This document shows positions 1 through 64,000 of a DNA stretch of 64,000 nucleotides, one piece after another. The position numbers and the translations under genes were made by a program. Position 1 is the stretch's first letter. Each line of letters opens with the position of its first letter. A model generated the notes under the pieces. That model saw only the letters and a program-made list of their open reading frames with translations. It had not been told where the DNA came from and made no database searches. This stretch comes from Thermopolyspora flexuosa (GTDB lineage Bacteria; Actinomycetota; Actinomycetes; Streptosporangiales; Streptosporangiaceae), in assembly GCF_006716785.1 (NCBI RefSeq), contig NZ_VFPQ01000001.1, positions 1,798,001-1,862,000 of the forward strand. The letters are read 5' to 3'.

Positions 1-1
1 C

Positions 2-190
2 CCGGACGGCACCCCGGTCGACCCGGAGAAGTTCGCCGCCGACCTCGCCACCGCGCTCAACACGCTGCTCGCCGACCCCGACCGGGCCGCGGAGATGGGC
101 GAGCGGGGCCGCCGCCACGCGGTCGAGCACTTCTCCTGGCGCAGCGTCGCCGAGCGGGTGCACGCGCTGTACGCCACCCTGATCGGCTGA
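2..190 (+). CDS. C-terminal end of a GT4 glycosyltransferase (partial)
   Basis: The frame is open from the window edge to a TGA at 188-190, leaving 62 residues. The text ADPDRAAEMGERGRRHAVE followed by FSWRSVAERVHALY is the usual end of a GT-B, family 4 glycosyltransferase: a short helix after the second Rossmann domain, then the C-terminal helix that crosses back to the N-domain. The DPEKFAADLATALNTLLADP segment resembles actinobacterial glycogen or maltose-1-phosphate synthases (GlgA/GlgM), which would act in cytoplasmic alpha-glucan synthesis. The catalytic part lies outside the window, so the exact donor and acceptor cannot be told. Confidence 0.75.
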   Translation, partial: PDGTPVDPEKFAADLATALNTLLADPDRAAEMGERGRRHAVEHFSWRSVAERVHALYATLIG

Positions 191-239
191 CGGGCATCGC
201 CGGAAGGACATCGCCTGACGGGCGCCGCCTGCGTAGGCT

Positions 240-956
240 GTGGGCGTGTTCCGATTCGGCAGCGTGCGCATGGCCTTCACGGACCGGCACGGCGGGGTGA
301 GCGCGCCGCCGTTCCACAGCCGCAACCTGGGCGGGCTGGTCGGCGACGACCCGGAGGCGGTCGCGGAGAACCGCGCGCGGACCGCCCGCGAGCTGGGCAT
401 CGACCCGCGGCGGGTGGTGTTCATGCGGCAGGTGCACAGCGCCGTCGCCGCGTACGTCACCGAGCCGTTCGGCGACGATCCCCCCGAGCTCGACGCGGTC
501 TGCACCGACGTGCCCGGGCTCGCGCTGGCGGCGCTCGCCGCGGACTGCGCGCCGGTGCTGCTCGCCGACCCGGACGCGGGCATCGTCGGCGCCGCGCACT
601 CCGGGCGGGTCGGCACGCTCGCGGGCGTGGTGCCCGCGCTGGTGAAGGAGATGCAGGCCCGCGGCGCGTCCCGGATCGTGGCCGTGATCGGCCCGATGGC
701 CTGCGGCGGCTGCTACGAGGTGCCGGAGGGCATGCGGGCGGAGGCCGCCGAGGTGCTGCCGGAGACCCACGCCACCACCCGCTGGGGCACCCCGTCCCTC
801 GACCTGCGGGCGGGCATCGTCGCCCAGCTCCTGCGGGCGGGCGTGACCGAGATCCACCACGACGACCGGTGCACGATCGAGAGCCCGGAGCTGTTCTCCC
901 ACCGCCGCGACGGCCGCACCGGCCGCCTCGCGGGCTACGCCTGGCTGGAGCCCTGA
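240..956 (+). CDS. pgeF: PgeF/YfiH/LACC1 family multicopper-like purine nucleoside enzyme
   Basis: This 238-residue protein has the full length and motif order of the YfiH/PgeF (DUF152) family. MRQVHSA near residue 62 holds the first metal-binding His. DCAPVLLAD near residue 101 holds the Cys, and AAHSGRVGT near residue 120 the second His. GPMACGGCYEVP follows. Family members hydrolyse or phosphorolyse purine nucleosides (LACC1 type), and in bacteria PgeF removes wrongly incorporated serine from peptidoglycan precursors. The GTG start at 240 gives MGVFRFGSVRMAF, the expected first beta strand. In many actinobacteria this gene sits near ftsZ; here it follows a glycosyltransferase instead. The gene is convergent with the next one, leaving a 12-bp gap. 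Confidence 0.85.
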   Translation: MGVFRFGSVRMAFTDRHGGVSAPPFHSRNLGGLVGDDPEAVAENRARTARELGIDPRRVVFMRQVHSAVAAYVTEPFGDDPPELDAVCTDVPGLALAALAADCAPVLLADPDAGIVGAAHSGRVGTLAGVVPALVKEMQARGASRIVAVIGPMACGGCYEVPEGMRAEAAEVLPETHATTRWGTPSLDLRAGIVAQLLRAGVTEIHHDDRCTIESPELFSHRRDGRTGRLAGYAWLEP

Positions 957-968
957 GGACGGCCCGCG

Positions 969-2123
969 TCAGATGGGCCGCCGGTAGAGGCGGTAGGTGC
1001 GGGACCGGGTGGCGCCGAGCAGCTGCATCACCCGGTTCATCGCGTGGTTGTCCTCGAGCGTCCAGGTGGTCTCCCACGACCCGCAGCCGTGCCGCCGGGC
1101 GGCCCGCCACAGCTCGGTGACGAGCACCGCCTCCAGGCCGAGCCCGCGGAAGCCCTCCTTCACCCCGAACGCCGCGGCCCGCCAGCGCAGCCCGGGCGCC
1201 GGGGAGCGGGCCGCGAGCAGCACGGCGGGCGGCACGCCGAGCCGGGCGGCACGCGCGGCCGGGCCGGTGAGCTCCTGGGTCCGGTCGGGTACGGCGAGCG
1301 CGAACGCGACCGGCTCGCCGCGGGCCTCGCACATCAGCGCGGCGCCGGACGGCAGCAGGCCGCGCAGCCCGGACAGCAGGTAGGCGAACTCGCTGCCGGC
1401 GGTGGGGGTGAGGGCCCACCCGGGGCCGCCGCGGCGGATCTCCGCCAGCCGGGCGCACTCCGCCTCCAGGTCGTCGAGGTCGAGCGCGCGGACGGTGAGC
1501 CCCTCCCGCCGCCGGGTGTCGCGGGCGATGCGCTCGAGGCTCTCGGTCGGCTCCGGCCCGGCCGACCAGGTCCACAGGTCCTTCACCTTCTCCAGGCCGC
1601 AGGCCTCGAGCAGCTCCGGATAGTACGGCGGGTGGTACGGCATGAGCACCACCGGCGGCGCGGCCGGGCCGTCGACGAGCAGGCCGCTCTCCTGGCCGGG
1701 CAGCAGGCCCACCGGGCCGGTGATCGTGTCGCAGCCGCGCGCGCCGAGCCACTGGGCCGCCGCGTCGAGGAGCGCGCGGGCCACCTCGGCGTCCTCGACG
1801 CAGTCGAACATGCCGAACAGGCCCTCGCGGGCGCCGCGGAACGCGGTGCGGCGGCGGTGCCGTACCACGGCGATCCGGCCGACCGGCCTGCCGCCGAGGG
1901 TGGCGAGGAAGAGCTCGGCCTCGCCGCCCGAGGTGACGACCGGGTGCCGTACCCGGCCGGGGTAGGCCCGGCGCTCGGACAGGAGCGGGGGCAGCCAGTG
2001 CGGGTCGCCCCGGTGCAGGTCGCGGGGGAGGCGGGCGAAGGCCCGCAGGCCGCCGCGCCCGCGCGCCGGCTCGATGACCAGCTCGGGGTGGGTCCGGCGC
2101 GTGATGGTGCTCACGATCGTCAC
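969..2123 (-). CDS. GNAT-like N-acetyltransferase family protein of unknown substrate
   Basis: This is a 384-residue protein with a GTG start at 2123. The first half contains FARLPRDLHRGDPHWLPPLL and VALMPYHPPYYPELLEACG-like text (VLMPYHPPYYPELLEACG, residues about 160-178), a signature I associate with a widespread uncharacterised acyltransferase family. The C-terminal third, with GVKEGFRGLGLEAVLVTELW and TLEDNHAMNRVMQLLGA, is a GNAT acetyl-CoA-binding core: the R/Q-x-x-G-x-G/A pyrophosphate loop is represented by KEGFRGLGLEA, and the N-x-x-M helix follows. A GNAT fold is therefore likely, but the acceptor is unknown. GTG at 2114 is a second possible start. The upstream 325-bp spacer holds a perfect palindrome (2314-2330) that could regulate this gene. 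Confidence 0.7.
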   Translation of the reverse strand: MTIVSTITRRTHPELVIEPARGRGGLRAFARLPRDLHRGDPHWLPPLLSERRAYPGRVRHPVVTSGGEAELFLATLGGRPVGRIAVVRHRRRTAFRGAREGLFGMFDCVEDAEVARALLDAAAQWLGARGCDTITGPVGLLPGQESGLLVDGPAAPPVVLMPYHPPYYPELLEACGLEKVKDLWTWSAGPEPTESLERIARDTRRREGLTVRALDLDDLEAECARLAEIRRGGPGWALTPTAGSEFAYLLSGLRGLLPSGAALMCEARGEPVAFALAVPDRTQELTGPAARAARLGVPPAVLLAARSPAPGLRWRAAAFGVKEGFRGLGLEAVLVTELWRAARRHGCGSWETTWTLEDNHAMNRVMQLLGATRSRTYRLYRRPI

Positions 2124-2313
2124 GTCCGACTGTCGCTCGGTGGGAATGGGCTTCCGGCATCATAAGGCGGCGCGATCGAAATCCACGGGAAATCGCGCCC
2201 GCCGCCGCGATTCATTTTCTTCCGCGCCGGTGATTTCCGCAAATTCCCGGGATCGCGATCCCGGAGATCCGGACGGTCGATGCGGGTGCGGGACGTTCCG
2301 GATACGCCGACGG

Positions 2314-2330
2314 GATAATTCGGAATTATC
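2314..2330. promoter_or_regulatory. 17-bp perfect palindrome in an AT-rich divergent spacer
   Basis: GATAATTC-G-GAATTATC is an exact 8-bp inverted repeat around one base, in a spacer that is much richer in AT than the rest of the window. A second, weaker dyad, ATAAC-N5-GTTAT, lies at 2352-2366. Both sit between the GNAT-like gene (leftward) and the membrane protein gene (rightward), where operators for a dimeric regulator would be expected. No matching regulator gene is adjacent. The rest of 2124-2448 shows nothing else I can support. Confidence 0.45.
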
Positions 2331-2448
2331 GCGGCAAATCAGATGTGAAAAATAACCGATTGTTATCGCCCCGGGCATTCCGGCGCGGTCCGCGGCCGGT
2401 ATCGGTCACGATATGCGGCGGCACACGACACGACGCGGGAGGGGCGCG

Positions 2449-3414
2449 GTGGCGGAGGGACGGCACCGGACGGCGGGCGGCACGCGCCGGCCTCCGTACC
2501 AGGACGTCCCCGACCCGCCCCGCGCCCGGCGGCCCCGTGACGAGCCGCCCCGCCTGGTGGACGGCAGCCGGTTCTGGGACCCCGAGCCCCTCTACGACGA
2601 CCTGCCTCCGCGCCGCCCGGGCGGCCTCACCGGCCTGGCCGCGGTGGCGGGCGCGGTCACCCTGCTCGGCCTCGCCGGCGTGGCGGCCTGGCACGCCTGG
2701 CCCGGCTCCGGCGGCGCCACGGCCCACGGCGCCGGGGCCCAGGTACGGCCCGGCGACCCCGCCCGGCCGTCGCCGTCCGCGCCCACGCCCGAGGCAGGGC
2801 CTATCGAACCGCGGGCCGCCGCCCCGCCGACGCCACCGCGGACCCAGGCCGCCACCCCGTCGGGGGCCGGGCGGCCGGCCGAGGGGCCGACGGCGAAGCC
2901 CGCCGCATCACCGCCGCCCGGGGACGCGCCGCGCGCCCGCCGCCCGCTCCCGGATCCGCCCGTGCGCGTGCCCAAGGTCCCGTCCGCCACGCACCGGCGC
3001 GACGGGTCGGCGGGGCAGGGGAGTGCGGGGCCGCGCACCCCGGACCACCCGCCGCGGGACGCGCCCCGGCGAGGTGACGCGGCGCGCGGCAAACGGCCGC
3101 AACCGGGCCGGGACGCGCGGGGAGGCGAACGCCGCACGGGCGGAAACGCCGCCCTCCGCTCCGGCCCCGGAGGCAGGCGCGAGGCCGCGCCGCGATCCCG
3201 ATCCGGCAACCCGCGGGACCGTGCCGGGCGGAAAACCGTGCGCGATCCGGGACGGCGAGCGAGGAGCGGCGTCGACCGTGACCCGCTGGGCGACCCGCGC
3301 GACCCGTTCAGCGCCGCGTACGTCTGCCGCCGCTTCGCGCCGGACGACTGGCGCTACCCGTACTGCGTGCGGATCTGGAACGACTATCGGCGGCAGCGGG
3401 GACTCGACCGGTGA
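2449..3414 (+). CDS. Single-pass membrane protein with Pro/Arg-rich exterior and short Cys-containing C-terminus
   Basis: I chose the GTG at 2449 (321 residues) because GGGAGGGG lies 7 bases upstream; an ATG at 2413 would add 12 residues without a ribosome site. Residues 1-59 are hydrophilic and carry PPYQD and DPEPLYDD. Residues 60-82 form one hydrophobic segment (LAAVAGAVTLLGLAGVAAW). Residues about 90-285 are a disordered Pro, Ala, Arg and Gly stretch. The last 35 residues become ordered again, with AAYVCRRFAPDDWRYPYC and a terminal WNDYRRQ. The two cysteines may form an extracytoplasmic disulfide. No known domain is recognised. Confidence 0.7.
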   Translation: MAEGRHRTAGGTRRPPYQDVPDPPRARRPRDEPPRLVDGSRFWDPEPLYDDLPPRRPGGLTGLAAVAGAVTLLGLAGVAAWHAWPGSGGATAHGAGAQVRPGDPARPSPSAPTPEAGPIEPRAAAPPTPPRTQAATPSGAGRPAEGPTAKPAASPPPGDAPRARRPLPDPPVRVPKVPSATHRRDGSAGQGSAGPRTPDHPPRDAPRRGDAARGKRPQPGRDARGGERRTGGNAALRSGPGGRREAAPRSRSGNPRDRAGRKTVRDPGRRARSGVDRDPLGDPRDPFSAAYVCRRFAPDDWRYPYCVRIWNDYRRQRGLDR

Positions 3415-3510
3415 CCCGGCGGCATCGCCCTTCACGGCGTACCGACGGGTGCGCCCGGCCGGCGCGGCGCCGTACCCGCGCCGCCGGCCGGGCGTGGTGG
3501 TCCGGCGGGA

Positions 3511-3945
3511 TCAGGCGAGCACCGACGCGAGCTTGCGGCCCATGCTCATCCGGATGTGGTCCCACTCGCCCTCGGTGACGTGGTGTTTCAGGGTGTCCAT
3601 CACCGCGTGGACGAGGCTCTCCACGTCCACCTCGCCGTCGAGCTCGAAGGGGTACTCGCGCCGGACCCGGTCGAGGAACTCCTCCTTGTCCGCCTTCACC
3701 GGCACCGAGCTGGGATTCCACCCGTCGTAGTAGATGCCGCGGATCAGCAGCGGAAGCTGCGCGGCGAACTGCGCGCTCGCGTCGACCGTGAGGCGGTCGC
3801 GCACCGCGTGCAGCACGGCGCGGAGCGCGGCGTACGACCGGTTGCGCTGCGCCTTGGTCCAGCCGCACGCCCGTTCGATCTCGTTCAGCACCCGGTTCGT
3901 CTTGTCCACCGTCGTGTTGAACGACGAATAACCCGTGTCAGCCAT
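3511..3945 (-). CDS. DUF2267 domain protein
   Basis: This 144-residue protein is one complete DUF2267 domain: RVLNEIERACGW at the start, RNRSYAALRAVLHAVRDRL, then AAQLPLLIRGIYYDGWNP in the middle and a second helical half (EEFLDRVRREYP) at the end. The family forms small cytoplasmic all-helical proteins, often in actinobacterial stress or heat-related loci; the molecular role is not established. It is a single-gene unit, convergent with the membrane protein upstream. The 225-bp spacer to the next gene, which runs the other way, shows no clear promoter. Confidence 0.85.
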   Translation of the reverse strand: MADTGYSSFNTTVDKTNRVLNEIERACGWTKAQRNRSYAALRAVLHAVRDRLTVDASAQFAAQLPLLIRGIYYDGWNPSSVPVKADKEEFLDRVRREYPFELDGEVDVESLVHAVMDTLKHHVTEGEWDHIRMSMGRKLASVLA

Positions 3946-4170
3946 CTCCTGACTCCCCCGTCCCTGTCGGCCACCGTTCCGTGAGCCGCGCGGCGACCGC
4001 GCGGCGGGCGACGATTACGACCCCACTCCCCAGCGCCGCAGGGGATACACGCGGTCCCGGCTGATCCTTGCCGCCCGTGACCGGCCGCTCCGCCGTACCG
4101 GACCGCGGGCAACGCATGAACCCCGATCTCCGGGACAGAGACAGGGTGTCGACGCGGTTGGAAGGCACGG

Positions 4171-5625
4171 ATGGGCGCGGATCTGGACAGGGAACACTTC
4201 TCCGAGGCGGAGTTCGCCCGCTTCGGTGAGCGGCTGGAGCGCTCGCTCGCCGCCCTCCGCGAGCTGCTGGCCCGCCCCGGCTTCGGCGCGGGCCCGCCCA
4301 CGATCGGCGCCGAGCTGGAGCTGTTCCTCGTCACCCCCGAGGGCCGCCCGCTCAAACGCAACAAGGCCGTGCGGGACGTGCTCGCCGACGACCGGGTGAC
4401 GCTGGAGCTCGGCGCGTACAACATCGAGCTCAACCTCACCCCGCGCCCGTTCACCGGCGGCGCCTTCTCCGCGATGGCCGCCGAGATGCGCGACATGCTG
4501 CTCGCCGTGGACAAGGCCGCGGCGGGCGAGGGCGGCGCCCACGTCCCGATCGGCATCCTGCCCACGCTGCGGGAGGCCGACTTCACCGGCGCGATGAGCG
4601 ACGACCACCGGTTCCGCGCGCTGAGCCGGGGCATCCGGCGGCTGCGCGCCGAGCCGTTCCGCGTGACGATCATCGGCGCCCAGCGGCTCGACCTGCGCGC
4701 GGTGGACGTGGTGCTGGAGAGCGCCAACACCTCCTGGCAGCTCCACCTGCGCACCCCGCCCGCCGACTTCTCCCGCGTCTACAACGCGGCGCAGCTCGCG
4801 ATCGCCCCGGTGCTCGCGGTGAGCGGCAACTCGCCGGTGTTCCTCGGCCGCCGGCTGTGGGAGGAGACCCGCATCGCCCTGTTCGAGGAGGCCGCCGACG
4901 ACCGCGACGAGGAGCGCCGCTGGCGGCGGGAGCGGCGCGTGCACTTCGGCCCCGGCTGGGTGCGCGACGGCGCCGTGGAGCTGTTCGGCTGGGGCGTGCG
5001 CGAGTTCGAGCCGCTGCTGCCGGTGCTCGACGAGGAGGACCCGCTCGAGGTGGTACGGCACGGCGGCGTCCCCCGCCTGGCGGAGCTGCGCATGCACCAG
5101 AGCACGGTGTGGCAGTGGAACCGCCCGGTGTACGACCCGGCCGACGGTGGCCACCTGCGCGTGGAGATGCGCGCGCTGCCCGCGGGCCCCACCGTGCCCG
5201 ACATGGTGGCGAACGCCGCGTTCCTCCTCGGCCTCGTCGCCGAGCTCGCCCAGGGGCGGCCGGAGGAGTTCCCGTTCGCCGCGGCGTACCGGAACTTCTA
5301 CCGCGCGGCCAGGGACGGGCCCGCGGCGTGGCTGCGCTGGCCCGGCCGGGAGGGCGAGCTGCCCGCCGCGGTGCTGGTGCGCGCGCTGCTCCCGGTCGCC
5401 CGCGCCGGGCTGGAGCGCGTCGGGGTCGCCCCGGGGGACGTGGACGCCGCGCTCGAGGTGATCGGGGCCAGGGCGGCGAGCGGCCGTACCGGGTCGTGCT
5501 GGATCCGGGAGGCGATCGCGGCGGCCGGCGACGGCCCGGAGGGCTGGGAGCGCGTGGTGTGCCGGTACCGCGAGCTGGCGCTCACCCACCGGCCGGTGCA
5601 CACCTGGCCGCCGATGACCGCCTGA
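4171..5625 (+). CDS. Glutamate-cysteine ligase family (GCS2-type carboxylate-amine ligase)
   Basis: This 484-residue protein has the GCS2 fold signature: IGAELELFLV near residue 46 (the ATP/Mg-binding Glu pair), LELGAYNIELNLTPRPF near residue 90, a central NTSWQLHLR beta strand, and MHQSTVWQWNRPVYDP near residue 310 with RVEMRALPAGPT after it. Family members make an amide bond between a carboxylate, typically the gamma-carboxylate of glutamate, and an amine, using ATP. Long versions such as this one are common in actinobacteria beside or instead of EgtA and GshA, and their substrate is often unknown. It is monocistronic as far as can be seen. The ATG at 4171 follows GGAAGGCACGG, which contains a usable ribosome site. 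Confidence 0.8.
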   Translation: MGADLDREHFSEAEFARFGERLERSLAALRELLARPGFGAGPPTIGAELELFLVTPEGRPLKRNKAVRDVLADDRVTLELGAYNIELNLTPRPFTGGAFSAMAAEMRDMLLAVDKAAAGEGGAHVPIGILPTLREADFTGAMSDDHRFRALSRGIRRLRAEPFRVTIIGAQRLDLRAVDVVLESANTSWQLHLRTPPADFSRVYNAAQLAIAPVLAVSGNSPVFLGRRLWEETRIALFEEAADDRDEERRWRRERRVHFGPGWVRDGAVELFGWGVREFEPLLPVLDEEDPLEVVRHGGVPRLAELRMHQSTVWQWNRPVYDPADGGHLRVEMRALPAGPTVPDMVANAAFLLGLVAELAQGRPEEFPFAAAYRNFYRAARDGPAAWLRWPGREGELPAAVLVRALLPVARAGLERVGVAPGDVDAALEVIGARAASGRTGSCWIREAIAAAGDGPEGWERVVCRYRELALTHRPVHTWPPMTA

Positions 5626-5857
5626 GCCGCGCGGTACGCGCCCGCCGGTACGGCCCGGCCGTACCCGCCCGGCCGCGGGAACGTTCCGGCGGCGGCCCGC
5701 GTCGGGAGGGCCTGCAGGACGGGCGCAACGGTGCGGAAGGCGCGCTGAACCCTCGCCGGGGTGGCTGCGTACAGCGGGATGGTGCACCCGTGTGTGGGAT
5801 GCGCGGCGGGTGCCGCTGGGGCTCGCGACGCAGTCCCACTCCAAAGGAGGAGTTGAG

Positions 5858-8149
5858 TTGGCTCGATCTGGCGATCTGCGACTGCTTCGGACGAATGCGC
5901 ACAGCCCGTCCTACTTCACGCTGATGCGGGACTACGTGTCGGGGGAGCAGTCCGACCTGATCGACTTCTGCATCCCGTGCAACCCCTACTTCCCCACGCC
6001 GGCGATGTTCGAGCGGCTGCAGCGGAACCTTGAGACGATCCTCAAGTACTACCCGAGCGACGCCGACACGATCACCGCCGAGCTGTGCAACACGCTGGGA
6101 CTGCAGCCGCAGACCGTGGCGATGGGCAACGGTTCGACCGAGCTGATCACCTGGATCGACCATCTGCTGGTGCGCGAGAGCCTGGCGGTGCCGATTCCCA
6201 CCTTCGGGCGGTGGACCGACCAGCCGCTGGAGACCGGCAAGCGGGTGGACATGTACCCGCTGCTGGAGAGCCAGGGGTTCCGCCTGGATGTCGACAGCTT
6301 TGTACGGTTTGTGCGTAACCGTGGGTCCCGGGTGGCGGTGATCTGCAACCCGAACAACCCGGACGGCGGTTTCGTGGCCCGCAAGGACGTGGTGCGCATG
6401 CTGGACGCGCTCCACGACCTCGACCTCGTGGTGGTGGACGAGTCGTTCATCGACTTCGTGGACGCCGAGCCGTACCGGAGCGTGGTCGAGGAGGCGGCGA
6501 TCCGGCCGAACGTGATCGTGCTGAAGAGCCTGGGGAAGAACTTCGGGCTGCACGGCATCCGGTTCGGCTACATGGTCGCGAACCCGGCGCTGGCGGGGAC
6601 GATCAGGAAGGCGCTGCCGAAGTGGAACCTGAACTCCTTCGCCGAGGTCGTCGTGTTCATGCTGAAGGAGTACCAGGAGGAGTACTACAACAGCCTGCGG
6701 CTCGTCGCCCGCGACCGGCAGCTCATGTACGAGCAGCTGTCCCAGCTCCCCGGGCTCACGGTCTACCCCTCGCAGGGCAACTTCATCATGATCAAGCTCC
6801 CGGACGGGCGGGACGGGGTCGAGCTGCGCGACTTCCTGCTCACCCAGTTCGGCGTGTACGTGCGCGAGTGCGGCAACAAGCTGGGCACCACGAGCCAGTT
6901 CCTGCGCCTGGTGGTCCGGCCGCAGCCGGACGTGCAGCGGCTGCTCAACGGGCTGTTCGCGTTCCTGTACGGCATGGACACGCTGAAGGTGCCCACCGCG
7001 CAGGCCCAGCAGGTGAGCGCCGGCGCCCAGCAGCAGGTGGGCCACGGGCAGAAGCCGTCGCTCACGGCCGGTAACCCCGACGCCGCCTGGGCGACCGGGC
7101 TCGCCGAGATCACCGCGCCCCGGCAGGCCGCCATGGCCGCGATGCCGGGGGCCCGGCCCGCCGGGCTGTCCGACCCCGCCGTGCCGGCCGTGGCGAGCGT
7201 GGGCGCGCAGCCGCTGTCCGCGCCGGTCACCACCGCCACCGGGCCGCTGCCGCAGGTCACCGTCTCCAACGTCACGGAGCAGAACCCGCTCGCCGTGGCC
7301 GACACCGGGGTGCACGCGGCGATCACCACGGGCGCCGGTACGGCGGGCGCGGGCGCGGCCGCCGCGGGGGCTGCGGGGGCCGACACGGGCGCCTTCCCGG
7401 TGGTGCAGACGGGGATGATCGCGTCCGTCGGCGCGGGCGGCCTCGCGTCGCTCACCGGCGGGAACGCCGGATCCGTGGCCGGGGGTACCGCGGGTACGGC
7501 GACGCTCACCCCGGCCGTGCCCGGCGCGGGCGCGCCGGGCGGTGCCGGGGCGGGCACGACGGGGGTGAACCCGGCGGCCGTCCCGTCCACCGGCTCGGTG
7601 CTCGACACCGACGCCCGGCTGCCGGTGGTGCCCACCGCCGACATCACCGCGCCGCACCCGGCGATCACCGACACCGGGCCGTGGCCCGCCGTGGGCGGCG
7701 CGGGCCTGCCGCCCGCCGCGCAGCCGCCGGCCGCCGCCCTGACCACGCAGCCGGTCGCGCAGACCACCCAGCCCGTCGGCCAGACCACCCAGCCGGTGGC
7801 CCAGCCGCCCGCGCAGCCCGCGCAACCGGCCGCGCAGCCCGCCGCCGAGCCCGGCCCGTCCGCCCCGGACACGGACCCCGCCGGCGCCCCCTCCACCACG
7901 ATCTCCAAGCGGCCGGGCGAGGTGAACGTCACCGAGACCGGCTCGTGGTCGATCCCGCCGGACCTCGCCTCGGCCCGCGCCCGGGCGAACGCCGAGCGGG
8001 GCGGGAAGCCGCGGCCGACGGTCGCGGACATCAACGCGCGCTCCGGCTACACCGCCCTCGGCATCGACGACCGCTTCGCCCTGCCACCCGCGAGCCGGGA
8101 CTCGGGGCCGGGCACCGACTGGATCTCGATCCGCCGCCGCAAGAACTAG
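5858..8149 (+). CDS. Class I/II PLP aminotransferase with a 380-residue disordered tail
   Basis: The TTG at 5858 is the likely start because AAAGGAGGAG ends 5 bases before it; the product has 763 residues. Residues 1-385 are a HisC-like fold-type I aminotransferase. MGNGSTELI is near residue 89, CNPNNPDGG near 163, the PLP-binding Asp is in VVVDESF near 194, and the Schiff-base lysine is Lys227 in SLGKNFGLHGIR. All key residues are present, so transamination of an amino or phospho-amino acid is expected. Residues 386-763 are low-complexity Ala, Pro, Thr and Gly, with a TTQPVAQ/TTQPVGQ repeat at 7741-7805 and recurrent acidic-TG-aromatic motifs (DTGAF, DTGPW, ETGSW). The final segment, ALGIDDRFALPPASRD to a basic RRRKN end, looks more ordered. 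Such a tail is unusual for this enzyme class. Confidence 0.8.
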   Translation: MARSGDLRLLRTNAHSPSYFTLMRDYVSGEQSDLIDFCIPCNPYFPTPAMFERLQRNLETILKYYPSDADTITAELCNTLGLQPQTVAMGNGSTELITWIDHLLVRESLAVPIPTFGRWTDQPLETGKRVDMYPLLESQGFRLDVDSFVRFVRNRGSRVAVICNPNNPDGGFVARKDVVRMLDALHDLDLVVVDESFIDFVDAEPYRSVVEEAAIRPNVIVLKSLGKNFGLHGIRFGYMVANPALAGTIRKALPKWNLNSFAEVVVFMLKEYQEEYYNSLRLVARDRQLMYEQLSQLPGLTVYPSQGNFIMIKLPDGRDGVELRDFLLTQFGVYVRECGNKLGTTSQFLRLVVRPQPDVQRLLNGLFAFLYGMDTLKVPTAQAQQVSAGAQQQVGHGQKPSLTAGNPDAAWATGLAEITAPRQAAMAAMPGARPAGLSDPAVPAVASVGAQPLSAPVTTATGPLPQVTVSNVTEQNPLAVADTGVHAAITTGAGTAGAGAAAAGAAGADTGAFPVVQTGMIASVGAGGLASLTGGNAGSVAGGTAGTATLTPAVPGAGAPGGAGAGTTGVNPAAVPSTGSVLDTDARLPVVPTADITAPHPAITDTGPWPAVGGAGLPPAAQPPAAALTTQPVAQTTQPVGQTTQPVAQPPAQPAQPAAQPAAEPGPSAPDTDPAGAPSTTISKRPGEVNVTETGSWSIPPDLASARARANAERGGKPRPTVADINARSGYTALGIDDRFALPPASRDSGPGTDWISIRRRKN

Positions 8150-8160
8150 GCGCGCCCTTG

Positions 8161-8222
8161 GGCCGCCGCGGCCGGGACGGTGATGGACCGCCTCACACCA
8201 CCGTCCCCGCCGCGGCCTTTTT
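8161..8222 (+). terminator. Rho-independent terminator after the aminotransferase
   Basis: A GC-rich stem starts 11 bases after the stop codon: GGGACGGTG at 8174-8182 pairs exactly with CACCGTCCC at 8199-8207. It continues as GGCCGCCGCGG against CCGCGGCC with a small bulge, and is followed by five T residues at 8218-8222. The remaining part of the 576-bp spacer (8223-8725) shows no further gene or clear promoter. Confidence 0.75.
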
Positions 8223-8725
8223 CCGCGTCGTGACCGGGAGGCGCCCGGCGGCCTGTACGGCGACGCGGCGCGCCGCGGTCCGGGGCATGCGGCGCGTCCG
8301 GGTATCGGTCGCCGCGCGCGTGCCGCGAACATCGGCCTGGTCGCCTCACCGGGCCCCGTCACCCGCCTGCCGCGGCGGGACGTCCGCCGGTCGGGCAGCA
8401 GGGGACGAGGCCCGCGGCCGGGGGCGGACGCGCCCGCGAAACAGCGCCCGCGGCCGGGCGGTGGCGGGCGGATGCAACGGCAAATGAATTATGGCCGCGC
8501 GGTCAATTTTGACGTTGCCTGCGGATTGCCGCGGCCTGCCCGAGGGATACGCTGCGCCGGTCGATATGGCGATTCTTGACCGGCAGTTAGATGATCGTGG
8601 ATTGCCACCCTAGAAACTCGGACATATCGTGAAAAATGTGTCAGATGGGATTCCGTCGTCCTGCGATGGATTCCCTCGGTGCACAGGAATGCGCCGCAGG
8701 CTATTCGCATTAAAAGGTGACTGTA

Positions 8726-8911
8726 ATGCTCAAGAGACTGCTCGCTACCGGTGCCGTCGTCGCCGCCCTGTTCGTCCCCGCGGCCGCGGCGAATGCCGCC
8801 ACCGCCGACACCGCCACCGTGGCGAAGAGCACGACCTCATGGTGGTTCGGTGACCCCTTCTGGGGTTGGGACGACTGCTGGGGCGACGACTTCTTCTTCT
8901 GGGGCTGGTGA
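8726..8911 (+). CDS. Small secreted peptide with a Trp/Phe/Asp-rich mature part
   Basis: The ATG at 8726 follows AAAAGGTGA with good spacing; a GTG at 8717 would destroy that site. The product has 61 residues. MLKRLLATGAVVAALFVPAA with a following ANA-A site is a textbook Sec signal peptide, cleaved near residue 25. The mature part is about 36 residues: a Thr/Ala linker, then WWFGDPFWGWDDCWGDDFFF and a terminal WGW, so 7 Trp, 5 Phe and 5 Asp in its last 23 residues with a single Cys. A terminator follows directly. No family is recognised. The compact signal-peptide gene with its own ribosome site and terminator makes it credible despite its size. Confidence 0.75.
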   Translation: MLKRLLATGAVVAALFVPAAAANAATADTATVAKSTTSWWFGDPFWGWDDCWGDDFFFWGW

Positions 8912-9031
8912 TACCGGCACCCTGTGACACGAGTGAAACGCTGAAGAGCGCCTTCTGATCGAGGCGTTCCCGGGCTCAGGGGATCCAAGGGACCCTGGGC
9001 CCGGCCCATACGGCGACGACGAACGGACAAT

Positions 9032-9068
9032 GGCCGGCGCCTGGGATTCCCCAGGGCCGGTCGTTTTT
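9032..9068 (+). terminator. Terminator after the small peptide gene
   Basis: GGCCGGCGCCTGGG at 9032-9045, a four-base ATTC loop, then CCCAGGGCCGG at 9050-9060 form a stem with one bulged base, followed by a TTTTT run at 9064-9068. The hairpin lies 120 bases past the peptide stop codon and would end its transcript. Confidence 0.8.
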
Positions 9069-9161
9069 ATGTGTCGTCTCGGAGAAACCGCGAAATATGA
9101 CGCGGCCGCCGCGTTCCGCGCGGCGGCCGTACTCCGTCACGGGCGAAAACCCGGCGGCCGG

Positions 9162-9953
9162 TCACAAACGCACGTTCACCGAATTCGCCACCGCCGCCAC
9201 CGCGCCGAATCCGATCGGCCCCGACTCGTCGTACAGGGTGCACTGGCCGACCGCGACCCCCTCGTCGCTGAGGTGGCCGTTCGACTCCATGCCGATGAGG
9301 TCGCTCTTCGGCAGCCGGCTCAGGCACAGCGTGTAGTCGGCGTTGATGAAGTGCAGGCCGTCCGAGCCCATGTGGGTGAGCGGGCTGACGAACTCGGCGG
9401 CGAGCGCGACGCGGGTGAACGGCGTCAGCTCCTCGCCCTCGACGAGCGGATGGATCTCCCGGATCCAGACCCGCGACCGCTCCTTGCTCTGCCACGGCGT
9501 CGTCCGCCACAGGAGCATCGGCGGCTCCCAGCCGTTCGAGGCGGGCACCGGCGGGCCGAGCCGCTCCGGCGGCGGCATCTCCCACACCGGGGCCGCCCAC
9601 ACCTCGCCCGGCGGCTGCTCGCCACGGCGCAGCAGCACCGCGCTCGCCCGGCCGACCGGCCCCTGCTCGCTGGTGACCACCGCGTCCACCACCCGGACGC
9701 GCCGCCCGTCCCGGACCCGGTTCGTGCTCACCCGCAGCGGGACCAGCGGGGTGTTGCGGAACAGGTCAACGGTGAGCCGGGCGAAATGGAAATCCGGGTC
9801 GCCGTGCTCCCGCTCCACCGTGCGGGCGAGGAGCCCGCCGAGGATCCGGCCGTGCAGCATGTCCTTCGACCAGGGACTGCGCGCGTGCGGCTGCGGCACG
9901 AAGGCGTCGCCGTCGACGACGAGAAATGGCAGGGTTTCGGCGCTCTCGGCCAC
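9162..9953 (-). CDS. Acyl-CoA thioesterase-like protein (double hotdog fold)
   Basis: This 263-residue protein matches the TesB-like thioesterase family seen in actinobacteria. The N-terminal hotdog has HARSPWSKDMLHGRILGGLL and FHFARLTVDLFRNTPLVPL. The C-terminal hotdog has EFVSPLTHMGSDGLHFINAD and SDEGVAVGQCTLYDESGPIG. Such enzymes hydrolyse acyl-CoA esters in the cytoplasm, but many actinobacterial members are only predicted. It is a single gene, convergent with the peptide gene on its left and divergent from the BTAD gene on its right (193 bp). Confidence 0.75.
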   Translation of the reverse strand: MAESAETLPFLVVDGDAFVPQPHARSPWSKDMLHGRILGGLLARTVEREHGDPDFHFARLTVDLFRNTPLVPLRVSTNRVRDGRRVRVVDAVVTSEQGPVGRASAVLLRRGEQPPGEVWAAPVWEMPPPERLGPPVPASNGWEPPMLLWRTTPWQSKERSRVWIREIHPLVEGEELTPFTRVALAAEFVSPLTHMGSDGLHFINADYTLCLSRLPKSDLIGMESNGHLSDEGVAVGQCTLYDESGPIGFGAVAAVANSVNVRL

Positions 9954-10146
9954 GTGCGTCCTCTCCGAGCTGATTCGACGGAAAACTAGAATATCGCTCG
10001 GTTATGGGAGTGTACGGCGGGGGCGTCGGCGGCTCATTACCCAAATTTTGATCATCGAGTTCGGAAACGTCCCATCAAGATCGGGTACCACCGTGACATG
10101 ACCGGCTGAACTGGTCACGCATCGTAGACACTCACGGGGGTACGGC

Positions 10147-12219
10147 ATGGCCGGATCGCAGCGGGTAGTCGTACACAGCGCCATCGCGATCGTCATGGTC
10201 GGCTCGATCGCCGGTCTCTGGCCGACCGCCGCCACGGCCGAGCCGTACCACTGCGACAGCCGTTTCAGCCACGGCGGCCCGATGCCGGAGGTGTACCGGG
10301 ACTGCCCTCCGCAGCCGGACGCCGGGCCGGTGACGATCGTCATCGGGCCGTTCGACAGGGCCCGCGACCACGACCCGCGCGGCGGCCGGTACCTCGACGA
10401 GCCGTGGCCGGGACGGCGCACCAGGTACCCGCCGCCCGGGCGGGCGTTCCGCCTGCGCCCGCCCCGGCTCCACGCGGTCGATCCCGCGCCCCGCGGCCGC
10501 GTCGACGACCGGCCCGGCGCGATCCCCGGGGAACCCGCCGGGACCGGCGGCGCGGCGCCCCGCGCCCACCCGCCCGAGGCGACGACGGGCGGCGCGAGGA
10601 CCGGCCGGCCGGCGAGCCGGGGACGGCCCGGCCCTTCCCCGCGCGGCGTCCCCTCCTCCGTGATGCTGCGCACCGCCACCCGCGGCGGCCCGGCCGCGCC
10701 TTCCGCCACCGCCCCCCGACGCCCGGTACGGCCCGGCACCGCCGTACCGCCGCGCCGGACCGGCACCCAGGCCCGTACCGCTCCCGTCGTCACCTCCCGC
10801 CGCCACCACCCCTCCGGCGCCCGCGCCCTCGAACCGCGGCGCCGCACCCCGAAGCGGCACGACCGCGTCGTGGCCGCCACCCGCGATCCCCACGTCTCGC
10901 ACAACGCCTTCGACCCCCGCATGCCGCAGCCGACGGCCACCACGTGGACCGTCCGCCGGATCAGCGCGGGCGACGACGGCCTCGCCGCGCTGCGGCTCGG
11001 GGTCATGGTCGCCATCGGGCTCGTCATCGCCGCGGGCACCCTGCTGCTGATGCGCATCACCCGGGTCATCCCGCTCGCCCTCGGCGACGAACGGCACGGC
11101 CCCCGGCGGCGCTCCGCCGCGTGGTACGGCAGGCGCATCCGGGCGGCCCGGCCGGCCGGTTGGCGGCGGCGCCGGGCGGCCGCCCGGCCGGAGGGCGGCG
11201 CGCGTCCGGCGGGCGCACCCGAGGCGCGGCCGCACGCCCGCGGCCTGCGCGCGGCGCCGCGGCGGCCCGGGGCGCTCCTCCGGACGCTGCTGCGCCGCCC
11301 GGCCGCGACCGCGCCCGCCGGTGCCGAGCCCGCGGCCGTGGACGCCGCCACCGCCGCGTCCGCCGCGGCGGCGCGGGCGGCCGGTGCCGCCTTCTCCGGG
11401 GGCACGCCCGCCGCGGCCCCGGCCTTCCCGGCGATCGCGCCGGCGAAGCCCCCGGCGGTGTTCCCCGCCGCGGGCACCGGGGTGTTCGTGCGCCTGCTCG
11501 GCGAGGTCGCGATCGAGGGGCCGGGCGGCCGCGTCGAGTGCGTGCCGGGCAAGGACCTGGCCGACCTGCTCGGCCTGCTCGCCGTACACCGGGACGGCCT
11601 CACCCGGGAGCGGGCGCACGAGCTGCTGTGGCCGGGCACCGACCCGTCCGACCACGACCGCTTCCACGCCAGGAAGCGGGAGCTGCGCAGGCGGCTGGCC
11701 CGCGCCCTCGGTGACCCGATGCGCGAGGCGGCGCTGATCCGGCAGGCCGGCCACCGCTACCTGCTCAACCCCGAGCTGGTCGGCGTCGACTACTGGCGGC
11801 TCACCGACGAGCTCGCCGCGGCGTCCGCGGCCGACGGCCTGCGCGAGCGGCTCGCCGCCCTGCGCCGGGCCGCCGACCTGTACGCCGGGCCGTTCCTGCC
11901 GGGCGGCACCCGGCCGTGGCGCGCGGCCGTCGCCGACGACCTGCGCCGGAGCGTGGTGCAGGCGCTGACCACGCTGATCGAGCACGAGCACGACGCGGCC
12001 CGGCTGCTCGCCCTGCTCAGGCGTGCCCTCGACCTCGACCCGTGCAACGAGCCGCTGCGCCGCCGCCAGATGCGGCTGCACGCCGACCTCGGCCGCGTCG
12101 ACGAGGCCCACCGCAGCTACCAGGCGCTGGTCGCGGCCCTCGACGAGCTGGGCGGCCTGCGTCCATCGGCGCTCACCACGACCCTCTACCGGCGGCTGTC
12201 CGGGCGGGACCCCGAGTAG
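10147..12219 (+). CDS. Membrane-anchored protein with a C-terminal BTAD (SARP-like) domain
   Basis: The product has 690 residues. Residues about 9-31 are hydrophobic (HSAIAIVMVGSIAGLW) and look like a signal anchor or signal peptide. Residues 35-280 are Pro/Arg-rich and disordered. A second membrane segment lies near 285-305 (LGVMVAIGLVIAAGTLLLM). From residue 445, VRLLGEVAIEGPGG to about 535 is the OmpR-like winged helix typical of SARPs. About 540-690 is the bacterial transcriptional activation domain, with LYAGPFLPG and a TPR-like end. SARPs normally are soluble activators of secondary metabolism. Here the C-terminal regulator would stay in the cytoplasm while a segment between the two hydrophobic stretches lies outside. 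The Arg/Lys-poor winged helix may not bind DNA. The next gene has an analogous design. Confidence 0.75.
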   Translation: MAGSQRVVVHSAIAIVMVGSIAGLWPTAATAEPYHCDSRFSHGGPMPEVYRDCPPQPDAGPVTIVIGPFDRARDHDPRGGRYLDEPWPGRRTRYPPPGRAFRLRPPRLHAVDPAPRGRVDDRPGAIPGEPAGTGGAAPRAHPPEATTGGARTGRPASRGRPGPSPRGVPSSVMLRTATRGGPAAPSATAPRRPVRPGTAVPPRRTGTQARTAPVVTSRRHHPSGARALEPRRRTPKRHDRVVAATRDPHVSHNAFDPRMPQPTATTWTVRRISAGDDGLAALRLGVMVAIGLVIAAGTLLLMRITRVIPLALGDERHGPRRRSAAWYGRRIRAARPAGWRRRRAAARPEGGARPAGAPEARPHARGLRAAPRRPGALLRTLLRRPAATAPAGAEPAAVDAATAASAAAARAAGAAFSGGTPAAAPAFPAIAPAKPPAVFPAAGTGVFVRLLGEVAIEGPGGRVECVPGKDLADLLGLLAVHRDGLTRERAHELLWPGTDPSDHDRFHARKRELRRRLARALGDPMREAALIRQAGHRYLLNPELVGVDYWRLTDELAAASAADGLRERLAALRRAADLYAGPFLPGGTRPWRAAVADDLRRSVVQALTTLIEHEHDAARLLALLRRALDLDPCNEPLRRRQMRLHADLGRVDEAHRSYQALVAALDELGGLRPSALTTTLYRRLSGRDPE

Positions 12220-12439
12220 GCGGCCCGCCCCGCCGGTTTGATCCGTACGCGGAGACGACCCGCCGCGACCCCGGGGCCACGGCGGGTGCCCGCCTGCACC
12301 ACGGCCCGTCGGCCCGGCGGGACACTCCGCGATCACGGATAACGAATCCATAACGTTGTTGGACCGTTCCGAGCGCCCACCCGGTCCCGTACGTCATGAG
12401 GTTGACTAAACCGCTTTACCGGAAGTCGAGGGATTGGGC

Positions 12440-15181
12440 ATGGAACGTTCCCCCGCTCGGGACGCCGCCGGTTCCACCCCCGCCGGCGCCCCGCCGTACC
12501 CGGGCCCGGTGCCGCCGGACCTCGCCGAGGCGGTGGCACGGTACGGCGACGGGCTCGGCGACTACTGCCGCATGTGGCTCGGGGACGTTCCGGCCGCGGC
12601 GGTCGCCGAGACGGTCCGCGCGGCGCTGCTCCTCGCCCGGGACCGGGAACCCGGTGGCGGGGCGCACGGCGGCCGGTACGGCAGGGCCCGGCTGTACGCG
12701 CTGGCACGGGTCTGCTGCCTGATCCGGTTGACCCGCCCGGCTCACGGGGCGGCCTCGATCGCGGGGGCGCCGCCCCGGAGCCGGGCGGCCGACGCCGTCG
12801 ACCCGGCCCTCGCCGGGCTGCAGGCCCTCGACCGGCGGCAGCGGGAGGTGCTGGAGCTGTCCTTCCGCCACGGTCTCGAGCGCGCCGAAATCGCCGCGGT
12901 TACCGGGCTCGGCGACGAGCGGGTCGAGGCGCTGCTCACCGAGGCGCAGGACGCCTACGAGGCCTGGGTGAACACCGTGCTGCTCGCCCGGGCGTCGCGG
13001 GCCGCGTGCGCCGAGGGGGCCGAGCTCGCCGCCGCCTGGGAGCGAAATCCCGGGCGGAGCGCCCGTACCCGGCTGCGGGTGCACGTCACCGGCTGCGCGA
13101 CGTGCTCGGCGCCCGCCAAGCTGACGGTGGACTCGGGCGCCCTGCTCCGCCGTATCCCCGTCACGCCGCTCACCGGCGAGCAGCGGGCGATCGTCCTCGA
13201 CCTCGACGCCTCCGCGCCCACCGGCGTCGAATGGCGGGCCGACGGCTTCCCCGTACAGCCCGACCCGGAACGCCCGGCCGCCCCCACCGAGCCGCTGCAC
13301 GCCCCCGTGCTCACCGCCGGGCTGACGGCGAACCGCACCACCGGCTTCTGGGACGACGACCCCGACACCCCCGTCGACGACCTCGACGTCACCAAACCGA
13401 TCCGCATCCTCAAGCACGTCCCCGGCCCCGGCGCGGGTGCTTCCGGTGCCGGCGGCCGCCCGTCTCTCCCGCCCGCCTTCGGCTCCGGCGGACGAGCCGC
13501 GTCTCCGAATACCGAGGAACCGTGGCCGGAGGACCGGCCCGGCGAGGCCGGCGATTCGGGGGACACGGCGGAGGTGGCCCGGCCATCCGGATCCGGGGCG
13601 GGTGAGCGGCGTGGTCCTGGTGCAGCGCGTCGCCGGAATCCGTGGTCGCGGTCCGATGATGGCGTGCCCGGCGACTCGGGGGACACGGTGGAGGTGGCGC
13701 GGCCGTCCGGGACCGGCTCGGATGAGCGGCGTGATTCGGATGCGTCGCGTCGCCGGAATCCGTGGTCGCGGTTCGACGATGGCCTGCCTGGCGAGGTCGG
13801 CGATTCCGGGGACACGGTGGAGGTGGCCCGGCCGTCCGGAACCGGCGCGGGTGAGCGGCGTGCTTCGCGTAGGGAGAGCCCGTGGTCCCGGTTCGACGAC
13901 GGCCCGTCCGGCGGCGATGGCCCGGGGGAGCCCGAGAAGTCGTTCCTGTCGTCCAAGCCCGGTCCCGGCGGACGGCGTGGGACGTCGGACGCGTCGCGTC
14001 GGGAAAGCCCGTGGCGGCGCTTCGACGACGATCCGTCCGGCGGCCTCGGTGGTCCACTGCGACTGGGTCGGCGTACCGCGCCTCCCCTCGGCGACACCGC
14101 GGCCCCCGATGGCCTCACCTCAGGTGTTGGCACGTTCCAGCAGCGCCGACGACCTGACCCGGGCGATCTCCTCGGTTCCGGTCTCGGCTCGCATTTCGAC
14201 GCGGGTGGCCCGGGCCGCTATCCGAGGCGGCGTCGTCCCGGAAAGGCACTGGTGATCGGCAGTGGCCTCGCGGTCGCCGGTGGCCTGCTGTGGGCGGCGT
14301 ACGGGGTGGCGAGCCGTACCGACATCCTGGGCGTGGCGAACGAGACGCCCGTCGGCGCGGCGCCTCCGGCCACGCCCTCCGCCTCGCCATCCGCCACGGC
14401 GAGCGCGAATGGCACGGACTCTGGGCGCGGCGGCGACTCCGGCCGTACGCCTGGTGCGGCCGCATCCTCCGGCGGCGTACCGGCCGACGCCGGGTACGGC
14501 GCCGCTCCCCGCGGCGGGGGAACCCCGGAACCCACCGCCACCGCCGGTGCGCGGGCGGGTGCCGACGCCTCCGGCTCGGGTGGCGCCGGTGGAAGCGCGA
14601 CACCCGGCGCCACCCGTTCCCCCGGCGAGGCCGCCAAGGAAACCGGGGCCGCCTCCCGGCCCGGCGGCACGGCCACCCCCGCCGCGCCGAAGGGCGGCGT
14701 TCCCGACACGAGCTCCACGACCGCTCCGACGATCCGCCCGTCGACCAGCCCGAAGCCCACACCCACCGCCCGGCGAGCCGCCCCCCGCTCCCCGTCGCCG
14801 ACCCCCACCCGATCCGCGGCGAAGCCGGCCCGGCTCGTCGTCACCGTGGCCGATGGGGGAAACCAGGGCCAGCGGACGCTCCTGCTCCGCGCCGTCAACG
14901 GCACGGTCGCCTGGCAGGCCACCGTGTCCACGCCGTTGCTGCAGCTCTCGGCGAGGCAGGGCATCACCGCGAACCAGGAGCGCGACCGTCTCCGGATCCG
15001 GCTGACCCCGCACGAGGTCATCGCCGCCCAGGGCGGCAAGGCCGTTGACCAGCTCTTCCGTACCTGCGGCAGCGCGCAGACGGCCACCCTCCGCATCACC
15101 TGGCGGGGCGTCAACGCGGCCGGCGCACGGAACCAGGGCGTCACCCCGTTCCGGATCCGCTTCGTGGCCCCCTGTCCTTGA
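12440..15181 (+). CDS. Sigma-70-region-4-like membrane protein with repeats and an extracytoplasmic C-terminal domain
   Basis: The ATG at 12440 lies 6 bases after GAGGGA, giving 913 residues. Residues about 15-175 resemble an ECF sigma factor: a region-2-like part (AVARYGDGLGDYCRMWLGD), then LDRRQREVLELSFRHGLERA, a region 4 helix-turn-helix. A short segment with CATCSAP near residue 215 recalls the zinc-binding anti-sigma domain. Residues about 370-535 hold 40-residue repeats. One transmembrane segment lies near 603-622 (LVIGSGLAVAGGLLWAAYGV). A Thr/Ser/Pro/Gly spacer leads to an ordered C-terminal domain (about 797-913) with GNQGQRTLLLRAVNGTVAW and two Cys, likely beta-rich and outside the cell. 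The likely design is a cytoplasmic sigma-like part joined to an external sensor, but function is unknown. It follows the BTAD gene by 220 bp. Confidence 0.75.
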   Translation: MERSPARDAAGSTPAGAPPYPGPVPPDLAEAVARYGDGLGDYCRMWLGDVPAAAVAETVRAALLLARDREPGGGAHGGRYGRARLYALARVCCLIRLTRPAHGAASIAGAPPRSRAADAVDPALAGLQALDRRQREVLELSFRHGLERAEIAAVTGLGDERVEALLTEAQDAYEAWVNTVLLARASRAACAEGAELAAAWERNPGRSARTRLRVHVTGCATCSAPAKLTVDSGALLRRIPVTPLTGEQRAIVLDLDASAPTGVEWRADGFPVQPDPERPAAPTEPLHAPVLTAGLTANRTTGFWDDDPDTPVDDLDVTKPIRILKHVPGPGAGASGAGGRPSLPPAFGSGGRAASPNTEEPWPEDRPGEAGDSGDTAEVARPSGSGAGERRGPGAARRRNPWSRSDDGVPGDSGDTVEVARPSGTGSDERRDSDASRRRNPWSRFDDGLPGEVGDSGDTVEVARPSGTGAGERRASRRESPWSRFDDGPSGGDGPGEPEKSFLSSKPGPGGRRGTSDASRRESPWRRFDDDPSGGLGGPLRLGRRTAPPLGDTAAPDGLTSGVGTFQQRRRPDPGDLLGSGLGSHFDAGGPGRYPRRRRPGKALVIGSGLAVAGGLLWAAYGVASRTDILGVANETPVGAAPPATPSASPSATASANGTDSGRGGDSGRTPGAAASSGGVPADAGYGAAPRGGGTPEPTATAGARAGADASGSGGAGGSATPGATRSPGEAAKETGAASRPGGTATPAAPKGGVPDTSSTTAPTIRPSTSPKPTPTARRAAPRSPSPTPTRSAAKPARLVVTVADGGNQGQRTLLLRAVNGTVAWQATVSTPLLQLSARQGITANQERDRLRIRLTPHEVIAAQGGKAVDQLFRTCGSAQTATLRITWRGVNAAGARNQGVTPFRIRFVAPCP
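13551..14046 (+). repeat. In-gene degenerate tandem repeats of about 40 codons
   Basis: Three consecutive units begin SGDTAEVARPSGSG, SGDTVEVARPSGTG and SGDTVEVARPSGTG; each continues with ERR, then RRRNPWSR or RRESPWSR and DDG. A fourth, partial unit keeps only SRRESPWRRFDD. The DNA of the units is very similar (gattcgggggacacggnggaggtggc), so the array expanded recently and may vary in copy number between strains. It sits between the sigma-like part and the membrane segment, as a cytoplasmic linker. Confidence 0.75.
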
Positions 15182-15763
15182 TCGGCAAGGAACGTCCGGG
15201 CAGCGGGCCATGGGTGGGCGGCCGGAACGCCGGAGATGCGGATGGCGGGCGAGCGGCCTGAACCTGACGCCGCCATGACGCCAGGTCGAGTCAGCGGACG
15301 GCGGCCGCCCAAGCGAGCAGCAGGCCGATCCGGAACCGCCCGACCTGTCCGGGGCTCCACTGGGATGAGTTTCGGATGCGAGTACGGCGGCCTACTCGAC
15401 CGGCCCTGCCTGATCAAACATCTCAGGCCGCCCGGCACAACCGGACCGACGACTCCGGTGACCTGACCCTCTCCGGCGGCGGAGACGACGATCGCGCGGC
15501 TCGTCGTCGCGCCACCCCGGTTGTCGGGCCGCAAGATGCCCAGGCGTGATGCGGGCGGGCTGTAACGCGCTTTTCGAAACGCCCGGAAGGTGGGAGATGA
15601 GGGTGGATCCGGGTGTCATTTCCATGCCTTAGAGGATGTCCGAAAGCCTCTCGGATTTGGACATGAATCACAGTGGATAACCGTGGCCAATGGAGATTCG
15701 TGTGCGGATCGAAAGCTCTCTAGTGATGTCGGACCACCAACATGACAATGCTTCTGACTTTCG
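15182..15763. other. 582-bp spacer without a supported gene
   Basis: No frame here has convincing codon use or a ribosome site. The GC content falls from the left end towards 15,600-15,800, as expected for a promoter region serving the genes that follow. I see no tRNA, repeat or terminator with a T-run. Confidence 0.5.
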
Positions 15764-15803
15764 TTGACAGGCTATTGGGCCGTGGTCAGAATGCTTGTCA
15801 AGC
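15764..15803 (+). promoter_or_regulatory. Sigma-70-type promoter with an overlapping CTTG-T-CAAG dyad
   Basis: TTGACA at 15764-15769, a 17-base spacer and CAGAAT at 15787-15792 form one of the best promoters in the window. Directly behind the -10 box is GCTTGTCAAGC (15793-15803), an 11-base palindrome placed over the expected transcription start, an ideal repressor position. A sister site, ACTTGACAAGT, lies at 17421-17431. The promoter would drive the short ORF at 15844 and probably the RppA-like gene at 16136. Confidence 0.6.
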
Positions 15804-15843
15804 AATCGAAAAAGGCTGGCCGAGCGCCGGTTGAAGGGAGTGT

Positions 15844-15915
15844 GTGGCGATGGGCGGAGGGACCATTACGGTCGACGAGATCTGCCCACACCTATTCCGC
15901 GGGTATTCCCCTTAG
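15844..15915 (+). CDS. Possible 23-residue leader peptide
   Basis: A GTG at 15844, preceded by GAAGGGAG about 3-9 bases upstream, opens a 23-codon frame that ends in TAG at 15913. The peptide contains GGGTITVDEICPHLFRGYSP. It begins about 45 bases after the predicted transcription start of the promoter at 15764. It may be an upstream ORF that affects translation of the RppA-like gene 220 bases further on, or an unrelated chance frame. No family is recognised. Confidence 0.3.
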   Translation: MAMGGGTITVDEICPHLFRGYSP

Positions 15916-16135
15916 CGTCACCCATATCGACCGGGAATAACTCCCGCGAGTAGGATCGTCACCCTTTCCCCGCGCCCGCCGGCACGCCACGGGCCGTGAA
16001 AACGGCAGGGGCTTCGGATAAGCGGGCTTCACACAGCGTACCGAACCGGCATTGCCGTGCCCGGCCATCGGTCACTTTCGATATGGCCGTATCCGACCGA
16101 TCGGCTCGCCGAGCGAACGACCGTGGTGGTGACCC

Positions 16136-17359
16136 GTGCCGATACTGTGCAAGCCCGCAGTCGCCGTACCCGAACACGTGGTCACGTGCGAGCAGACCCT
16201 CGCGCGGTACGCGGACCGGTACCGCGACCATCCGCGGCTCGGCCTCGTCCTGCGGCTCGTCGCCGAGGCCGGGGTGGCGCGCCGGCGCCTGCTGCCGCCC
16301 GACGAACGTACGCCCGGCATCCCCGGGCGGGACGCACGGGAGCGCCACGAGGAGCAGGTGCGGTCCCGCCTGCCGGCCGTGGTGCGCCGGGCGCTGGCGA
16401 ACGCGGGCCTGGGCCCCGGCGACATCGACGCGCTGGTCTGGGCCTGCGCCGACGCGATCGCCCCGGTGCCGCCCGCGCGGATCGCGGAGTGGACCGGGAT
16501 CCGCCCGGGCGTCACGCGGCTGCCGGTGGTCCCTGCCGGCGGCACGACGGGGATCGCCGCGCTCAAGCGGGCCTGCGCGTTCTGCGCCGCGCACCCCGGC
16601 GCCAACACCCTCGTCGTGACCTGCGCGTTCGACTCCCTGCGGCCGCCGGCCGCCGACCCGGGCGTCGGCGACCTGCTCGCCCGGGCGGTGCACGGCGACG
16701 GCATCGCCGCGGCCGTGGTCCGCGGTCACGGCGGCACCGGCGTCGACGTGCGGTACCTGAGCCCCGGCCCGCGGCTCGCACCGGTGCCCGGCATCGCCGG
16801 CCGTACCGGCGCGGGCGGGCGGTCGCGCCGCGACGGCCGATGGCCGTGCACGCCGGGCCGTACCCTGGCCCGTCACCTGCTCGGCCACGGCTGGACGGCG
16901 GCCGACCTTGACCTGTGCGTGCTGCACGCCGACTCCCCGCGCGCCCTGGACGGCCTCGCGGAAAGCCTCGGCCTCGCGCCCGAGACGGTCCGGGCGAGCC
17001 GGGAGACGCTCGGCGAGTACGGCGACATCGGCGGCGCCACGATCCTCGACGCGATCCGCCGGGCGGCCGAGTCGGTCGTGCCGCGCGACGGGGCGAAATG
17101 CCTGGTGGCCGGGTTCGGCCGGGGCGTCGCCGAGGTCGTGCTCGGCACCTGGGCGACGGCGCCCGCGCCCCGCGGCGTCCGGCCGCCGGTCCGTGCCGAG
17201 CCCGCACCGGTGCGGCTCGTCGGCGTCGGTGGAAGGGCACCGGGCGACCGGGTACGCGCCTGCGCGGGGCATGCGTCGCGGCCGCGCGGCCGTACGGGCG
17301 GCCGGCGGGCCTGCCACGAGCGGGACGACCCGCACGGACCGCCCCGCCCCCGGGCCTGA
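16136..17359 (+). CDS. RppA-like type III polyketide synthase homologue lacking catalytic Cys and Asn
   Basis: The 407-residue product follows RppA (tetrahydroxynaphthalene synthase) from its first residues (LCKPAVAVPEHVVTCEQTL) through GANTLVVTCAFDSLRP and GDGIAAAVVRGHGGTGV to the end of the fold. RppA reads LPIAQLGCAAGG where this protein reads LPVVPAGGTTGI at equal length, so Gly136 stands at the nucleophilic Cys. His264 (CVLHADSP) is kept. Asp297 (YGDIGG) replaces the Asn of the triad (RppA Cys138/His270/Asn303), and GFGPG has become GFGRG. Thiolase-type condensation is therefore unlikely; a binding, scaffold or regulatory role is possible. Residues 345-407 are an Arg/Pro-rich addition. 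The 16136 start code ATG-equivalent is GTG. The SMR gene follows. Confidence 0.8.
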   Translation: MPILCKPAVAVPEHVVTCEQTLARYADRYRDHPRLGLVLRLVAEAGVARRRLLPPDERTPGIPGRDARERHEEQVRSRLPAVVRRALANAGLGPGDIDALVWACADAIAPVPPARIAEWTGIRPGVTRLPVVPAGGTTGIAALKRACAFCAAHPGANTLVVTCAFDSLRPPAADPGVGDLLARAVHGDGIAAAVVRGHGGTGVDVRYLSPGPRLAPVPGIAGRTGAGGRSRRDGRWPCTPGRTLARHLLGHGWTAADLDLCVLHADSPRALDGLAESLGLAPETVRASRETLGEYGDIGGATILDAIRRAAESVVPRDGAKCLVAGFGRGVAEVVLGTWATAPAPRGVRPPVRAEPAPVRLVGVGGRAPGDRVRACAGHASRPRGRTGGRRACHERDDPHGPPRPRA

Positions 17360-17420
17360 GCCGGCACCACCGACCGAACCACACTCACAGGACACGGCAT
17401 GACCCTGTTATTTACAAACC

Positions 17421-17431
17421 ACTTGACAAGT
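17421..17431. promoter_or_regulatory. CTTG-A-CAAG dyad upstream of the SMR gene
   Basis: ACTTGACAAGT is a palindrome with 5-base arms around one A. It lies in a short AT-rich stretch after the RppA-like gene. The core CTTGWCAAG is the same as at 15793-15803. A weak promoter (TTTACA at 17411, TGTTAT at 17433, spacer 16) overlaps it, so a regulator could control both this transcript and the RppA-like one. Confidence 0.4.
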
Positions 17432-17511
17432 TTGTTATGGATGTTGGCCGGAATCGCGTCGGCCGAATCCCGGCCGAGACGTCCATACGCCGTGGGAAAG
17501 GCGATGCGAGG

Positions 17512-17592
17512 ATGAACGAGAACAGACGCATCTACCGGCTCGCCGAGCCGGAAACGGTCCCTGCCGGAATCGACCCGAGCCCCGCGCTCTGA
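17512..17592 (+). CDS. Possible 26-residue leader peptide before the SMR gene
   Basis: An ATG at 17512 opens a 26-codon frame (MNENRRIYRLAEPETV to a PSPAL end) that stops 8 bases before the SMR start. GGGAAAGG lies about 10 bases upstream. Its place, size and hydrophilic composition fit a leader peptide that couples translation into the transporter gene. It may also be a chance frame in the 5-prime leader. I looked for a guanidine riboswitch, common before SMR genes, and could not recognise one. Confidence 0.35.
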   Translation: MNENRRIYRLAEPETVPAGIDPSPAL

Positions 17593-17600
17593 CCCCGGCC

Positions 17601-18638
17601 ATGGCCTGGTTCCTGCTCGCGTGCGCGATTCTCACGGAGATCGCGGCCACCACCGCGCTGAAATACACGAACGGGCTCAACATCTTCACGCACACGTTTC
17701 TCACCATCATGGTGGTGGTGCTGTACATCACCTCGTACGTGTGCATGGCCCAGGCGTTGAAGCTCCAGCTCGAGGTCTCCATCGCCTACGCCCTGTGGTC
17801 CGGAATCGGCACCGCGGCGATCGCCGTGATCGGCGCCATATTCTTCCGTGAGTCCGTGCACCCGGTGAAGATCGGCGGCATCGCCCTGATCATCGTGGGC
17901 GTGGCGATGCTCAACCTCGTGCCCGACGCCACCCACGGCACGGCCGCGGCCGACCAGACCGGCGCGGTCCGTCCCGCCACGAACGTGGCCCTCGCCCAGG
18001 CCCTCACCGGCCTGACCGTCACCGTGGGCCGCCACCGCGCCTTCATCGGCTCGGCGTACCGCACGGGCCCGGTCCGCCCGGACGGCGACGGGTACGGCCG
18101 GCACGGCCGCCACGCCAGGACCGCCTGGGGCGGGCACGCCACGGCCCGGACCGCGGGCCTCGGCGACCAGGCAACGACCGGCGTCACCGGACGGCACCTG
18201 CTCCGGCCGCGGGTACTCGCGCTCCCGGCCCCGCCGCCCGACGACCACGCGCTCCCCGTTCGGAACGTTCCAAACCATCCCGAGCCCACCCCCGTGGGCC
18301 GGCACCGGGCCTTGGCCCCGGCCGCGCACGGCCACGACCTCCACGGGCTGGTGGTGGGCGCGGGGTACGAGACGGCGCACCTGGCCGAGGCCGCCGCCCT
18401 CCCCGCCCCCGCGCCGGTGTACTCGCCGCCCGCCGCGCGCGCCGCCGACCCGGTGCCGCACCGCCGTACCGGCGCCGCCTCCGGCCACGACGACGAGGTC
18501 GTGGTCGAGCCCGCCGCCGTCCAGCCGCCCGCCGCCCCGCTCGCCGCGCTGCCGCCGCGCCGCCGTGACCCCATCAAGGGCGTCACCCTCCTGCACCCCT
18601 ATCCCGACCGCCCCGCGGTCCGAACCCGTTCCGCCTAG
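17601..18638 (+). CDS. Small multidrug resistance (SMR) transporter with a 235-residue C-terminal extension
   Basis: Residues 1-108 are a complete four-helix SMR protein of the EmrE/QacE/SugE class. The proton/substrate-coupling glutamate is Glu13 (ILTEIAATTALKYT), AYALWSGIGTA near residue 61 is the typical helix 3 motif, and KIGGIALIIVGVAMLNL is helix 4. SMR proteins work as antiparallel dimers that export cations or guanidinium. Family members normally end near residue 110. Here 235 more residues follow, rich in Ala, Pro, His and Arg with RTGPVRPDGDGYGRHGRHA and no membrane segment, ending KGVTLLHPYPDRPAV. The tail should be cytoplasmic or external depending on topology, which is dual in this family, so the extension may force one orientation. 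Codon use in the tail stays GC-rich. Confidence 0.8.
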   Translation: MAWFLLACAILTEIAATTALKYTNGLNIFTHTFLTIMVVVLYITSYVCMAQALKLQLEVSIAYALWSGIGTAAIAVIGAIFFRESVHPVKIGGIALIIVGVAMLNLVPDATHGTAAADQTGAVRPATNVALAQALTGLTVTVGRHRAFIGSAYRTGPVRPDGDGYGRHGRHARTAWGGHATARTAGLGDQATTGVTGRHLLRPRVLALPAPPPDDHALPVRNVPNHPEPTPVGRHRALAPAAHGHDLHGLVVGAGYETAHLAEAAALPAPAPVYSPPAARAADPVPHRRTGAASGHDDEVVVEPAAVQPPAAPLAALPPRRRDPIKGVTLLHPYPDRPAVRTRSA

Positions 18639-18840
18639 CCAGGCACGACCGGCCCACACCGTTCGGCTTGAGCGGAAATTTCGGAATTCGACCCCCTGGG
18701 CCCGTACGACGTCGTCGACGGGTCCCGTTGTTTTCCCGCGAATTGTCTTCCGGTAATGCCATCATGGGGCCGGGCAAAGAATCGGGAAGGTTTCCCTCTG
18801 GCCATCGGCTGGTTCCGGCGGGCACGAAGGCGGGAGTGAA

Positions 18841-20187
18841 ATGGGAAAATCGCCCAAGCCGTACAGGGTCGTCAAAGTCGACGACTTTCCGGCGTACGTG
18901 ATCGGGTTCGCGCTCCGGTGGTGGCGCAGCGATCTTCGCGGCCTCACCCTGCAGGCGGTCTCCGAGGCCCTCCACCGCGACTTCTCCCAGATCGCCAGGT
19001 GGGAGCGGGCCGAGTGCCGCCTGCCGGACGGCGTGATCAACGAGTTCGACAAGCTGTACGGAGCAAATGGCCTCCTTGTCAATCTTGCCGACGCCCTCTC
19101 TGATTTGCGGCGATACGGGAGTACCGTGAAGGTGCAGCCCATCCAACGACGCGAGGACCAGGACATGGAACGCCGCCTGCTCATGCAGCTCATTCCGCTC
19201 CTCGGCATCCAATCGGCCATCAACCCCGAGGTCCTCAATCGCGTTTTCGACGCAGCCGATAAGGCCGCCGGCGTGAATTCCCGCGATCCGGACGAATGGG
19301 CATGGACCGCGTACGAGCGGTGGCACTACTACACGACCAACCCGCCCGGTGCGGCCGTGCCCCTGCTCGCCAACGACCTCCTCCAGGTGACCGGCCAGAT
19401 CGAGAAAACCGAGTCGCCCGGGGTACGCGACGGCCTTAGCCGTGCGGCCGCGCAGCTCGCCATGCTGATGGCAAGGGATCTCGCCGACATCGGCCAGGTC
19501 GGAGTCTCGGTACGGGCATTCGCCACCGCCCGCCGCTTCGCCGACGCCTCCACCGACCGACCCCTCGCCGCCTGGGTCCGGGCCAACGAAGCCTGCCACT
19601 CTTTCTGGCTCGGGCGCCCCATCACGGTCATCGAACGCCTCGCTGCGGAAGCCGAACAGATCGCCGATGGCAAGACCTCGCCCGGCCTCATGGACGCGTA
19701 CAGCGTCCGAGCGCTGGTCGGAGCGCTACGCGGCGACAAGGCCGTGACCCACGACGCCGTGGCCAAGATGATCGATGTCTGGGATCGTCGTCCCTACAAG
19801 GGTAACGCCGCGTCCGGCCCGGCGACCTGGACATGGGCACGCGGACCGCTCGGCACCCGCGGCTACGCCCTCGCCCTTCTCGGCGACCCCACGGCCGCCC
19901 GCGAACTCGACACCGCCCACGAGTACCTAACCCGCATAGGCCATGAGGGCGGTGCCAGGTCACTCCGCCTCATGCAAGCACTCCACATGGTCAAGAACCG
20001 CGACCCCGAAGGCCTGGCACTCGCGGTCGAGATCGGCGAGGAAACCTCCTTCAGCGCCCAACGCCGCCTGATCGCCAAGCAGATCCTCGAGGCGCTTCCG
20101 CGGGACCCCAAGGTGTCCGACCAAGCCCACCGCCTCCGCGAACTCATCGACCAGTCCAGTCGGCCCATCTTGCCATCGGTCCGATGA
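18841..20187 (+). CDS. XRE-type regulator with TPR-like C-terminal region
   Basis: The 448-residue product has an N-terminal helix-turn-helix (LRGLTLQAVSEALHRDFSQI, then ARWERAECRLPD, residues about 35-65). About 350 helical residues follow, with repeats resembling tetratricopeptides (GVSVRAFATARRFADASTDR; GYALALLGDPTAARELDTAH; AVEIGEETSFSAQRRLIAKQ). Such regulators are abundant in actinobacteria near secondary-metabolism or conflict genes, and the helical part often senses a peptide or partner. A GGGAG ribosome site precedes the ATG. GC content drops here relative to the left flank, and the neighbouring conflict system shares this composition, so the gene may belong to the same imported segment. 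Confidence 0.75.
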   Translation: MGKSPKPYRVVKVDDFPAYVIGFALRWWRSDLRGLTLQAVSEALHRDFSQIARWERAECRLPDGVINEFDKLYGANGLLVNLADALSDLRRYGSTVKVQPIQRREDQDMERRLLMQLIPLLGIQSAINPEVLNRVFDAADKAAGVNSRDPDEWAWTAYERWHYYTTNPPGAAVPLLANDLLQVTGQIEKTESPGVRDGLSRAAAQLAMLMARDLADIGQVGVSVRAFATARRFADASTDRPLAAWVRANEACHSFWLGRPITVIERLAAEAEQIADGKTSPGLMDAYSVRALVGALRGDKAVTHDAVAKMIDVWDRRPYKGNAASGPATWTWARGPLGTRGYALALLGDPTAARELDTAHEYLTRIGHEGGARSLRLMQALHMVKNRDPEGLALAVEIGEETSFSAQRRLIAKQILEALPRDPKVSDQAHRLRELIDQSSRPILPSVR

Positions 20188-20504
20188 GCGGGGCCTCCCG
20201 TAGGACACACATCCGACCAGAGAGCATCACGCGTGGTCACCCCGGCATACGCCCACTCGCGAGCTGGTTAGAGTCCAACCACCGATCACTCGGGCGGTCC
20301 TTTCAGATCCGTAATGCCGCCGGAATGCGCCTTTTCAGATCTCCTCGCCCTGCACGAATGATGGACGTTCGCAACTTAAGGCGAGATCGGCGTGTGTTAC
20401 ATGAGTGGCCTCAGATGCGTTTGAAGGCTTGATTAAGCTTAGCCCACGGTCGAGAGGATGCCGGTTACAAAGCGGGCGGGTCGATGGAGCCAAGCCACGC
20501 GATG
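20188..20504. other. 317-bp convergent spacer, no supported gene
   Basis: A frame begins with ATG overlapping the XRE stop codon (ATGA at 20184) and runs to 20432, but its codons include TTA, AGA, ATA and many AT-ending third positions, so I do not accept it as a gene. The spacer separates the rightward XRE gene from the end of the leftward trypsin-NTPase gene. No clear terminator stem is seen. Confidence 0.4.
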
Positions 20505-23114
20505 CTATATGCCTTCGCGACCAGTTGACGACTCACCCGTCATCCATTCGGGAGGTTCGGTAGATGTGGCCTCCCGCCATGCGTCCGCGGTCTCTAAAGG
20601 ATGATCTCTGTAGGCCTCTTTGAGCAGAATTATGGCTGCCAGAACCAAACGCTCCAGGTTTCCTTCAATGGCGATTGCGAGTCCTTGCGCAATTAGTCTC
20701 ACAGCGTCTGCCGAGGGCACAGGTCTGATCAGCATTCGGCTGTGCACGATGTAGCTCATAGCTAGGTCGGGGAGGTAGGCGTCGGGGTTGGCTGCGGCGA
20801 GCTGTTCGCGTATTTCTACTGCGCGTTGGATGGCGGCCAGGCCTTCCTCGCGTCGGCCCAGCTCGCCCAGCCGGTTGGACAGGTTGTTCAGTGAGCCGGC
20901 GAGGTCGGGGAGGTAGGCGTCGGGGTTGGCTGCGGCGAGCTGTTCGCGTATTCCTACTGCGCGTTGGATGGCGGCCAGGCCTTCCTCGCGTCGGCCCAGC
21001 TCGCCCAGCCGGTTGGACAGGTTGTTCAGCGAGCGGGCGAGGTCGGGCAAGTAGACATCGGAATCTAGGTGGGTCAACCGCTCATAAGCTGTGGTGATCT
21101 GTTGCAGGAGAGTGGCTGCAAAGTGCGCGAGTGCCTGAGTTTGATGCGGCACTGCATTCGCGATCACCTTCAGCTGATCAATGGGAAGGTGGTTGCCTTC
21201 GATCAGTTGGGTCAAGGCGGTCACCAAAGGCGCGGGGTGGTCGCTTTGGGTGGCGACACCGATTGCAGGCAGCGCCAATCCCGGTATTTCGGCCAGCAGG
21301 TCCACCAAGATTGGGGCAAGGCCTGCATGGGTCGCCGACGCCCGTGCCAGTACGGTGAGCGCTTGACGGTCCTGGTCAGGCGATGTCGCAGCCAGCAGGC
21401 CGGTCAGCAAGTCCGGTCGCTCGGTGACAACGCGACTGACGAGGTGTTCGGCCAGCCGATCAGGCTGCAAGGAACCCCAGTACGGACCGCTCGAGGCGGA
21501 TGTCCTCAGGCGGGGATCGGAGAAGGTCGGGGGATACAGGTCTCGCAGCCACCGTGCGACGCGCAGCTGCATGTCCTCGCTTTGGTCACGAAGACCCGGC
21601 ACGCGCGCGAACAGGCCGCAGGCGTCCCGTTCGTCGGCAGCGCTGCACAACGCGGCTACTGCGACAGCGCGTTCCAAGGTCACATCGGACAGGTCGACCC
21701 GATACTCGGCCGCGGTCTCCTTCCAGTACCGGGATTCATGAAAAAGGAGGATTTCCTCAACCGGATCGTCTGCTCTCGGGTCCTCTCCCAGCAGGCCGAC
21801 CAGTGCGGTCATCTGCAAAGTCAGTGCCGCGCCCGGACCTGCGAACCGGCCTGTGCGAAGATCGGGCTCGGGCACGTCTGTGACAGGGACATGCGACCGG
21901 CCGATTCGCTCGAGAGCACCGGCGAGGTCGGTGAGCGCATCGTGAAACGCGGCTCTGCGCCCCTCAAGGGTGTCCTCTAATGGAGGCAACTCCTCAACCG
22001 TTGCCCCGCGTAGGGTCTGCTTCAGCGCGAGGCTTCGGTCGCTGAGTAAGCGCCTCCACCAATCGCCTGCGCTGCGCGCCAACAACAACACCCGCACCGG
22101 TGTGGTCGTGCTGCGTTCCAGCGTGGCTGTAACCACATCCCGCACGGTTTCGGGGCGAGTCTCGGCGTAGTCGATCACGATAAGTATCGGCCGGGTGATC
22201 GCGCGTAAGGGGTCAGGGCTCGTGCTCTCCTCCCACCAATGGGTCACCCAGTCGTGCTCATGATCGGCTTGTATCCGTCGGCAAAGTTCCCGGGCGAGCC
22301 GGGTCTTTCCTTGGCCACCCGGACCGGTCAGTAGCCTCACAGAGGTACCCGATCCCTCGCACCAGGCGGCCAGACGGGTGAGTTCCTGGGTACGGGAGCG
22401 AAATCGGACCGCTTCCACATCCGCCCGTAGCAGGGACGCCGGCGAGGCGGGCTGGACGACGCGGCGCTCTCCGCCCAATTCCACTGCCTCCGCTACCGCG
22501 TCCGATCCGACCAGGTCGCGGAAGGCGGGATCGGCCAGCAGGCGGGTCACCGGCTCGGCGATCAGACGGCGTGACTCGAACGCCGGAGGGTCTTCCACGA
22601 CGACGCCGACAAGCAGCGGTCCGCAGAACAGGGCCGCCCCGGACATGCCCACCCACATGCCGTGCCTAGGGGCGCCGCGGGCGACGTGGACATACAGACG
22701 CGCGCTCAGCAGGCCCGTCCCCGGATTGATCTCCCCTCTTAGGTGCTCGGTATCGCGCAGCCCTCCGGCTTGTTCCATCGCCAGGGGAAACCCGACCGCC
22801 TCGCAGGCAACCCCAGGCATGGCGGTGACGAGCTGCCCCCACCGCACCCGCTCGCACCTAGGGCCATCGGAATCGGTGACGCGGAGCAAAGCCGCATCCA
22901 CCCCATCCGACCCAGCCCACGCCAGCTCACAGGCGAAAGGCCTGCCGTCGGCGAGAAGCCGTACGGTCAGGTCCTCGAAGGGCGTGCCGCCGCTGTCCGC
23001 CACGACATGCCGAGCGGTCAGTACCAGATTCGGCGCGATCAAATACCCCGAACCGAACGACCATGCGCCAGTCGAGGAACGCCCGCAGACATCGACGACT
23101 CGAGCCCAATCCAT
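20505..23114 (-). CDS. Trypsin-like protease fused to a STAND-type NTPase and TPR repeats (conflict-system effector)
   Basis: The product has 869 residues. Residues 1-200 are a trypsin-fold serine protease with an intact triad: His36 (LTARHVV), Asp73 (DGVDAALLRV) and Ser158 (VGMSGAAL). Residues about 240-520 are a P-loop NTPase with Walker A TGPGGQGKT (263-271) and Walker B ILIVIDYAE (Asp315). A helical stretch follows, then TPR-like repeats near 665-785, of which two 46-residue units are almost identical, and a final helical segment. No signal peptide is seen, so it acts in the cytoplasm. In known STAND proteins the repeats sense an invader, the NTPase oligomerises and the effector domain is activated; here the likely outcome is proteolysis of host or phage protein. 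It lies 45 bp after a Trypco2 gene, a known partner. Confidence 0.8.
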   Translation of the reverse strand: MDWARVVDVCGRSSTGAWSFGSGYLIAPNLVLTARHVVADSGGTPFEDLTVRLLADGRPFACELAWAGSDGVDAALLRVTDSDGPRCERVRWGQLVTAMPGVACEAVGFPLAMEQAGGLRDTEHLRGEINPGTGLLSARLYVHVARGAPRHGMWVGMSGAALFCGPLLVGVVVEDPPAFESRRLIAEPVTRLLADPAFRDLVGSDAVAEAVELGGERRVVQPASPASLLRADVEAVRFRSRTQELTRLAAWCEGSGTSVRLLTGPGGQGKTRLARELCRRIQADHEHDWVTHWWEESTSPDPLRAITRPILIVIDYAETRPETVRDVVTATLERSTTTPVRVLLLARSAGDWWRRLLSDRSLALKQTLRGATVEELPPLEDTLEGRRAAFHDALTDLAGALERIGRSHVPVTDVPEPDLRTGRFAGPGAALTLQMTALVGLLGEDPRADDPVEEILLFHESRYWKETAAEYRVDLSDVTLERAVAVAALCSAADERDACGLFARVPGLRDQSEDMQLRVARWLRDLYPPTFSDPRLRTSASSGPYWGSLQPDRLAEHLVSRVVTERPDLLTGLLAATSPDQDRQALTVLARASATHAGLAPILVDLLAEIPGLALPAIGVATQSDHPAPLVTALTQLIEGNHLPIDQLKVIANAVPHQTQALAHFAATLLQQITTAYERLTHLDSDVYLPDLARSLNNLSNRLGELGRREEGLAAIQRAVGIREQLAAANPDAYLPDLAGSLNNLSNRLGELGRREEGLAAIQRAVEIREQLAAANPDAYLPDLAMSYIVHSRMLIRPVPSADAVRLIAQGLAIAIEGNLERLVLAAIILLKEAYRDHPLETADAWREATSTEPPEWMTGESSTGREGI
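20765..21040 (-). repeat. Two near-identical 138-bp TPR-coding units
   Basis: The unit at 20765-20902 and the one at 20903-21040 differ at only about three bases. Each encodes 46 residues containing LGELGRREEGLAAIQRAV and IREQLAAANPDAYLPDLA. Such DNA identity shows very recent duplication or gene conversion, and copy number may vary between strains. High-identity repeats are typical of sensing arms in diversifying NTPase conflict systems. Confidence 0.85.
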
Positions 23115-23159
23115 TTTGGCCGGCCCCGCTTGGTTATCCCTGTCCGTTATCCCTGTGCG

Positions 23160-23504
23160 CTAGCGGCCCTGCGATGGCAGGCTGGGACGCGGCGGAGGAC
23201 CATCGACTTGGTCACTCACGCGTACAGTGCGTCCGGTTTTCACGTCCACCGGGTTCAGCACGACCGTCAGTCGATGGGGCGTCCCCCGGGAAAGCGTCCC
23301 GGAGCCGCCGGCCTCCACCACCCAGACCTTCACTCCCGCCTTGGCCTCGGTGTCCCGTCGAAGCTCCACGTCGAACTCCAGCTCCACCGGTCCGACGTCG
23401 AACCGCAGTCGCTCGCCTTCACCGGCCTCCATGGCCTTCGCCAGCTCCTCGCGGACACCCTTGATCGCTTCGGCCAGCCCGACCCACGACCCTTCAGCCG
23501 CCAT
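23160..23504 (-). CDS. Trypco2 (trypsin-co-occurring domain 2) protein
   Basis: This 114-residue protein has the Trypco2 layout: VGLAEAIKGVREELAKAM, a helix at residues 8-26, then GERLRFDVGPVELEFDVEL and a second beta hairpin GVKVWVVEAGGSG, ending with HRLTVVLNPV. The family was named for occurring next to trypsin-like domains in bacterial NTPase conflict systems. It is thought to be a regulatory or adaptor module for the protease protein. The gene lies just upstream of the trypsin-NTPase gene on the same strand, with 45 bp between, so the two form an operon and the association holds here. Confidence 0.8.
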   Translation of the reverse strand: MAAEGSWVGLAEAIKGVREELAKAMEAGEGERLRFDVGPVELEFDVELRRDTEAKAGVKVWVVEAGGSGTLSRGTPHRLTVVLNPVDVKTGRTVRVSDQVDGPPPRPSLPSQGR

Positions 23505-23542
23505 TCAGGACTTCCTTTGGTTCGCCTTCTTCGACTTGGAGG

Positions 23543-23779
23543 TCACGTTACCAATGGCAAGTATCCGGTATCAGGAGCGTAAGGCAATGGCCGTGTCTCC
23601 TGTAAAAGAGAGGAGAGTGCGTTGCTGATTTGGATTATTAGAAGTGCAAAAAGGATAAAAGCGCCGTAATCGGGATCAGATGGGTTGAAGTTGGTGAAGT
23701 GGCGCTTCTCGAGATCGGCACGTCGCATGCTCGCTCTGGCCAGTGGGTCACGGTCCATGGCGATCCAAACGTCCTGCAT
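23543..23779 (-). CDS. Possible 78-residue orphan or remnant with one membrane segment
   Basis: An AT-richer frame from an ATG at 23779 encodes MQDVWIAMDRDPLARASMRR, then HFTNFNPSDPDYGAFILFAL and LIIQISNALSSLLQE. The second part is a plausible transmembrane helix. No ribosome site precedes the ATG, and the frame continues open upstream into the MFS gene on the other reading frame. It may be the 3-prime end of a gene broken by a rearrangement at the border of the conflict island. The composition differs from the GC-rich MFS gene beside it. Confidence 0.3.
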   Translation of the reverse strand: MQDVWIAMDRDPLARASMRRADLEKRHFTNFNPSDPDYGAFILFALLIIQISNALSSLLQETRPLPYAPDTGYLPLVT

Positions 23780-23793
23780 CGAATCGATGATGC

Positions 23794-25731
23794 CTAGATG
23801 GCCGCGCCCGGCGTGCGGTCGTCCTCGGCCGGCGCGTTCGCCTTGCGTGGCCAGACAGCGGGTGGCTCGGCGGCGCCGGGGTGGGCTGGCGATGCGTCCG
23901 GCGGGGTGGCGGGCGGTACGGCGAGGCGGTCGATGGCCTGGAGGAAGCCCGCGGCGGCGGTACGCAGGTCGCCTTCGGCGCGTTTGCGGCTTCTCGCCCT
24001 CCGGTGACGCCCGGAGCCGGAGCGGCGAGTACGGGAACGGGAGACCGCCGGGATGGGGGCGGTCGGTGCGGAGGACGGCGGGGGAGGCGGGTGATGGGGG
24101 CCGCTGATGCGCAGGATGACGGTCGGGGCCTCGGCGACGGCGGGGGACTGCACAGGCAGCGGGCCGGTGTCCTGGTACGAGTCCGGGGGTGCCGGGTCGT
24201 AGTCGCCCGGGACGGGGGCGGCGAGCGGCATCGCCGGTACGGCGCGCGGAGGCACGGGAGGCGGCAGGAGGGCCGGGGCCTCCGCTGCACGGGGGAGCTC
24301 GCGCGGGGACTCGGCGACGGCGGCGGGGCGGAGCAGCAGCGAGGCGAGCGCGGCGAATCCGGCCGCGACCATGCAGCCGCCGAACACGACGAGGTGGCCG
24401 GAGACGCCCTCGCCGGCCAGGGGCGGGAGTACGGCCGCGCCGGTCGCGGCCACGCCGACGGCGCCGCCGATCAGTCCGGCGGCGGTGACGCCCGCGACCG
24501 CGGCGGCGGGGTCGGCCGCCGGGGCGAGCCGTACCGCGGCCACCGCGACGCCGGTGGACATCGCGCCGAGGCCCGCGCCGAGCAGCAGGCTCGCGGGCAA
24601 CCACGCGGTCAGCAGGCGGGGTTCCGGCTGGAGCACCGCGGTGGCCGCCCAGCCGCACGCGGCGGCGGCGCCGAGGGCGCCCGGATAGATCACCGCACGC
24701 GGGCCGTACCGGACGCCGGGGCGGCCCGCCGCCAGCGCGGCGACGAGCGCGCCGCCCGACAGCGACGCCATGGCGAGGGCGGCGGACGCCAAGCCCTGGC
24801 CCCAGACGCGGGTGAACAGCAGCGGGGCGGCGACCAGCGGGGCCGCGGCGGCCGGGCCGAGCAGCACGGCGACCGCGACGGCGGCGCGGAACGCGGGCGT
24901 GCGCCGTCCCGGGCCGCGGGCGAGCCGGGCCGCGACGACGAGCAGCATGAGCAGCCCGGCACCGAACAGGGCGAGGGAGGCGGCGGACCAGCCGCGCCGC
25001 TGCACGTCGGCGATCACCCCGGTGGCCGCCACGCCGCACGCCAGGGCCGCGAGGCCCGCGACCGGGTCGAGCCTGCGCCGCCGCCGCGCGGTCCGCCCGT
25101 CCGGGACCGCCCGCCGTGCCGCCGCATCGCCCCGCCACACGGCGAGCGCGAGGCACGCCAGCACCAGGCCGAGGGCCGCGCTCGGCAGGAACGGTCCAGG
25201 CAGCCCGTGCAGCCCGGCGAGGCGGGCACCGGCCGCGTGCGCGGCGGCGGCGCCGAGCCAGGCGGCCACCGGCCAGGCCACGGCGACCCCGGCCGGGGTG
25301 CGTACGGCGGAGGCGAGCAGGCCGAGCGCCGAGGCGGCGGCGATACCCGCGCCCACGCCCTGCACGGCCCGGGCGGCCAGCAGGGTCGGCAGGGAGGGCG
25401 CGAACGCGGCGGCGGTGGCCGCGGCGGCGAACAGGGCGAGGCCGGTCGCGAGCGTGCCCCGGCCGCCGCGCACCCCGGCCGACCCGGCGAGGGTGGCGAG
25501 CACGGCCGCGAACGGCACGGCGTACGCGGTGACGAGCCAGACCGGGTTCGCCCCGGCGAGGCCGGGCGCGGCGAAGGCCGGGGGAGGGGCGGGCAGCAGC
25601 AGCGTGCCCGCGACCGCGTCCGCGGTGGCGACGCCGATCGCCCCGGCGCACACCGCGGCCCGCGCCCACGCCCCGCGCCCCCGGGCCGCCGGTGCGGCCT
25701 CCGGCGGGGGCCCGGCGGGGGAGACCGTCAC
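23794..25731 (-). CDS. MFS transporter with a cytoplasmic Pro-rich tail
   Basis: The GTG at 25731 overlaps the stop codon of the upstream gene as GTGA, so I prefer it over the longer start at 25794. The product of 645 residues has about 14 hydrophobic segments, for example LVTAYAVPFAAVLATLAGSA and RAVQGVGAGIAAASALGLL, the drug-exporter motif C-like region. This fits a DHA2-like proton antiporter. The last 180 residues are a hydrophilic Pro/Ala/Arg tail with SRSRTRRSGSGRHRRARSRK, presumably cytoplasmic. Substrate is unknown. Translational coupling to the upstream unknown gene suggests they work together. Confidence 0.7.
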   Translation of the reverse strand: MTVSPAGPPPEAAPAARGRGAWARAAVCAGAIGVATADAVAGTLLLPAPPPAFAAPGLAGANPVWLVTAYAVPFAAVLATLAGSAGVRGGRGTLATGLALFAAAATAAAFAPSLPTLLAARAVQGVGAGIAAASALGLLASAVRTPAGVAVAWPVAAWLGAAAAHAAGARLAGLHGLPGPFLPSAALGLVLACLALAVWRGDAAARRAVPDGRTARRRRRLDPVAGLAALACGVAATGVIADVQRRGWSAASLALFGAGLLMLLVVAARLARGPGRRTPAFRAAVAVAVLLGPAAAAPLVAAPLLFTRVWGQGLASAALAMASLSGGALVAALAAGRPGVRYGPRAVIYPGALGAAAACGWAATAVLQPEPRLLTAWLPASLLLGAGLGAMSTGVAVAAVRLAPAADPAAAVAGVTAAGLIGGAVGVAATGAAVLPPLAGEGVSGHLVVFGGCMVAAGFAALASLLLRPAAVAESPRELPRAAEAPALLPPPVPPRAVPAMPLAAPVPGDYDPAPPDSYQDTGPLPVQSPAVAEAPTVILRISGPHHPPPPPSSAPTAPIPAVSRSRTRRSGSGRHRRARSRKRAEGDLRTAAAGFLQAIDRLAVPPATPPDASPAHPGAAEPPAVWPRKANAPAEDDRTPGAAI

Positions 25732-26516
25732 GGCCGGGCGCGCCGGGACCGCCCGGCGCCGCGGCCGGTGGAACCGCGCGGGGCCTCGCGCCACCCGCTG
25801 AACCCGGGGTCATGGTCGGCGGCCGGGCCGCCCGCGGCGAGGCCGGCCGGGCGCGGCGGGGCCGGGCGATCGTCGAGCTCGGGGGCCAGGTGCGGGCGGA
25901 GCGCCTCCTGGATGGCCACGTGGCGGGCGGTCTCGCTCGACATGTGGGCGGTGCGGCGGCACTTCCAGAACACCTCGACCGCGGTGCGGGCGGCGGCGAG
26001 GTGCTGGTCGCACAGGTGGCGGACCTCGGCCTCCAGGCGGCGGATGTGGTCGAGCTGGGCGGCGATCGCGGGGTCGTGGGTGGAACGGTCGAGGTCGCCG
26101 ACGTCCTCCAGGCGGGCGGGCCAGCGCAGCTCCCGGGCCACCTCGTTGCGCGCGGCCTCGAGCACGTCCTCGAGGGTGGTGGGATGCCCGGCCTCCAGGT
26201 GGCGTTCGGCGCAGGCGATCGCCACGTGCACGGTGTGCTGGCGCTCGTGCCGCAGCATGCCGCAGGCGAGCAGCAGGGTGCGCAGCCGGTAGGCGAGGTT
26301 CTCCCGGCTCCAGCCCATCACGGTGAGCGTGTGCTCGCGGCCCTCGATGACCTTCCAGCCGAGCAGGGTCAGCTCGCGCCGCGCCTGCTGCTGGGCGAGC
26401 CGCTGGTCCATGTGCAGCCGTGGGTGGCCGCCGACCATGTCGAGGCGGACCGCGCCCCCGTCGCCGGCCAGCCGCTCACAGATGCGCTGGATCACTTGGA
26501 CTCTGCTGTCGGTCAT
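25728..26516 (-). CDS. Unknown helical protein coupled to an MFS transporter
   Basis: The ATG at 26516 lies 6-10 bases after GGGAGGGACGAG and gives 262 residues; an upstream ATG at 26618 lacks a ribosome site. The N-terminal third (QVIQRICERLAGDG, RLAQQQARRELTLLGWKVIE) looks like a helical or winged-helix module. The middle is helical, with AIACAERHLEAGHPTTLEDV and LRRLEAEVRHLCDQHLAAA-like text, and the last 60 residues are Pro/Arg-rich. No catalytic motif or family is recognised. The gene ends in a GTGA overlap with the MFS gene, so a regulatory or accessory role for that transporter is possible. Confidence 0.65.
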   Translation of the reverse strand: MTDSRVQVIQRICERLAGDGGAVRLDMVGGHPRLHMDQRLAQQQARRELTLLGWKVIEGREHTLTVMGWSRENLAYRLRTLLLACGMLRHERQHTVHVAIACAERHLEAGHPTTLEDVLEAARNEVARELRWPARLEDVGDLDRSTHDPAIAAQLDHIRRLEAEVRHLCDQHLAAARTAVEVFWKCRRTAHMSSETARHVAIQEALRPHLAPELDDRPAPPRPAGLAAGGPAADHDPGFSGWREAPRGSTGRGAGRSRRARP

Positions 26517-27036
26517 CGCGCTCGTCCCTCCCTGTCCAGGGATCGGCCCGGCGATCCCTTGACGGAGTGATTGACTCGCCGCTGATCGGCCAGTCAATTC
26601 CGATCGCAGCGTAGGCATGGCACGGCGTCGTCGTCACGATCGAATGTATGCCCATTTTCCCGGGAAACGCATCTGTGGCTCCGCGGATAGCGAGAGAATG
26701 CCGGTCCGTGCCCGGATGTCGTATTTCGATGGCCAACCACTCTAGAGAACTTCGCTAATCCCGATCGTTTGCAGGTGCCGAATCCCGGCGGCCCGGGCGA
26801 GGGGTTCGCCGGGCGCTCGGTGGTACGGCAGGGCCGGTACGGCCGGCGTCCTTACAGGTCTGGTCAAAGGTGTCAGTGGTGGTGCATAATCGCACTTCAC
26901 AGGCTGGGTGCACACCTGTCGGGAGGGTAGCCGACCCGATTCGCTCGGTGATCGAGGGCTGAAATTTACAGATCACCTAACAGATAGTTGAAAGTTTTGT
27001 TGCGGCCCACATTTGATTTGTGCTACCTAATCGACG
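26517..27036. other. 520-bp divergent spacer, AT-richer
   Basis: This spacer separates two divergent genes and contains low-GC stretches near 26,600-26,760 and 26,930-27,030, where promoters are expected. CATAAT at 26885-26890 could be a -10 box for rightward transcription, but no good -35 box is spaced correctly. No credible small gene, terminator or palindrome is seen. Confidence 0.4.
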
Positions 27037-29046
27037 GTGGGACAAGACCTGGCGCTCGAGGCAGCACCGAAAAGGCCCGGCGGGCGCGACGGCACACGTC
27101 GCGGGCCCGATGACCGGGGCGCGGAGATTCCGCGCGCCACGACGGTGGCGCAATTGGACCTTGAACCCGGCGTGCCGGAGATCGCGGCCGCTTTCGGAAT
27201 GGGCCGCGCCTCGGCGTGCCTGCGGCGGGCGATCGCCGGCGGCGCGCCCACGGACGAGGACGGTACGGCCGGCGATGCCGTACCCTCCGGCGTCCCCGTG
27301 CAGGGCGCCGCGGCCGAGGCGATGTCCGCGGACTGCGGACCGGCGCTGACACCCGAGCACGCCGCGGCGCTGCGCGCGATCCTGCTCGGCGAGCGCACCG
27401 AGGCCGCCGGGACCGCGGCCGCCCGGCGGCCGTGGACGACCGAGGACGTGCGTGACCTGCTCGCCCGCGAGTTCGGCGTGCGCACCACCGCCGACGGCGC
27501 GCAGGCCGCGCTGGGCACGCTCGGCCTGTGGCCGGACCGGCCGCCGCGCCGCCCGCACCATGCCACCGACGCCGCCTGGGCCGCCACCGAGCTGCCGCGC
27601 ATCCGCGAGCGCGCGGCGGCCGAGGGCGCTCGGCTGTACCTGGTGGAGGACACCCTCGTCGGCGACGGCACGCTGTGGCTGTTCACCGCGTCCCCGATGT
27701 ACGGCCCGCGGCGGTTCGCCCTCTACGACCCGGCCCGCGAGGGCGGCGACGACCACCACCGGTTCCTGGCCGACTTCCTCGAACGGCTCGCCCGGCGGCC
27801 CGGCCCGCCCGCGCACGTCGTCCTCGAGCCGCTGCCCGCCGAGGACGCGCGGGCCGTGACCGCCCTCGCCGACGCCTCCCAGGGGCGGCTGCGCGTGCAC
27901 TTCCTGCCCGACGCCCTCCTGCGGCTGGAGCGCCTCACCGCGCTGTGGCGCGCGTCCCACGAGGCGACCGACCGGCGGGCCCGGGAACGCGACGAGGCCG
28001 CCCGCGTCCACCGGGACGCGAAGGCCGCCGAGGAACGGCTGCGGCTGGAACGCGACCGGGCGATCCGCGGCTGCCGCGACGCGGGCATCCCGGTCGCCGA
28101 GCTGGTCGAGCACACCGGACTCGCCCCCAAGACCATCTACGACGCGCTCGACCGGACAACCGCGCCCGGCCCGGACGAGGAGGCCGGGGCCGCCCCCGTC
28201 ACGCTGCGGCGGCAGCGGCTCGCCCGCCTCGACGCGGCGTTCGCCGCCTGGCGCCGCGCCGCCGACGCGGTACGCGAGCACGCCCGCGAGCGCGAGGAGG
28301 TCGTCGCCGCCTACCGCACCGCGCGGGCCGTCGAGGAGCGGCTGCGGCGCCGCCGGGACGACGCGATCGCCGCCTGGCGCGCCACCGGCGTCGCGGCGAC
28401 CGCGATCGCCGCCCGCACCGGCCTGTCGATCGGGCTCATCTCCCAGATCGCGGGCAGGCGCCCGGCGGCCGAGGCCGCGGCCCGGCACGGCGTGGCGAAC
28501 CGCCTGCTCGCCGAGCTGGAGCGGGCCGGCGCGCGCTGGCGCGAGGCGACGGCGGCGACCGAGGAGCGGGCCCGCGCCCGCCGGGAGGCGGTCGACGCCT
28601 GCCGCGCCGCCCGGGCGGCCGAGCAGCGGCTGCGCGCCCGGCGCGACCGGGTGATGCTCGCCTGCCAGGCGGCGGGCATCCCTGCCCCGGACATCGCGCT
28701 CTGCGCCGGTCTCGACGTGTCCACGGTCTACCAGACGCTGCGCGTGCACCGGATCGAGCCGCGCGACCTGCCCCGCGTCGACCGGGTACGGCTGATGAGC
28801 CGCCTGCGCGAGGTGTCCCGCCGCTGGCGGCGCGCCGCCGACGCGGTCCGCGAGTCGGTACGGCTGCGCGACGAGGCGATCCGGGCCTGGCGGGCGAGCC
28901 GCGCCGACGAGGAGGCGGCACGCCGGGAGCGGGACCGGGCGATCGCCGAATGCCGCGCCGCCGGCATCGGGGTGAACGTGCTCGCCGCGTGCACCCGCCT
29001 CGACCTGAGCACCGTCTACGGGGTCTGCCAGGCCGCCGGGGCCTGA
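27037..29046 (+). CDS. Domesticated IS630-like transposase remnant fused to four coiled-coil/HTH modules
   Basis: The product has 669 residues. Residues about 30-200 recall the N-terminal part of IS630/Tc1 transposases: LTPEHAAALRAILLGER, then PWTTEDVRDLLAREFGVRT, a winged helix, and WAATELPRIRERAAAEGA. Residues 198-305 follow the DDE fold (ARLYLVEDTLV, AHVVLEPLPAEDA, RVHFLPDALLRLERLTALWR), but the usual D in VVLD is Glu or lost and the N-P-x-E motif is absent, so transposition is unlikely. Four 70-residue modules follow (303-371, 400-473, 497-569, 593-665). Each has a basic coiled coil (EERLRLERDRAI) ending in an HTH such as GLDVSTVYQTL. The protein looks like a host-recruited DNA-binding or chromosome-organising factor. 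The GTG start lacks a clear ribosome site. No terminal inverted repeats are seen. Confidence 0.55.
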   Translation: MGQDLALEAAPKRPGGRDGTRRGPDDRGAEIPRATTVAQLDLEPGVPEIAAAFGMGRASACLRRAIAGGAPTDEDGTAGDAVPSGVPVQGAAAEAMSADCGPALTPEHAAALRAILLGERTEAAGTAAARRPWTTEDVRDLLAREFGVRTTADGAQAALGTLGLWPDRPPRRPHHATDAAWAATELPRIRERAAAEGARLYLVEDTLVGDGTLWLFTASPMYGPRRFALYDPAREGGDDHHRFLADFLERLARRPGPPAHVVLEPLPAEDARAVTALADASQGRLRVHFLPDALLRLERLTALWRASHEATDRRARERDEAARVHRDAKAAEERLRLERDRAIRGCRDAGIPVAELVEHTGLAPKTIYDALDRTTAPGPDEEAGAAPVTLRRQRLARLDAAFAAWRRAADAVREHAREREEVVAAYRTARAVEERLRRRRDDAIAAWRATGVAATAIAARTGLSIGLISQIAGRRPAAEAAARHGVANRLLAELERAGARWREATAATEERARARREAVDACRAARAAEQRLRARRDRVMLACQAAGIPAPDIALCAGLDVSTVYQTLRVHRIEPRDLPRVDRVRLMSRLREVSRRWRRAADAVRESVRLRDEAIRAWRASRADEEAARRERDRAIAECRAAGIGVNVLAACTRLDLSTVYGVCQAAGA

Positions 29047-29421
29047 CCGCCACCCCGCTTCCGGATTGTCCTGACCGTATTTGACATCATTGGTTAATCA
29101 GGACCTGACTAAAGAAGTTGGGTTTTGACTTAACGGAACCGTGCCGGACACAATCAGAGAGCGATCGACAACACCCACCTCTATAGAGAACTCAACCCCG
29201 CCATCACCTTTCTGAGCTGGGCACTTGCATATTTTCCGGTGATCGTGCAGCATGCGTTCCGTGGGGATGCCAAGCGTCGCTCAAATACAGCCCGGCCGAC
29301 GGACGAAAAACTTCCCGGACCCGTGTGCGAGTTCCGGATGGAGAAGGTTCTCGTGCGATTAACGGGGGTACCGGTGAGCCATCGCCGTTCCGCCGTGGCG
29401 GATGAGTAAGGAGTAACGGCG
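29047..29421. other. 375-bp spacer with a possible promoter
   Basis: A possible promoter for the next gene is TTGACT at 29126-29131 with CACAAT at 29150-29155 (18-base spacer). It would leave a leader of about 260 bases. TTGACA at 29079 has no matching -10 box. The stretch is AT-richer than both neighbours. A good AAGGAG ribosome site lies at about 29406. Confidence 0.4.
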
Positions 29422-30657
29422 ATGAGCGACTGGAGGTCGTCAGAGGGGTGGAGGTTGATCCCGGACTCCCGGACTCCTGACCCTCCGGACGGTGAACCCG
29501 GTCCGTGGCGGGACCGGTCCGGCGCCGTGATGCACGGCGTCTACGAGCGCGTGTTCCGCGCGGTCGAGTCCGGCCGCCCCGCGTACGTGGAGGGCGTGGC
29601 GGCCTGGCACGGCAGGCGGCTGTGGAGTTGGAGCGGTCCGGAGATGCCGCGCTTCCGCGACCCGCGGGTGAGTCCCTGGAACCCGATCCTCGCCCAGGGC
29701 CTGCGCGCCGAGGACGCCGAGCACACCCCCTACCGCACCCCGTCGTGGTGCGACGAGTGGATCGCCGACGCGCTGCTGCGCAACCTCAAGCCGTACGGCC
29801 GGTTCGCCCTGCCGTACAAGGCGGCGATGGACTGGTGCGCCGAGGCCGGCCGGGCCGGGCTCGTGTACCGTGCCACCCCCGAGACCGCGAGCGGCGACGC
29901 CTCCGACGGCGCCGACCGCCGGTTATACATCGTCGCCGCGATCACCCAGACCTACGGGGAGGCGTTCGACCTCGACGCGCTCATCGCCGACTACCAGGAC
30001 GCGCTGCCCGAGGAGCTGGCGGAGCCGCAGATCGACGCGCTGCAGCGGCACCGCGACCAGTCCATCGCCCTGCGCTACGTTCTCGCCGACGACGCCGACG
30101 AACGCTTCTGGGCGGCCCCGCGAGCGGTGCGGGGTCTGACCCTCGGCTACCCTCCCACCGCAACCGCCGCGCGCATCCTCGCCGAGGCCGAGCCGGCCGC
30201 CGGGTCCCCGCACCCCCGGCGCCCGTACGGTCCGGTCGCCACCGGTCCGCTCGGCGGTCCCGGCCACCCCCTCGGCAACGGCAGAACGAACGGACCGCAG
30301 ATGATCAGAGTCCCCGAGTGCCGGCACCCCGGGCGCCCGCACGCCCGTGTCGCCGACATGACGCCCACCACCTTCGCCACCATCAGCCGCTGGATCGACC
30401 GCAGCTGGCCGGTCGACATGCCCCGGGGGACCCACCCCGGCAGCCCCGCCGAGCTGGAGCGTTTCGGCTACCTCATCGCGATCGCCTACCGCGCGTACGT
30501 GAGCAGCGATCCGGTGCTGCGCGTGCCGATCTCCGACGACCCCGACGCCGAGGGCGAGCTGCACCGGTACGTGTGCTGCCTGCTGCGCGGCATGTCGAAG
30601 GACCCCCGCGAGATCCATCTCGACGCGCTGTACGCCCGCAGGATGGCCTGGAGCTGA
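29422..30657 (+). CDS. Unknown 411-residue protein containing a TTA leucine codon
   Basis: The ATG at 29422 follows AAGGAG with good spacing. The protein is soluble and acidic, with Trp/Arg-rich N-terminal text (WHGRRLWSWSGPEMPRFRD), a middle helix region (PEELAEPQIDALQRHRDQSI), a Pro/Gly linker near residues 255-295 and a second ordered part from about 310 (TISRWIDRSWPVDMPRGTH to LHRYVCCLLRGMSKDP). No family is recognised. Codon 168, at 29923-29925, is TTA, which is rare in such a genome; in Streptomyces TTA codons place genes under control of the bldA tRNA, but whether that applies in this organism is unknown. Confidence 0.65.
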   Translation: MSDWRSSEGWRLIPDSRTPDPPDGEPGPWRDRSGAVMHGVYERVFRAVESGRPAYVEGVAAWHGRRLWSWSGPEMPRFRDPRVSPWNPILAQGLRAEDAEHTPYRTPSWCDEWIADALLRNLKPYGRFALPYKAAMDWCAEAGRAGLVYRATPETASGDASDGADRRLYIVAAITQTYGEAFDLDALIADYQDALPEELAEPQIDALQRHRDQSIALRYVLADDADERFWAAPRAVRGLTLGYPPTATAARILAEAEPAAGSPHPRRPYGPVATGPLGGPGHPLGNGRTNGPQMIRVPECRHPGRPHARVADMTPTTFATISRWIDRSWPVDMPRGTHPGSPAELERFGYLIAIAYRAYVSSDPVLRVPISDDPDAEGELHRYVCCLLRGMSKDPREIHLDALYARRMAWS

Positions 30658-30665
30658 CCCCGCGC

Positions 30666-30706
30666 GGCCCTCGCCCGGCCGCCCCACGGCCCGCCGGGCG
30701 AGGGCC
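30666..30706. terminator. Hairpin between convergent genes
   Basis: GGCCCTCGCCCGG at 30666-30678 pairs exactly with CCGGGCGAGGGCC at 30694-30706 around a 15-base loop. There is no T-run, but the perfect 13-bp stem lies between two convergent genes and probably ends transcription in both directions, as is usual in high-GC actinobacteria. Confidence 0.6.
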
Positions 30707-30710
30707 GGAG

Positions 30711-32138
30711 TCAGGCCGCGGACAGGCCGCTCGCCTGCGCCACCCCGCGGCTCGCCTCGAGCTGGGCGCACAGCGACAGCAGCGTGCCCTCCTCGCCCCA
30801 CCGGCCGGTGAGCATCATCCCGATCGGCAGGCCCTCGGCCGACCAGTACAGCGGCAGCGTCACGCTCGGGCGGCCGGTCAGGTTCGCCTCGGCGGCGAAC
30901 GGCGAGAACGCCTTCATCCGCGCGAACGTCTCGGCCGGGCCCACCCCGTCGGTGAACCAGCCGATCGGCGGGGGCTGCTGCGCCAGCGTCGGGGTGAGCA
31001 CCACGTCCACCGCGGCCTCCTGGCACAGCATCGCGTCCCGCATCGCCCGGTCCAGCTCGGCGTGCGCCCGGACCACCTCCAGCCCGGCGGCGAGCCGGCC
31101 CATGCCGCGCAGCCACGAGGTGAGCGGCCGCAGCTCGCGGGCGTGCGCGGCCCGCACCGTGTGCAGCCGGGCCATGGTGAACCACAGCACGTCGAGGATG
31201 CGGTCGCCCTCCGGGCCGAGCACCGGGGCGGTCTCCACCAGCTCGTGGCCGAGCGACTCCAGCAGCCGGCAGGTGCGCTCGAACGCCGCCCGCACCTCAG
31301 GGTCGGGCGTGACGCCCGGCACCGGCGACACCGCGGTGACCCCGATCCGCAGCCGCCCCGGGTCGCGGGCGACGCAGTCGAGGAACGAGGTCCCGTCGCG
31401 CGGCGCGGTCCACTCCGGGCCCTCGCCGCCGCCGGACAGCACGTCGAGCAGCGCGGCGGCGTCGGCGACCGTGCGGGCCACCACGCCCGGCACGGTCAGC
31501 CCGAACGGGTCGGGCGTGAAGATCCCCGCCGGCACCCGGCCGCGGGACGGCTTGACCCCCACCACCCCGCACGCCGAGGCGGCCACCCGCACCGCGCCGA
31601 GCCCGTCCACGCCGTGCGCCACCGGGGCGAGGCCCGCCGAGGCCGCCACCGCGGCCCCGCCCGCCGCGCCGCCCGCGGACCGGCCGGGCGCCCACGGGTT
31701 CCGCGCGGGCGGCGCCACGTCGCTCTCGGTGAAGCAGGCCAGCCCGAACTCGGAGGTGGTGGTCTTGCCGAGCAGCACCGTGCCCGCCTCGCGGAGCCGT
31801 ACCACCACCGGGTCGTCGACCGGGGCGACCAGCTCGCGGTAGGCGGCCGAGCCGAGCGTGAGCCGTACGCCCTTGACCGGGGTGAGGTCCTGGACCGGGA
31901 CCGGCACGCCGAGCAGCGGCGGCAGCTCGTCGGGGGACGCGGCCTGCAGCACCAGCCGCTCGGCCCGCCGCGCCTGCCGCAGCGCGAGCTCCGCGGTGAC
32001 CGTGACGTACGCGCCCGTGGTGGCGTTGAGCGCGGCCACGCGCCCCAGGTAGTGCTCGGCGATCTCCACGGGGGACAGCACGCGGGAGCGTACGGCGGCG
32101 GCCAGCTCGAGCGCGGACAGCTCGTGGATCTGCGGCAT
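30711..32138 (-). CDS. Amidase-signature family protein that has lost its Ser-cisSer-Lys triad
   Basis: The ATG at 32138 follows GGAGG; the product of 475 residues is full length for GatA-like amidases. LLGVPVPVQDLTPVKG, NPWAPGRSAGGAAGGAAV and HGVDGLGAVRVAASACGVVG can be aligned without gaps to the family patterns GVPxxVKD, GGSSGG and G-x-D-x-G-G-S-I-R. The three catalytic residues are replaced: Lys by Gln83, cis-Ser by Ala158 and nucleophilic Ser by Ala182. Hydrolysis of amides by the standard mechanism is therefore not expected. The fold, including GVKPSRGRVP and the C-terminal PIGMMLTGRWGEEG, is well preserved, so selection seems to maintain it. It lies 20 bp after an MFS gene and probably shares its transcript; a binding or sensing role is possible. 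Confidence 0.8.
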   Translation of the reverse strand: MPQIHELSALELAAAVRSRVLSPVEIAEHYLGRVAALNATTGAYVTVTAELALRQARRAERLVLQAASPDELPPLLGVPVPVQDLTPVKGVRLTLGSAAYRELVAPVDDPVVVRLREAGTVLLGKTTTSEFGLACFTESDVAPPARNPWAPGRSAGGAAGGAAVAASAGLAPVAHGVDGLGAVRVAASACGVVGVKPSRGRVPAGIFTPDPFGLTVPGVVARTVADAAALLDVLSGGGEGPEWTAPRDGTSFLDCVARDPGRLRIGVTAVSPVPGVTPDPEVRAAFERTCRLLESLGHELVETAPVLGPEGDRILDVLWFTMARLHTVRAAHARELRPLTSWLRGMGRLAAGLEVVRAHAELDRAMRDAMLCQEAAVDVVLTPTLAQQPPPIGWFTDGVGPAETFARMKAFSPFAAEANLTGRPSVTLPLYWSAEGLPIGMMLTGRWGEEGTLLSLCAQLEASRGVAQASGLSAA

Positions 32139-32158
32139 CTCGGCCTCCGGGGGAACGG

Positions 32159-33988
32159 TCAGCGCGCGCCCGCCTCGGCGGGGGACGGGTCGGACGACAG
32201 CGGGTCCGGCAGCTCGGCCGGCTCGAACGTGTGCGGGTCGGCGACCTCCTGGCGCAGGAAGCGGCCGGTGGACGGCTCGATCAGCCACACCCCGCCCTCC
32301 GCGTCGCGGACGGTGAGCCGGGCAAGGTGGCGCAGCGTGTGGCTCGGCGGCAGGTAGCCGTCGTCGAGGCTGCGGCGCAGCGCGAGCGCCGCCAGGTAGA
32401 GCGTCTGGAGCTGGGGGTGGATGAGCCGCTTGCCGGTGCGCGGGCTGGTACGGGCGCGGGACCGGGCGGGCTGGTGCGGCAGCCACCAGGCGACCGTGAG
32501 TGCGGCGGCGAGCGCCACCGCGGCGGCCACCCAGGCGGCGACGCTGAGCGCGTGCGCGTACGCCGCGGTGCTCCGGGTGAGCAGGTCGGCCGCCTCGCTC
32601 TCCGGCATGTGCGCGGCGAGCCGTACGGTGACCGCGACGTTGCCGAGCGCCGCCTCCCGGCCCTCGGCGGGCACGAGCGAGGCGGCCGGGGTCATGCCGC
32701 CCGCGTACACGATCCGGGCGAGGCAGCCGAGCACCGCCACGCCGAGCGCGCCGCCCGCCTGCCGGGCGGCGTCGCCGATCGCCGCGGCCACGTTCGCGTG
32801 CGCCAGCGGTACGGCCCGCAGGGTGGCCTCGGTGGTGGTGCGCATCGCCATCGCCATGCCGCAGCCGCCGACCGCGAGGGCCACCGCGAGCTGGCCGTAC
32901 CCGGAGGCGGCGGTGGTCGAGCCGAGCATCGCCATCGCCGCGGCGATGAGCATGAGGCCGAGCACGGCCGGGGTCTTCTCGCCGTCCCGCCCGGCGAGCC
33001 ACGCGGCGAGCAGCAGGCCCGCGAGCAGCCCGGCGGCGAGCGGGAGCAGGTGCAGGCCCGCCTCGAGCGGCTCCATGGCGAGCGTGGTCTGCAGGTGCTG
33101 CACCACCACGAACAGCGCGCCGAACAGGCAGAACCAGGTGAGCGCGATCGCGGTCATCGCGGCGGCGAACCGCGGGCCGTGCAGCAGCCGGATGTCGACC
33201 AGCGGCCGGGGGCCGCGCGCCCGCAGCGCGAGCCCGATCAGCGAGACCGCGGCGGCGCCCGCGATCCCGAGCACCACCGGATCGGTCCAGCCGCGCGCCG
33301 GGCCCTCGATGATCACCCAGACCAGGCCGGTGAGGGCGGCGATGCCGAGCATGACGCCGAGCGGGTCGAGCGCGCCGATGTCCGGGTTGCGGGAGGCGGG
33401 CACGAGGATCGGCACGATCACCAGGGCGAGCAGGCAGATCGGCACGTTGACCAGCAGGATCGAGCCCCACCAGAAGTTCTCCAGCACCCAGCCGCCCACC
33501 GCCGGGCCGGCCGCCACGCCCACGCCGATGCCCGCCGACCACACGCCGACCACGCGGGCCCGCTCCCGCCGGTCCGGGAACAGGTCGACGAGCAGGGACA
33601 GCGCCGACGGCATGATCATCGCGGCGCCGACGCCCATCGCGGTGCGGGCGGCGATCAGCGGGCCGACCGAGTCGACCTGGGACCCGGCGAGGGACGCGAG
33701 CGCGAACAGGGTGAGGCCGAGCACGAGCACCGGACGGCGGCCGAGGCGCTCGCCGAGCCGGCCGGCGGGCAGCAGCAGCGCGGCGAGGGCGATCGTGTAG
33801 GCGTCGATCGCCCACTGCGCCTCGCTCGGGTCGGCGCCGAGCCGCCAGGTGAGCGAGGGGACCGCGATGTGCAGCACGGTCTGGTCGAGGCCGACGATCA
33901 CCTGGGCGAGGCACAGCACGGGGAGCGCCATCCAGCGGCTGCGGCGCGGCGCTGCGGATCGGGGCGGGACAGGGGCCGGGTCGGTCAT
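32159..33988 (-). CDS. DHA2-type (14-TM) MFS exporter with a C-terminal cytoplasmic extension
   Basis: The 609-residue product has the EmrB/QacA pattern: LDQTVLHIAVPSLTWRLGAD in helix 1, RLGERLGRRPVLVLGL motif A, AGIGVGVAAGPAVGGWVLE motif C in helix 5 and 14 hydrophobic segments to about residue 510. Members use proton motive force to export drugs or metabolites. Residues about 520-609 are extra and hydrophilic, with TSPRTGKRLIHPQLQTLYLA and a domain that could bind a partner. The ATG at 33988 is at the left end of a leftward operon with the amidase-like gene. No dedicated regulator lies beside it. Confidence 0.85.
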   Translation of the reverse strand: MTDPAPVPPRSAAPRRSRWMALPVLCLAQVIVGLDQTVLHIAVPSLTWRLGADPSEAQWAIDAYTIALAALLLPAGRLGERLGRRPVLVLGLTLFALASLAGSQVDSVGPLIAARTAMGVGAAMIMPSALSLLVDLFPDRRERARVVGVWSAGIGVGVAAGPAVGGWVLENFWWGSILLVNVPICLLALVIVPILVPASRNPDIGALDPLGVMLGIAALTGLVWVIIEGPARGWTDPVVLGIAGAAAVSLIGLALRARGPRPLVDIRLLHGPRFAAAMTAIALTWFCLFGALFVVVQHLQTTLAMEPLEAGLHLLPLAAGLLAGLLLAAWLAGRDGEKTPAVLGLMLIAAAMAMLGSTTAASGYGQLAVALAVGGCGMAMAMRTTTEATLRAVPLAHANVAAAIGDAARQAGGALGVAVLGCLARIVYAGGMTPAASLVPAEGREAALGNVAVTVRLAAHMPESEAADLLTRSTAAYAHALSVAAWVAAAVALAAALTVAWWLPHQPARSRARTSPRTGKRLIHPQLQTLYLAALALRRSLDDGYLPPSHTLRHLARLTVRDAEGGVWLIEPSTGRFLRQEVADPHTFEPAELPDPLSSDPSPAEAGAR

Positions 33989-34148
33989 CGTGGCGGCTCG
34001 CTCCGGGACTCGGGGTTCGGGGACGGGGCGACGGGGCCGGTCGGCTACGGCGTGCCGCGGCGGCGGGCCGGGTCCGGTGCCGGTACGGCCGCCGCGGGCT
34101 GCGGGGGACGGCGGCCGTACCGGCCTTTACTGCGATCTTTACAAGTGG

Positions 34149-34508
34149 TCATGTACGGCACGTCCTGCGGGTCTCGCTGATCGACCTGACGTTCGCGCCG
34201 CGGTAGCTCTCGTATTTCCAGGGGAGCCGGAAGGTGTGCTGGCGGCCCGGGGGCAGGCAGGTGCCCACCCGGGTCTGCGGGCGGTCGTAGGTGACCTTCA
34301 CGTACCTGCCGGTGGAGCACCGGTTGCGGACCACGGTGAGTCCGGCCGCGCCGCCGGCGGGCGGGACGTGCCGTACCAGGTGCACGCAGGCGGGCGTGGG
34401 TTTGCCCGCCTTGGGGGCGGCGGCCGGGGCGGCGGCGATCAGCGCGCCCGTGGCCGCCAGGGTCAGTCCCAGCGCGGTGCCGGCCCTCGCCAGGTTCCGA
34501 CTGGTCAT
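34149..34508 (-). CDS. Small secreted four-Cys protein, distantly tendamistat-like
   Basis: The ATG at 34508 yields 119 residues; the frame extends further upstream but without a signal. Residues 1-31 are a signal peptide (RAGTALGLTLAATGALIAA, cleavage after APAAA). The mature part has four cysteines (PACVHL, NRCSTG, GTCLPPG, RRTC). The first-to-second and third-to-fourth spacings, with YVKVTYDRP and CLPPGRQHTFRL between, recall the two-disulfide beta sandwich of Streptomyces alpha-amylase inhibitors. The inhibitory Trp-Arg-Tyr triplet is absent. The fold assignment is tentative; secretion is well supported. Confidence 0.65.
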   Translation of the reverse strand: MTSRNLARAGTALGLTLAATGALIAAAPAAAPKAGKPTPACVHLVRHVPPAGGAAGLTVVRNRCSTGRYVKVTYDRPQTRVGTCLPPGRQHTFRLPWKYESYRGANVRSISETRRTCRT

Positions 34509-35367
34509 CGTCGCTCTGTCCTTGCCGTTGAACGGGTCGTGCCCGGGTGCCGGGGCCCGGGGCTGGTCGTCGGGACTCGGGCTTCCGGGATGGTTTCCGG
34601 GATGGTCGAGACGCGGATGGCGCACGCAGGGGGTTCGGGGGAGGAGGGGCGGATCCGCCGGCGGCGGGACCATCCCGGTGATCCGCTCCGCCCGGACGGG
34701 CCGGGGCGGAGTGCCGGCCGGCGGATCCGCGGCTCCGCGGGAAGGGGCCCTTCGCCGGCCCCCTCCTCGGGTGAGTTCTGCGCGGCTTTCGCCGATTTCG
34801 GAGCATAGGCAGGGTCGATTAACCGGGGAATACCCGTTATCAACTCGTTACCCTGACAAAAAGTTATGGCACGGGTTTTCGCTGGAAGCGGGCTTTGGAC
34901 CGGGCCGGGGCCGGGAGAATCACCGGGGGTGGAACCTGGTTTTCGGCTCGGCCGTATCCGGATGCCTCGCCAGGGCTGGGCCTGTGAGCTGCGGCTGGTC
35001 ACAGCAGCATCAGTTTCCTCACTACTTGTCAGAAGACTTGTAAAGACGCATGAAGGTATTACGAATTGGTCACGACAGGGTCGGCCTATATCATCTCGGG
35101 CTTGATTTATTTACTCTCGACTGTGGGTTGACAAACCCAGTCAAGAAACTTGATGACCTTGTGAGGTGTGCTGCCGGGCCGGGCGGCCGCACCGCCGTAC
35201 GGCGCCCTGCGCGGCCCTCGGCCGGGCTCCCGTGCCCGCCGCCCCCGTCGAGGAAATCTCGGCGCGGTCCCCGACGGGGGCGGCGTACCCCGGCACCGGG
35301 CCCACCGCGGACGACCGGCCGTGCGACCCGGGGGCGGCGATCCCCCTGGCCAGAGAGGACGGAGACC
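34509..35367. other. 859-bp spacer with a possible promoter for the isochorismatase-like gene
   Basis: The part 34,800-35,160 is clearly AT-richer than its surroundings. TTGACA at 35128-35133 with TGATGA at 35151-35156 (17-base spacer) may drive the gene at 35368. Two small dyads overlap it: GGGTT-gaca-AACCC at 35125-35138 and TCAAG-aaa-CTTGA at 35141-35153. No gene with a ribosome site was found in the spacer. Confidence 0.4.
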
Positions 35368-36273
35368 ATGGCGATCCTGCCCATCGACCCCTACGTCATC
35401 CCGGACGACCTGCCCGAGAACCGGGTGGCGTGGCGGCCCGATCCCCGCCGGGCCGTACTGCTCGTGCTCGACATGCAGAACTACTTCCTGCGGGTGTTCG
35501 CGCGCTGGGGCGCGCCGTGGCGGGAGCTGATGGCGAACTGCCTCGCGCTGCGCGAGCACTGCGCGGACAACGGCATCCCGGTGGTGTACTGCGTGCAGCA
35601 CGCCCGGCAGACCCCGGAGCAGCGCGGCCTCACCCGCGACTTCTGGGGGCCCGGCATCGGCGCCGACCCGGCCGACGCGCAGATCGTCGACGAGCTCGCG
35701 CCGCGCCGGGGCGACATCCGGATCAACACCTGGCGGTACAGCGCGTTCCAGCGCACCGGGCTCGCCGGCCTGCTCGAGGACCTCGGGCGCGACCAGGTGA
35801 TCATCTGCGGGGTGTACGCCCACCTCGGGGTGCTGCTGACCGCGTGCGAGGCGTTCATGCGGGACCTGGAGACGTTCGTGGTGAGCGACGCGGTCGCCGA
35901 CTTCTCCGTGGAGCACCACCGCATGGCGCTGCACTACGCCGCCCAGCGCTGCGCCGTCGTGCTGCCGACCCGTGACGTCATCCACACCCTCGCCTCGCAG
36001 ACCGCCGCCGCCGAGGCCTCCGACCTCGGCCTCGCCCGCGCCCGCCAGGCGTCGCTCGCCCGCCGCGAGGCCGCCGCCCGGCAGGAGGCCGCGGTACGGC
36101 GTGAGCGCCAGCTGCGCCGCGAGGCGCTCGCCCGGCAGAGCCGCCTCGTCAACCACGACATCGTCGTCCACCGCGGGGACTTCTCCGCCGAGGGGCGCAA
36201 CGGCCGGGCGCTGCAGAGCGCGGGGCCCGCGTTCCACGGCCGCCCGCCGTACCTCGACGACCAGAGCGCGTGA
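35368..36273 (+). CDS. PhzD/EntB-type isochorismatase homologue lacking the catalytic Lys
   Basis: The ATG at 35368 follows GGACGGAG; the product has 301 residues. Residues 10-205 match PhzD and the isochorismatase part of EntB along their length: [16 protein letters not shown] with Asp35, [47 protein letters not shown], and [20 protein letters not shown]. In the family the residue before WRYSAF is the catalytic Lys; here it is Thr121 ([10 protein letters not shown]). Hydrolysis of the vinyl ether of isochorismate is therefore doubtful. Residues 206-301 are an added basic, helical tail ([20 protein letters not shown]) that may bind nucleic acid or coil with a partner. It lies 298 bp before a P450-like gene that also lacks its key residue. 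Confidence 0.8.
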
Positions 36274-36571
36274 CGCCCGCCGGGCGTCGCGTCCGGCGAA
36301 CACGGTGCGCGGGCGGGTCGCGGGCGTCTCGCCGCCCGAGGCCGATCGGTGTCCGAACCGGCCGCGCTCGCACGCCGGGTCAGGGCGTACGGGGGCTGCG
36401 ACGCGCCTGACCACGCCACCGGGCATCGGCCCGGCGGTGCCCCCGACGGCGAAGGCGGGTGCGTACGGGGGAATCGGGTTTCGTGAAGGTCTTGCCACGC
36501 CCCGTGGCGCGCGCACGGGGCACCGTCCTCACCCGCCGGTACGGTCACCGACACCGCCACAAGGAGAGGCC

Positions 36572-37954
36572 ATGACCACCGCCGCCATGCCGGCCGCCGA
36601 TGTGGACCTGTTCGCCGACCCCGTGCTGGCCGACCCCTACCCCGCCTACCGCGTGCTCCGCGACGCGGGCCCCGCCGTGTACCTGCCCGGGTACCGCGTC
36701 TGGGTCCTCGCCCGTGATCGGGAGGTACGGCACGCCCTCGACCACCCCGAGGTCTTCGCCGCCACCCGTCCCGCGGGCCTGTTCGACGGCCTCACCGCGG
36801 GTGAGGCGGTTCGAGCGCCGGCCTGGCCTGCGTGCGGTCACGCGCGAGCCCGGTCCGTCGACGGCCGTCCGGGCGAGCCGGCTCAGCGTGCCGCGGGAGG
36901 CCTCCTCGGCGGTGCCGTACCGGCCCACCGCGTGCCGAGTGATCCGGCCGAGCCGTCGGCCTGTGCGCCCGGCGCAAGGTCCTGGGACGAGTCACTGCGT
37001 ACGATCGCCGCCCACCGGAGCCTGCGTACCTTCGCCGGCCTGCAGGCGTTCATCACCGACCAGGCGGAGCGTATCGTCGACGACCTCGTCGCCTACGGCT
37101 CCTTCGACGCCGTCACCGAACTGGCGCACCGGTTTCCGCTCAAGACGATCGGCACCCTGATCGGCCTCCCCGCCGAGAGCCGCCCCGACCTGCTGCTCTG
37201 CGCCGAGGCGTCACTCCAGGCCCACGGCCCGCTGGACGACCACACCGTCCGCGCCCTGCTGGACCTGGAGCACGTCTTCGCCCTCCTCGTCGCCGAACTT
37301 GCCGCCGCCCGCGCCCCGGAACCCGCGGTCCTCCCCACACCCACCGCGTCCGTCACCGCCCCGGTGCGCCGCGGCGGCGGCACCACCCCTCCCGACACCT
37401 TTGCCGCCCCGCCTTCCGGCGACGTCCTGGGACAGGCCGCGATCGCGCACCTGCTCAGCTCGTTCGCGATGCCCTGCGTCCACACCGTCGCCGCCGGCCT
37501 CACCGGCATGCTGTGGCTCCTCGCCACCCACCCCGGGGCCTGGCACGCCCTGCGCGCCGACCCGTCCCTGGTCCCCGCAGCCGTCGAGGAGTCCCTCCGC
37601 CTGGAAACCCCGGTTCAGACCTGCGCCCGCACCACCACCCGCGACGTCCGCATCGGCGACGCCCTCATCCGGGAAGGCGAACGCGTCCTGCTCCTCCTCG
37701 GCGCCGCCAACCGCGACCCCCGCAAGTGGCCCGCCCCCGACCGTTTCGACCCCCACCGCAACCCCACCGGCCACTTCGTCAACGGCACCCAGCCCACCTT
37801 GGCCAGAGCTTTGGCGAAGGTGCACCTGTGCGCCGTCCTCGACGCCCTCGCCCGCAGGGCCTCGCACCTCTACCTCGACGGCCGCCCCCGCCGCCGCCTC
37901 ACCGTCGGCACCCGCACCTTCGCCTCCCTGCCGCTCTACGTCTCCGCCGGTTGA
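36572..37954 (+). CDS. Cytochrome P450-like protein without the heme-ligand Cys
   Basis: The ATG at 36572 follows AAGGAGAGG; the product has 460 residues. P450 landmarks are clear: DLFADPVLADPYPAYRVLRD at the N-terminus, GSFDAVTELAHRFPLKTIGT, the ExxR motif Glu340-SLR in VEESLRLETPVQTCARTTT, GERVLLLLGAANRDP and a meander with PDRFDP. In the heme-binding loop, where the pattern is FGxGxHxCxG, the sequence is FVNGTQPTLARALAK, so Thr409 replaces the thiolate Cys. The I-helix AGxET is replaced by MPCVHT. The segment 75-140 does not resemble the usual DPPEHTRLR region. Heme binding in the normal way is not expected. DNA codon bias is normal, so it is not an obvious pseudogene, but decay cannot be excluded. 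Confidence 0.75.
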   Translation: MTTAAMPAADVDLFADPVLADPYPAYRVLRDAGPAVYLPGYRVWVLARDREVRHALDHPEVFAATRPAGLFDGLTAGEAVRAPAWPACGHARARSVDGRPGEPAQRAAGGLLGGAVPAHRVPSDPAEPSACAPGARSWDESLRTIAAHRSLRTFAGLQAFITDQAERIVDDLVAYGSFDAVTELAHRFPLKTIGTLIGLPAESRPDLLLCAEASLQAHGPLDDHTVRALLDLEHVFALLVAELAAARAPEPAVLPTPTASVTAPVRRGGGTTPPDTFAAPPSGDVLGQAAIAHLLSSFAMPCVHTVAAGLTGMLWLLATHPGAWHALRADPSLVPAAVEESLRLETPVQTCARTTTRDVRIGDALIREGERVLLLLGAANRDPRKWPAPDRFDPHRNPTGHFVNGTQPTLARALAKVHLCAVLDALARRASHLYLDGRPRRRLTVGTRTFASLPLYVSAG

Positions 37955-37986
37955 CGGGATGGGGCACCGGTGCGGCCAAGGATGTG

Positions 37987-39279
37987 CTAGACGCCGCCGC
38001 ACTCCATCGCCCGCTGGAAAGCGTTCCTGCTCTCCTCCTGATCTCCGAGCGCCTGCCAGACGTCTGCGGCCATCAGCCACACCTCGGCCGTCATGCGATT
38101 CGGCGGCTCCTCAGCCAGGGTGTTGGCAGCGGTGTTGAGCGCGGTCGCGGCCTCATCGTTCCGGCCCAACATCTGGTACGCCTTGGCCAGGAACACCTGG
38201 CAATCAGCGAATGTCACGCCGTCCGTCTCTCCGACCAGGCGGATCGCTTTCAGCCCGTACTCGACGGCCAACTCCGGTTGGCCGAGCTCGATCTCCGCCC
38301 GACAAAGGAGGTAGTAGCAGTACGCAAGATCGAAGGTACTGGCCGCCGAATTACGGAGTTCGTGTTCCGTCTGTAACAACTCGTCACGACATTCGGCAGC
38401 CTCTTCGGGACGGAGGCGGAGCCGTATGTGTAAATATTCGGAGTGAAGTCGAGCGCGGTTGCGGGCATCACCGCTTACCGACTGGATTGTCCAGGCGCGT
38501 TCGATGCGCTTCAGCGCTTCCTCGCGCTTTCCCATCATGTCGGCAACGACCGCGGCGTTCCAATTGACGGCGACGATGGCACGGGGCGTCCCGAGCTCCT
38601 CTGCCGCGGCGAGCAGTTGGGCTGCGTATTGTTCGGCCCTTAACAGGTCACCCCGCTCGTAGAAGACGGACATCAAAGTCGCGCCCAACTCGATGAGATG
38701 ATCGGTCCAGCCCTTCCCGATCATCGCGGCGATCTCGTCCTCCGCGGTCTGAGCGGCGAGCTCGAAGTCGCCGCGGTCGCGGTAGCAGCGAGTCAGCGCC
38801 AATGCGGTTCCGATACGGAGCTCATCGCTCAGCGAATTACGATGATTCGCGCGGAGATCGGAAAGAATGCGAACCGCCTCTTTGAGGTTGCCGCAGGCCT
38901 CAAGGGTCAGCGCCAATCCATATTTTGCAGGAAACAGGAGCTCCGGCAGACGGGAGATGTTGGGCTCGGAGGTTAGTCGCTGATAAAGAAACAGGGCCTC
39001 GTCCTTGTTTCCGGATTCCAGTTCCGTGCGCGCTGACTGTAGATCGTCTTTTAGTCTCCTGATCTCTCCGGCTTCGATGCCATGAACAAGATAGTCAACC
39101 GAACTATTGAGCTTCCGCGCGATGGTCTCCAGGACCGTTGGAGAAGGTGTTCGGTTTCCGCTCTCGATCAGTGAGATGTAACTTTCGGAGAATTCGGGGC
39201 GTGCGAGCTGTGCCTGTGTAAGTCCCAGCCGCAGGCGGAGCTCCTTGATCCGCCTGTTCACCTCGCTCTGGCCGGACAC
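37987..39279 (-). CDS. XRE-TPR regulator 1 (RRNPP-like)
   Basis: The GTG at 39279 gives 430 residues. Residues 8-66 are an XRE helix-turn-helix (LGLTQAQLARPEFSESYISL, IESGNRTPSPTVLETIARKL), and residues 80-430 are about eight TPR-like helical pairs (KYGLALTLEACGNLKEAVRI; AELLAAAEELGTPRAIVAV-like). This plan is that of peptide-binding RRNPP regulators and of many actinobacterial TPR regulators. The protein is a close paralogue of the next gene: NxSYISLIESGxRxPxPxVLE, GWTDxLxELGATLxSxxxERGDLLRA and the identical end QRAMECGG. GC content is about 60 percent, lower than the flanks, suggesting import. It ends 33 bp past the P450-like gene (convergent). Confidence 0.85.
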   Translation of the reverse strand: MSGQSEVNRRIKELRLRLGLTQAQLARPEFSESYISLIESGNRTPSPTVLETIARKLNSSVDYLVHGIEAGEIRRLKDDLQSARTELESGNKDEALFLYQRLTSEPNISRLPELLFPAKYGLALTLEACGNLKEAVRILSDLRANHRNSLSDELRIGTALALTRCYRDRGDFELAAQTAEDEIAAMIGKGWTDHLIELGATLMSVFYERGDLLRAEQYAAQLLAAAEELGTPRAIVAVNWNAAVVADMMGKREEALKRIERAWTIQSVSGDARNRARLHSEYLHIRLRLRPEEAAECRDELLQTEHELRNSAASTFDLAYCYYLLCRAEIELGQPELAVEYGLKAIRLVGETDGVTFADCQVFLAKAYQMLGRNDEAATALNTAANTLAEEPPNRMTAEVWLMAADVWQALGDQEESRNAFQRAMECGGV

Positions 39280-39381
39280 TTAACCCTCGAAAAACCGCTT
39301 TTGCCTGACAGTAGACGACATCTGTGACTACAGACCGTCGGATCAGGGCGGGTTCTGGTTCGCCATGGGCGAGACCCGCGA

Positions 39382-40674
39382 CTAGAGCCCGCCGCACTCC
39401 ATGGCCCGTTGATAGGCAAGAATACTTCTTTCCGGCTCGGCCAGCTCCTCCAGCAGGGCGGCTGCGGCCATCCAGTTCTCTGCCGTTATCCGCGACGACG
39501 GCAGGCGGTTGAGCAGTTTCTCGGCCTCATTGATCTCTGTCAGGGCCTCGGTCCTCCTCTGAAGAAGCAGATAGGCATGTCCGCGCATGAGATGGACGTC
39601 AGCGCGGAGGTCGGGAGTGGTGTCGTCGAGAAGACTGAGTGCTCGCGTCGCGTAATCAACGGCCTCCTCGGCGCGGCCGAGTGTTATCTCAGCATGGGCC
39701 AAGTGGAGGAGGCAGTCCGCCAGGTCCACCGTGCTGGCGGCAGACTCCCCGAGTTCGCGTTCGGCGCGTAGGAGGATCTCGCGACAGACGGCTGCCTCAT
39801 GAGGACGGGTGCGGAGGCGGATGAACGCATAGTCGACGCGCAGGCGAGCGAGATTCCGTGGTTCGCCCGTCTCGGACTGAACCGCCAGTGCCCTTTCGGC
39901 GAGCGGTACCGCTTCTTCACCTCTTCCAGACAGATCGGCGGCGGTTGCGGCGTTCCAGCTGGCCGCGACGATTGCGCGTGGGCTGCCGAGCTTCTCGGCG
40001 GCTTCCATCAATTGACTGGAAAAGTGATGGGCTCGCAACAGGTCCCCGCGCTCGAGGTATGCGCTGAGCAATGTTGCGCCGAGTTCGACGAGATCATCGG
40101 TCCATCCCTGCTCGCTCATAGCGCTCATCGTCTCTTCGGCGACGTCCACCGCCATGGTGAGATCGCCGCGCTGGCGATAGCAGCGACACAAGGCGATGGC
40201 GATTGCAATGCGGCGCTCTCGGGTCAGGCTGTCGCCGGCCGTGTCCTGGATGCGCCTGAGAATGGCTATGGCCTCATCGAGATCGCCACAAGCCTCCGTG
40301 GCGAGAGCCATACCATACTCGGCCTCTTGCCGATGAGTGGGAAGTTGAGAGATGTTCGGGTTGTCGAGCAGCTCGGCGTATCGCCGTCTGGCTTCCATGA
40401 CCTCGCCGTTGTCCAGAGCCAGGCGAGCATAGCGGAGATTGAGCTCCAGATCCTCCAGCTCTTCCGCTGTTACACCGTGGAGGAGATAGCTCACTGAGCA
40501 ACCGAGTTTGCTGGCCAGGAGTTCCAGTACGGCGGGAGTGGGCTTCCTGCTGCCGCTCTCGATCAGCGAGATGTAACTGTCCGACAGTTCTGGATGCGCG
40601 AGCTGAGCCTGAGAGAGGCCCCGCTGCAGGCGCATTTCCTTGATCCTTTTGCTAATCGGGTCCTGACTACTCAC
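39382..40674 (-). CDS. XRE-TPR regulator 2 (RRNPP-like), divergent to a small peptide gene
   Basis: I chose the GTG at 40674 because AGGGG lies 5 bases before it and MSSQDPISKRIKEMR then aligns with MSGQSEVNRRIKELR of the paralogue; the product has 430 residues. The XRE domain is at 8-66 (RGLSQAQLAHPELSDSYISL), followed by TPR-like repeats to the end (EAEYGMALATEACGDLDEAI; AASWNAATAADLSGRGEEAV; RRTEALTEINEAEKLLNRL). The gene lies 102 bp before regulator 1 on the same strand. A 42-residue exported peptide is encoded 52 bp away on the opposite strand. In Rgg-SHP systems the regulator binds the internalised mature peptide in its TPR groove; that role is proposed here. Confidence 0.85.
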   Translation of the reverse strand: MSSQDPISKRIKEMRLQRGLSQAQLAHPELSDSYISLIESGSRKPTPAVLELLASKLGCSVSYLLHGVTAEELEDLELNLRYARLALDNGEVMEARRRYAELLDNPNISQLPTHRQEAEYGMALATEACGDLDEAIAILRRIQDTAGDSLTRERRIAIAIALCRCYRQRGDLTMAVDVAEETMSAMSEQGWTDDLVELGATLLSAYLERGDLLRAHHFSSQLMEAAEKLGSPRAIVAASWNAATAADLSGRGEEAVPLAERALAVQSETGEPRNLARLRVDYAFIRLRTRPHEAAVCREILLRAERELGESAASTVDLADCLLHLAHAEITLGRAEEAVDYATRALSLLDDTTPDLRADVHLMRGHAYLLLQRRTEALTEINEAEKLLNRLPSSRITAENWMAAAALLEELAEPERSILAYQRAMECGGL

Positions 40675-40683
40675 GTGCACCCC

Positions 40684-40689
40684 TAAAAT
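40684..40689 (+). promoter_or_regulatory. Possible -10 box (TAAAAT) of the small peptide gene
   Basis: TAAAAT at 40684-40689 lies 37 bases before the peptide ATG and close to the start of the divergent regulator, so binding of that regulator here could control both genes. The -35 area (about 40661-40668, TCCTGACT) is poor, which fits a promoter that needs an activator. The assignment is by position and the -10 match only. Confidence 0.4.
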
Positions 40690-40725
40690 GCTTGGCTAAG
40701 AAACGACTGTTACAGGAGTAAACCG

Positions 40726-40854
40726 ATGCGCCGAATCTTGACGCTGGCTCTCATAGCCGTCCTGCTCCCACTCGCGGTGGTGGCGGTCGTGAATCTTACG
40801 AGCGACAACGGGGAGCCGGAGGCTGCTTTGACGCGCTATCGCTACTGCTGCTAG
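40726..40854 (+). CDS. 42-residue exported peptide, candidate pheromone
   Basis: An ATG at 40726 is preceded by AGGAG with an 8-base spacer. The 42-codon frame ends in TAG at 40852. The N-terminus is MRRILTLALIAVLLPLAVVA, two Arg followed by a long hydrophobic segment: a signal peptide or membrane anchor. The hydrophilic rest is TSDNGEPEAALTRYRYCC with two adjacent Cys at the end. The gene is divergent to XRE-TPR regulator 2 and is followed by a strong terminator. Place and size fit the small hydrophobic peptides of Rgg/PlcR-type systems, whose mature C-terminal fragment is the signal. The two Cys might also indicate modification. Length is too short for most gene finders. Confidence 0.75.
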   Translation: MRRILTLALIAVLLPLAVVAVVNLTSDNGEPEAALTRYRYCC

Positions 40855-40998
40855 GCCTCGTTCAAGCCGTCGACCGATCGCACAATGCAACAACCGGCCC
40901 GGCTCGTCGACCACGCCGCCGTAGACAATGCACAGGGGTCCTGCGGGTTTGAGAGATAGGGTCGAGCCATATCCCCTGGTCATCGGACAGGCCAACCC

Positions 40999-41039
40999 AG
41001 AGGACGTGTGACGATCTTCGTCGTCACACGTCCTCTTTG
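40999..41039 (+). terminator. Strong hairpin terminator after the peptide gene
   Basis: AGAGGACGTGTGACGA at 40999-41014 and TCGTCACACGTCCTCT at 41021-41036 are exactly complementary over 16 bases, with a TCTTCG loop, followed by TTGT. This is one of the longest perfect stems in the window and should stop the peptide transcript. The stretch 40855-40998 has no supported gene, and 41040-41303 up to the next gene shows none either. Confidence 0.85.
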
Positions 41040-41303
41040 TAGCCGTCAGTCGCACGTGGGCCGCCACGATCGCTTCTATCGGCTCGCTCCTCTACCACGG
41101 GTATGGCCGAGTGTGGACAGTAGCGCGGCAATCAGCCACCTTATACCGGCGCTCCAAAGGTGTTAAGGGTGTCGGCAGACAGAAATCGTTGAAGGTATCC
41201 GGCGTCGAGTCCGCACCGCAAGCAATGTGGCCAAGTGATGTTATAAAGCCATTCACGTTCTGCGGTGCAATGCCTCTCCGGGCACAGGCGTTCAGAATGC
41301 GGT

Positions 41304-42104
41304 TCAGTAGTTGCCCGGAAGGTGTGGCGAGGACGCCGGGATGGCGACGCTGAGAGATTCCTCGTGGAGGCGGACGAGCTGCTCGGCTGCTTCGGTGAGG
41401 TCGGCGAAGGCGTAGTGGGTGGGCGTGCCGTTCGTCGTCCAGGTGAAGGTGTTGTCGTGGCAGCGGACGGTGAGGGTGGAGGCGATGGAGAGGGTGGAGT
41501 GGTCCCAGGCGGGGCGGAGGGTGGTGGGGATGCCGCGGGCGGCGAGTCTGGAGCGGAGGGCGCGGGCCGCCTGGAGTGGGGTGTAGGTGGGCGGTGGGTG
41601 GGGCGTGGGGTGGGGGAGCGGCATGGCGAACCAGACGGCTTTGCCGGGGACGGACCAGCGGCCGCCGAAGCGGGAGCGGGTGAGGTGGCAGCCCCAGGCG
41701 GCGGTGAGGGATTCGACGATGGTGAGGCCGCGGCCGTGTTCCGGGAGGTCGTGGAGCGGGTTCGTCCGGGCGGGAACGCGTACGGGGGGTTCGCGTACCG
41801 GGTCGAAGATCTTGCAGACGAACTGGCTGTGTTCGTTCTGGCCGCGTCGGTAGAGCCATAGTTCGGGGGAGGCGGGCCGGGGAGCGGGTACGGCGGAGGG
41901 GCGAGGGCGGTTGAGGACGTGCCGATAGACGTTCGCGGCGAGTTCGTTGACGGCCACGGTCGCGTCGTAGATCTGCTCGTCGGGCAGGCCCATGCGTTCC
42001 AGGGCCTGCCGTAGGAGTCTTCGCGCGACGCCGGCACAGGTGTGGTCCTGGGGGAGCGCCCATAACGCGCACTCCCGGGCTAAGTCGACTCCCGCGTCCG
42101 CCAT
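41304..42104 (-). CDS. RsbW-like ATP-binding protein (HATPase_c) with a C-terminal extra domain
   Basis: I prefer the ATG at 42104, with GGAGG 8 bases upstream (266 residues); the ATG at 42134 has its ribosome site only two bases away. Residues about 20-170 form an anti-sigma-factor kinase-like ATPase. The N box is AVNELAANVYRHV, the G1 box is represented by KIFDPVREPPV, and HGRGLTIVESLTAAWG is the G2 box. Such proteins bind ATP and anti-sigma or sigma partners. The last 90 residues, YTPLQAARALRSRLAARG and TLTVRCHDNTFTWTTNG, are a separate domain that I have seen in related actinobacterial proteins; its role is unknown. No sigma factor lies adjacent. Confidence 0.75.
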   Translation of the reverse strand: MADAGVDLARECALWALPQDHTCAGVARRLLRQALERMGLPDEQIYDATVAVNELAANVYRHVLNRPRPSAVPAPRPASPELWLYRRGQNEHSQFVCKIFDPVREPPVRVPARTNPLHDLPEHGRGLTIVESLTAAWGCHLTRSRFGGRWSVPGKAVWFAMPLPHPTPHPPPTYTPLQAARALRSRLAARGIPTTLRPAWDHSTLSIASTLTVRCHDNTFTWTTNGTPTHYAFADLTEAAEQLVRLHEESLSVAIPASSPHLPGNY

Positions 42105-42635
42105 CGGCTTCGCCTCCGCCAGGTTGCTTCTCATCACTCCGCCGCCTCGTGATGTCCTCGTACACCTGTGCAGACAGGTGTGGCTGGTGGCAACCCCTAT
42201 CTCCACGTGAACCGGCACGGCATGGACGTGCGGCCGCACCGTTTCCGGTTCAGCGCGTCACCTGGACGAAGACCTCGCCCACTCCCTCACCTGCGGGCGT
42301 TCCTTCCCCACCATCACCCCGCGGCGCACCGGCCCCGGAGCGAACACCCGCCGTCGTGATTCTCAGCCTTCGCTTTATGCAACTGTGGAACGCAGATTAT
42401 TGAATCGAGGGTGGGCTGACAACAGGTTGCGCAAAGGATCCAGAATGTCCCGTTTCACGAGGTAGAGCGGCCAAGCCCTGCTTCTGCCGGCCGCACGGGA
42501 TTCGGTCCACCCGTCGGCGTCGATTGCGCCGCGCGAAAAACGCCGCCGCCCGGCGCCGACCGCGGCTGCGGCGCAACGGTACGGCACGCTCGACCGCGCC
42601 CAACGCACTTTCGGGGGCAGGCCGCCAGGCGACGG
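42105..42635. other. 531-bp spacer, no supported gene
   Basis: Both neighbouring genes are leftward, so this holds the promoter of the ATPase gene and the end of the KtrA-like transcript. All frames here have poor codon use. No T-run terminator, tRNA or palindrome was recognised. Confidence 0.4.
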
Positions 42636-43298
42636 TCAGGGGAGGTCGGCGAAGCGTTCGACGTCCTCGGGCTTGCCCGCGACGATGATCACATCGTCGT
42701 AGGTGAGCTCGGTGTCCGCGGTGGCGTAGGTGAACTCCTCCTCCGGGCTCTTGACCGCCACGACCGTCACGCCGTACTTGCGGCGCAGGTTCGTCTCGCC
42801 GAGCGGCCTGCCGACGAAGTCCTTGGGCGGGCGGGTCTTGACCAGCGCGAAGTTCTCGTCGACCTCCATGTAGTCGAGCAGCCGCCCGCTCACCAGGTGG
42901 GCGACGCGCTCGCCCATGTCGTGCTCGGGGGTGACGACGTGGTGGACGCCGATACGGCTCAGGATGCGGCCGTGCTGGCGGCTCACCGCCTTCGCCCAGA
43001 TGTCCTCGATCCCCAGCTCGACGAGGATCGACGCGGTGAGGATGCTCGACTCCAGGTCGTTGCCGATGCCGACCACCGCCCGGTAGAAGTCGGGCACGCC
43101 GAGCTGGCGCAGCGCCTCGGCGTCGGTGGCGTCGGCGGTGGCGATGTGGGTGATCTGGCCGGCCAGGGCCTGGACCACCTTGGGCCGCCGGTCGATGGCG
43201 AGCACCTCGGTGCCCCGCCGGGTCAGCTCCAGGGCGAGGGAGGAGCCGAAGCGGCCGAGCCCGATCACCACCACCGGGTCCCTTCTCTTCTCAGCCAA
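42636..43298 (-). CDS. ktrA: KtrA/TrkA-type potassium uptake regulatory protein (RCK)
   Basis: The 220-residue product has one RCK N domain (VVVIGLGRFGSSLALELTRR, the GxGxxG NAD/ATP-binding turn, then EVLAIDRRP) and one RCK C domain (LGETNLRRKYGVTVVAVKSP, residues about 140-215). KtrA-type proteins form an octameric ring that gates KtrB according to ATP/ADP or cyclic dinucleotides. It overlaps the upstream ktrB-like gene by 8 bases, so they are translationally coupled. The ATG follows AGAGAAGGGA. Confidence 0.85.
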   Translation of the reverse strand: MAEKRRDPVVVIGLGRFGSSLALELTRRGTEVLAIDRRPKVVQALAGQITHIATADATDAEALRQLGVPDFYRAVVGIGNDLESSILTASILVELGIEDIWAKAVSRQHGRILSRIGVHHVVTPEHDMGERVAHLVSGRLLDYMEVDENFALVKTRPPKDFVGRPLGETNLRRKYGVTVVAVKSPEEEFTYATADTELTYDDVIIVAGKPEDVERFADLP

Positions 43299-44649
43299 CG
43301 ATCACTCGCTCCTCGGGTAGTTCGTACAGCCGGGCGCGCTCGCGCAGCGCGAGCGCGGAGCCGAGGGTGAGCGGCCCGGTGCGGCCCACGAACATCAGCA
43401 GCGCGAGCAGCACCTGCCCGGCCGCGGGGATGTCCGCGGTGATGCCGGTGGACAGCCCCACGGTGGCGGCGGCCGAGACGACCTCGAACAGCACCTGATC
43501 CAGACTATGCGGGGTCAGCACGAGCAGAAGGTACGTCGAGACCGCGATCAGCGTCGCGAGCGTCATCACGAGCGCGACCGCCTGGCGCTGCGCCGGCTCC
43601 GGCAGCCGCCGGTTGCCGATGTTCACCCGGGGCTCGCCGCGCATCTCGGCCCAGATGATGAACACGAGCATGCCCAGCGTGGTGACCTTGATCCCGCCGG
43701 CCGTGCTCGCGCTGCCGCCGCCGATGAACATCAGCGCGTCGATCGCCAGCCAGCTCGACGGGTTCATCTCCGCCACGTCGATCGCGGCGAACCCGGCCGA
43801 GCGCGGCATCACCGCCATGAAGAAACCCGCGAGGATCTTCCCCGGATCGTCGAGCGCCCCCAGCGTCCGCGGGTTCGCCCACTCGGTCACCGTGAGCACG
43901 AACATGCCCAGCGCCAGCAGCACCGCCGACACCCACAGCGTGAGCCGGGTGACCAGCGACCAGCGCCGCGGGTGCCGCCAGGATCGCAGCAGCTCGAACA
44001 CGACCGGGAAGCCGAGCCCGCCGACGATCGAGGCGAACGCGATCGGCAGGCACACCCACGCGTCGGTGACGAACCGCGCCAGATTGTCCGGCCACAGCAC
44101 GAACCCGGCGTTGTTGAACGCGGACACGCCGTGGAAGGCGCCGTGGTAGACGGCCCGGAGGAACGGCTCGCCGTACCCGGTCATGAACCGCACGGTGAGC
44201 ACGGCCCCCACCGCCGCCTCGACGACGAGGCTGAACAGGGCGACGTTGCGCACCACGCGGCGCACGTCGCCGGCGCTGAGCGCCTTGGTCTCGGCGGCGG
44301 CGAACAACCGCGCGCGCAGCCCGATCCGGCCGGACACGAGCACGGTGAACAGCGTGGCGAGCGTCATGATGCCGAGGCCGCCGATCTGCATCAGCATCAT
44401 GATCACCAGCTCGCCGAACAGCGACCAGTGCCGCTCGGTGTCGACGACGGTGAGCCCGGTCAGGCTCACCGCCGAGGTCGCGGTGAACAGGGCGGTGAGC
44501 CAGTAGGCCGGCTCACCCGACGTGGTCGCGATCGGCAGCGCGAGCAGCACGGTGCCGAGCAGCGCGGCCGCGCCGAAGCCGGTGGCGATGACCTGGGTGG
44601 GGTTCTGGAACCGGTCCAGCAGGCCGGCCCACCGGGCCTGCCGCATCAC
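43291..44649 (-). CDS. ktrB: KtrB/TrkH-type potassium transporter subunit
   Basis: The 452-residue product has the four selectivity-filter repeats of the SKT family: ATSAVSLTGLTVVD (first), HGVSAFNNAGFVLWP (second), FMAVMPRSAGFAAIDVAEM (third) and AATVGLSTGITADIPAAG (fourth), each with a Gly that binds potassium. It forms the membrane pore of a Na-dependent or independent potassium uptake system with the RCK protein. The ATG at 44649 starts MMRQARWAGLLDRFQNPTQV, the usual beginning. The gene precedes ktrA in one operon. Confidence 0.85.
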   Translation of the reverse strand: MMRQARWAGLLDRFQNPTQVIATGFGAAALLGTVLLALPIATTSGEPAYWLTALFTATSAVSLTGLTVVDTERHWSLFGELVIMMLMQIGGLGIMTLATLFTVLVSGRIGLRARLFAAAETKALSAGDVRRVVRNVALFSLVVEAAVGAVLTVRFMTGYGEPFLRAVYHGAFHGVSAFNNAGFVLWPDNLARFVTDAWVCLPIAFASIVGGLGFPVVFELLRSWRHPRRWSLVTRLTLWVSAVLLALGMFVLTVTEWANPRTLGALDDPGKILAGFFMAVMPRSAGFAAIDVAEMNPSSWLAIDALMFIGGGSASTAGGIKVTTLGMLVFIIWAEMRGEPRVNIGNRRLPEPAQRQAVALVMTLATLIAVSTYLLLVLTPHSLDQVLFEVVSAAATVGLSTGITADIPAAGQVLLALLMFVGRTGPLTLGSALALRERARLYELPEERVIVG

Positions 44650-45118
44650 TCAGCCGCCCGGGACGCGGCGACCTGCCATGGTCGTCCGGGCGTCACGGGT
44701 ACGGCGGGCGCACCGACGGCGATGTCGAGCATGAGACCAGAGAATAGCCCGCCGCCCCTGGCAGGTCGCGGCCTGCCGGGCCGGGGCCGTACGCGCCCGC
44801 CGGGCCGCCGTGCGCCGGGCCCGCGGTCACGGAAGCGGGGCCACGCGGCCGGTCGCGGACCGCGCCGGATCGGCCGCCGGGTGACGCGTGCCTGCTCCGG
44901 CCGCCCGGCCCGAGACGGGTGTTCGTCGTCCGCGCTGCGGGGAAGAGCACACTCTGTGCACAATGCGGTGGCATGCGCGTTCGGTTGTTCAACGTCAGGA
45001 TTTGACAGTTTGTCGCGGTGTCCTTCGACATTTTCTGATCGAATCCACCTTCTGCTGAGGCGGCCCCTGTGCGACACTGTGCCGGCGGCGAACCGGCCGC
45101 TGCTCCGCTGGAGCCCGC
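44650..45118. other. 469-bp divergent spacer with a possible promoter
   Basis: TTGACA at 45002-45007 with CGACAT at 45026-45031 (18-base spacer) may drive the XRE gene at 45119. Leftward promoters for the Ktr operon should lie near 44,660-44,760 but none is obvious. The palindrome TGTGCACA at 44956-44963 is noted. No gene is supported. Confidence 0.4.
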
Positions 45119-46057
45119 ATGCCCTCCGCCGACTCCGAAGACGACCTACGGGATGGTTCCGTGGACGAACGATCAGCGGGTCCCATGATGGCGCGCCGGA
45201 TACTCGGCGCGCGGCTGCGTGCACTGAGGGAACAGGCCGGCCTCGACCGGGCGGCGGCGGGCCGGGCGATCCGGGCCTCCGAGGCGAAGATCCGCAGGCT
45301 GGAGAAGGGCGCGTCGGCGTTCAAGCGCCGTGACGTCGAGGACCTGCTCACCCTGTACGACGTGACCGACCCGGCCGACCGGGCCGTGCTGCTCGACCTG
45401 GTCGACCAGGCGAACGCGCCGGGCTGGTGGCGCGAGTACGCCGACCTGGTGCCGCCGTGGCTGGAGACGTACCTCGGGCTGGAGCAGAGCGCGAGCGTCA
45501 TCCGCACCTGGGAGGTGCAGTTCGTGCCCGGCCTGCTGCAGACCCCCGACTACGCCCGGGCCGTGATCACCCATGGCGACTCGATCTTGCGCAGCGACGA
45601 GATCGACCGCTGGGTCGCGCTGCGCATGCGCCGCCAGCGCATCCTCTTCCCGCCCAACGAGGTCCGGCTGTGGGCGATCGTCGACGAGGGGGCGCTGCTG
45701 CGCCGGATCGGCGGCCCGGCGGTGATGCGCGGGCAGCTCACCCACCTGCTCGACATGGCCGAGCTGCCGAACGTCACGATCCAGGTGCTGCGGCTCGACG
45801 GCCCGCAGAACCCGCGCGCCCTCCGCCCGGTGACGATGCTGCGCGCCGCGGCCGACATCCTGCCCGACGTCGCCTACTGCGAGAACCTCTGCGGCGCCCG
45901 GTTCTTCGACAATCCCGCCGACACCGTCCGCTTCCTCGACCTGCTCAACTGGCTGAGCGTGCACGCGGCCTCGCCCCGGGAGACCCCCGGGATCCTGCGC
46001 GCCATCATCGCGCGCCTCGACGCCGAGCAGCCCGCCGCGTCCCAGCGCCGCGGCTGA
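45119..46057 (+). CDS. XRE-DUF5753 regulator, without an adjacent DUF397 partner
   Basis: The 312-residue product has an XRE HTH at about 25-85 (ILGARLRALREQAGLDRAAA; ASEAKIRRLEKGASAFKRRD) and a DUF5753 domain from about 105 (APGWWREYADLVPPWLETYL; EVQFVPGLLQTPDYARAVI; LDLLNWLSVHAAS). This architecture is very common in actinobacteria, usually together with a small DUF397 gene, as in the BldB/WhiJ-like pairs. I found no DUF397 frame on either side, so it may act alone or with a distant partner. The 12 residues following the ATG at 45119 are acidic; the MMARR at 45185 is an alternative start. Confidence 0.8.
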   Translation: MPSADSEDDLRDGSVDERSAGPMMARRILGARLRALREQAGLDRAAAGRAIRASEAKIRRLEKGASAFKRRDVEDLLTLYDVTDPADRAVLLDLVDQANAPGWWREYADLVPPWLETYLGLEQSASVIRTWEVQFVPGLLQTPDYARAVITHGDSILRSDEIDRWVALRMRRQRILFPPNEVRLWAIVDEGALLRRIGGPAVMRGQLTHLLDMAELPNVTIQVLRLDGPQNPRALRPVTMLRAAADILPDVAYCENLCGARFFDNPADTVRFLDLLNWLSVHAASPRETPGILRAIIARLDAEQPAASQRRG

Positions 46058-46104
46058 CACGGCGGCCGTACCTCCCGGCCGCGGTCGCGGCGGCCGGGCC
46101 GCCC

Positions 46105-47430
46105 TCAGCGCTCCGGCCGGGAAACCGCGGGCAGCACCGTGCCGGTGAGCTCGCCGAAGCCGATCCGGCCGCCGGAGGCCGACGGGGCGCTCGCGCGGAT
46201 GGTGACCACGTCCCCGTCCTCCAGGAAGGCGCGGGACGACCCGTCGCGGAGCCGCAGCGGCCGGGTGCCGCCCCAGGTGAGCTCGATCAGCGAGCCGGCC
46301 TCGCCGGGGTTCGGGCCGCTCACCGTGCCCGAGGCGTACAGGTCGCCGGTGCGCAGCGTGGCGCCGTTCGCGGTGAGGTGCGCGAGCAGCTGCGCGGGCG
46401 ACCAGTACATCTGCGCGAACGGCGGGCGGGACACGACCTCCCCGTTCAGCTCGAGCTCGAAGGTGATGTCGAGCGACCAGTGCGGCTCCTCACGCAGGTA
46501 GCCGATCGGCTCGGGCGACTGCGGCGGGCCGGGCACGCGGGCGGCGCCGAGCGCGGCCATCGGCACCACCCACGGCGAGATCGAGGTGGCGAACGACTTG
46601 CCGAGGAACGGGCCGAGCGGCACGTACTCCCACGCCTGCAGGTCGCGGGCGGACCAGTCGTTGAGCAGCACCACGCCGAACACGTGCCGGTCGAACCGGC
46701 GGGTCGGCACGCTCTCCCCGGGCGCGGTGGGCACCCCCACCACGAAGCCGAGCTCCACCTCGACGTCGAGCCGCCGGGACGGCCCGTCGACCGGCCCGGG
46801 CGCGCCGTGCTCCATGCGCTGCCCGCACGGGCGGATCACCGGGGTGCCGGACACCACCACCGTGCCCGCCCGGCCGTGGTACCCGAGCGGCAGGTGCCGC
46901 CAGTTCGGCGGCAGCGGGTCCTGGCCGGGGCGCAGCATGCGGCCCAGGTTCGCCGCGTGGTGCTCGCTGGCGTAGAAGTCGACGTAGTCGGCGACCTCGA
47001 ACGGCAGGTGCAGGGTGACCCGGTCGAGCGGGACCAGGTACGGCTCGACCAGGGGGCGGCGGCGCTCGTCGGTGAGCAGCTCGACGAGGCGCGCCCGCAC
47101 CTGCGCCCACCGCTCCGGCCCGCGGGACAGGTGGGCGTTGAGCGAGGGGGTGCGGAAGTCCGGGTCGTCGAGGACCGCGCCGAGGTCGAGCACCCAGCGG
47201 CCGATCGCCACGCCCACGCGCCGCCCCGTACCGGGGGTGGAGAACACCCCGTAGGGGAGGTTGTCGATCGGGAAGTCCGAGTCCTCGCTCACCGGGATCC
47301 AGCTCTCCGCCGCGCCCGCCCGCGGCCCCGCCCCGGGGCGTGCCGCCGGGGCCGGGCGCGGCCCGCCGGCGTCCGGCGTGCCCGCCCGCGCCGGACGCGG
47401 TCCCGGTGGGGTCGTCCGTGGCCCGCTCAC
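46105..47430 (-). CDS. fahA: Fumarylacetoacetase
   Basis: The GTG at 47430 overlaps the hmgA stop codon as GTGA, giving 441 residues; the first 38 are a Pro/Ala linker absent from most homologues, but no start exists between it and the conserved SWIPVSEDSDFPIDNLPYG. The catalytic domain shows VDFYASEHHAANLGRMLRPG, NWRHLPLGYHGRAGTVVVSG, the metal-binding LDVEVELGFVVG, and LNDWSARDLQAWEYVPLGPF with SFATSISPWVVPM, as expected. The enzyme cleaves fumarylacetoacetate to fumarate and acetoacetate at the end of tyrosine/homogentisate catabolism. It is translationally coupled to hmgA; maleylacetoacetate isomerase is not in the window. Confidence 0.9.
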   Translation of the reverse strand: MSGPRTTPPGPRPARAGTPDAGGPRPAPAARPGAGPRAGAAESWIPVSEDSDFPIDNLPYGVFSTPGTGRRVGVAIGRWVLDLGAVLDDPDFRTPSLNAHLSRGPERWAQVRARLVELLTDERRRPLVEPYLVPLDRVTLHLPFEVADYVDFYASEHHAANLGRMLRPGQDPLPPNWRHLPLGYHGRAGTVVVSGTPVIRPCGQRMEHGAPGPVDGPSRRLDVEVELGFVVGVPTAPGESVPTRRFDRHVFGVVLLNDWSARDLQAWEYVPLGPFLGKSFATSISPWVVPMAALGAARVPGPPQSPEPIGYLREEPHWSLDITFELELNGEVVSRPPFAQMYWSPAQLLAHLTANGATLRTGDLYASGTVSGPNPGEAGSLIELTWGGTRPLRLRDGSSRAFLEDGDVVTIRASAPSASGGRIGFGELTGTVLPAVSRPER

Positions 47431-48629
47431 CGGGTCCGGCGCCCCGACCAGGTCCAGGCGTAGCCGGGATCCTCGCAGGCGAGCGCGCCCTCGCCGAGCT
47501 CGAGCGGGCGGAAGGTGTCGACCATGACGGCGAGCTCGTCGAAGAACTCCCGGCCGATGCCGCCCTCGTACGCGCCGGGCTGCGGGCCGTGCGCGATGCC
47601 GCCCGGGTGCAGCGAGATCGAGCCCTGCCCGATGCCGGAGCCCCTGCGCGCCTCGTAGTCGCCGCCGCAGTAGAACATCACCTCGTCGGAGTCGACGTTC
47701 GAGTGGTAGTAGGGCACCGGGATCGCGAGCGGGTGGTAGTCCACCTTGCGCGGGACGAAGTTGCAGATGACGAAGTTGTCGCCCTCGAACACCTGGTGGA
47801 CCGGCGGCGGCTGGTGCACCCGGCCGGTGATCGGCTCGAAGTCGGCGATGTTGAAGGTGCACGGGTAGAGGCAGCCGTCCCAGCCGACCACGTCGAACGG
47901 GTGCCGGGCGTACCGGTAGCGGGTGCCCGCCACCCCGCCGGGGCCGTCGCCGCGGTGCTTCACCAGCACCTCCACGTCCTCGCCCTCGGCGAGCAGCGGC
48001 TCGGCCGGGGCGTGCAGGTCGCGCTCGCAGTACGGCGCGTGCTCGAGGAACTGGCCGTACCGGGACAGGTAGCGCCGGGGCGGGCGGATGTGGCCGTTCG
48101 CCTCGATGATGTAGGTGCGCAGCGGGAGCTCGCCGGTCGGGATCCAGCGGTGCGTGGTGGCCCGCGGGATGATCACGTAGTCGCCCTGCCGGGCGTTCAG
48201 CGCCCCGAACACGGTCTCCACCACGGCCGTGCCGGCCTCCACGTAGACGCACTCGTCGCCGATCGCGTTGCGGTACAGCGGCGAGGTGGCGCCCGAGACC
48301 GCGTACGCGATGCGCACGTCGGCGTTGCCGAGCAGCACCCGGCGGCCGGTCACCGGGTCGGCGTCCGCCCACTGCTTGCCGGGGAACAGCTCGTGCGTCC
48401 GCAGGTGGCGGGGGAGCAGGGGACGGTTCGGGGTGAGCGTGGCGTCCGGCGGCTCCCACGGGGCGGCGTCGACGATCGCCGAGGGGATGTGGCGGTGGTA
48501 GAGCAGCGAGGAGTCCGACGAGAACCCCTCCTCGCCCATGAGCTCCTCGTAGTACAGCCCGCCCTCGGGCGTCCGGAACTGGGTGTGGCGCTTGGGCGGA
48601 ACCTCCCCGACCCGCCGGTAGTACGGCAT
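47427..48629 (-). CDS. hmgA: Homogentisate 1,2-dioxygenase
   Basis: The 400-residue product begins MPYYRRVGEVPPKRHTQFR, the typical actinobacterial HmgA start. The beta-barrel core includes RYARHPFDVVGWDGCLYPCT, NIADFEPITGRVHQPPPVHQ, VDYHPLAIPVPYYHSNVDSD and SLHPGGIAHGPQPGAY. The last two hold the His/Glu/His iron ligands of the family. The enzyme opens the ring of homogentisate with oxygen to give maleylacetoacetate. It forms an operon with fahA. The ATG at 48629 has GCAAGGAGGC about 8 bases before it. Confidence 0.9.
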   Translation of the reverse strand: MPYYRRVGEVPPKRHTQFRTPEGGLYYEELMGEEGFSSDSSLLYHRHIPSAIVDAAPWEPPDATLTPNRPLLPRHLRTHELFPGKQWADADPVTGRRVLLGNADVRIAYAVSGATSPLYRNAIGDECVYVEAGTAVVETVFGALNARQGDYVIIPRATTHRWIPTGELPLRTYIIEANGHIRPPRRYLSRYGQFLEHAPYCERDLHAPAEPLLAEGEDVEVLVKHRGDGPGGVAGTRYRYARHPFDVVGWDGCLYPCTFNIADFEPITGRVHQPPPVHQVFEGDNFVICNFVPRKVDYHPLAIPVPYYHSNVDSDEVMFYCGGDYEARRGSGIGQGSISLHPGGIAHGPQPGAYEGGIGREFFDELAVMVDTFRPLELGEGALACEDPGYAWTWSGRRTR

Positions 48630-49333
48630 CTCGCCTCCTTGCGCCGCCGGGGCGTCGGCCGTTGCCTCCCGGCGGGCGGGTCACGCCCTGCCGCGGGCCT
48701 CGCCGCCCCGTTGCGGCCTTAGTCCGTCCCGCACTCTTTCTCGGTCCTTCCCGCCGTCGTCTCCTCCGGAACCCGGGTCGTCGGGGTCCGGGAACGCGGC
48801 AGGCGGCCGTATCGTACGGCGATTTGCCTGATTTGCGAATACTTGCGTTGCGCGGCCCGCGTGCCGGCCGCCCGGAAACGCCGCCCGGCCGGTGCGCGGC
48901 GCCGTACCGGGGCGGCGGCATGGGTGCGGCCATCGCCCGCTTTTTGCGGGAGAGGCGGCCGGAGGGACGAGTCCGCAAACCGGCCCGTTCCGCACCGTCA
49001 ACGCAGCGAAGATCGATTCGCGCGTGGTGTGCCGGCGGGTAAATACCTCGCCGTGATTGGCCGGATTTGCGGGGCAGGCCGCGGCCGTGCGCCGTACGCC
49101 CGTGGTGCGATACGGCGTGACCACCCGTGCCGGACGGCCGCCGACCGGCCCGGCTCCGGCGCGGGACGCACAGGCAGATGGACCGACCGCCGGACGGCGC
49201 CCCGGTTCCGCGCCCGCGGCAAGTGTCGCCTCGGGCGCGCCGCGGCCGGGCACCGGCGCCGGAGCCGCGCGCCGGGGCACGCCCGGGCCGAGCACTCCCC
49301 CCGGTGAGTCGCCGCGATCCCGGAGGAACCACT
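48630..49333. other. 704-bp divergent spacer, no supported gene
   Basis: The spacer lies between hmgA (leftward) and a glycosyltransferase (rightward). Long frames cross it on both strands but lack codon bias and start sites. The less GC-rich part near 48,720-48,850 is the likely place for the hmgA promoter. No regulator gene for the homogentisate pathway is present here. Confidence 0.45.
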
Positions 49334-50497
49334 GTGACGACAACCCAGGGGCCCATCGACGTCGTCCTCGTCGGCTCGAGCCCGTGGTCCGCGGAGCTCT
49401 CCGACGACGACCTCAACCTGCGTACGGCACACGCGCTCGCCGAGCGGCTCGGCGGGCGGTTCGACGTGATCGTGCCCGCCGGGCCGGCAATGCCCGGCCG
49501 CATCGACCGCGACCCGGTGCGCGTGCACCGGGTGGAGGCGCGCAGCCGCCCCGGCTTCCTGCTCGCCGCCCAGCGTGCGCTGCGGGAGCTGCGCGAGCCG
49601 TGGGAGACCCCGCGGCGTCCGCCGGCGCTGGTGTCCGCCGACCCGCTCGCCGCGCTCGCCGTGGAGACGTCCCGGATCCGCCGCGGCCATCCGCACGTCG
49701 TGCAGATTCAGGGCGAGGTGCTCGAACCCGGCCCCGGGTACGGCGGGCCGGTGAGGCGCCGCATGCTCGCCACGGCGACCCGGTTCGCGGTGCGCCGCGC
49801 CGACGCGGTGCGGGCGGGGAGCCGGAGCCTGCAGCACGCGGCCGCCCGGCTCACCCACCGGCCGGTGGAGTTCATCGGGAACCGGGTGGACACCCGCGTG
49901 TTCCGCCCGGCCGATGGCCCGGTGGCGGGCCCGGACGCCTCCGACGCGATCATGATCGGCGGCCTGCACACGGCGAGGAACCACCGCACGGTCGTGCACG
50001 CGTGGGCGAGGGTGGTGCGCAGCCACCCGGACGCGGTGCTCACGATCATCGGGGACGGGCCGCGCCGCCCCGCGCTGGAGGCGCTCGTCAGCTGCCTCGG
50101 GCTCACCGCCAACGTGCGCCTGCTCGGGCGGATGCCGCAGGCGGGCGTGCTCCCGCTGCTGCGCGCGTCGCGCTGCCTGGTGCACGCCTCGGTGGCCGAC
50201 GGGCAGCCGCGGGCCGTGCTGGAGGGCATGGCGTGCGGCCTGCCCGTGGTGTGCAGCGACCTCCCCGGGCATCGGGAGATCGTCGCGCCCGGGGCCGGGC
50301 TGCTCGTCCCGGCCGAGGACATCGCCGCCTGGACCGGGGCGCTCACCACGGTGCTCGGCGACCCGCAGCGGGCCGCCGCGATGGGCCGCGCCGGCCGGGC
50401 GTACGTGGTCGAGCACCACGACTTCGAGACGAACGCCGACCGCATGGCCGAGCTGATCCGGCGCGTCGCGGCCGTCGTGCCGCAGCCGGTGTCCTGA
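49334..50497 (+). CDS. GT4-family glycosyltransferase
   Basis: The GTG at 49334 follows GGAGGAA; the product has 387 residues. The GT-B fold is clear: an N-terminal Rossmann domain with GSSPWSAELSDDDLNLRTAH, then EFIGNRVDTRVFRPADGP, and a C-terminal domain with GGLHTARNHRTVVHAWARV, LTIIGDGPRRPALEALVSCL, VRLLGRMPQAGVLPLLRASR and the E-x7-E nucleotide-sugar motif HASVADGQPRAVLEGMACGL. Retaining enzymes of this family transfer sugars from UDP- or GDP-sugars to lipid or glycan acceptors at the membrane. Together with a second GT4 and an epimerase nearby it suggests synthesis of a surface or exported glycan. Confidence 0.85.
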   Translation: MTTTQGPIDVVLVGSSPWSAELSDDDLNLRTAHALAERLGGRFDVIVPAGPAMPGRIDRDPVRVHRVEARSRPGFLLAAQRALRELREPWETPRRPPALVSADPLAALAVETSRIRRGHPHVVQIQGEVLEPGPGYGGPVRRRMLATATRFAVRRADAVRAGSRSLQHAAARLTHRPVEFIGNRVDTRVFRPADGPVAGPDASDAIMIGGLHTARNHRTVVHAWARVVRSHPDAVLTIIGDGPRRPALEALVSCLGLTANVRLLGRMPQAGVLPLLRASRCLVHASVADGQPRAVLEGMACGLPVVCSDLPGHREIVAPGAGLLVPAEDIAAWTGALTTVLGDPQRAAAMGRAGRAYVVEHHDFETNADRMAELIRRVAAVVPQPVS

Positions 50498-50682
50498 AGC
50501 CGGCCCCGCCTGGGTTCGGCGGCGCGGCGTCGCATCCGGAGCGGCCGGGCCCCGGGCGGGCCCGCGCCTCGGGTACGGCGCACCGTGGCGGCGGCCCCGC
50601 GCCCGCCCGTGCGACCGCCAACGGCCGGATCGGCCATGGACTGCGGTGCCGTGCCGTACGCGGAACCGCACGTGGAAACGAA

Positions 50683-50742
50683 ACGGCCGCGCGGCCGCGA
50701 CCGGTCCGCCTCATCGTGCGTCCCGGTCGCCCGCGCGGCCGT
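50683..50742. terminator. Terminator hairpin, probably for the leftward beta-helix gene
   Basis: The sequence ACGGCCGCGCGGCC at 50683-50696 and its counterpart GGCCGT-containing arm at 50730-50742 form a long GC-rich stem, with GACCGG and CCGGTC as an inner pair. On the minus strand it is followed by CGTTTCGTTTCC, a T-rich tract. It lies about 50 bases past the end of the beta-helix gene, in the spacer 50498-50790 that otherwise holds nothing. Confidence 0.6.
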
Positions 50743-50790
50743 CGCCTCGCGTGCCCGCGCCCGCCGGCAACGGGCACGCAAGGCAGGTGA

Positions 50791-51786
50791 TCAGGCGGGG
50801 CAGCGTGCCACGCTGCCCGCGGGCGCGCAGTCGTCGGTCCTGTTGGCGGTGACGGTGGTGCCCGCCAGCCGGACCGCGCCGTTGACGAAGTCGTTGTAGA
50901 CGCCGCCGCCGCTGTCGCCGGCCTTGTTGCGGCTGACCGTCGTGCTCAGCATGCGCGAGTACCCGCCGGGCGCGTTGTAGAGGCCGCCGCCGCGGGCCTT
51001 GGCGACGTTGCCGCTGATGGTGGTGTTGCGGAAGGTCGCCCTCCCGCCCTGCTCGTTGTAGACGCCGCCGCCGACGCCGGCCTGGTTGCCGCCGATGTGG
51101 CTGCGCAGCGCGTGCAGCTCGCCGCGGTTGAGGATGCCGCCGCCGGCCCCGGCGGCGGGCGCCGCCGCGCGGCGGGCGCCGAAGCTGGAGCCGCGGGTCA
51201 CGCCACTCGTGCGCACCTCGGTGATCGTGGTGGAGGCGCCGCGGGCCCGGTTGCCGGACACGTTGGTGTCGACCAGGGTGACGCTGCCGCCGAGGTTGGC
51301 GACCGCGCCGCCGGTGGCGGAGGCGTTGTCCTCGACGGTGCTCGTGCGCAGGGCGAGCCGGCCCTGGACGAGGATGCCGCCGCCGGGGTAGCGGCCGGAG
51401 TCCCCGCCGGCGACCGTCACGCTGGTGAGCTTGAGGCTCCCCGACTCGCCCACCTCGATGAGGCGGAACCGGGGGGCGTCCTCGGCCCGGCGGATCGTGG
51501 TGCCCGAGCCGAGGATGGTGACGTCGCCGATGATGATCGGCAGCCCGTTCGGCCCGTACTCGCCGGTCGAGGAGGGCCGGGTCAGGACGTACTCACACAG
51601 TGGCGTCAGCCTCAGGATGCCCCGGCCGATGGCGTTCACCGTGGCGATCGCATCGAGCAGTGCGGGGACATCGCACGGAATGGTCACCTCCCTGGCCTGC
51701 GCGTGGACGGGGGCTGTCGGCCAGAGGATCTGCGCGGTCATGGCCGCGCACGCGATCCGCCCGGCTTTTCGAAGAAATGCGTTCAT
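50791..51786 (-). CDS. Secreted right-handed parallel beta-helix protein
   Basis: The ATG at 51786 follows GAGGATCTCCG; the product has 331 residues. Residues 1-30 are a Sec signal peptide (CAAMTAQILWPTAPVHAQA). The mature protein starts EVTIPCDVPALLDAIATVNA, the common beginning of polymorphic outer-membrane/pectate-lyase-like repeat proteins. It then has a ladder of degenerate repeats such as SGNRARGASTTITEVRTSG, GGGILNRGELHALRSHIGGN, GGGVYNEQGGRATFRNTTIS and GGGVYNDFVNGAVRLAGTTV, each forming one turn of a beta helix. Adjacent Asn/Thr/Gly ladders suggest a long extracellular solenoid. No catalytic residues of a lyase are recognised, so a binding or wall-associated role is likely. Two Cys pairs may stabilise it. 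Confidence 0.75.
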   Translation of the reverse strand: MNAFLRKAGRIACAAMTAQILWPTAPVHAQAREVTIPCDVPALLDAIATVNAIGRGILRLTPLCEYVLTRPSSTGEYGPNGLPIIIGDVTILGSGTTIRRAEDAPRFRLIEVGESGSLKLTSVTVAGGDSGRYPGGGILVQGRLALRTSTVEDNASATGGAVANLGGSVTLVDTNVSGNRARGASTTITEVRTSGVTRGSSFGARRAAAPAAGAGGGILNRGELHALRSHIGGNQAGVGGGVYNEQGGRATFRNTTISGNVAKARGGGLYNAPGGYSRMLSTTVSRNKAGDSGGGVYNDFVNGAVRLAGTTVTANRTDDCAPAGSVARCPA

Positions 51787-52116
51787 CGGAGATCCTCGTC
51801 GAGTTTCGAAGTATTCGCGACGCGTCGTCCGGATGCGGGATACCTGGTGCCGAGCATGCGGACGGCGGCCACACGTGCCGGTCATACGCGGCCTGATTAT
51901 TGCTGGTCGGCGATGGTGTGCTTCGCTCTGTTCCGGCGTCTTGATGACGGCTTTTCAGCAATTTCTTCCTTGCTTTGTTCAGACGATAAACACGGCTATC
52001 CGGACGCCGCACCGACATTTGTCGGGACATTTCGCTGCATAGTCCTCGGATGTCCCGGAAATCCGCCGCACATGGCCTCTTGCGCGGAGAGTCAGAGATC
52101 GCTACGGTCCGTATCC
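51787..52116. other. 330-bp divergent spacer
   Basis: The spacer lies between the leftward beta-helix gene and the rightward glycosyltransferase gene. It is AT-richer near 51,890-52,030, consistent with divergent promoters, but no box pair is convincing. The exact start of the next gene inside or just after it is uncertain. Confidence 0.4.
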
Positions 52117-53373
52117 ATGGGGGAGCGGTGGAGGGCAGGGCGCGCATCGGCACCGATGCGCGCGGCGGGAGAGTACGGCCCGCGGCTGCGGGTGATGCGC
52201 ATCCTCACCGGCGCGGACGGCGAGGGCCCGGCCCGGCAGGCCGCCGAGATCACCAGAGGGCTGCCGCCCGAGCTGTTCGACCAGCGCGTCTACGGCCCGC
52301 GCCTCGCGCTTCCGGACCTCGCGGCCCGTCGCCTGCCCGGGCTCGGCCGTACGGCAGGACCCGGCGGCGCCGCCTGCGCCCTCGCCGCGCTCGTCGCCGA
52401 GATGCTCCGCTTCCGCCCGCACATCGTGCACACCCACACCGCCCGGGCCGGGATCCTCGGCCGGATCGCCGCGGCCCTCACCGGGGTGCCCGCGCGGGTG
52501 CACTCCTTCCCCGACCACCTGCCGCTCCATCACCTGCGGCCCGGCGGCGCCCGCGCCGCGCTGCTCGCCGAGCGCGCGCTGGCGCGGGTGAGCGACCGGC
52601 TCGTCACCTCCGCCGCCCGGATCCGCGACGACCTGCTCGCCGCCGGGATCGGCCGGCCCGGCCAGTACGCGGTGGTGCCGCCGGGCGTCCGGCCGCGCCC
52701 GCTGCCCGCCCGCGACCGGGCCCGCCACCTGCTCGGCCTGCCGGAGCGGCCGCCCGTGGTCGCGTACGTGGGCGGGCTCACCGGCGCCGAACGCCCCGAC
52801 CGGCTCGTCGAGGTGATCCGCGGGATCCACCGCGCGCTGCCCGAGGTGCACTTCGCCGTGTGCGGCGAGGGTGAGCTGCTCGGCGAGGTGCTCGCCGCCG
52901 TGCCCGGGCTCGGCGGCACGCTGCACCCGCTGGGCCGGCGCGACGACGTCGAGACCGTGTACGCCGCCGCCGACCTGGTGCTGCTCACCTCCGACGCCGC
53001 GGGCGTGCCGATCGCGCTCGTCGAGGCCGGCCTGGCCGGGCTGCCCGTGGTCGCGCCGCGGGTCGGCGGCGTGCCCGAGGTGGTGCGGCACGAGGAGACC
53101 GGGCTGCTCGCCCGGCCGTGGGCGCGCGAGCTCGCCGCGCACGCGATCCGCCTGCTGCGCGACGAGCCCGCCCGGCTCCGCATGGGCCGCGCCGCCCGGG
53201 CCTGGACCGGCGAGCGCTTCGCCGCGGACCGGCTCGCCGCCGACGTCCGCCGCCTGTACACCGCGATCGCCGTGGAACGCGGCTGGTGGCCGCCGTCGGC
53301 GCTCGCCGCCGAGGCCGCCGCCAAGGACGGCACCGTGATCGCCGGCCCGGTGGGCGGGGGTGACCGCGGGTGA
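52117..53373 (+). CDS. GT4-family glycosyltransferase
   Basis: I used the ATG at 52117 (418 residues); ATG at 52156 or 52195 are alternatives, since none has a strong ribosome site and homology begins near RVMRILTGADGEGPARQAAE. The GT4 motifs are complete: RPHIVHTHTARAGILGRIAA, VVAYVGGLTGAERPDRLVEV, HFAVCGEGELLGEVLAAVPG, LHPLGRRDDVETVYAAADLV and the E-x7-E-type SDAAGVPIALVEAGLAGLPV. The gene ends with a GTGA overlap with the epimerase gene, so the two are co-translated. It probably adds a galactose-type sugar supplied by that epimerase. Confidence 0.8.
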   Translation: MGERWRAGRASAPMRAAGEYGPRLRVMRILTGADGEGPARQAAEITRGLPPELFDQRVYGPRLALPDLAARRLPGLGRTAGPGGAACALAALVAEMLRFRPHIVHTHTARAGILGRIAAALTGVPARVHSFPDHLPLHHLRPGGARAALLAERALARVSDRLVTSAARIRDDLLAAGIGRPGQYAVVPPGVRPRPLPARDRARHLLGLPERPPVVAYVGGLTGAERPDRLVEVIRGIHRALPEVHFAVCGEGELLGEVLAAVPGLGGTLHPLGRRDDVETVYAAADLVLLTSDAAGVPIALVEAGLAGLPVVAPRVGGVPEVVRHEETGLLARPWARELAAHAIRLLRDEPARLRMGRAARAWTGERFAADRLAADVRRLYTAIAVERGWWPPSALAAEAAAKDGTVIAGPVGGGDRG

Positions 53374-54311
53374 GGGTGGTCGTCACCGGCGGGGCCGGGT
53401 TCATCGGCGCCCACCTGTGCCGGGAGCTCGCCGCCCGGCCCGGCATCCGCGAGGTCGTCGCCTTCGACGACCTCAGCACCGGCTCGGCCGCCAACCTCGC
53501 CGGGGCCGGCGGCGCGGTACGGCTGGTGCTCGGCAGCGTGCTCGACCGCGAGCACCTGGAGGAGGTGGTCGCGGGCGCGGACGCGGTCGTCCACCTCGCC
53601 GCCCGCCCGTCGGTGTCGCGCGCGCTGCAGGACCCGGTGGCGAGCCACCAGGTCAACGTCACCGGCACCGTGTTCGTGCTCGAGGCGTGCCGGCGCAGGC
53701 GGCTGCACCTGATCGTGGCGTCGTCCTCCCAGGTGTACGGCACGGCCGGACGCGGGCGCCGGCCGCCCCGGCCGCTCAACCCGTACGGCGCGGGCAAGCT
53801 CGCCGCCGAGGCGTACGCGCTCGCCTACGGCACCGCGTTCGGACTGCCCACGCTGGCGCTGCGGCTGTTCAACGTGTACGGCCCGCTGCAGCAGGCCGGG
53901 CACGCCCACGCCGCGGTCATCCCGGCGTTCGTCGCCGCCGCGCTGCGCGGCGAGCCGGTGCGGGTGCACGGCGACGGCCGCCAGCGGCGCGACTTCACCT
54001 ACGTCGGCAGCGTGGTGCGCGTGCTCGCCGACGCGGTCGCCCGCCGGGTCACCTGCCCCGCCCCGGTCGACGTCGCCTTCGGCACCCCGGTGTCCCTCCT
54101 CGAGCTCGCCCGGCTCGTCTCCGAGGTCACCGGCACCCCGCTCGAGCTGCGCCACGAGCCGCCGCGGCCCGGGGACTCCCGCGCGCCCCGGATCGGCGGG
54201 GTGCCGCTGCGGCTGCTGTTCCCCGACGTCACCCCGGTGCCGCTGCGCATCGGCCTGGAGCGCACCGTCGCCTGGTTCCGCGACCTGCTCGCCCGCGAGC
54301 CCGCGGCCTGA
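53370..54311 (+). CDS. NAD-dependent sugar epimerase/dehydratase (GalE-like)
   Basis: The 313-residue short-chain dehydrogenase has the NAD-binding GGAGFIGAH turn at residues 7-15, DDLSTG, the AARPSVSRALQDPVASHQVN stretch typical of UDP-glucose 4-epimerases, SSSQVYG and the catalytic Tyr-x3-Lys in NPYGAGKLAAE (about 145-150). The product of such enzymes is usually UDP-galactose or a related nucleotide sugar. In the YGxxK motif the spacing is intact. It begins inside the stop codon of the preceding glycosyltransferase (GTGA). Confidence 0.85.
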   Translation: MRVVVTGGAGFIGAHLCRELAARPGIREVVAFDDLSTGSAANLAGAGGAVRLVLGSVLDREHLEEVVAGADAVVHLAARPSVSRALQDPVASHQVNVTGTVFVLEACRRRRLHLIVASSSQVYGTAGRGRRPPRPLNPYGAGKLAAEAYALAYGTAFGLPTLALRLFNVYGPLQQAGHAHAAVIPAFVAAALRGEPVRVHGDGRQRRDFTYVGSVVRVLADAVARRVTCPAPVDVAFGTPVSLLELARLVSEVTGTPLELRHEPPRPGDSRAPRIGGVPLRLLFPDVTPVPLRIGLERTVAWFRDLLAREPAA

Positions 54312-54545
54312 CCGGCCGGCGGTGTGGCGGCCGCGGCGCACACCGGCGCACCGATCCGCGCGGCGGTTTCCGTGGCACCGCCCCCGGACATGCGCGGCCG
54401 GGCGCCGCCCGGGCGGGCGTGGTACCCGCGTGCCGAAGAGCGGGACGTGCCCCTTGTCGGGTGCCGCCGGACGTGCGAGGGTCCACCTCACGAGACCGCG
54501 GCGGCCACGGTCGGCGCGACCGTGGCGGCGGGGTGGAGGTGCGCC

Positions 54546-54719
54546 ATGACGTACGTGCGGAGAACGCCCGACACGCCTCCCGGCACGCGCACGACGCGCC
54601 CGCCCCGTGCCTCCGGACTCGCCGGACCGGTCCTTCCGCCCCGGAGGCGGTGGCCGGTCCCGGGCCCGCCGCGTCCCGCCGCCGATCCGGCGGAAAACGG
54701 CGGCCCACATTATTCGTGA
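54546..54719 (+). CDS. Possible 57-residue Pro/Arg-rich peptide
   Basis: An ATG at 54546 has GGAGG 6 bases upstream (54535-54539), an almost ideal ribosome site. The frame encodes MTYVRRTPDTPPGTRTTRPP, then a Pro/Arg-rich middle and an ENGGPHYS end. No family is recognised, composition is low-complexity, and the frame is open upstream, so it may be a chance match. It lies in the 827-bp spacer before the Hsa-like operon, far from its operators. Confidence 0.3.
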   Translation: MTYVRRTPDTPPGTRTTRPPRASGLAGPVLPPRRRWPVPGPPRPAADPAENGGPHYS

Positions 54720-54797
54720 CCGCGGCGTCGCCGCGTTTCCAGTCGTGTTTTCGCATGCCCTAAGACATGGGATAACCATGCTCGAATTCCTGTGGTT

Positions 54798-54817
54798 ACT
54801 GTAGTGATCGCTACAGT
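54798..54817. promoter_or_regulatory. Palindromic operator 1 upstream of the Hsa-like operon
   Basis: ACTGTAGTGATCGCTACAGT is a 20-bp palindrome with a single mismatched pair. The core CTGTAG-N6-CTACAG is repeated at 55084. It overlaps a possible promoter, with TTACTG as -35. It lies 322 bp before the first gene of the operon. The other part of 54312-55138 shows only the possible small ORF at 54546. Confidence 0.7.
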
Positions 54818-55083
54818 AGTCATACATGGTGCGACGCCTCTTTCCCGGTCGTTCCGACCACGGTTGCGCGCGGCTTGCCGGCCTTTGTCGCGGGCCTGCC
54901 TCCGGTGTTCCCGCCGCCCCCGGAAACCCCGTCTGACCTGCGTTTCCTTCCCTGCCTGCGCCGGTACGGCCAGGCCTGGGCGCCTGCGCCCTCGCCGGGA
55001 ACCGTATCGCCGGGTCACGAAAAACAGGCGGAACGGTTCGTGGCCTCACTCTTGTGGCCAGGTCGATTTATATGCCATTCTCC

Positions 55084-55101
55084 CTGTAGCGAGCACTACA
55101 G
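55084..55101. promoter_or_regulatory. Palindromic operator 2 upstream of the Hsa-like operon
   Basis: CTGTAGCGAGCACTACAG has the same CTGTAG/CTACAG arms as site 1 around a six-base centre (CGAGCA). It lies 38 bases before the ATG of the hydrolase gene, a position where a bound repressor blocks transcription. Four copies of the motif exist in the window, all next to this operon and the TetR genes. Confidence 0.75.
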
Positions 55102-55138
55102 AGTTCGTGAGTGCGTTTCTGTCTGACACGGTGGTCTC

Positions 55139-56008
55139 ATGACGAATCCTCAGAATCCGATCACGGCCGAGGGCACGAGCCGGTTCGTGCGCACCAAGGA
55201 GTGGAATCTCCACTACAACGAGGTGGGCGCCGACTCCGGCGGGCCGGCGGTGATCATGCTGCACGGCAGCGGTCCGGGCGCGACCGGGTGGAGCAACTTC
55301 AAGTCGAACCTGCCGGCGCTCGGCGAGCGCTTCCATGTGTTCGCGGTCGACATGCCGGGGTGGGGCCGGTCCGACCCGGCCCCGCTCGGCCGCCGCGACC
55401 ACGTCGACGCGGCGATCCAGTTCATGGACGCCCTGGGCATCGAGAAGGCCGCCTTCATCGGCAACTCGATGGGCGGCATCACCACCCTGAGCGTCGCGAT
55501 CGAGCACCCCGACCGGGTGAGCCACGTCATCACCATGGGCCCCGGCTCCGGCCCGCAGCCGCGGCTGTTCAGCCCGGGCGGCGGCCTGTCCGAGGGCATG
55601 AAGGTGCTCGTCGAGGCGTACCGCAACCCCTCGGCGGAGACGATGAAGCGGCTCGTCGAGGTGATGACCTACGACTCGGCCCGGTTCGGCACCGACGAGC
55701 TCGCCCAGGAGCGCGCCGACGCGGCGCTGGCGAACCCGGAGCACATCCGCAACTACCTCGAGTCGTTCGCCGCCGGCCGGATCATCGAGAGGTGGTTCAG
55801 GCTGGAGGACCTCACCAGGATCCGGCAGCCCACGCTCCTCATCCACGGCCGCGACGACCGCGTCGTGCACTACGAGCACTCGCTCGTCCTGCTCGCCCAC
55901 ATCCCGAACTCGCGGCTGGTCCTGCTCAACCGGTGCGGCCACTGGGCCCAGCTCGAGCACGCCGAGGAGTTCAACCGGCTCGTCACCGAGTTCATCACCA
56001 ACAACTGA
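55139..56008 (+). CDS. Meta-cleavage product hydrolase (HsaD/BphD-like alpha/beta hydrolase)
   Basis: The 289-residue product is an alpha/beta hydrolase of the carbon-carbon bond-cleaving group. The oxyanion region is MLHGSGPGATGWSNFKSNL, the nucleophile Ser is in FIGNSMGGITTL near residue 113, the Asp in IHGRDDRVV and the His in NRCGHWAQLEHAEEFN. These MhpC/BphD/HsaD enzymes split the ring-fission product of a catechol, for example the diseco acid of steroid degradation. Together with the next two genes it gives a catechol meta-cleavage route. It starts a three-gene operon under two CTGTAG palindromes. Confidence 0.85.
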   Translation: MTNPQNPITAEGTSRFVRTKEWNLHYNEVGADSGGPAVIMLHGSGPGATGWSNFKSNLPALGERFHVFAVDMPGWGRSDPAPLGRRDHVDAAIQFMDALGIEKAAFIGNSMGGITTLSVAIEHPDRVSHVITMGPGSGPQPRLFSPGGGLSEGMKVLVEAYRNPSAETMKRLVEVMTYDSARFGTDELAQERADAALANPEHIRNYLESFAAGRIIERWFRLEDLTRIRQPTLLIHGRDDRVVHYEHSLVLLAHIPNSRLVLLNRCGHWAQLEHAEEFNRLVTEFITNN

Positions 56009-56039
56009 TCGCCCCCCGACGCGCAAAGGACGAACCGAC

Positions 56040-57206
56040 ATGATCGAGGTGCGGGACAGGATCCAGGCGGCGCTGCCGGTGATCCGGGAAGAGGCCGTGC
56101 CGAGCGACAGGATCGGCAAGCTCACCGACCGGTGCGCCGAGGCCCTGCGCGGCACCGGGGTGGTCCGGCTGCTCCAGCCGAAGGAGTACGACGGCTACGA
56201 GGCCCACCCCTGCGAGTTCCTCGACGCGGTGATGACGATCGGCGCCGCCTCCCCGTCCGCCGGCTGGGTCGCCGGGGTCGTCGGCGTGCACCCGTGGGAG
56301 ATCGCCATGATGGACCCGCGGGTCCAGGAGGAGATCTGGGGCGAGGACCCGGACACCTGGACCGCCTCGCCGTACGCGCCGTTCGGCCGGGCCAAGCGGG
56401 TGGACGGCGGCTACCTGTTCACCGGCCGCTGGCCGTACTCGACCGGCACCCACCACTCCGACTGGGTGATCCTCGGCGGCATGGTCGTCGACGACGACGG
56501 CAACCCCGGCGATCCGCCGGAGATCCGCCACTTCGTCATCCCCCGCAAGGACTACGAGATCGTCGAGGACAGCTGGTACGTGCTCGGCCTCAAGGGCACC
56601 GGGTCCAAGGACGTCCAGATGACCGACGTCTTCATCCCCGAGTACCGGACCGTGGAGCAGGCGAGGATGCACGCGGGCGGGTACGAGGACCGCCAGCCCG
56701 GCAAGCCGCTCTACCGGCTGAAGTTCCCGGTGTTCTTCTCCTCCGCGATCAACGCCGCCACGATCGGCATCGCGATCGGCGCGCTCCAGGTCTACCGCGA
56801 GTACATGGACAAGCGTGTCTCGGCGAGCGGCACCGTGGCCAAGCTCGACCCGATCCAGCTCGCCGTGTACGGCGAGGCGGCGGCGGACGTCGCCGCGGCG
56901 CGGGCCACGCTGCTCAACGAGATCAAGGAGCTCTACGAGTACGTCGAGGGCGGCGGCGAGGTCACCATGACCCACCGGCTCACCGCGCGCCGCAACTGCG
57001 TCCGCGCGGTACGGCGGGCGGTCGACGCCGTCGACAGGCTCTACAAGATCGCCGGAAGCCAGGGCATCCACGAGAACCTGCCCAACGAGCGGTACTGGCG
57101 CGACCTGCAGGCCGGGTTCAGCCACATCTGCAACACCGCCGAGCCCATCTACGTCGGCTGGGCCACCAACGACTTCGGCGGCGAGCCGCCGCAGCTCTTC
57201 GTCTGA
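56040..57206 (+). CDS. Flavin-dependent monooxygenase, oxygenase part (HsaA-like)
   Basis: The 388-residue product has an acyl-CoA dehydrogenase fold specialised as a two-component flavin monooxygenase: LQPKEYDGYEAHPCEFLDAV, SAGWVAGVVGVHPWEIAMMD, FTGRWPYSTGTHHSDWVILG and a C-terminal helical part ending PNERYWRDLQAGFSHICNTA. HsaA uses reduced flavin and oxygen to hydroxylate a phenol to a catechol in steroid ring degradation. The partner reductase could be the divergent gene at 58246. AAAGGAC lies before the ATG. The neighbours on both sides belong to the same pathway. Confidence 0.85.
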   Translation: MIEVRDRIQAALPVIREEAVPSDRIGKLTDRCAEALRGTGVVRLLQPKEYDGYEAHPCEFLDAVMTIGAASPSAGWVAGVVGVHPWEIAMMDPRVQEEIWGEDPDTWTASPYAPFGRAKRVDGGYLFTGRWPYSTGTHHSDWVILGGMVVDDDGNPGDPPEIRHFVIPRKDYEIVEDSWYVLGLKGTGSKDVQMTDVFIPEYRTVEQARMHAGGYEDRQPGKPLYRLKFPVFFSSAINAATIGIAIGALQVYREYMDKRVSASGTVAKLDPIQLAVYGEAAADVAAARATLLNEIKELYEYVEGGGEVTMTHRLTARRNCVRAVRRAVDAVDRLYKIAGSQGIHENLPNERYWRDLQAGFSHICNTAEPIYVGWATNDFGGEPPQLFV

Positions 57207-57239
57207 CACCCCCCACCCGAGAACGAGGAGAACGACGAC

Positions 57240-58142
57240 GTGATCACCTCACTGGCCTACCTCGGCATCCGATCCCCCAAGGTGGACGAGTGGCCCGACC
57301 TGGTGACCAAGGTCTGGGGCGCGCAGCTCGCCGAGCCGGGCCCGGACGGCGCGGTCCGCGTCAAGTTCGACGACGCCCTGTGGCGGCTGCAGATCCACCC
57401 GGGTGAGAAGGACGAGACCGCCTACATCGGCTGGTCGGTCGACCGCGAGGAGGACCTGCAGGCCGTCCTCAAGACCCTCGCCGACCTCGGCGTCACCGGC
57501 GAGGTCGGCTCCGCCGAGCTCGCCGCCGAGCGCGCGGTCAACCGCATCGTCGTGTTCACCGACCCGTGGGGCTTCCGCCACGAGGTCACCTGGGGCCAGA
57601 GCAGCGTCCCGTGCAGCTTCCGGCCGAGCCGGCCGCTGTCCGGCTTCGTCACCGGGCCGCAGGGCCTCGGCCACGTGCTGCTGCTCCTCCCCGACATCGA
57701 GCAGGGGCACGAGTTCTTCAGCAGGCTCGGCTTCCGGCTCTCCGACAAGATCATCATCCCCGGGCGGCTCAACGCCCGCTTCTACCACTGCAACGCCCGC
57801 CACCACACCCTCGCCCTGGGCCAGTGCGAGCCGGGCGTGGCCGGGCTCAACCACCTGATGATCCAGGTGGGGTCGATCGACGACGTCGGCCTTGCGTACG
57901 AACTCGCCGAGGAGCACGGCGTGCCGATCACCCTCACCCTGGGCCGGCACACCAACGACAGGCAGTTCAGCTTCTACCACTCCACGCCGAGCTCGTTCCA
58001 CGTCGAGTACGGCTACGGCGGGCTCGAGGTCGACGAGGAGACCTGGGTGCCGCGCGTCTACGACCGCACCCAGATCTGGGGCCACCGGCCGCACCCGAGC
58101 GGCAAGGGGCGGCCGTTCGGCATCATGCACCCCGTGCCCTGA
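57240..58142 (+). CDS. Extradiol catechol dioxygenase (HsaC-like, vicinal oxygen chelate)
   Basis: The 300-residue product starts with GTG at 57240 after GAGGAG. It has two vicinal-oxygen-chelate modules. The iron ligands are in the second: His in QGLGHVLLLLPDIEQ near residue 141, His in GLNHLMIQVGS near 200 and Glu in SFHVEYGYGGLEV near 252. Type I extradiol dioxygenases open a catechol next to the hydroxyls; HsaC acts on the steroid-derived catechol. It is the third gene of the operon and is followed by a strong hairpin. Confidence 0.85.
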   Translation: MITSLAYLGIRSPKVDEWPDLVTKVWGAQLAEPGPDGAVRVKFDDALWRLQIHPGEKDETAYIGWSVDREEDLQAVLKTLADLGVTGEVGSAELAAERAVNRIVVFTDPWGFRHEVTWGQSSVPCSFRPSRPLSGFVTGPQGLGHVLLLLPDIEQGHEFFSRLGFRLSDKIIIPGRLNARFYHCNARHHTLALGQCEPGVAGLNHLMIQVGSIDDVGLAYELAEEHGVPITLTLGRHTNDRQFSFYHSTPSSFHVEYGYGGLEVDEETWVPRVYDRTQIWGHRPHPSGKGRPFGIMHPVP

Positions 58143-58176
58143 CGGGTTCCCGGTGGCATCCCTGATCGCCGTGAGC

Positions 58177-58208
58177 AGGGCGCCCCGCCACGGTCGGCGG
58201 GGCGCCCT
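58177..58208. terminator. Bidirectional hairpin between convergent operons
   Basis: AGGGCGCCCCGCC at 58177-58189 and GGCGGGGCGCCCT at 58196-58208 are perfect complements around ACGGTC. It lies 35 bases past the HsaC-like gene and before the end of the leftward flavin reductase gene, without a T-run. It should separate the two convergent transcripts. Confidence 0.75.
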
Positions 58209-58245
58209 CGCACATCCGCGGGCCGCGGCGGGCCGGCCGTACCGG

Positions 58246-59472
58246 TCACAGCGGGAACTCGGAGCGGCACCAGCTCAGGTACTCCTCCAGGCCGTCGCGG
58301 TGCTGGTCGCGCAGCGCGCGCTCGGTCTTCGCCGCGGCGTCCTGGAGCGCCGCGACCCAGCCGCGCACCCGCTCGGCGGACGCCCCGGCGGGCAGCTGCA
58401 GCAGCCGCAGCAGCATGGACACGCCGCCCTCCGGGTTGCGCACCGGCACCACCAGGCTGCCGACGTCGTAGGTCTCGGCGTCGTCGAGGTCGACGACCTC
58501 GTAGAGGTGGGCCGCCTCGGCGATGGTCGCGCGCACCGCGCGCTCCCGCGCCGGGGTGAGCGGGCCGGTGGCGTACTCCTGCAGCGCGGCGGTGAACTCC
58601 GCGTACCCGACCTCGCCCGAGCTGTTGCGGCGGGTCATCGACCAGCCCTGCCTGCGCACCGCGTCGAGCCGGGCACGGTAGCGGGCGAGGACCCGCTCGT
58701 CCCGGGTGGCCGCCCGGGACAGCCAGCGCTCGGCCGCCTCCTCGCCGTTGAAGGCGACGTACGCCTCGCCGACCGGCGGCATGAGCGGGATGCGCTCGCC
58801 GATGCGCTCGCTGACCTCCACGTCCCCGCCGTACGCCGCGGACACCGTCATCAGCTCGTCGTCGCCGACGTGCACCAGCACCCCGGCCTCGCAGCCCAGC
58901 TCCCGGGCGAGGCGCTCGATGTACGGCCGCGCCACCTCGCCGAGCTGCACCGCCGCGACCAGGTCGCCGCCGGTCATCGCGGTCATCGACCGGGTGGTGA
59001 AGCCGCCGTACCCGCCCTGGAAGAACAGCAGCGGGGTGACCGGGCGGTTCACCTCCATCGCGGTGACCTCGCACAGCTCGATGTAGTGGTCGCCCGCCTC
59101 GATCGTCCGGTACGGCCGGCAGTGCACGTACGCGACCACGTCGTCGAGCATGGGCGCGCCGTACCGCGACATCGACCAGCCGACCCCGGCGAGCTTGTCC
59201 TCGCGCGAGGTCGCCAGGGCGCGGCACAGCTCGATCTGGTCGTGGGCGAGCACGTTGATGCAGTAGCTCTTCGCGGTGCGCAGCCGGGCGAACGTGCCCG
59301 AGCCGATCATCGGCATGAAGGAGACGAGCGGGGGATCGAGGGAGACGGCCGAGAACGTGCCGACGACCATGGCCACCGGCCGGCCGTCGTCGGCGACGCC
59401 GGTCACGGCGGTGACCCCGGTCGGGTAGTGGGCCATCACCTCGCGGTAGGTGGCGGGCTCGATCGCCGTCAT
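58246..59472 (-). CDS. Flavin reductase (HsaB-like) fused to an IclR-type ligand-binding region
   Basis: The ATG at 59472 follows AGGAG; the product has 408 residues. Residues 1-165 are a flavin reductase-like domain: HYPTGVTAVTGVADDGRPVA, DPPLVSFMPMIGSGTF and FFQGGYGGF. Residues about 170-300 resemble the C-terminal effector domain of IclR regulators: RELGCEAGVLVHVGDDELMT and VSERIGERIPLMPPVGEAYV, followed by a helical end with RQGWSMTRRNSSGEVGYAEF. HsaB itself is only about 190 residues. The fusion may let the reductase that feeds the HsaA-like monooxygenase be regulated by a ligand. No IclR DNA-binding HTH is seen. It diverges from the TetR gene, with a shared operator region. Confidence 0.7.
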   Translation of the reverse strand: MTAIEPATYREVMAHYPTGVTAVTGVADDGRPVAMVVGTFSAVSLDPPLVSFMPMIGSGTFARLRTAKSYCINVLAHDQIELCRALATSREDKLAGVGWSMSRYGAPMLDDVVAYVHCRPYRTIEAGDHYIELCEVTAMEVNRPVTPLLFFQGGYGGFTTRSMTAMTGGDLVAAVQLGEVARPYIERLARELGCEAGVLVHVGDDELMTVSAAYGGDVEVSERIGERIPLMPPVGEAYVAFNGEEAAERWLSRAATRDERVLARYRARLDAVRRQGWSMTRRNSSGEVGYAEFTAALQEYATGPLTPARERAVRATIAEAAHLYEVVDLDDAETYDVGSLVVPVRNPEGGVSMLLRLLQLPAGASAERVRGWVAALQDAAAKTERALRDQHRDGLEEYLSWCRSEFPL

Positions 59473-59582
59473 GTGCGACTCCTGGTGTTTCGCGGGCGAA
59501 CGGATCGAGTACCTCGCCGACCGTGCGCGCAAACGGGCGCGGGGTCCGGCGGTGGCCCGCATCCGCGCCCGCGACCACAGGT

Positions 59583-59600
59583 CTGTAGTGATCGTTACAA
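59583..59600. promoter_or_regulatory. Palindromic operator 3 in the flavin reductase/TetR spacer
   Basis: CTGTAGTGATCGTTACAA keeps the left half CTGTAGTGATCG of site 1 exactly and has a degenerate right half (TTACAA). It lies 111 bases before the flavin reductase start and 137 bases before the TetR start, placed for divergent control. Confidence 0.65.
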
Positions 59601-59701
59601 AAGAGGGTAATCCCCAGTGCGTTCGCCCTTCAAGATCCGGTCCGTGGCCTCGCAGCGCGGCGGCGGTCCGGCGTCCGGCCGCCCGGGGCCGCGGGGCGTT
59701 T

Positions 59702-59719
59702 CTGTAGCGGGTCGTACAG
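59702..59719. promoter_or_regulatory. Palindromic operator 4 directly before the TetR gene
   Basis: CTGTAGCGGGTCGTACAG matches the CTGTAG-N6-CTACAG pattern with one base changed in the right arm. It ends 2 bases before the GGGAGGGAG ribosome site of the TetR gene, so binding would cause autorepression. A further half-site at 59883 is inside the coding sequence and may be chance. Confidence 0.65.
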
Positions 59720-59736
59720 GCGGGAGGGAGATCGCG

Positions 59737-60417
59737 GTGACGTGGGAGGCGGGCTCCTATGGTAGAACAGGTTCCGTGGAACGGAAGTCCGAACGGCCGA
59801 ACCGGCAGGGAGACGCCTCCCGGGAGGCCATCCTCGAGGCGGCGCTGGAGATCGCCGCGGAGCGCGGCTACGACGGCACGACTGTAGCGGCCGTCACGGA
59901 GCGTTCCGGACTTCCGGCCAGCTCCATCTACTGGCACTTCGGGAGCAAGGACGCGTTGCTCACCGCCGCCATGGAGTACAGCTACCGGGAGTGGCGGCGC
60001 AACGCGCCCATGTGGCGGCCGCGGCGGCAGGAGCCCGACGACCCCACCGAGCGTATCGAGACCTGGTTCCAGCGCGCGGTCAAGCACCTGACCCGCAACC
60101 CCCACTTCTGGCGCATGGGCCTCATCCTCACGCTCGAGCGGCGGGTGAAGGAGCCGGAGGCCCGCAGGCTCTTCTTCCGGCTGCGGCAGGAGAGCGAGGA
60201 CGCGATGGTCGAGTGGTGGCGCGACGTGCTCGCGGGCACCGGCCTCGACCGGTCGGAGGAGGAGCTCCGCCGGATCGCGCGCTTCCACTTCATGCTGATG
60301 GACGGGATGTACATCCAGTACCGGGCCAACGCGGCGCGCATCCCGACCCGGCAGGTCTCGCTGATCGCACGGGCCCTCGCGGCCCGGGTCCTGAAACAGG
60401 CGTCGCCCTGTGGCTGA
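59737..60417 (+). CDS. TetR-family regulator 1, likely repressor of the Hsa-like operon
   Basis: The GTG at 59737 has GGGAGGGAG 6 bases upstream and gives 226 residues; GTG at 59776 is an alternative. Residues about 30-80 are the TetR HTH (ILEAALEIAAERGYDGTTVA, VTERSGLPASSIYWHFGSKD). The helical C-terminal part (EYSYREWRRNAPMWRPRRQE, LTLERRVKEPEARRLFFRLR) is the ligand domain. TetR regulators bind palindromes like the four CTGTAG sites here, one immediately before its own gene. It is followed after 28 bp by a second TetR gene with a similar HTH; either or both may bind the sites. Inducer could be the ring-cleavage product. Confidence 0.8.
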   Translation: MTWEAGSYGRTGSVERKSERPNRQGDASREAILEAALEIAAERGYDGTTVAAVTERSGLPASSIYWHFGSKDALLTAAMEYSYREWRRNAPMWRPRRQEPDDPTERIETWFQRAVKHLTRNPHFWRMGLILTLERRVKEPEARRLFFRLRQESEDAMVEWWRDVLAGTGLDRSEEELRRIARFHFMLMDGMYIQYRANAARIPTRQVSLIARALAARVLKQASPCG

Positions 60418-60445
60418 CCGGACCACGCGTACCTCCGGAGGGGCG

Positions 60446-61087
60446 ATGACGGAGAACGGGGAGAACGGGCGCAGGGAACGCCCGCGGCGGTCGAGCGACC
60501 GCATCCTGGCCGCGGCGGCGGAGCTCGCGCGGGAACGCGGCATCCACGGCACCACGATCGCCGCGGTGTCGAAGCGCTCCGGCCTGCCGGCGAGCTCGAT
60601 CTACTGGCACTTCGCCGACAAGGACGAGCTGTTCGCCGAGGTGATCCGCACCGACTTCGCGCGCTGGCTCACCACCGTGCCGCAGTGGAACACCCCCGAG
60701 GGCACCTCGCTGCGGGACGGCCTCGCCGCGATCCTGCACACCGCGATGCCGAAGACGCTGCGCGAGGTGCCGGACTTCATCCGCATCGGCATGCAGGTGG
60801 TGCTCGACCAGCGGGAGAACTACACCGCGGCCCGCAACGCGTTCCTCGCCGCCCGCGCGCAGACCTTCGAGATGATCCGGGCCTGGCTCGACCGCAACCT
60901 GCCCCCGGAGACCGACCCGGACGACATCGAGTCGATGGCCCGCTTCATCCTCTCCTTCAGCGACGGCGCGCTCGTCGCCTACCAGGCGGACCCCGACCTC
61001 GACATCGGCGCGTACGTCGAGCTCTTCCTCGACGTCTTCATGGAGGCCACCGAGCTCGACCGGCACGAGGCGGCGGTCGAGCGGTAG
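60446..61087 (+). CDS. TetR-family regulator 2
   Basis: The ATG at 60446 follows GGAGGGG; the product has 213 residues. A GTG at 60410 that overlaps the end of the first TetR is an alternative. The HTH ERGIHGTTIAAVSKRSGLPA, then SSIYWHFADKDEL is nearly the same as in TetR 1 in its recognition part (SGLPASSIYWHF), so both may read related DNA. The C-terminal domain differs (LREVPDFIRIGMQVVLDQRE; ATELDRHEAAVER). Tandem TetR genes can form a hierarchy or heterodimers. The next gene is an MFS transporter. Confidence 0.8.
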   Translation: MTENGENGRRERPRRSSDRILAAAAELARERGIHGTTIAAVSKRSGLPASSIYWHFADKDELFAEVIRTDFARWLTTVPQWNTPEGTSLRDGLAAILHTAMPKTLREVPDFIRIGMQVVLDQRENYTAARNAFLAARAQTFEMIRAWLDRNLPPETDPDDIESMARFILSFSDGALVAYQADPDLDIGAYVELFLDVFMEATELDRHEAAVER

Positions 61088-61295
61088 ACCCGGCGGTCTC
61101 GCTCCCCGGTACGGCGAAGCCGGAGGCGCGGGCGGCGCGCGGCCCAGGGACGGGCGGTACCGCCGGGCGGAAATGCCGGTGACCGGCCCGCGTGCCTTCC
61201 GTTAGACTCGGGCGGGTTTTCGCGCTCCAGGTCAGTCCGTTTCGCCTGCCCGGCACGGCCGCCCGGCGGTCCGTGCCGACCGAGGGGAGTTGCAC

Positions 61296-62546
61296 GTGTC
61301 GTCGCCTGGGCGTGAACAGGCCGCGCCGCCGCGCCACCGGTGGGCGCCGGTCGCCGTCTCCTACCTCACCTTCATCCTCATCGGCGTGAGCACCGGCGTG
61401 ACCGGGGTGCTGCTGCCCGCGCAGATGCGCGACTACGGCGTGGCCGAGGCCACGATCGGCATCACCTTCTTCACCTTCTCCGCCGGGTTCCTGCTGGCCG
61501 GGGCCACCGCGGGCGCGCTGATCCACCGCCTCGACATCCGGGCCTCCCTCGCCATCGGCGGCGGCGCGTTCGTGCTCGCCGGCCTGCTCACCGCGCTGCG
61601 GCCGCCGTTCGCCGCGCTGCTCGCCGTACAGGTGGCCGCCGGGTACGGCACCGGCGTCCTGGAGGCGGTGCTCAACGTCCTGCTCGCCCGGCGGCCCAAC
61701 GCCACGACCCTGCTCAACCGCCTGCACGCGTTCTTCGGCGTCGGCGCGCTGATCGCGCCCCCGCTCGCCACCTGGATGCTCGGCTTCGCCGCCTGGCCGT
61801 TCGTCTGGCTGGTCCTCGCCGTCACCGCGATCCCGCTCGTCGTCGCGTTCTGGCTCACCCTGCCCGCCCGGGTTCCCGGTGGCGAGACCCCGGCGCCGGC
61901 GGAGGGCGGCGGACCGCGGCCGGGGGAGAAGGGCGGCGGCAGCCTGCTCGCGGCCGTCGTCCGGGAGCCCGCCGTACTGTTCGGGGCGGTCTTCCTCGCG
62001 GTGTACGTGGGGGTCGAGCTGAGCGTCGGCAACTGGGCCTTCACCTTCCTGACCCGGGAACGCGAGATCCCCGCCCTGCTCGCGGGCTCGATCGTGTCCG
62101 GGTACTGGCTCGGCCTCACCGCGGGCCGGTTCGTGATCAGCCCGATCGCCACCAGGCTCGGCCTCACCGCGATCGGCATGAGCTTCGCCTGCATGTTCGG
62201 CGTCACCGCCGCGGCCCTGCTCACCTGGCTCGTCCCCGGCACCGTCGCCGCCGTCGCCGGCCTCGTCCTGTTCGGCTTCTTCCTCGGCCCGCTGTTCCCG
62301 ACCACGATGGCCGTCGCCCCGCGCCTCGCGCCCCCGGCGCTCGCCCCCACGACGATCGGCCTGCTCAACGGCGTCTCCGTGATCGGCGGCGCCCTCTTCC
62401 CCTGGCTCGCGGGCGCCCTCACCGAGGGCATCGGCACCTGGACCCTCCCGCCCTACGCCCTCGCGCTGGCCGTACTCCAGCTCGTTGTCTGGCGGCTGGT
62501 CACCGTGCGGATGGCCCCGGAACCTCTCCCGTCCGCCGCGTCGTGA
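61296..62546 (+). CDS. MFS transporter (12 TM, FucP/permease-like)
   Basis: The GTG at 61296 has GAGGGGAG 6 bases upstream; the product of 416 residues has 12 hydrophobic segments. Characteristic text is FILIGVSTGVTGVLLPAQMR in helix 1, FFTFSAGFLLAGATAGALIH, ARRPNATTLLNRLHAFFGVG with the inter-helix loop, and VSGYWLGLTAGRFVISPIAT in the second half. The pattern is that of the MFS branch with sugar- or solute-type transporters. Its place after the TetR genes suggests uptake or export of the pathway substrate. The end overlaps the next leftward gene by 47 bp. Confidence 0.75.
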   Translation: MSSPGREQAAPPRHRWAPVAVSYLTFILIGVSTGVTGVLLPAQMRDYGVAEATIGITFFTFSAGFLLAGATAGALIHRLDIRASLAIGGGAFVLAGLLTALRPPFAALLAVQVAAGYGTGVLEAVLNVLLARRPNATTLLNRLHAFFGVGALIAPPLATWMLGFAAWPFVWLVLAVTAIPLVVAFWLTLPARVPGGETPAPAEGGGPRPGEKGGGSLLAAVVREPAVLFGAVFLAVYVGVELSVGNWAFTFLTREREIPALLAGSIVSGYWLGLTAGRFVISPIATRLGLTAIGMSFACMFGVTAAALLTWLVPGTVAAVAGLVLFGFFLGPLFPTTMAVAPRLAPPALAPTTIGLLNGVSVIGGALFPWLAGALTEGIGTWTLPPYALALAVLQLVVWRLVTVRMAPEPLPSAAS

Positions 62547-64000
62547 CGGCCGGTCTGCGCAGCAGCATCGGCAGCAGGCACAGCGTCGCCAGGGCCAGGG
62601 CGAGGTTGCCGAGCAGTGCCGCGGTGAACGCGCCGGGGTAGGCGGCCGGGGTGGCGTGGTGGCCGCCGAGCGCAGCGGCGAAGACCAGGCCGAGGACGGT
62701 GACGCCGAGCGACATGCCGAGCTGGACCGTGGTCTCCAGGAAGCCGCCCGCCGCCCCGGCGTCCCTGGCGGGCACCCCGGCGAGCGCGGTGCCGATCAGC
62801 GGGCTCACGCCCAGGCCCTCGCCGAAGCCGATCACGGCCAGGGCGGGCACCAGCAGCGGCCCGGTCGCCGCGGGACCGGCGAGCCAGGCGGTCACCAGCA
62901 GCCCTGCCGTACCCGCGGCGTTGATCGCGTACCCCAGGGTGAGGACGTGGTGACCGAGCCGGTCCTGCAGCCGGGGCGCGAGCAGCGAGGCCAGCGCGAA
63001 CGTCGCCGCGAGCGGGGCGAAGGCGAGCCCGGCGGCGAGCGGGGAGAGGCCCATCCCGTTCTGCAGCTGCAGCGTGAGCACGAAGAACAGGCCCGCGTTG
63101 CCCGCGAAGAACGCCAGCGCGATGCCGTTCCCGACCGCGAACGTGCGCACCCGGAACAGCGCCGGGTCGACCAGCGGGCTCCCGCCGCGTGCGGCGAGCC
63201 GGCGCTCCCAGGCCACGAAGGCGGCCGCGGCGGGCACGGCGCCCGCCAGGGACGCCCAGGCCCACGCCGGCCAACCGGCCTGCCCGCCCAGGGTGAGCGG
63301 CACCGTGACCAGGAGCAGCGCGGCGCTGAGCATCCCGACGCCGGCCAGATCGAGACCGGTACGGTGCCCGTCGGCTCGCCCGGCGCGCAGGGCGTGGGCC
63401 GCTCCGAGCAGGGTGAGCAGGCCGAGGGGCGCGTTCACCAGGAACACGTTGCGCCAGCCGAGCCCGAACAGGTCGAGGTGGATCAGCAGCCCGCCGACCA
63501 CCTGCCCGGCGATCGAGGCGAGCCCGATCGTGGCGCCGAAGACGGCGAACGCCGTGGCGCGCGCCCGGCCGGTGAACCCCGTCTGCAGCACGGCGAGGAC
63601 CTGCGGGTAGAAGAACGCCGCCCCGGCCGCCTGAACCACCCGGAACACGATCAGGCTCACCGGGTCCCAGGCGAGCCCGGCGCACACCGACGCCACCGTG
63701 AAGATCGCCGTACCGGTCAGAAACAGCCGCCGCGTGCCGAACAGGTCACCCAGCCTCCCGCCGGTGACGAGCAGCAGGCCGTACACGAGCACGTAGCCGC
63801 TGACCGCGAGCTCGACCTCGGCGAACGTGGCGTTCAGCTCGGCCCGGATGGACGGCACGGCCACGTTCACGATGAACGAGTCCATGATCGCCAGGAACGT
63901 CCCGGCCATGGTCACCAGCAGCATCCACAGGCCGCGCCCCGTGATCCGCCCAGGCTTGCTCCCGGCGCCCGTCCCCGCCGGGGCCGTGATCGCCCCGCTC
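62500..64000 (-). CDS. DHA2-type MFS exporter (5-prime end probably outside the window)
   Basis: The frame ends at 62500 and is open to the window edge, where no start is certain; an ATG at 63924 exists, but SKPGRITGRGLWMLLVTMAG reads on upstream of it. The protein has 14 hydrophobic segments with the EmrB pattern: FLAIMDSFIVNVAVPSIRAE in helix 1, GRLGDLFGTRRLFLTGTAIF (motif A) and GATIGLASIAGQVVGGLLI (motif C). Such transporters export drugs or metabolites with proton influx. It overlaps the convergent MFS gene by 47 bp. Confidence 0.8.
   Translation of the reverse strand, partial: SGAITAPAGTGAGSKPGRITGRGLWMLLVTMAGTFLAIMDSFIVNVAVPSIRAELNATFAEVELAVSGYVLVYGLLLVTGGRLGDLFGTRRLFLTGTAIFTVASVCAGLAWDPVSLIVFRVVQAAGAAFFYPQVLAVLQTGFTGRARATAFAVFGATIGLASIAGQVVGGLLIHLDLFGLGWRNVFLVNAPLGLLTLLGAAHALRAGRADGHRTGLDLAGVGMLSAALLLVTVPLTLGGQAGWPAWAWASLAGAVPAAAAFVAWERRLAARGGSPLVDPALFRVRTFAVGNGIALAFFAGNAGLFFVLTLQLQNGMGLSPLAAGLAFAPLAATFALASLLAPRLQDRLGHHVLTLGYAINAAGTAGLLVTAWLAGPAATGPLLVPALAVIGFGEGLGVSPLIGTALAGVPARDAGAAGGFLETTVQLGMSLGVTVLGLVFAAALGGHHATPAAYPGAFTAALLGNLALALATLCLLPMLLRRPAVTTRRTGEVPGPSAR

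Follow-up and report, generated by a model that had tools for sequence, protein, structure and literature searches.

An amidase-signature protein without its catalytic triad, encoded beside an exporter gene, looks like a maintained pseudoenzyme

Within the 64,000-nucleotide stretch of Thermopolyspora flexuosa DNA analysed here (the window), a protein of the amidase-signature (AS) family, P0002, carries Q83, A158 and A182 in place of the Ser-cisSer-Lys triad by which an active AS amidase is recognised. We propose that P0002 is probably a paralogue of an actinobacterial AS amidase that is dead as a catalyst but has been maintained (Table 1). An initial annotation of the same DNA had assigned an AS protein of 475 residues to positions 30711-32138, and this assignment held, on the minus strand, where the frame comprises 476 codons including the stop; a plus-strand reading as an amidase was ruled out, as its translation differs from amidase. 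Residues 25-454 of P0002 match the whole Pfam PF01425 profile (1-445 of 445 positions; 268 bits, cut-off 27), and this full-length AS domain, together with the fold, places P0002 in the AS family by descent. With 166.6 bits against NCBIfam TIGR00132 (GatA; cut-off 481.1), P0002 does not qualify as a GatA, and it fell below the model's own cut-off for every NCBIfam model among 25 of the 26 matched, including GatA and many amidase models. The AS domain is its sole Pfam match, so it is not a TPR fusion of the Toc64 type.

Table 1. Features at and around the pseudo-amidase locus, with positions in the window.
Feature	Position	Strand	Remarks
AS-family pseudoenzyme P0002, 475 aa	30711..32138	(-)	Q83, A158, A182 and A159, A186
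DHA2-type MFS exporter, 609 aa	32159..33988	(-)	20 bases upstream of the pseudo-amidase, same strand
Conserved protein, 411 aa	29422..30657	(+)	Convergent with the pseudo-amidase; no Pfam/NCBIfam match
Small protein, signal-like start (by eye)	34149..34508	(-)	Upstream of the MFS gene; no Pfam match (scanned as 34149-34673)
PhzD-like isochorismatase fold lacking the catalytic Lys, long C-terminal extension	35368..36273	(+)	Alignment
CYP199-like P450 without haem Cys (Thr), I-helix acid is His	36572..37954	(+)	Alignment
Type III polyketide synthase fold, Gly for Cys, Asp for Asn, His kept	16136..17359	(+)	Comparison with 1u0m

In the alignment with its relatives, Q83, A158 and A182 of P0002 stand opposite the Lys, the cis-Ser and the nucleophilic Ser, respectively, and the motifs around them are free of gaps: GVPVPVQDL in P0002 corresponds to GVPVPIKDL in a relative, SAGGAAGG to SAGGSSGG, and DGLGAVRVAAS to DGAGSIRIPAS. 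The three substitutions and gap-free motifs described in the initial annotation were thereby borne out, and the multiple alignment of amidases it had suggested as a check did not place Lys and Ser elsewhere. Since the motifs align without gaps, a triad hidden elsewhere by misalignment was ruled out. Two near-invariant residues absent from the initial annotation, S159 and P186, are likewise Ala in P0002. Our triad survey started from 124 loci plus the query and yielded 120 distinct rows; as the query and locus L001 are one protein, 119 proteins were counted, and K/S/S was found in 117 of these 119 distinct AS proteins (P0002 included). The two exceptions, both Q/A/A, are P0002 and its 90% identical orthologue in a sequenced relative of the same genus (G001; the window's own genome is G000), and the codons at the replaced positions are CAG, GCG and GCG in both species. 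The scaffold residues of the AS signature, D178, G181 and R184, are the same in 120 of 120 aligned rows, with the signature serines gone in P0002. The G001 orthologue is identical to contig QGUZ01000211.1 of an actinobacterial metagenome-assembled genome, and since this separate assembly carries the same residues, a sequencing or assembly artefact was rejected. Leu180 was dropped as a pocket-filling change, as Leu occurs in 9 of the 120 rows, intact enzymes among them, and the change says little. Judged by its sequence, P0002 is almost certainly catalytically dead.

The losses extend beyond the triad. Of the P0002 columns, 96 are conserved to at least 97% among 50 intact relatives (a set that includes one exact duplicate pair, L111 and L016), and at 13 of these 96 the two pseudo proteins share one and the same replacement: columns 83, 129, 158, 159, 164, 167, 182, 186, 206, 241, 315, 466 and 471, the last two of which fall within the low-confidence tail of the P0002 structural model. 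Columns 166 and 172 are altered in one of the two proteins, and 83 of the 96 show no joint change in the pair. By a leave-one-out count, the intact relatives depart from these ultraconserved columns zero to six times each.

A tree of 59 proteins united the pseudo pair in one clade with support of 100/100; its stem measures 1.02 changes per site, and its tip branches 0.083 and 0.054. This long stem and the short tips indicate an old duplicate that changed much on the stem and little since. The sister group is a clade of 18 proteins, among them the intact paralogue from the window's genome (support 98/92 for the 18 and 100/98 for all 20), a position to be read with the caveat that long stems may be misplaced. 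In the distribution searches, matches at E 1e-147 occurred in 5 of 341 family genomes (best four candidates per genome); three of these matches fall outside the genus, and they show 54-56% identity and a K/S/S triad. No second lineage with triad losses was found among the best-match loci from 341 family genomes (E 1e-147), 396 phylum genomes (E 1e-90) and the best 80 of 104 relatives from a contig scan; as these searches examined best matches only, more distant cases could be missed. Among the best matches examined, the pseudo-amidase occurred in a single genus. Intact AS amidases from members of the same bacterial family, the paralogue included, share the protein family and fold and are about 45-56% identical to P0002 over near full length; unlike P0002, all those aligned carry K/S/S, and the flanks searched held no MFS gene of this kind.

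The intact paralogue (G000:C1:1234745-1236139) is 55% identical to P0002 and has an orthologue in G001. The presence of both copies in one genome would fit a regulatory pseudo-subunit, in which P0002 pairs or competes with the paralogue or another active enzyme and modulates its activity, and dead activating partners are known from actinobacterial pathways, as reported for EryCII and EryCIII (PMC3391682). The paralogue, however, is not part of the locus, from which about 0.6 Mb of the contig separates it, and the gene that adjoins P0002 is that of an exporter; we regard such a role as unlikely. As a separate observation, the G001 orthologue of the paralogue (L014) reads GGSGGG where GGSSGG is usual, and so misses the Ser beside the cis-Ser. 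Since the equivalent S167A variant of UMG-SP2 is reported to be inactive (PMC11967865), this copy may be impaired, or the reading may be a metagenome error.

A check suggested in the initial annotation, dN/dS on orthologues, was made by the Nei-Gojobori method for one species pair, G000 and G001. The pseudo-amidase gave 0.433 (bootstrap 0.292-0.622), well below 1, and the intact paralogue 0.437; the values were 0.247 for the MFS gene, 0.208 for the isochorismatase-like ORF and 0.186 for the 29422 ORF. The pseudo-amidase frame is 475 codons long in both species, with zero gaps. In neutral simulations that followed the fourfold-site substitution pattern, none of 300 runs was as low as observed, under two models each, for the pseudo-amidase, the intact paralogue, the MFS gene, the isochorismatase-like ORF and the 29422 ORF. 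Under a harsher model that allowed changes at G/C sites only, the pseudo-amidase showed 54 changes at codon positions 1 and 2 against 85 expected (P = 7e-5). Amino-acid differences between the two orthologues were scarcest in the signature region, residues 96-190 (6 of 47, compared with 11 of 57 in the intact paralogue). Fourfold sites themselves showed C-G exchanges about nine times as often as transitions (0.119 versus 0.013 per site) across five G000/G001 gene pairs, four in window positions 29422-36273 and one outside; this excess is what would be expected if third positions were held at G or C. Constraint on the pseudo-amidase is moderate, not strong (0.43), and has a thin basis in one species pair. 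Its full-length frame in both species, this dN/dS, the 0 of 300 simulations and the intact predicted fold together make P0002 look like a maintained pseudoenzyme, and we consider it quite probable that the gene is maintained. In the one pair compared, the losses precede the species split and purifying selection follows it.

The gene next to P0002 encodes an MFS protein that matches DHA2 drug-efflux models (214 bits for TIGR00711, under the cut-off of 230), and a GGAGG sits a few bases ahead of the pseudo-amidase ATG. Adjacency of the two genes in two species of one genus suggests that they could form an operon and that P0002 could be linked to export. The MFS protein has a C-terminal extension of about 101 residues, for which matches were found in G000 and G001 only, of 60 genomes. 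A search of the DNA around the intact homologues at loci L013-L055 and L111, covering about 1.5 to 10 kb on either side and less at some loci, turned up no such MFS gene; matches occurred only in the orthologous pseudo locus. Positions 28335-36321 are collinear with a G001 contig at 90% DNA identity. The protein of the convergent 29422 ORF is 93% identical in G001 and has matches in 52 of 338 family genomes. Two further observations concern the surroundings. Positions 11363-18736 are mostly collinear with G001:C427 and less conserved, at 76-84% DNA identity. At 27037-29046 on the plus strand, weak, below-cut-off matches to HTH_33 and DDE_3 precede what appear by eye to be about four repeats of a helix-turn-helix-like unit, and the protein looks like a domesticated transposase.

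New in this analysis, and absent from the initial annotation, are three other enzyme-fold ORFs with catalytic-residue losses, a polyketide synthase (PKS), an isochorismatase and a P450, within 22 kb of one another and of the pseudo-amidase. With P0002 they are the four enzyme-fold ORFs found with a Pfam match above cut-off at 16-38 kb, among the ORFs scanned; a HATPase-domain ORF at 41.3 kb lies outside this count. In the isochorismatase-like ORF, Thr (His in G001) occupies the position of the Lys before the RYSAF-type motif, a residue that is catalytic in PhzD. This Lys is present in 17 of 17 other homologues read, none of which has the long C-terminal extension in the alignment, and the genome's own second isochorismatase copy (L133) retains it. 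The catalytic residues of type III PKS enzymes are Cys, His and Asn, and the G001 orthologue of the PKS-like ORF shows the same Cys and Asn losses at 81% identity; the PKS and isochorismatase losses are thus common to both species, with a different isochorismatase replacement in each. The haem Cys is present in 10 of 10 other P450 relatives read (20 matches gave 12 loci, two of them the 36572 ORF and its G001 fragment), and the G001 contig stops ahead of the Cys position. Elsewhere in the window, an HsaD-like hydrolase, a BphC-like dioxygenase, an SDR epimerase and an aminotransferase retain their catalytic motifs by inspection (the aminotransferase Lys by alignment); this comparison comprises four enzymes, with the acyl-CoA dehydrogenase, glycosyltransferases and laccase-type protein of the window outside it.

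These clustered losses, which may widen the case from one gene to a whole locus, are the most surprising part of the data and stand as an observation without a genome-wide background rate or P value. Four enzyme folds of one stretch without catalytic residues could reflect the slow decay of a disused locus, in which GC-rich frames stay open and the losses are functionally meaningless. Consistent with this, residues of about 75-145 of the P450-like ORF do not match P450, and the start of the ORF shares only 77% DNA identity with G001, features which suggest that this ORF may be decaying; the PKS pair, moreover, contains three gap columns. Since the nearby P450-like ORF seems to be partly decayed, loss of function at the locus may be under way. 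Against decay, dN/dS is well under 1 and was not reached by any of the neutral simulations for the pseudo-amidase, MFS, isochorismatase-like and 29422 ORFs (PKS and P450 being outside the simulations), and the values for the PKS (0.46, 0.34-0.61) and for the first 80 codons of the P450-like ORF (0.45, 0.24-0.89, not clearly neutral) are also below 1. The pseudo-amidase is free of indels, and its 13 joint changes at ultraconserved columns include those at K83, S158, S159, S182 and P186. Slow decay of the locus appears improbable to us. A P450 homologue without the haem Cys has a precedent in DesVIII/EryCII, which is kept as a partner; EryCII lacks the Cys and activates EryCIII (PMC3391682). DesVIII and EryCII partner glycosyltransferases, whereas the 36572 ORF lies near an exporter and is less conserved. 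A bolder and rather doubtful possibility is that a whole biosynthetic-type locus (type III PKS, AS amidase, isochorismatase, P450 and exporter genes) has been converted to non-catalytic binding folds, with which the cell would sense, buffer or export a compound that is no longer made.

An AlphaFold2 model of P0002 reached a mean pLDDT of 91.8 and a pTM of 0.93; as 32 of the 34 sequences in its input alignment were intact enzymes, the other two being the pseudo proteins, it shows compatibility with the fold and not the state of the pocket. The initial annotation's picture of complete triad loss in an intact fold next to an exporter is supported by this model, by the 119-protein survey and by the MFS gene 20 bases upstream. 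The best Foldseek match was 3a2q (TM 0.87); VIA-align superposed 459 residues on this entry at 2.2 A with a Z of 51.3, which ties with GatA and further AS structures. NylA, the 6-aminohexanoate cyclic dimer hydrolase of 3a2p and 3a2q, is the closest solved relative of P0002 by sequence and among the closest structurally. The nucleophile motif is GSVRIPAS in 3a2p, GAVRIPAS in 3a2q and GAVRVAAS in P0002, so that the 3a2q chain, whose entry title describes a complex with substrate, shares with P0002 an Ala in place of the nucleophile. NylA is nonetheless an enzyme by entry name, and 3a2q swaps the nucleophile only, whereas in P0002 evolution has replaced the Lys and the two cis-Ser-pair serines as well as the nucleophile. 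Plant Toc64/OM64 has lost the catalytic Ser. Its AS-type domain belongs to a protein described as an import factor or receptor (PMC3877065, PMC9643744); unlike P0002 it is eukaryotic, has TPR and membrane parts, and serves protein import rather than small-molecule export. Among open-licence papers, our literature search found no amidase-signature pseudoenzyme (part of the search was judged by title, among the matches listed) and none on pseudoenzymes with lost catalytic residues in Streptomyces biosynthetic gene clusters.

The individual consequences of such losses can be gauged from UMG-SP2, for which it is reported that K91A is without any activity, that S167A, next to cis-Ser166, is inactive, and that S190A, also inactive, yielded a structure containing bound substrate (PMC11967865). 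The spacing from cis-Ser166 to Ser190, 24 residues, equals that from 158 to 182 in P0002, which combines all of the inactivating single losses given there. Different chemistry, a reaction catalysed in the P0002 pocket through other residues, is very improbable: the scaffold of D178, G181 and R184 is retained, but no new nucleophile or base is evident, Lys89 and Ser155 occur in many intact relatives too and so are not newly supplied substitutes, and UMG-SP2 is inactive after single loss of the Lys, the Ser beside the cis-Ser or the nucleophile (PMC11967865).

We favour instead a maintained, non-catalytic role for P0002. The loss of the Lys, of the two serines in the cis-Ser pair and of the nucleophile from an old duplicate would all fall on a single long stem branch that predates the split of the two species sampled; since then, as computed from one species pair, the gene has been under purifying selection. 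P0002 resembles the Ser-to-Ala mutants of AS enzymes that trap uncleaved substrate, and it may still close around an amide-like small molecule, or a protein partner. Co-expressed with the MFS exporter, it could buffer a compound or hand it over. The new binding role put forward in the initial annotation is a reasonable proposal. From sequence and gene order, the likeliest reading appears to be that P0002 acts in binding or as an adaptor in connection with the exporter, one in which our belief and doubt are about equal.

Pseudoenzymes are best known from eukaryotic signalling. Bacterial pseudokinases were called largely unexplored in a 2025 article (PMC12599244). P0002 offers a clean sequence-level case of total triad loss with measured constraint, for which the genome's intact paralogue provides an internal control and the adjoining exporter a lead to a possible ligand. 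If the clustered losses are functional, the idea of an abandoned pathway kept as a set of binding proteins becomes testable. P0002 and its neighbours, in two species of the same genus, suggest that old enzymes may be kept for binding rather than for chemistry.
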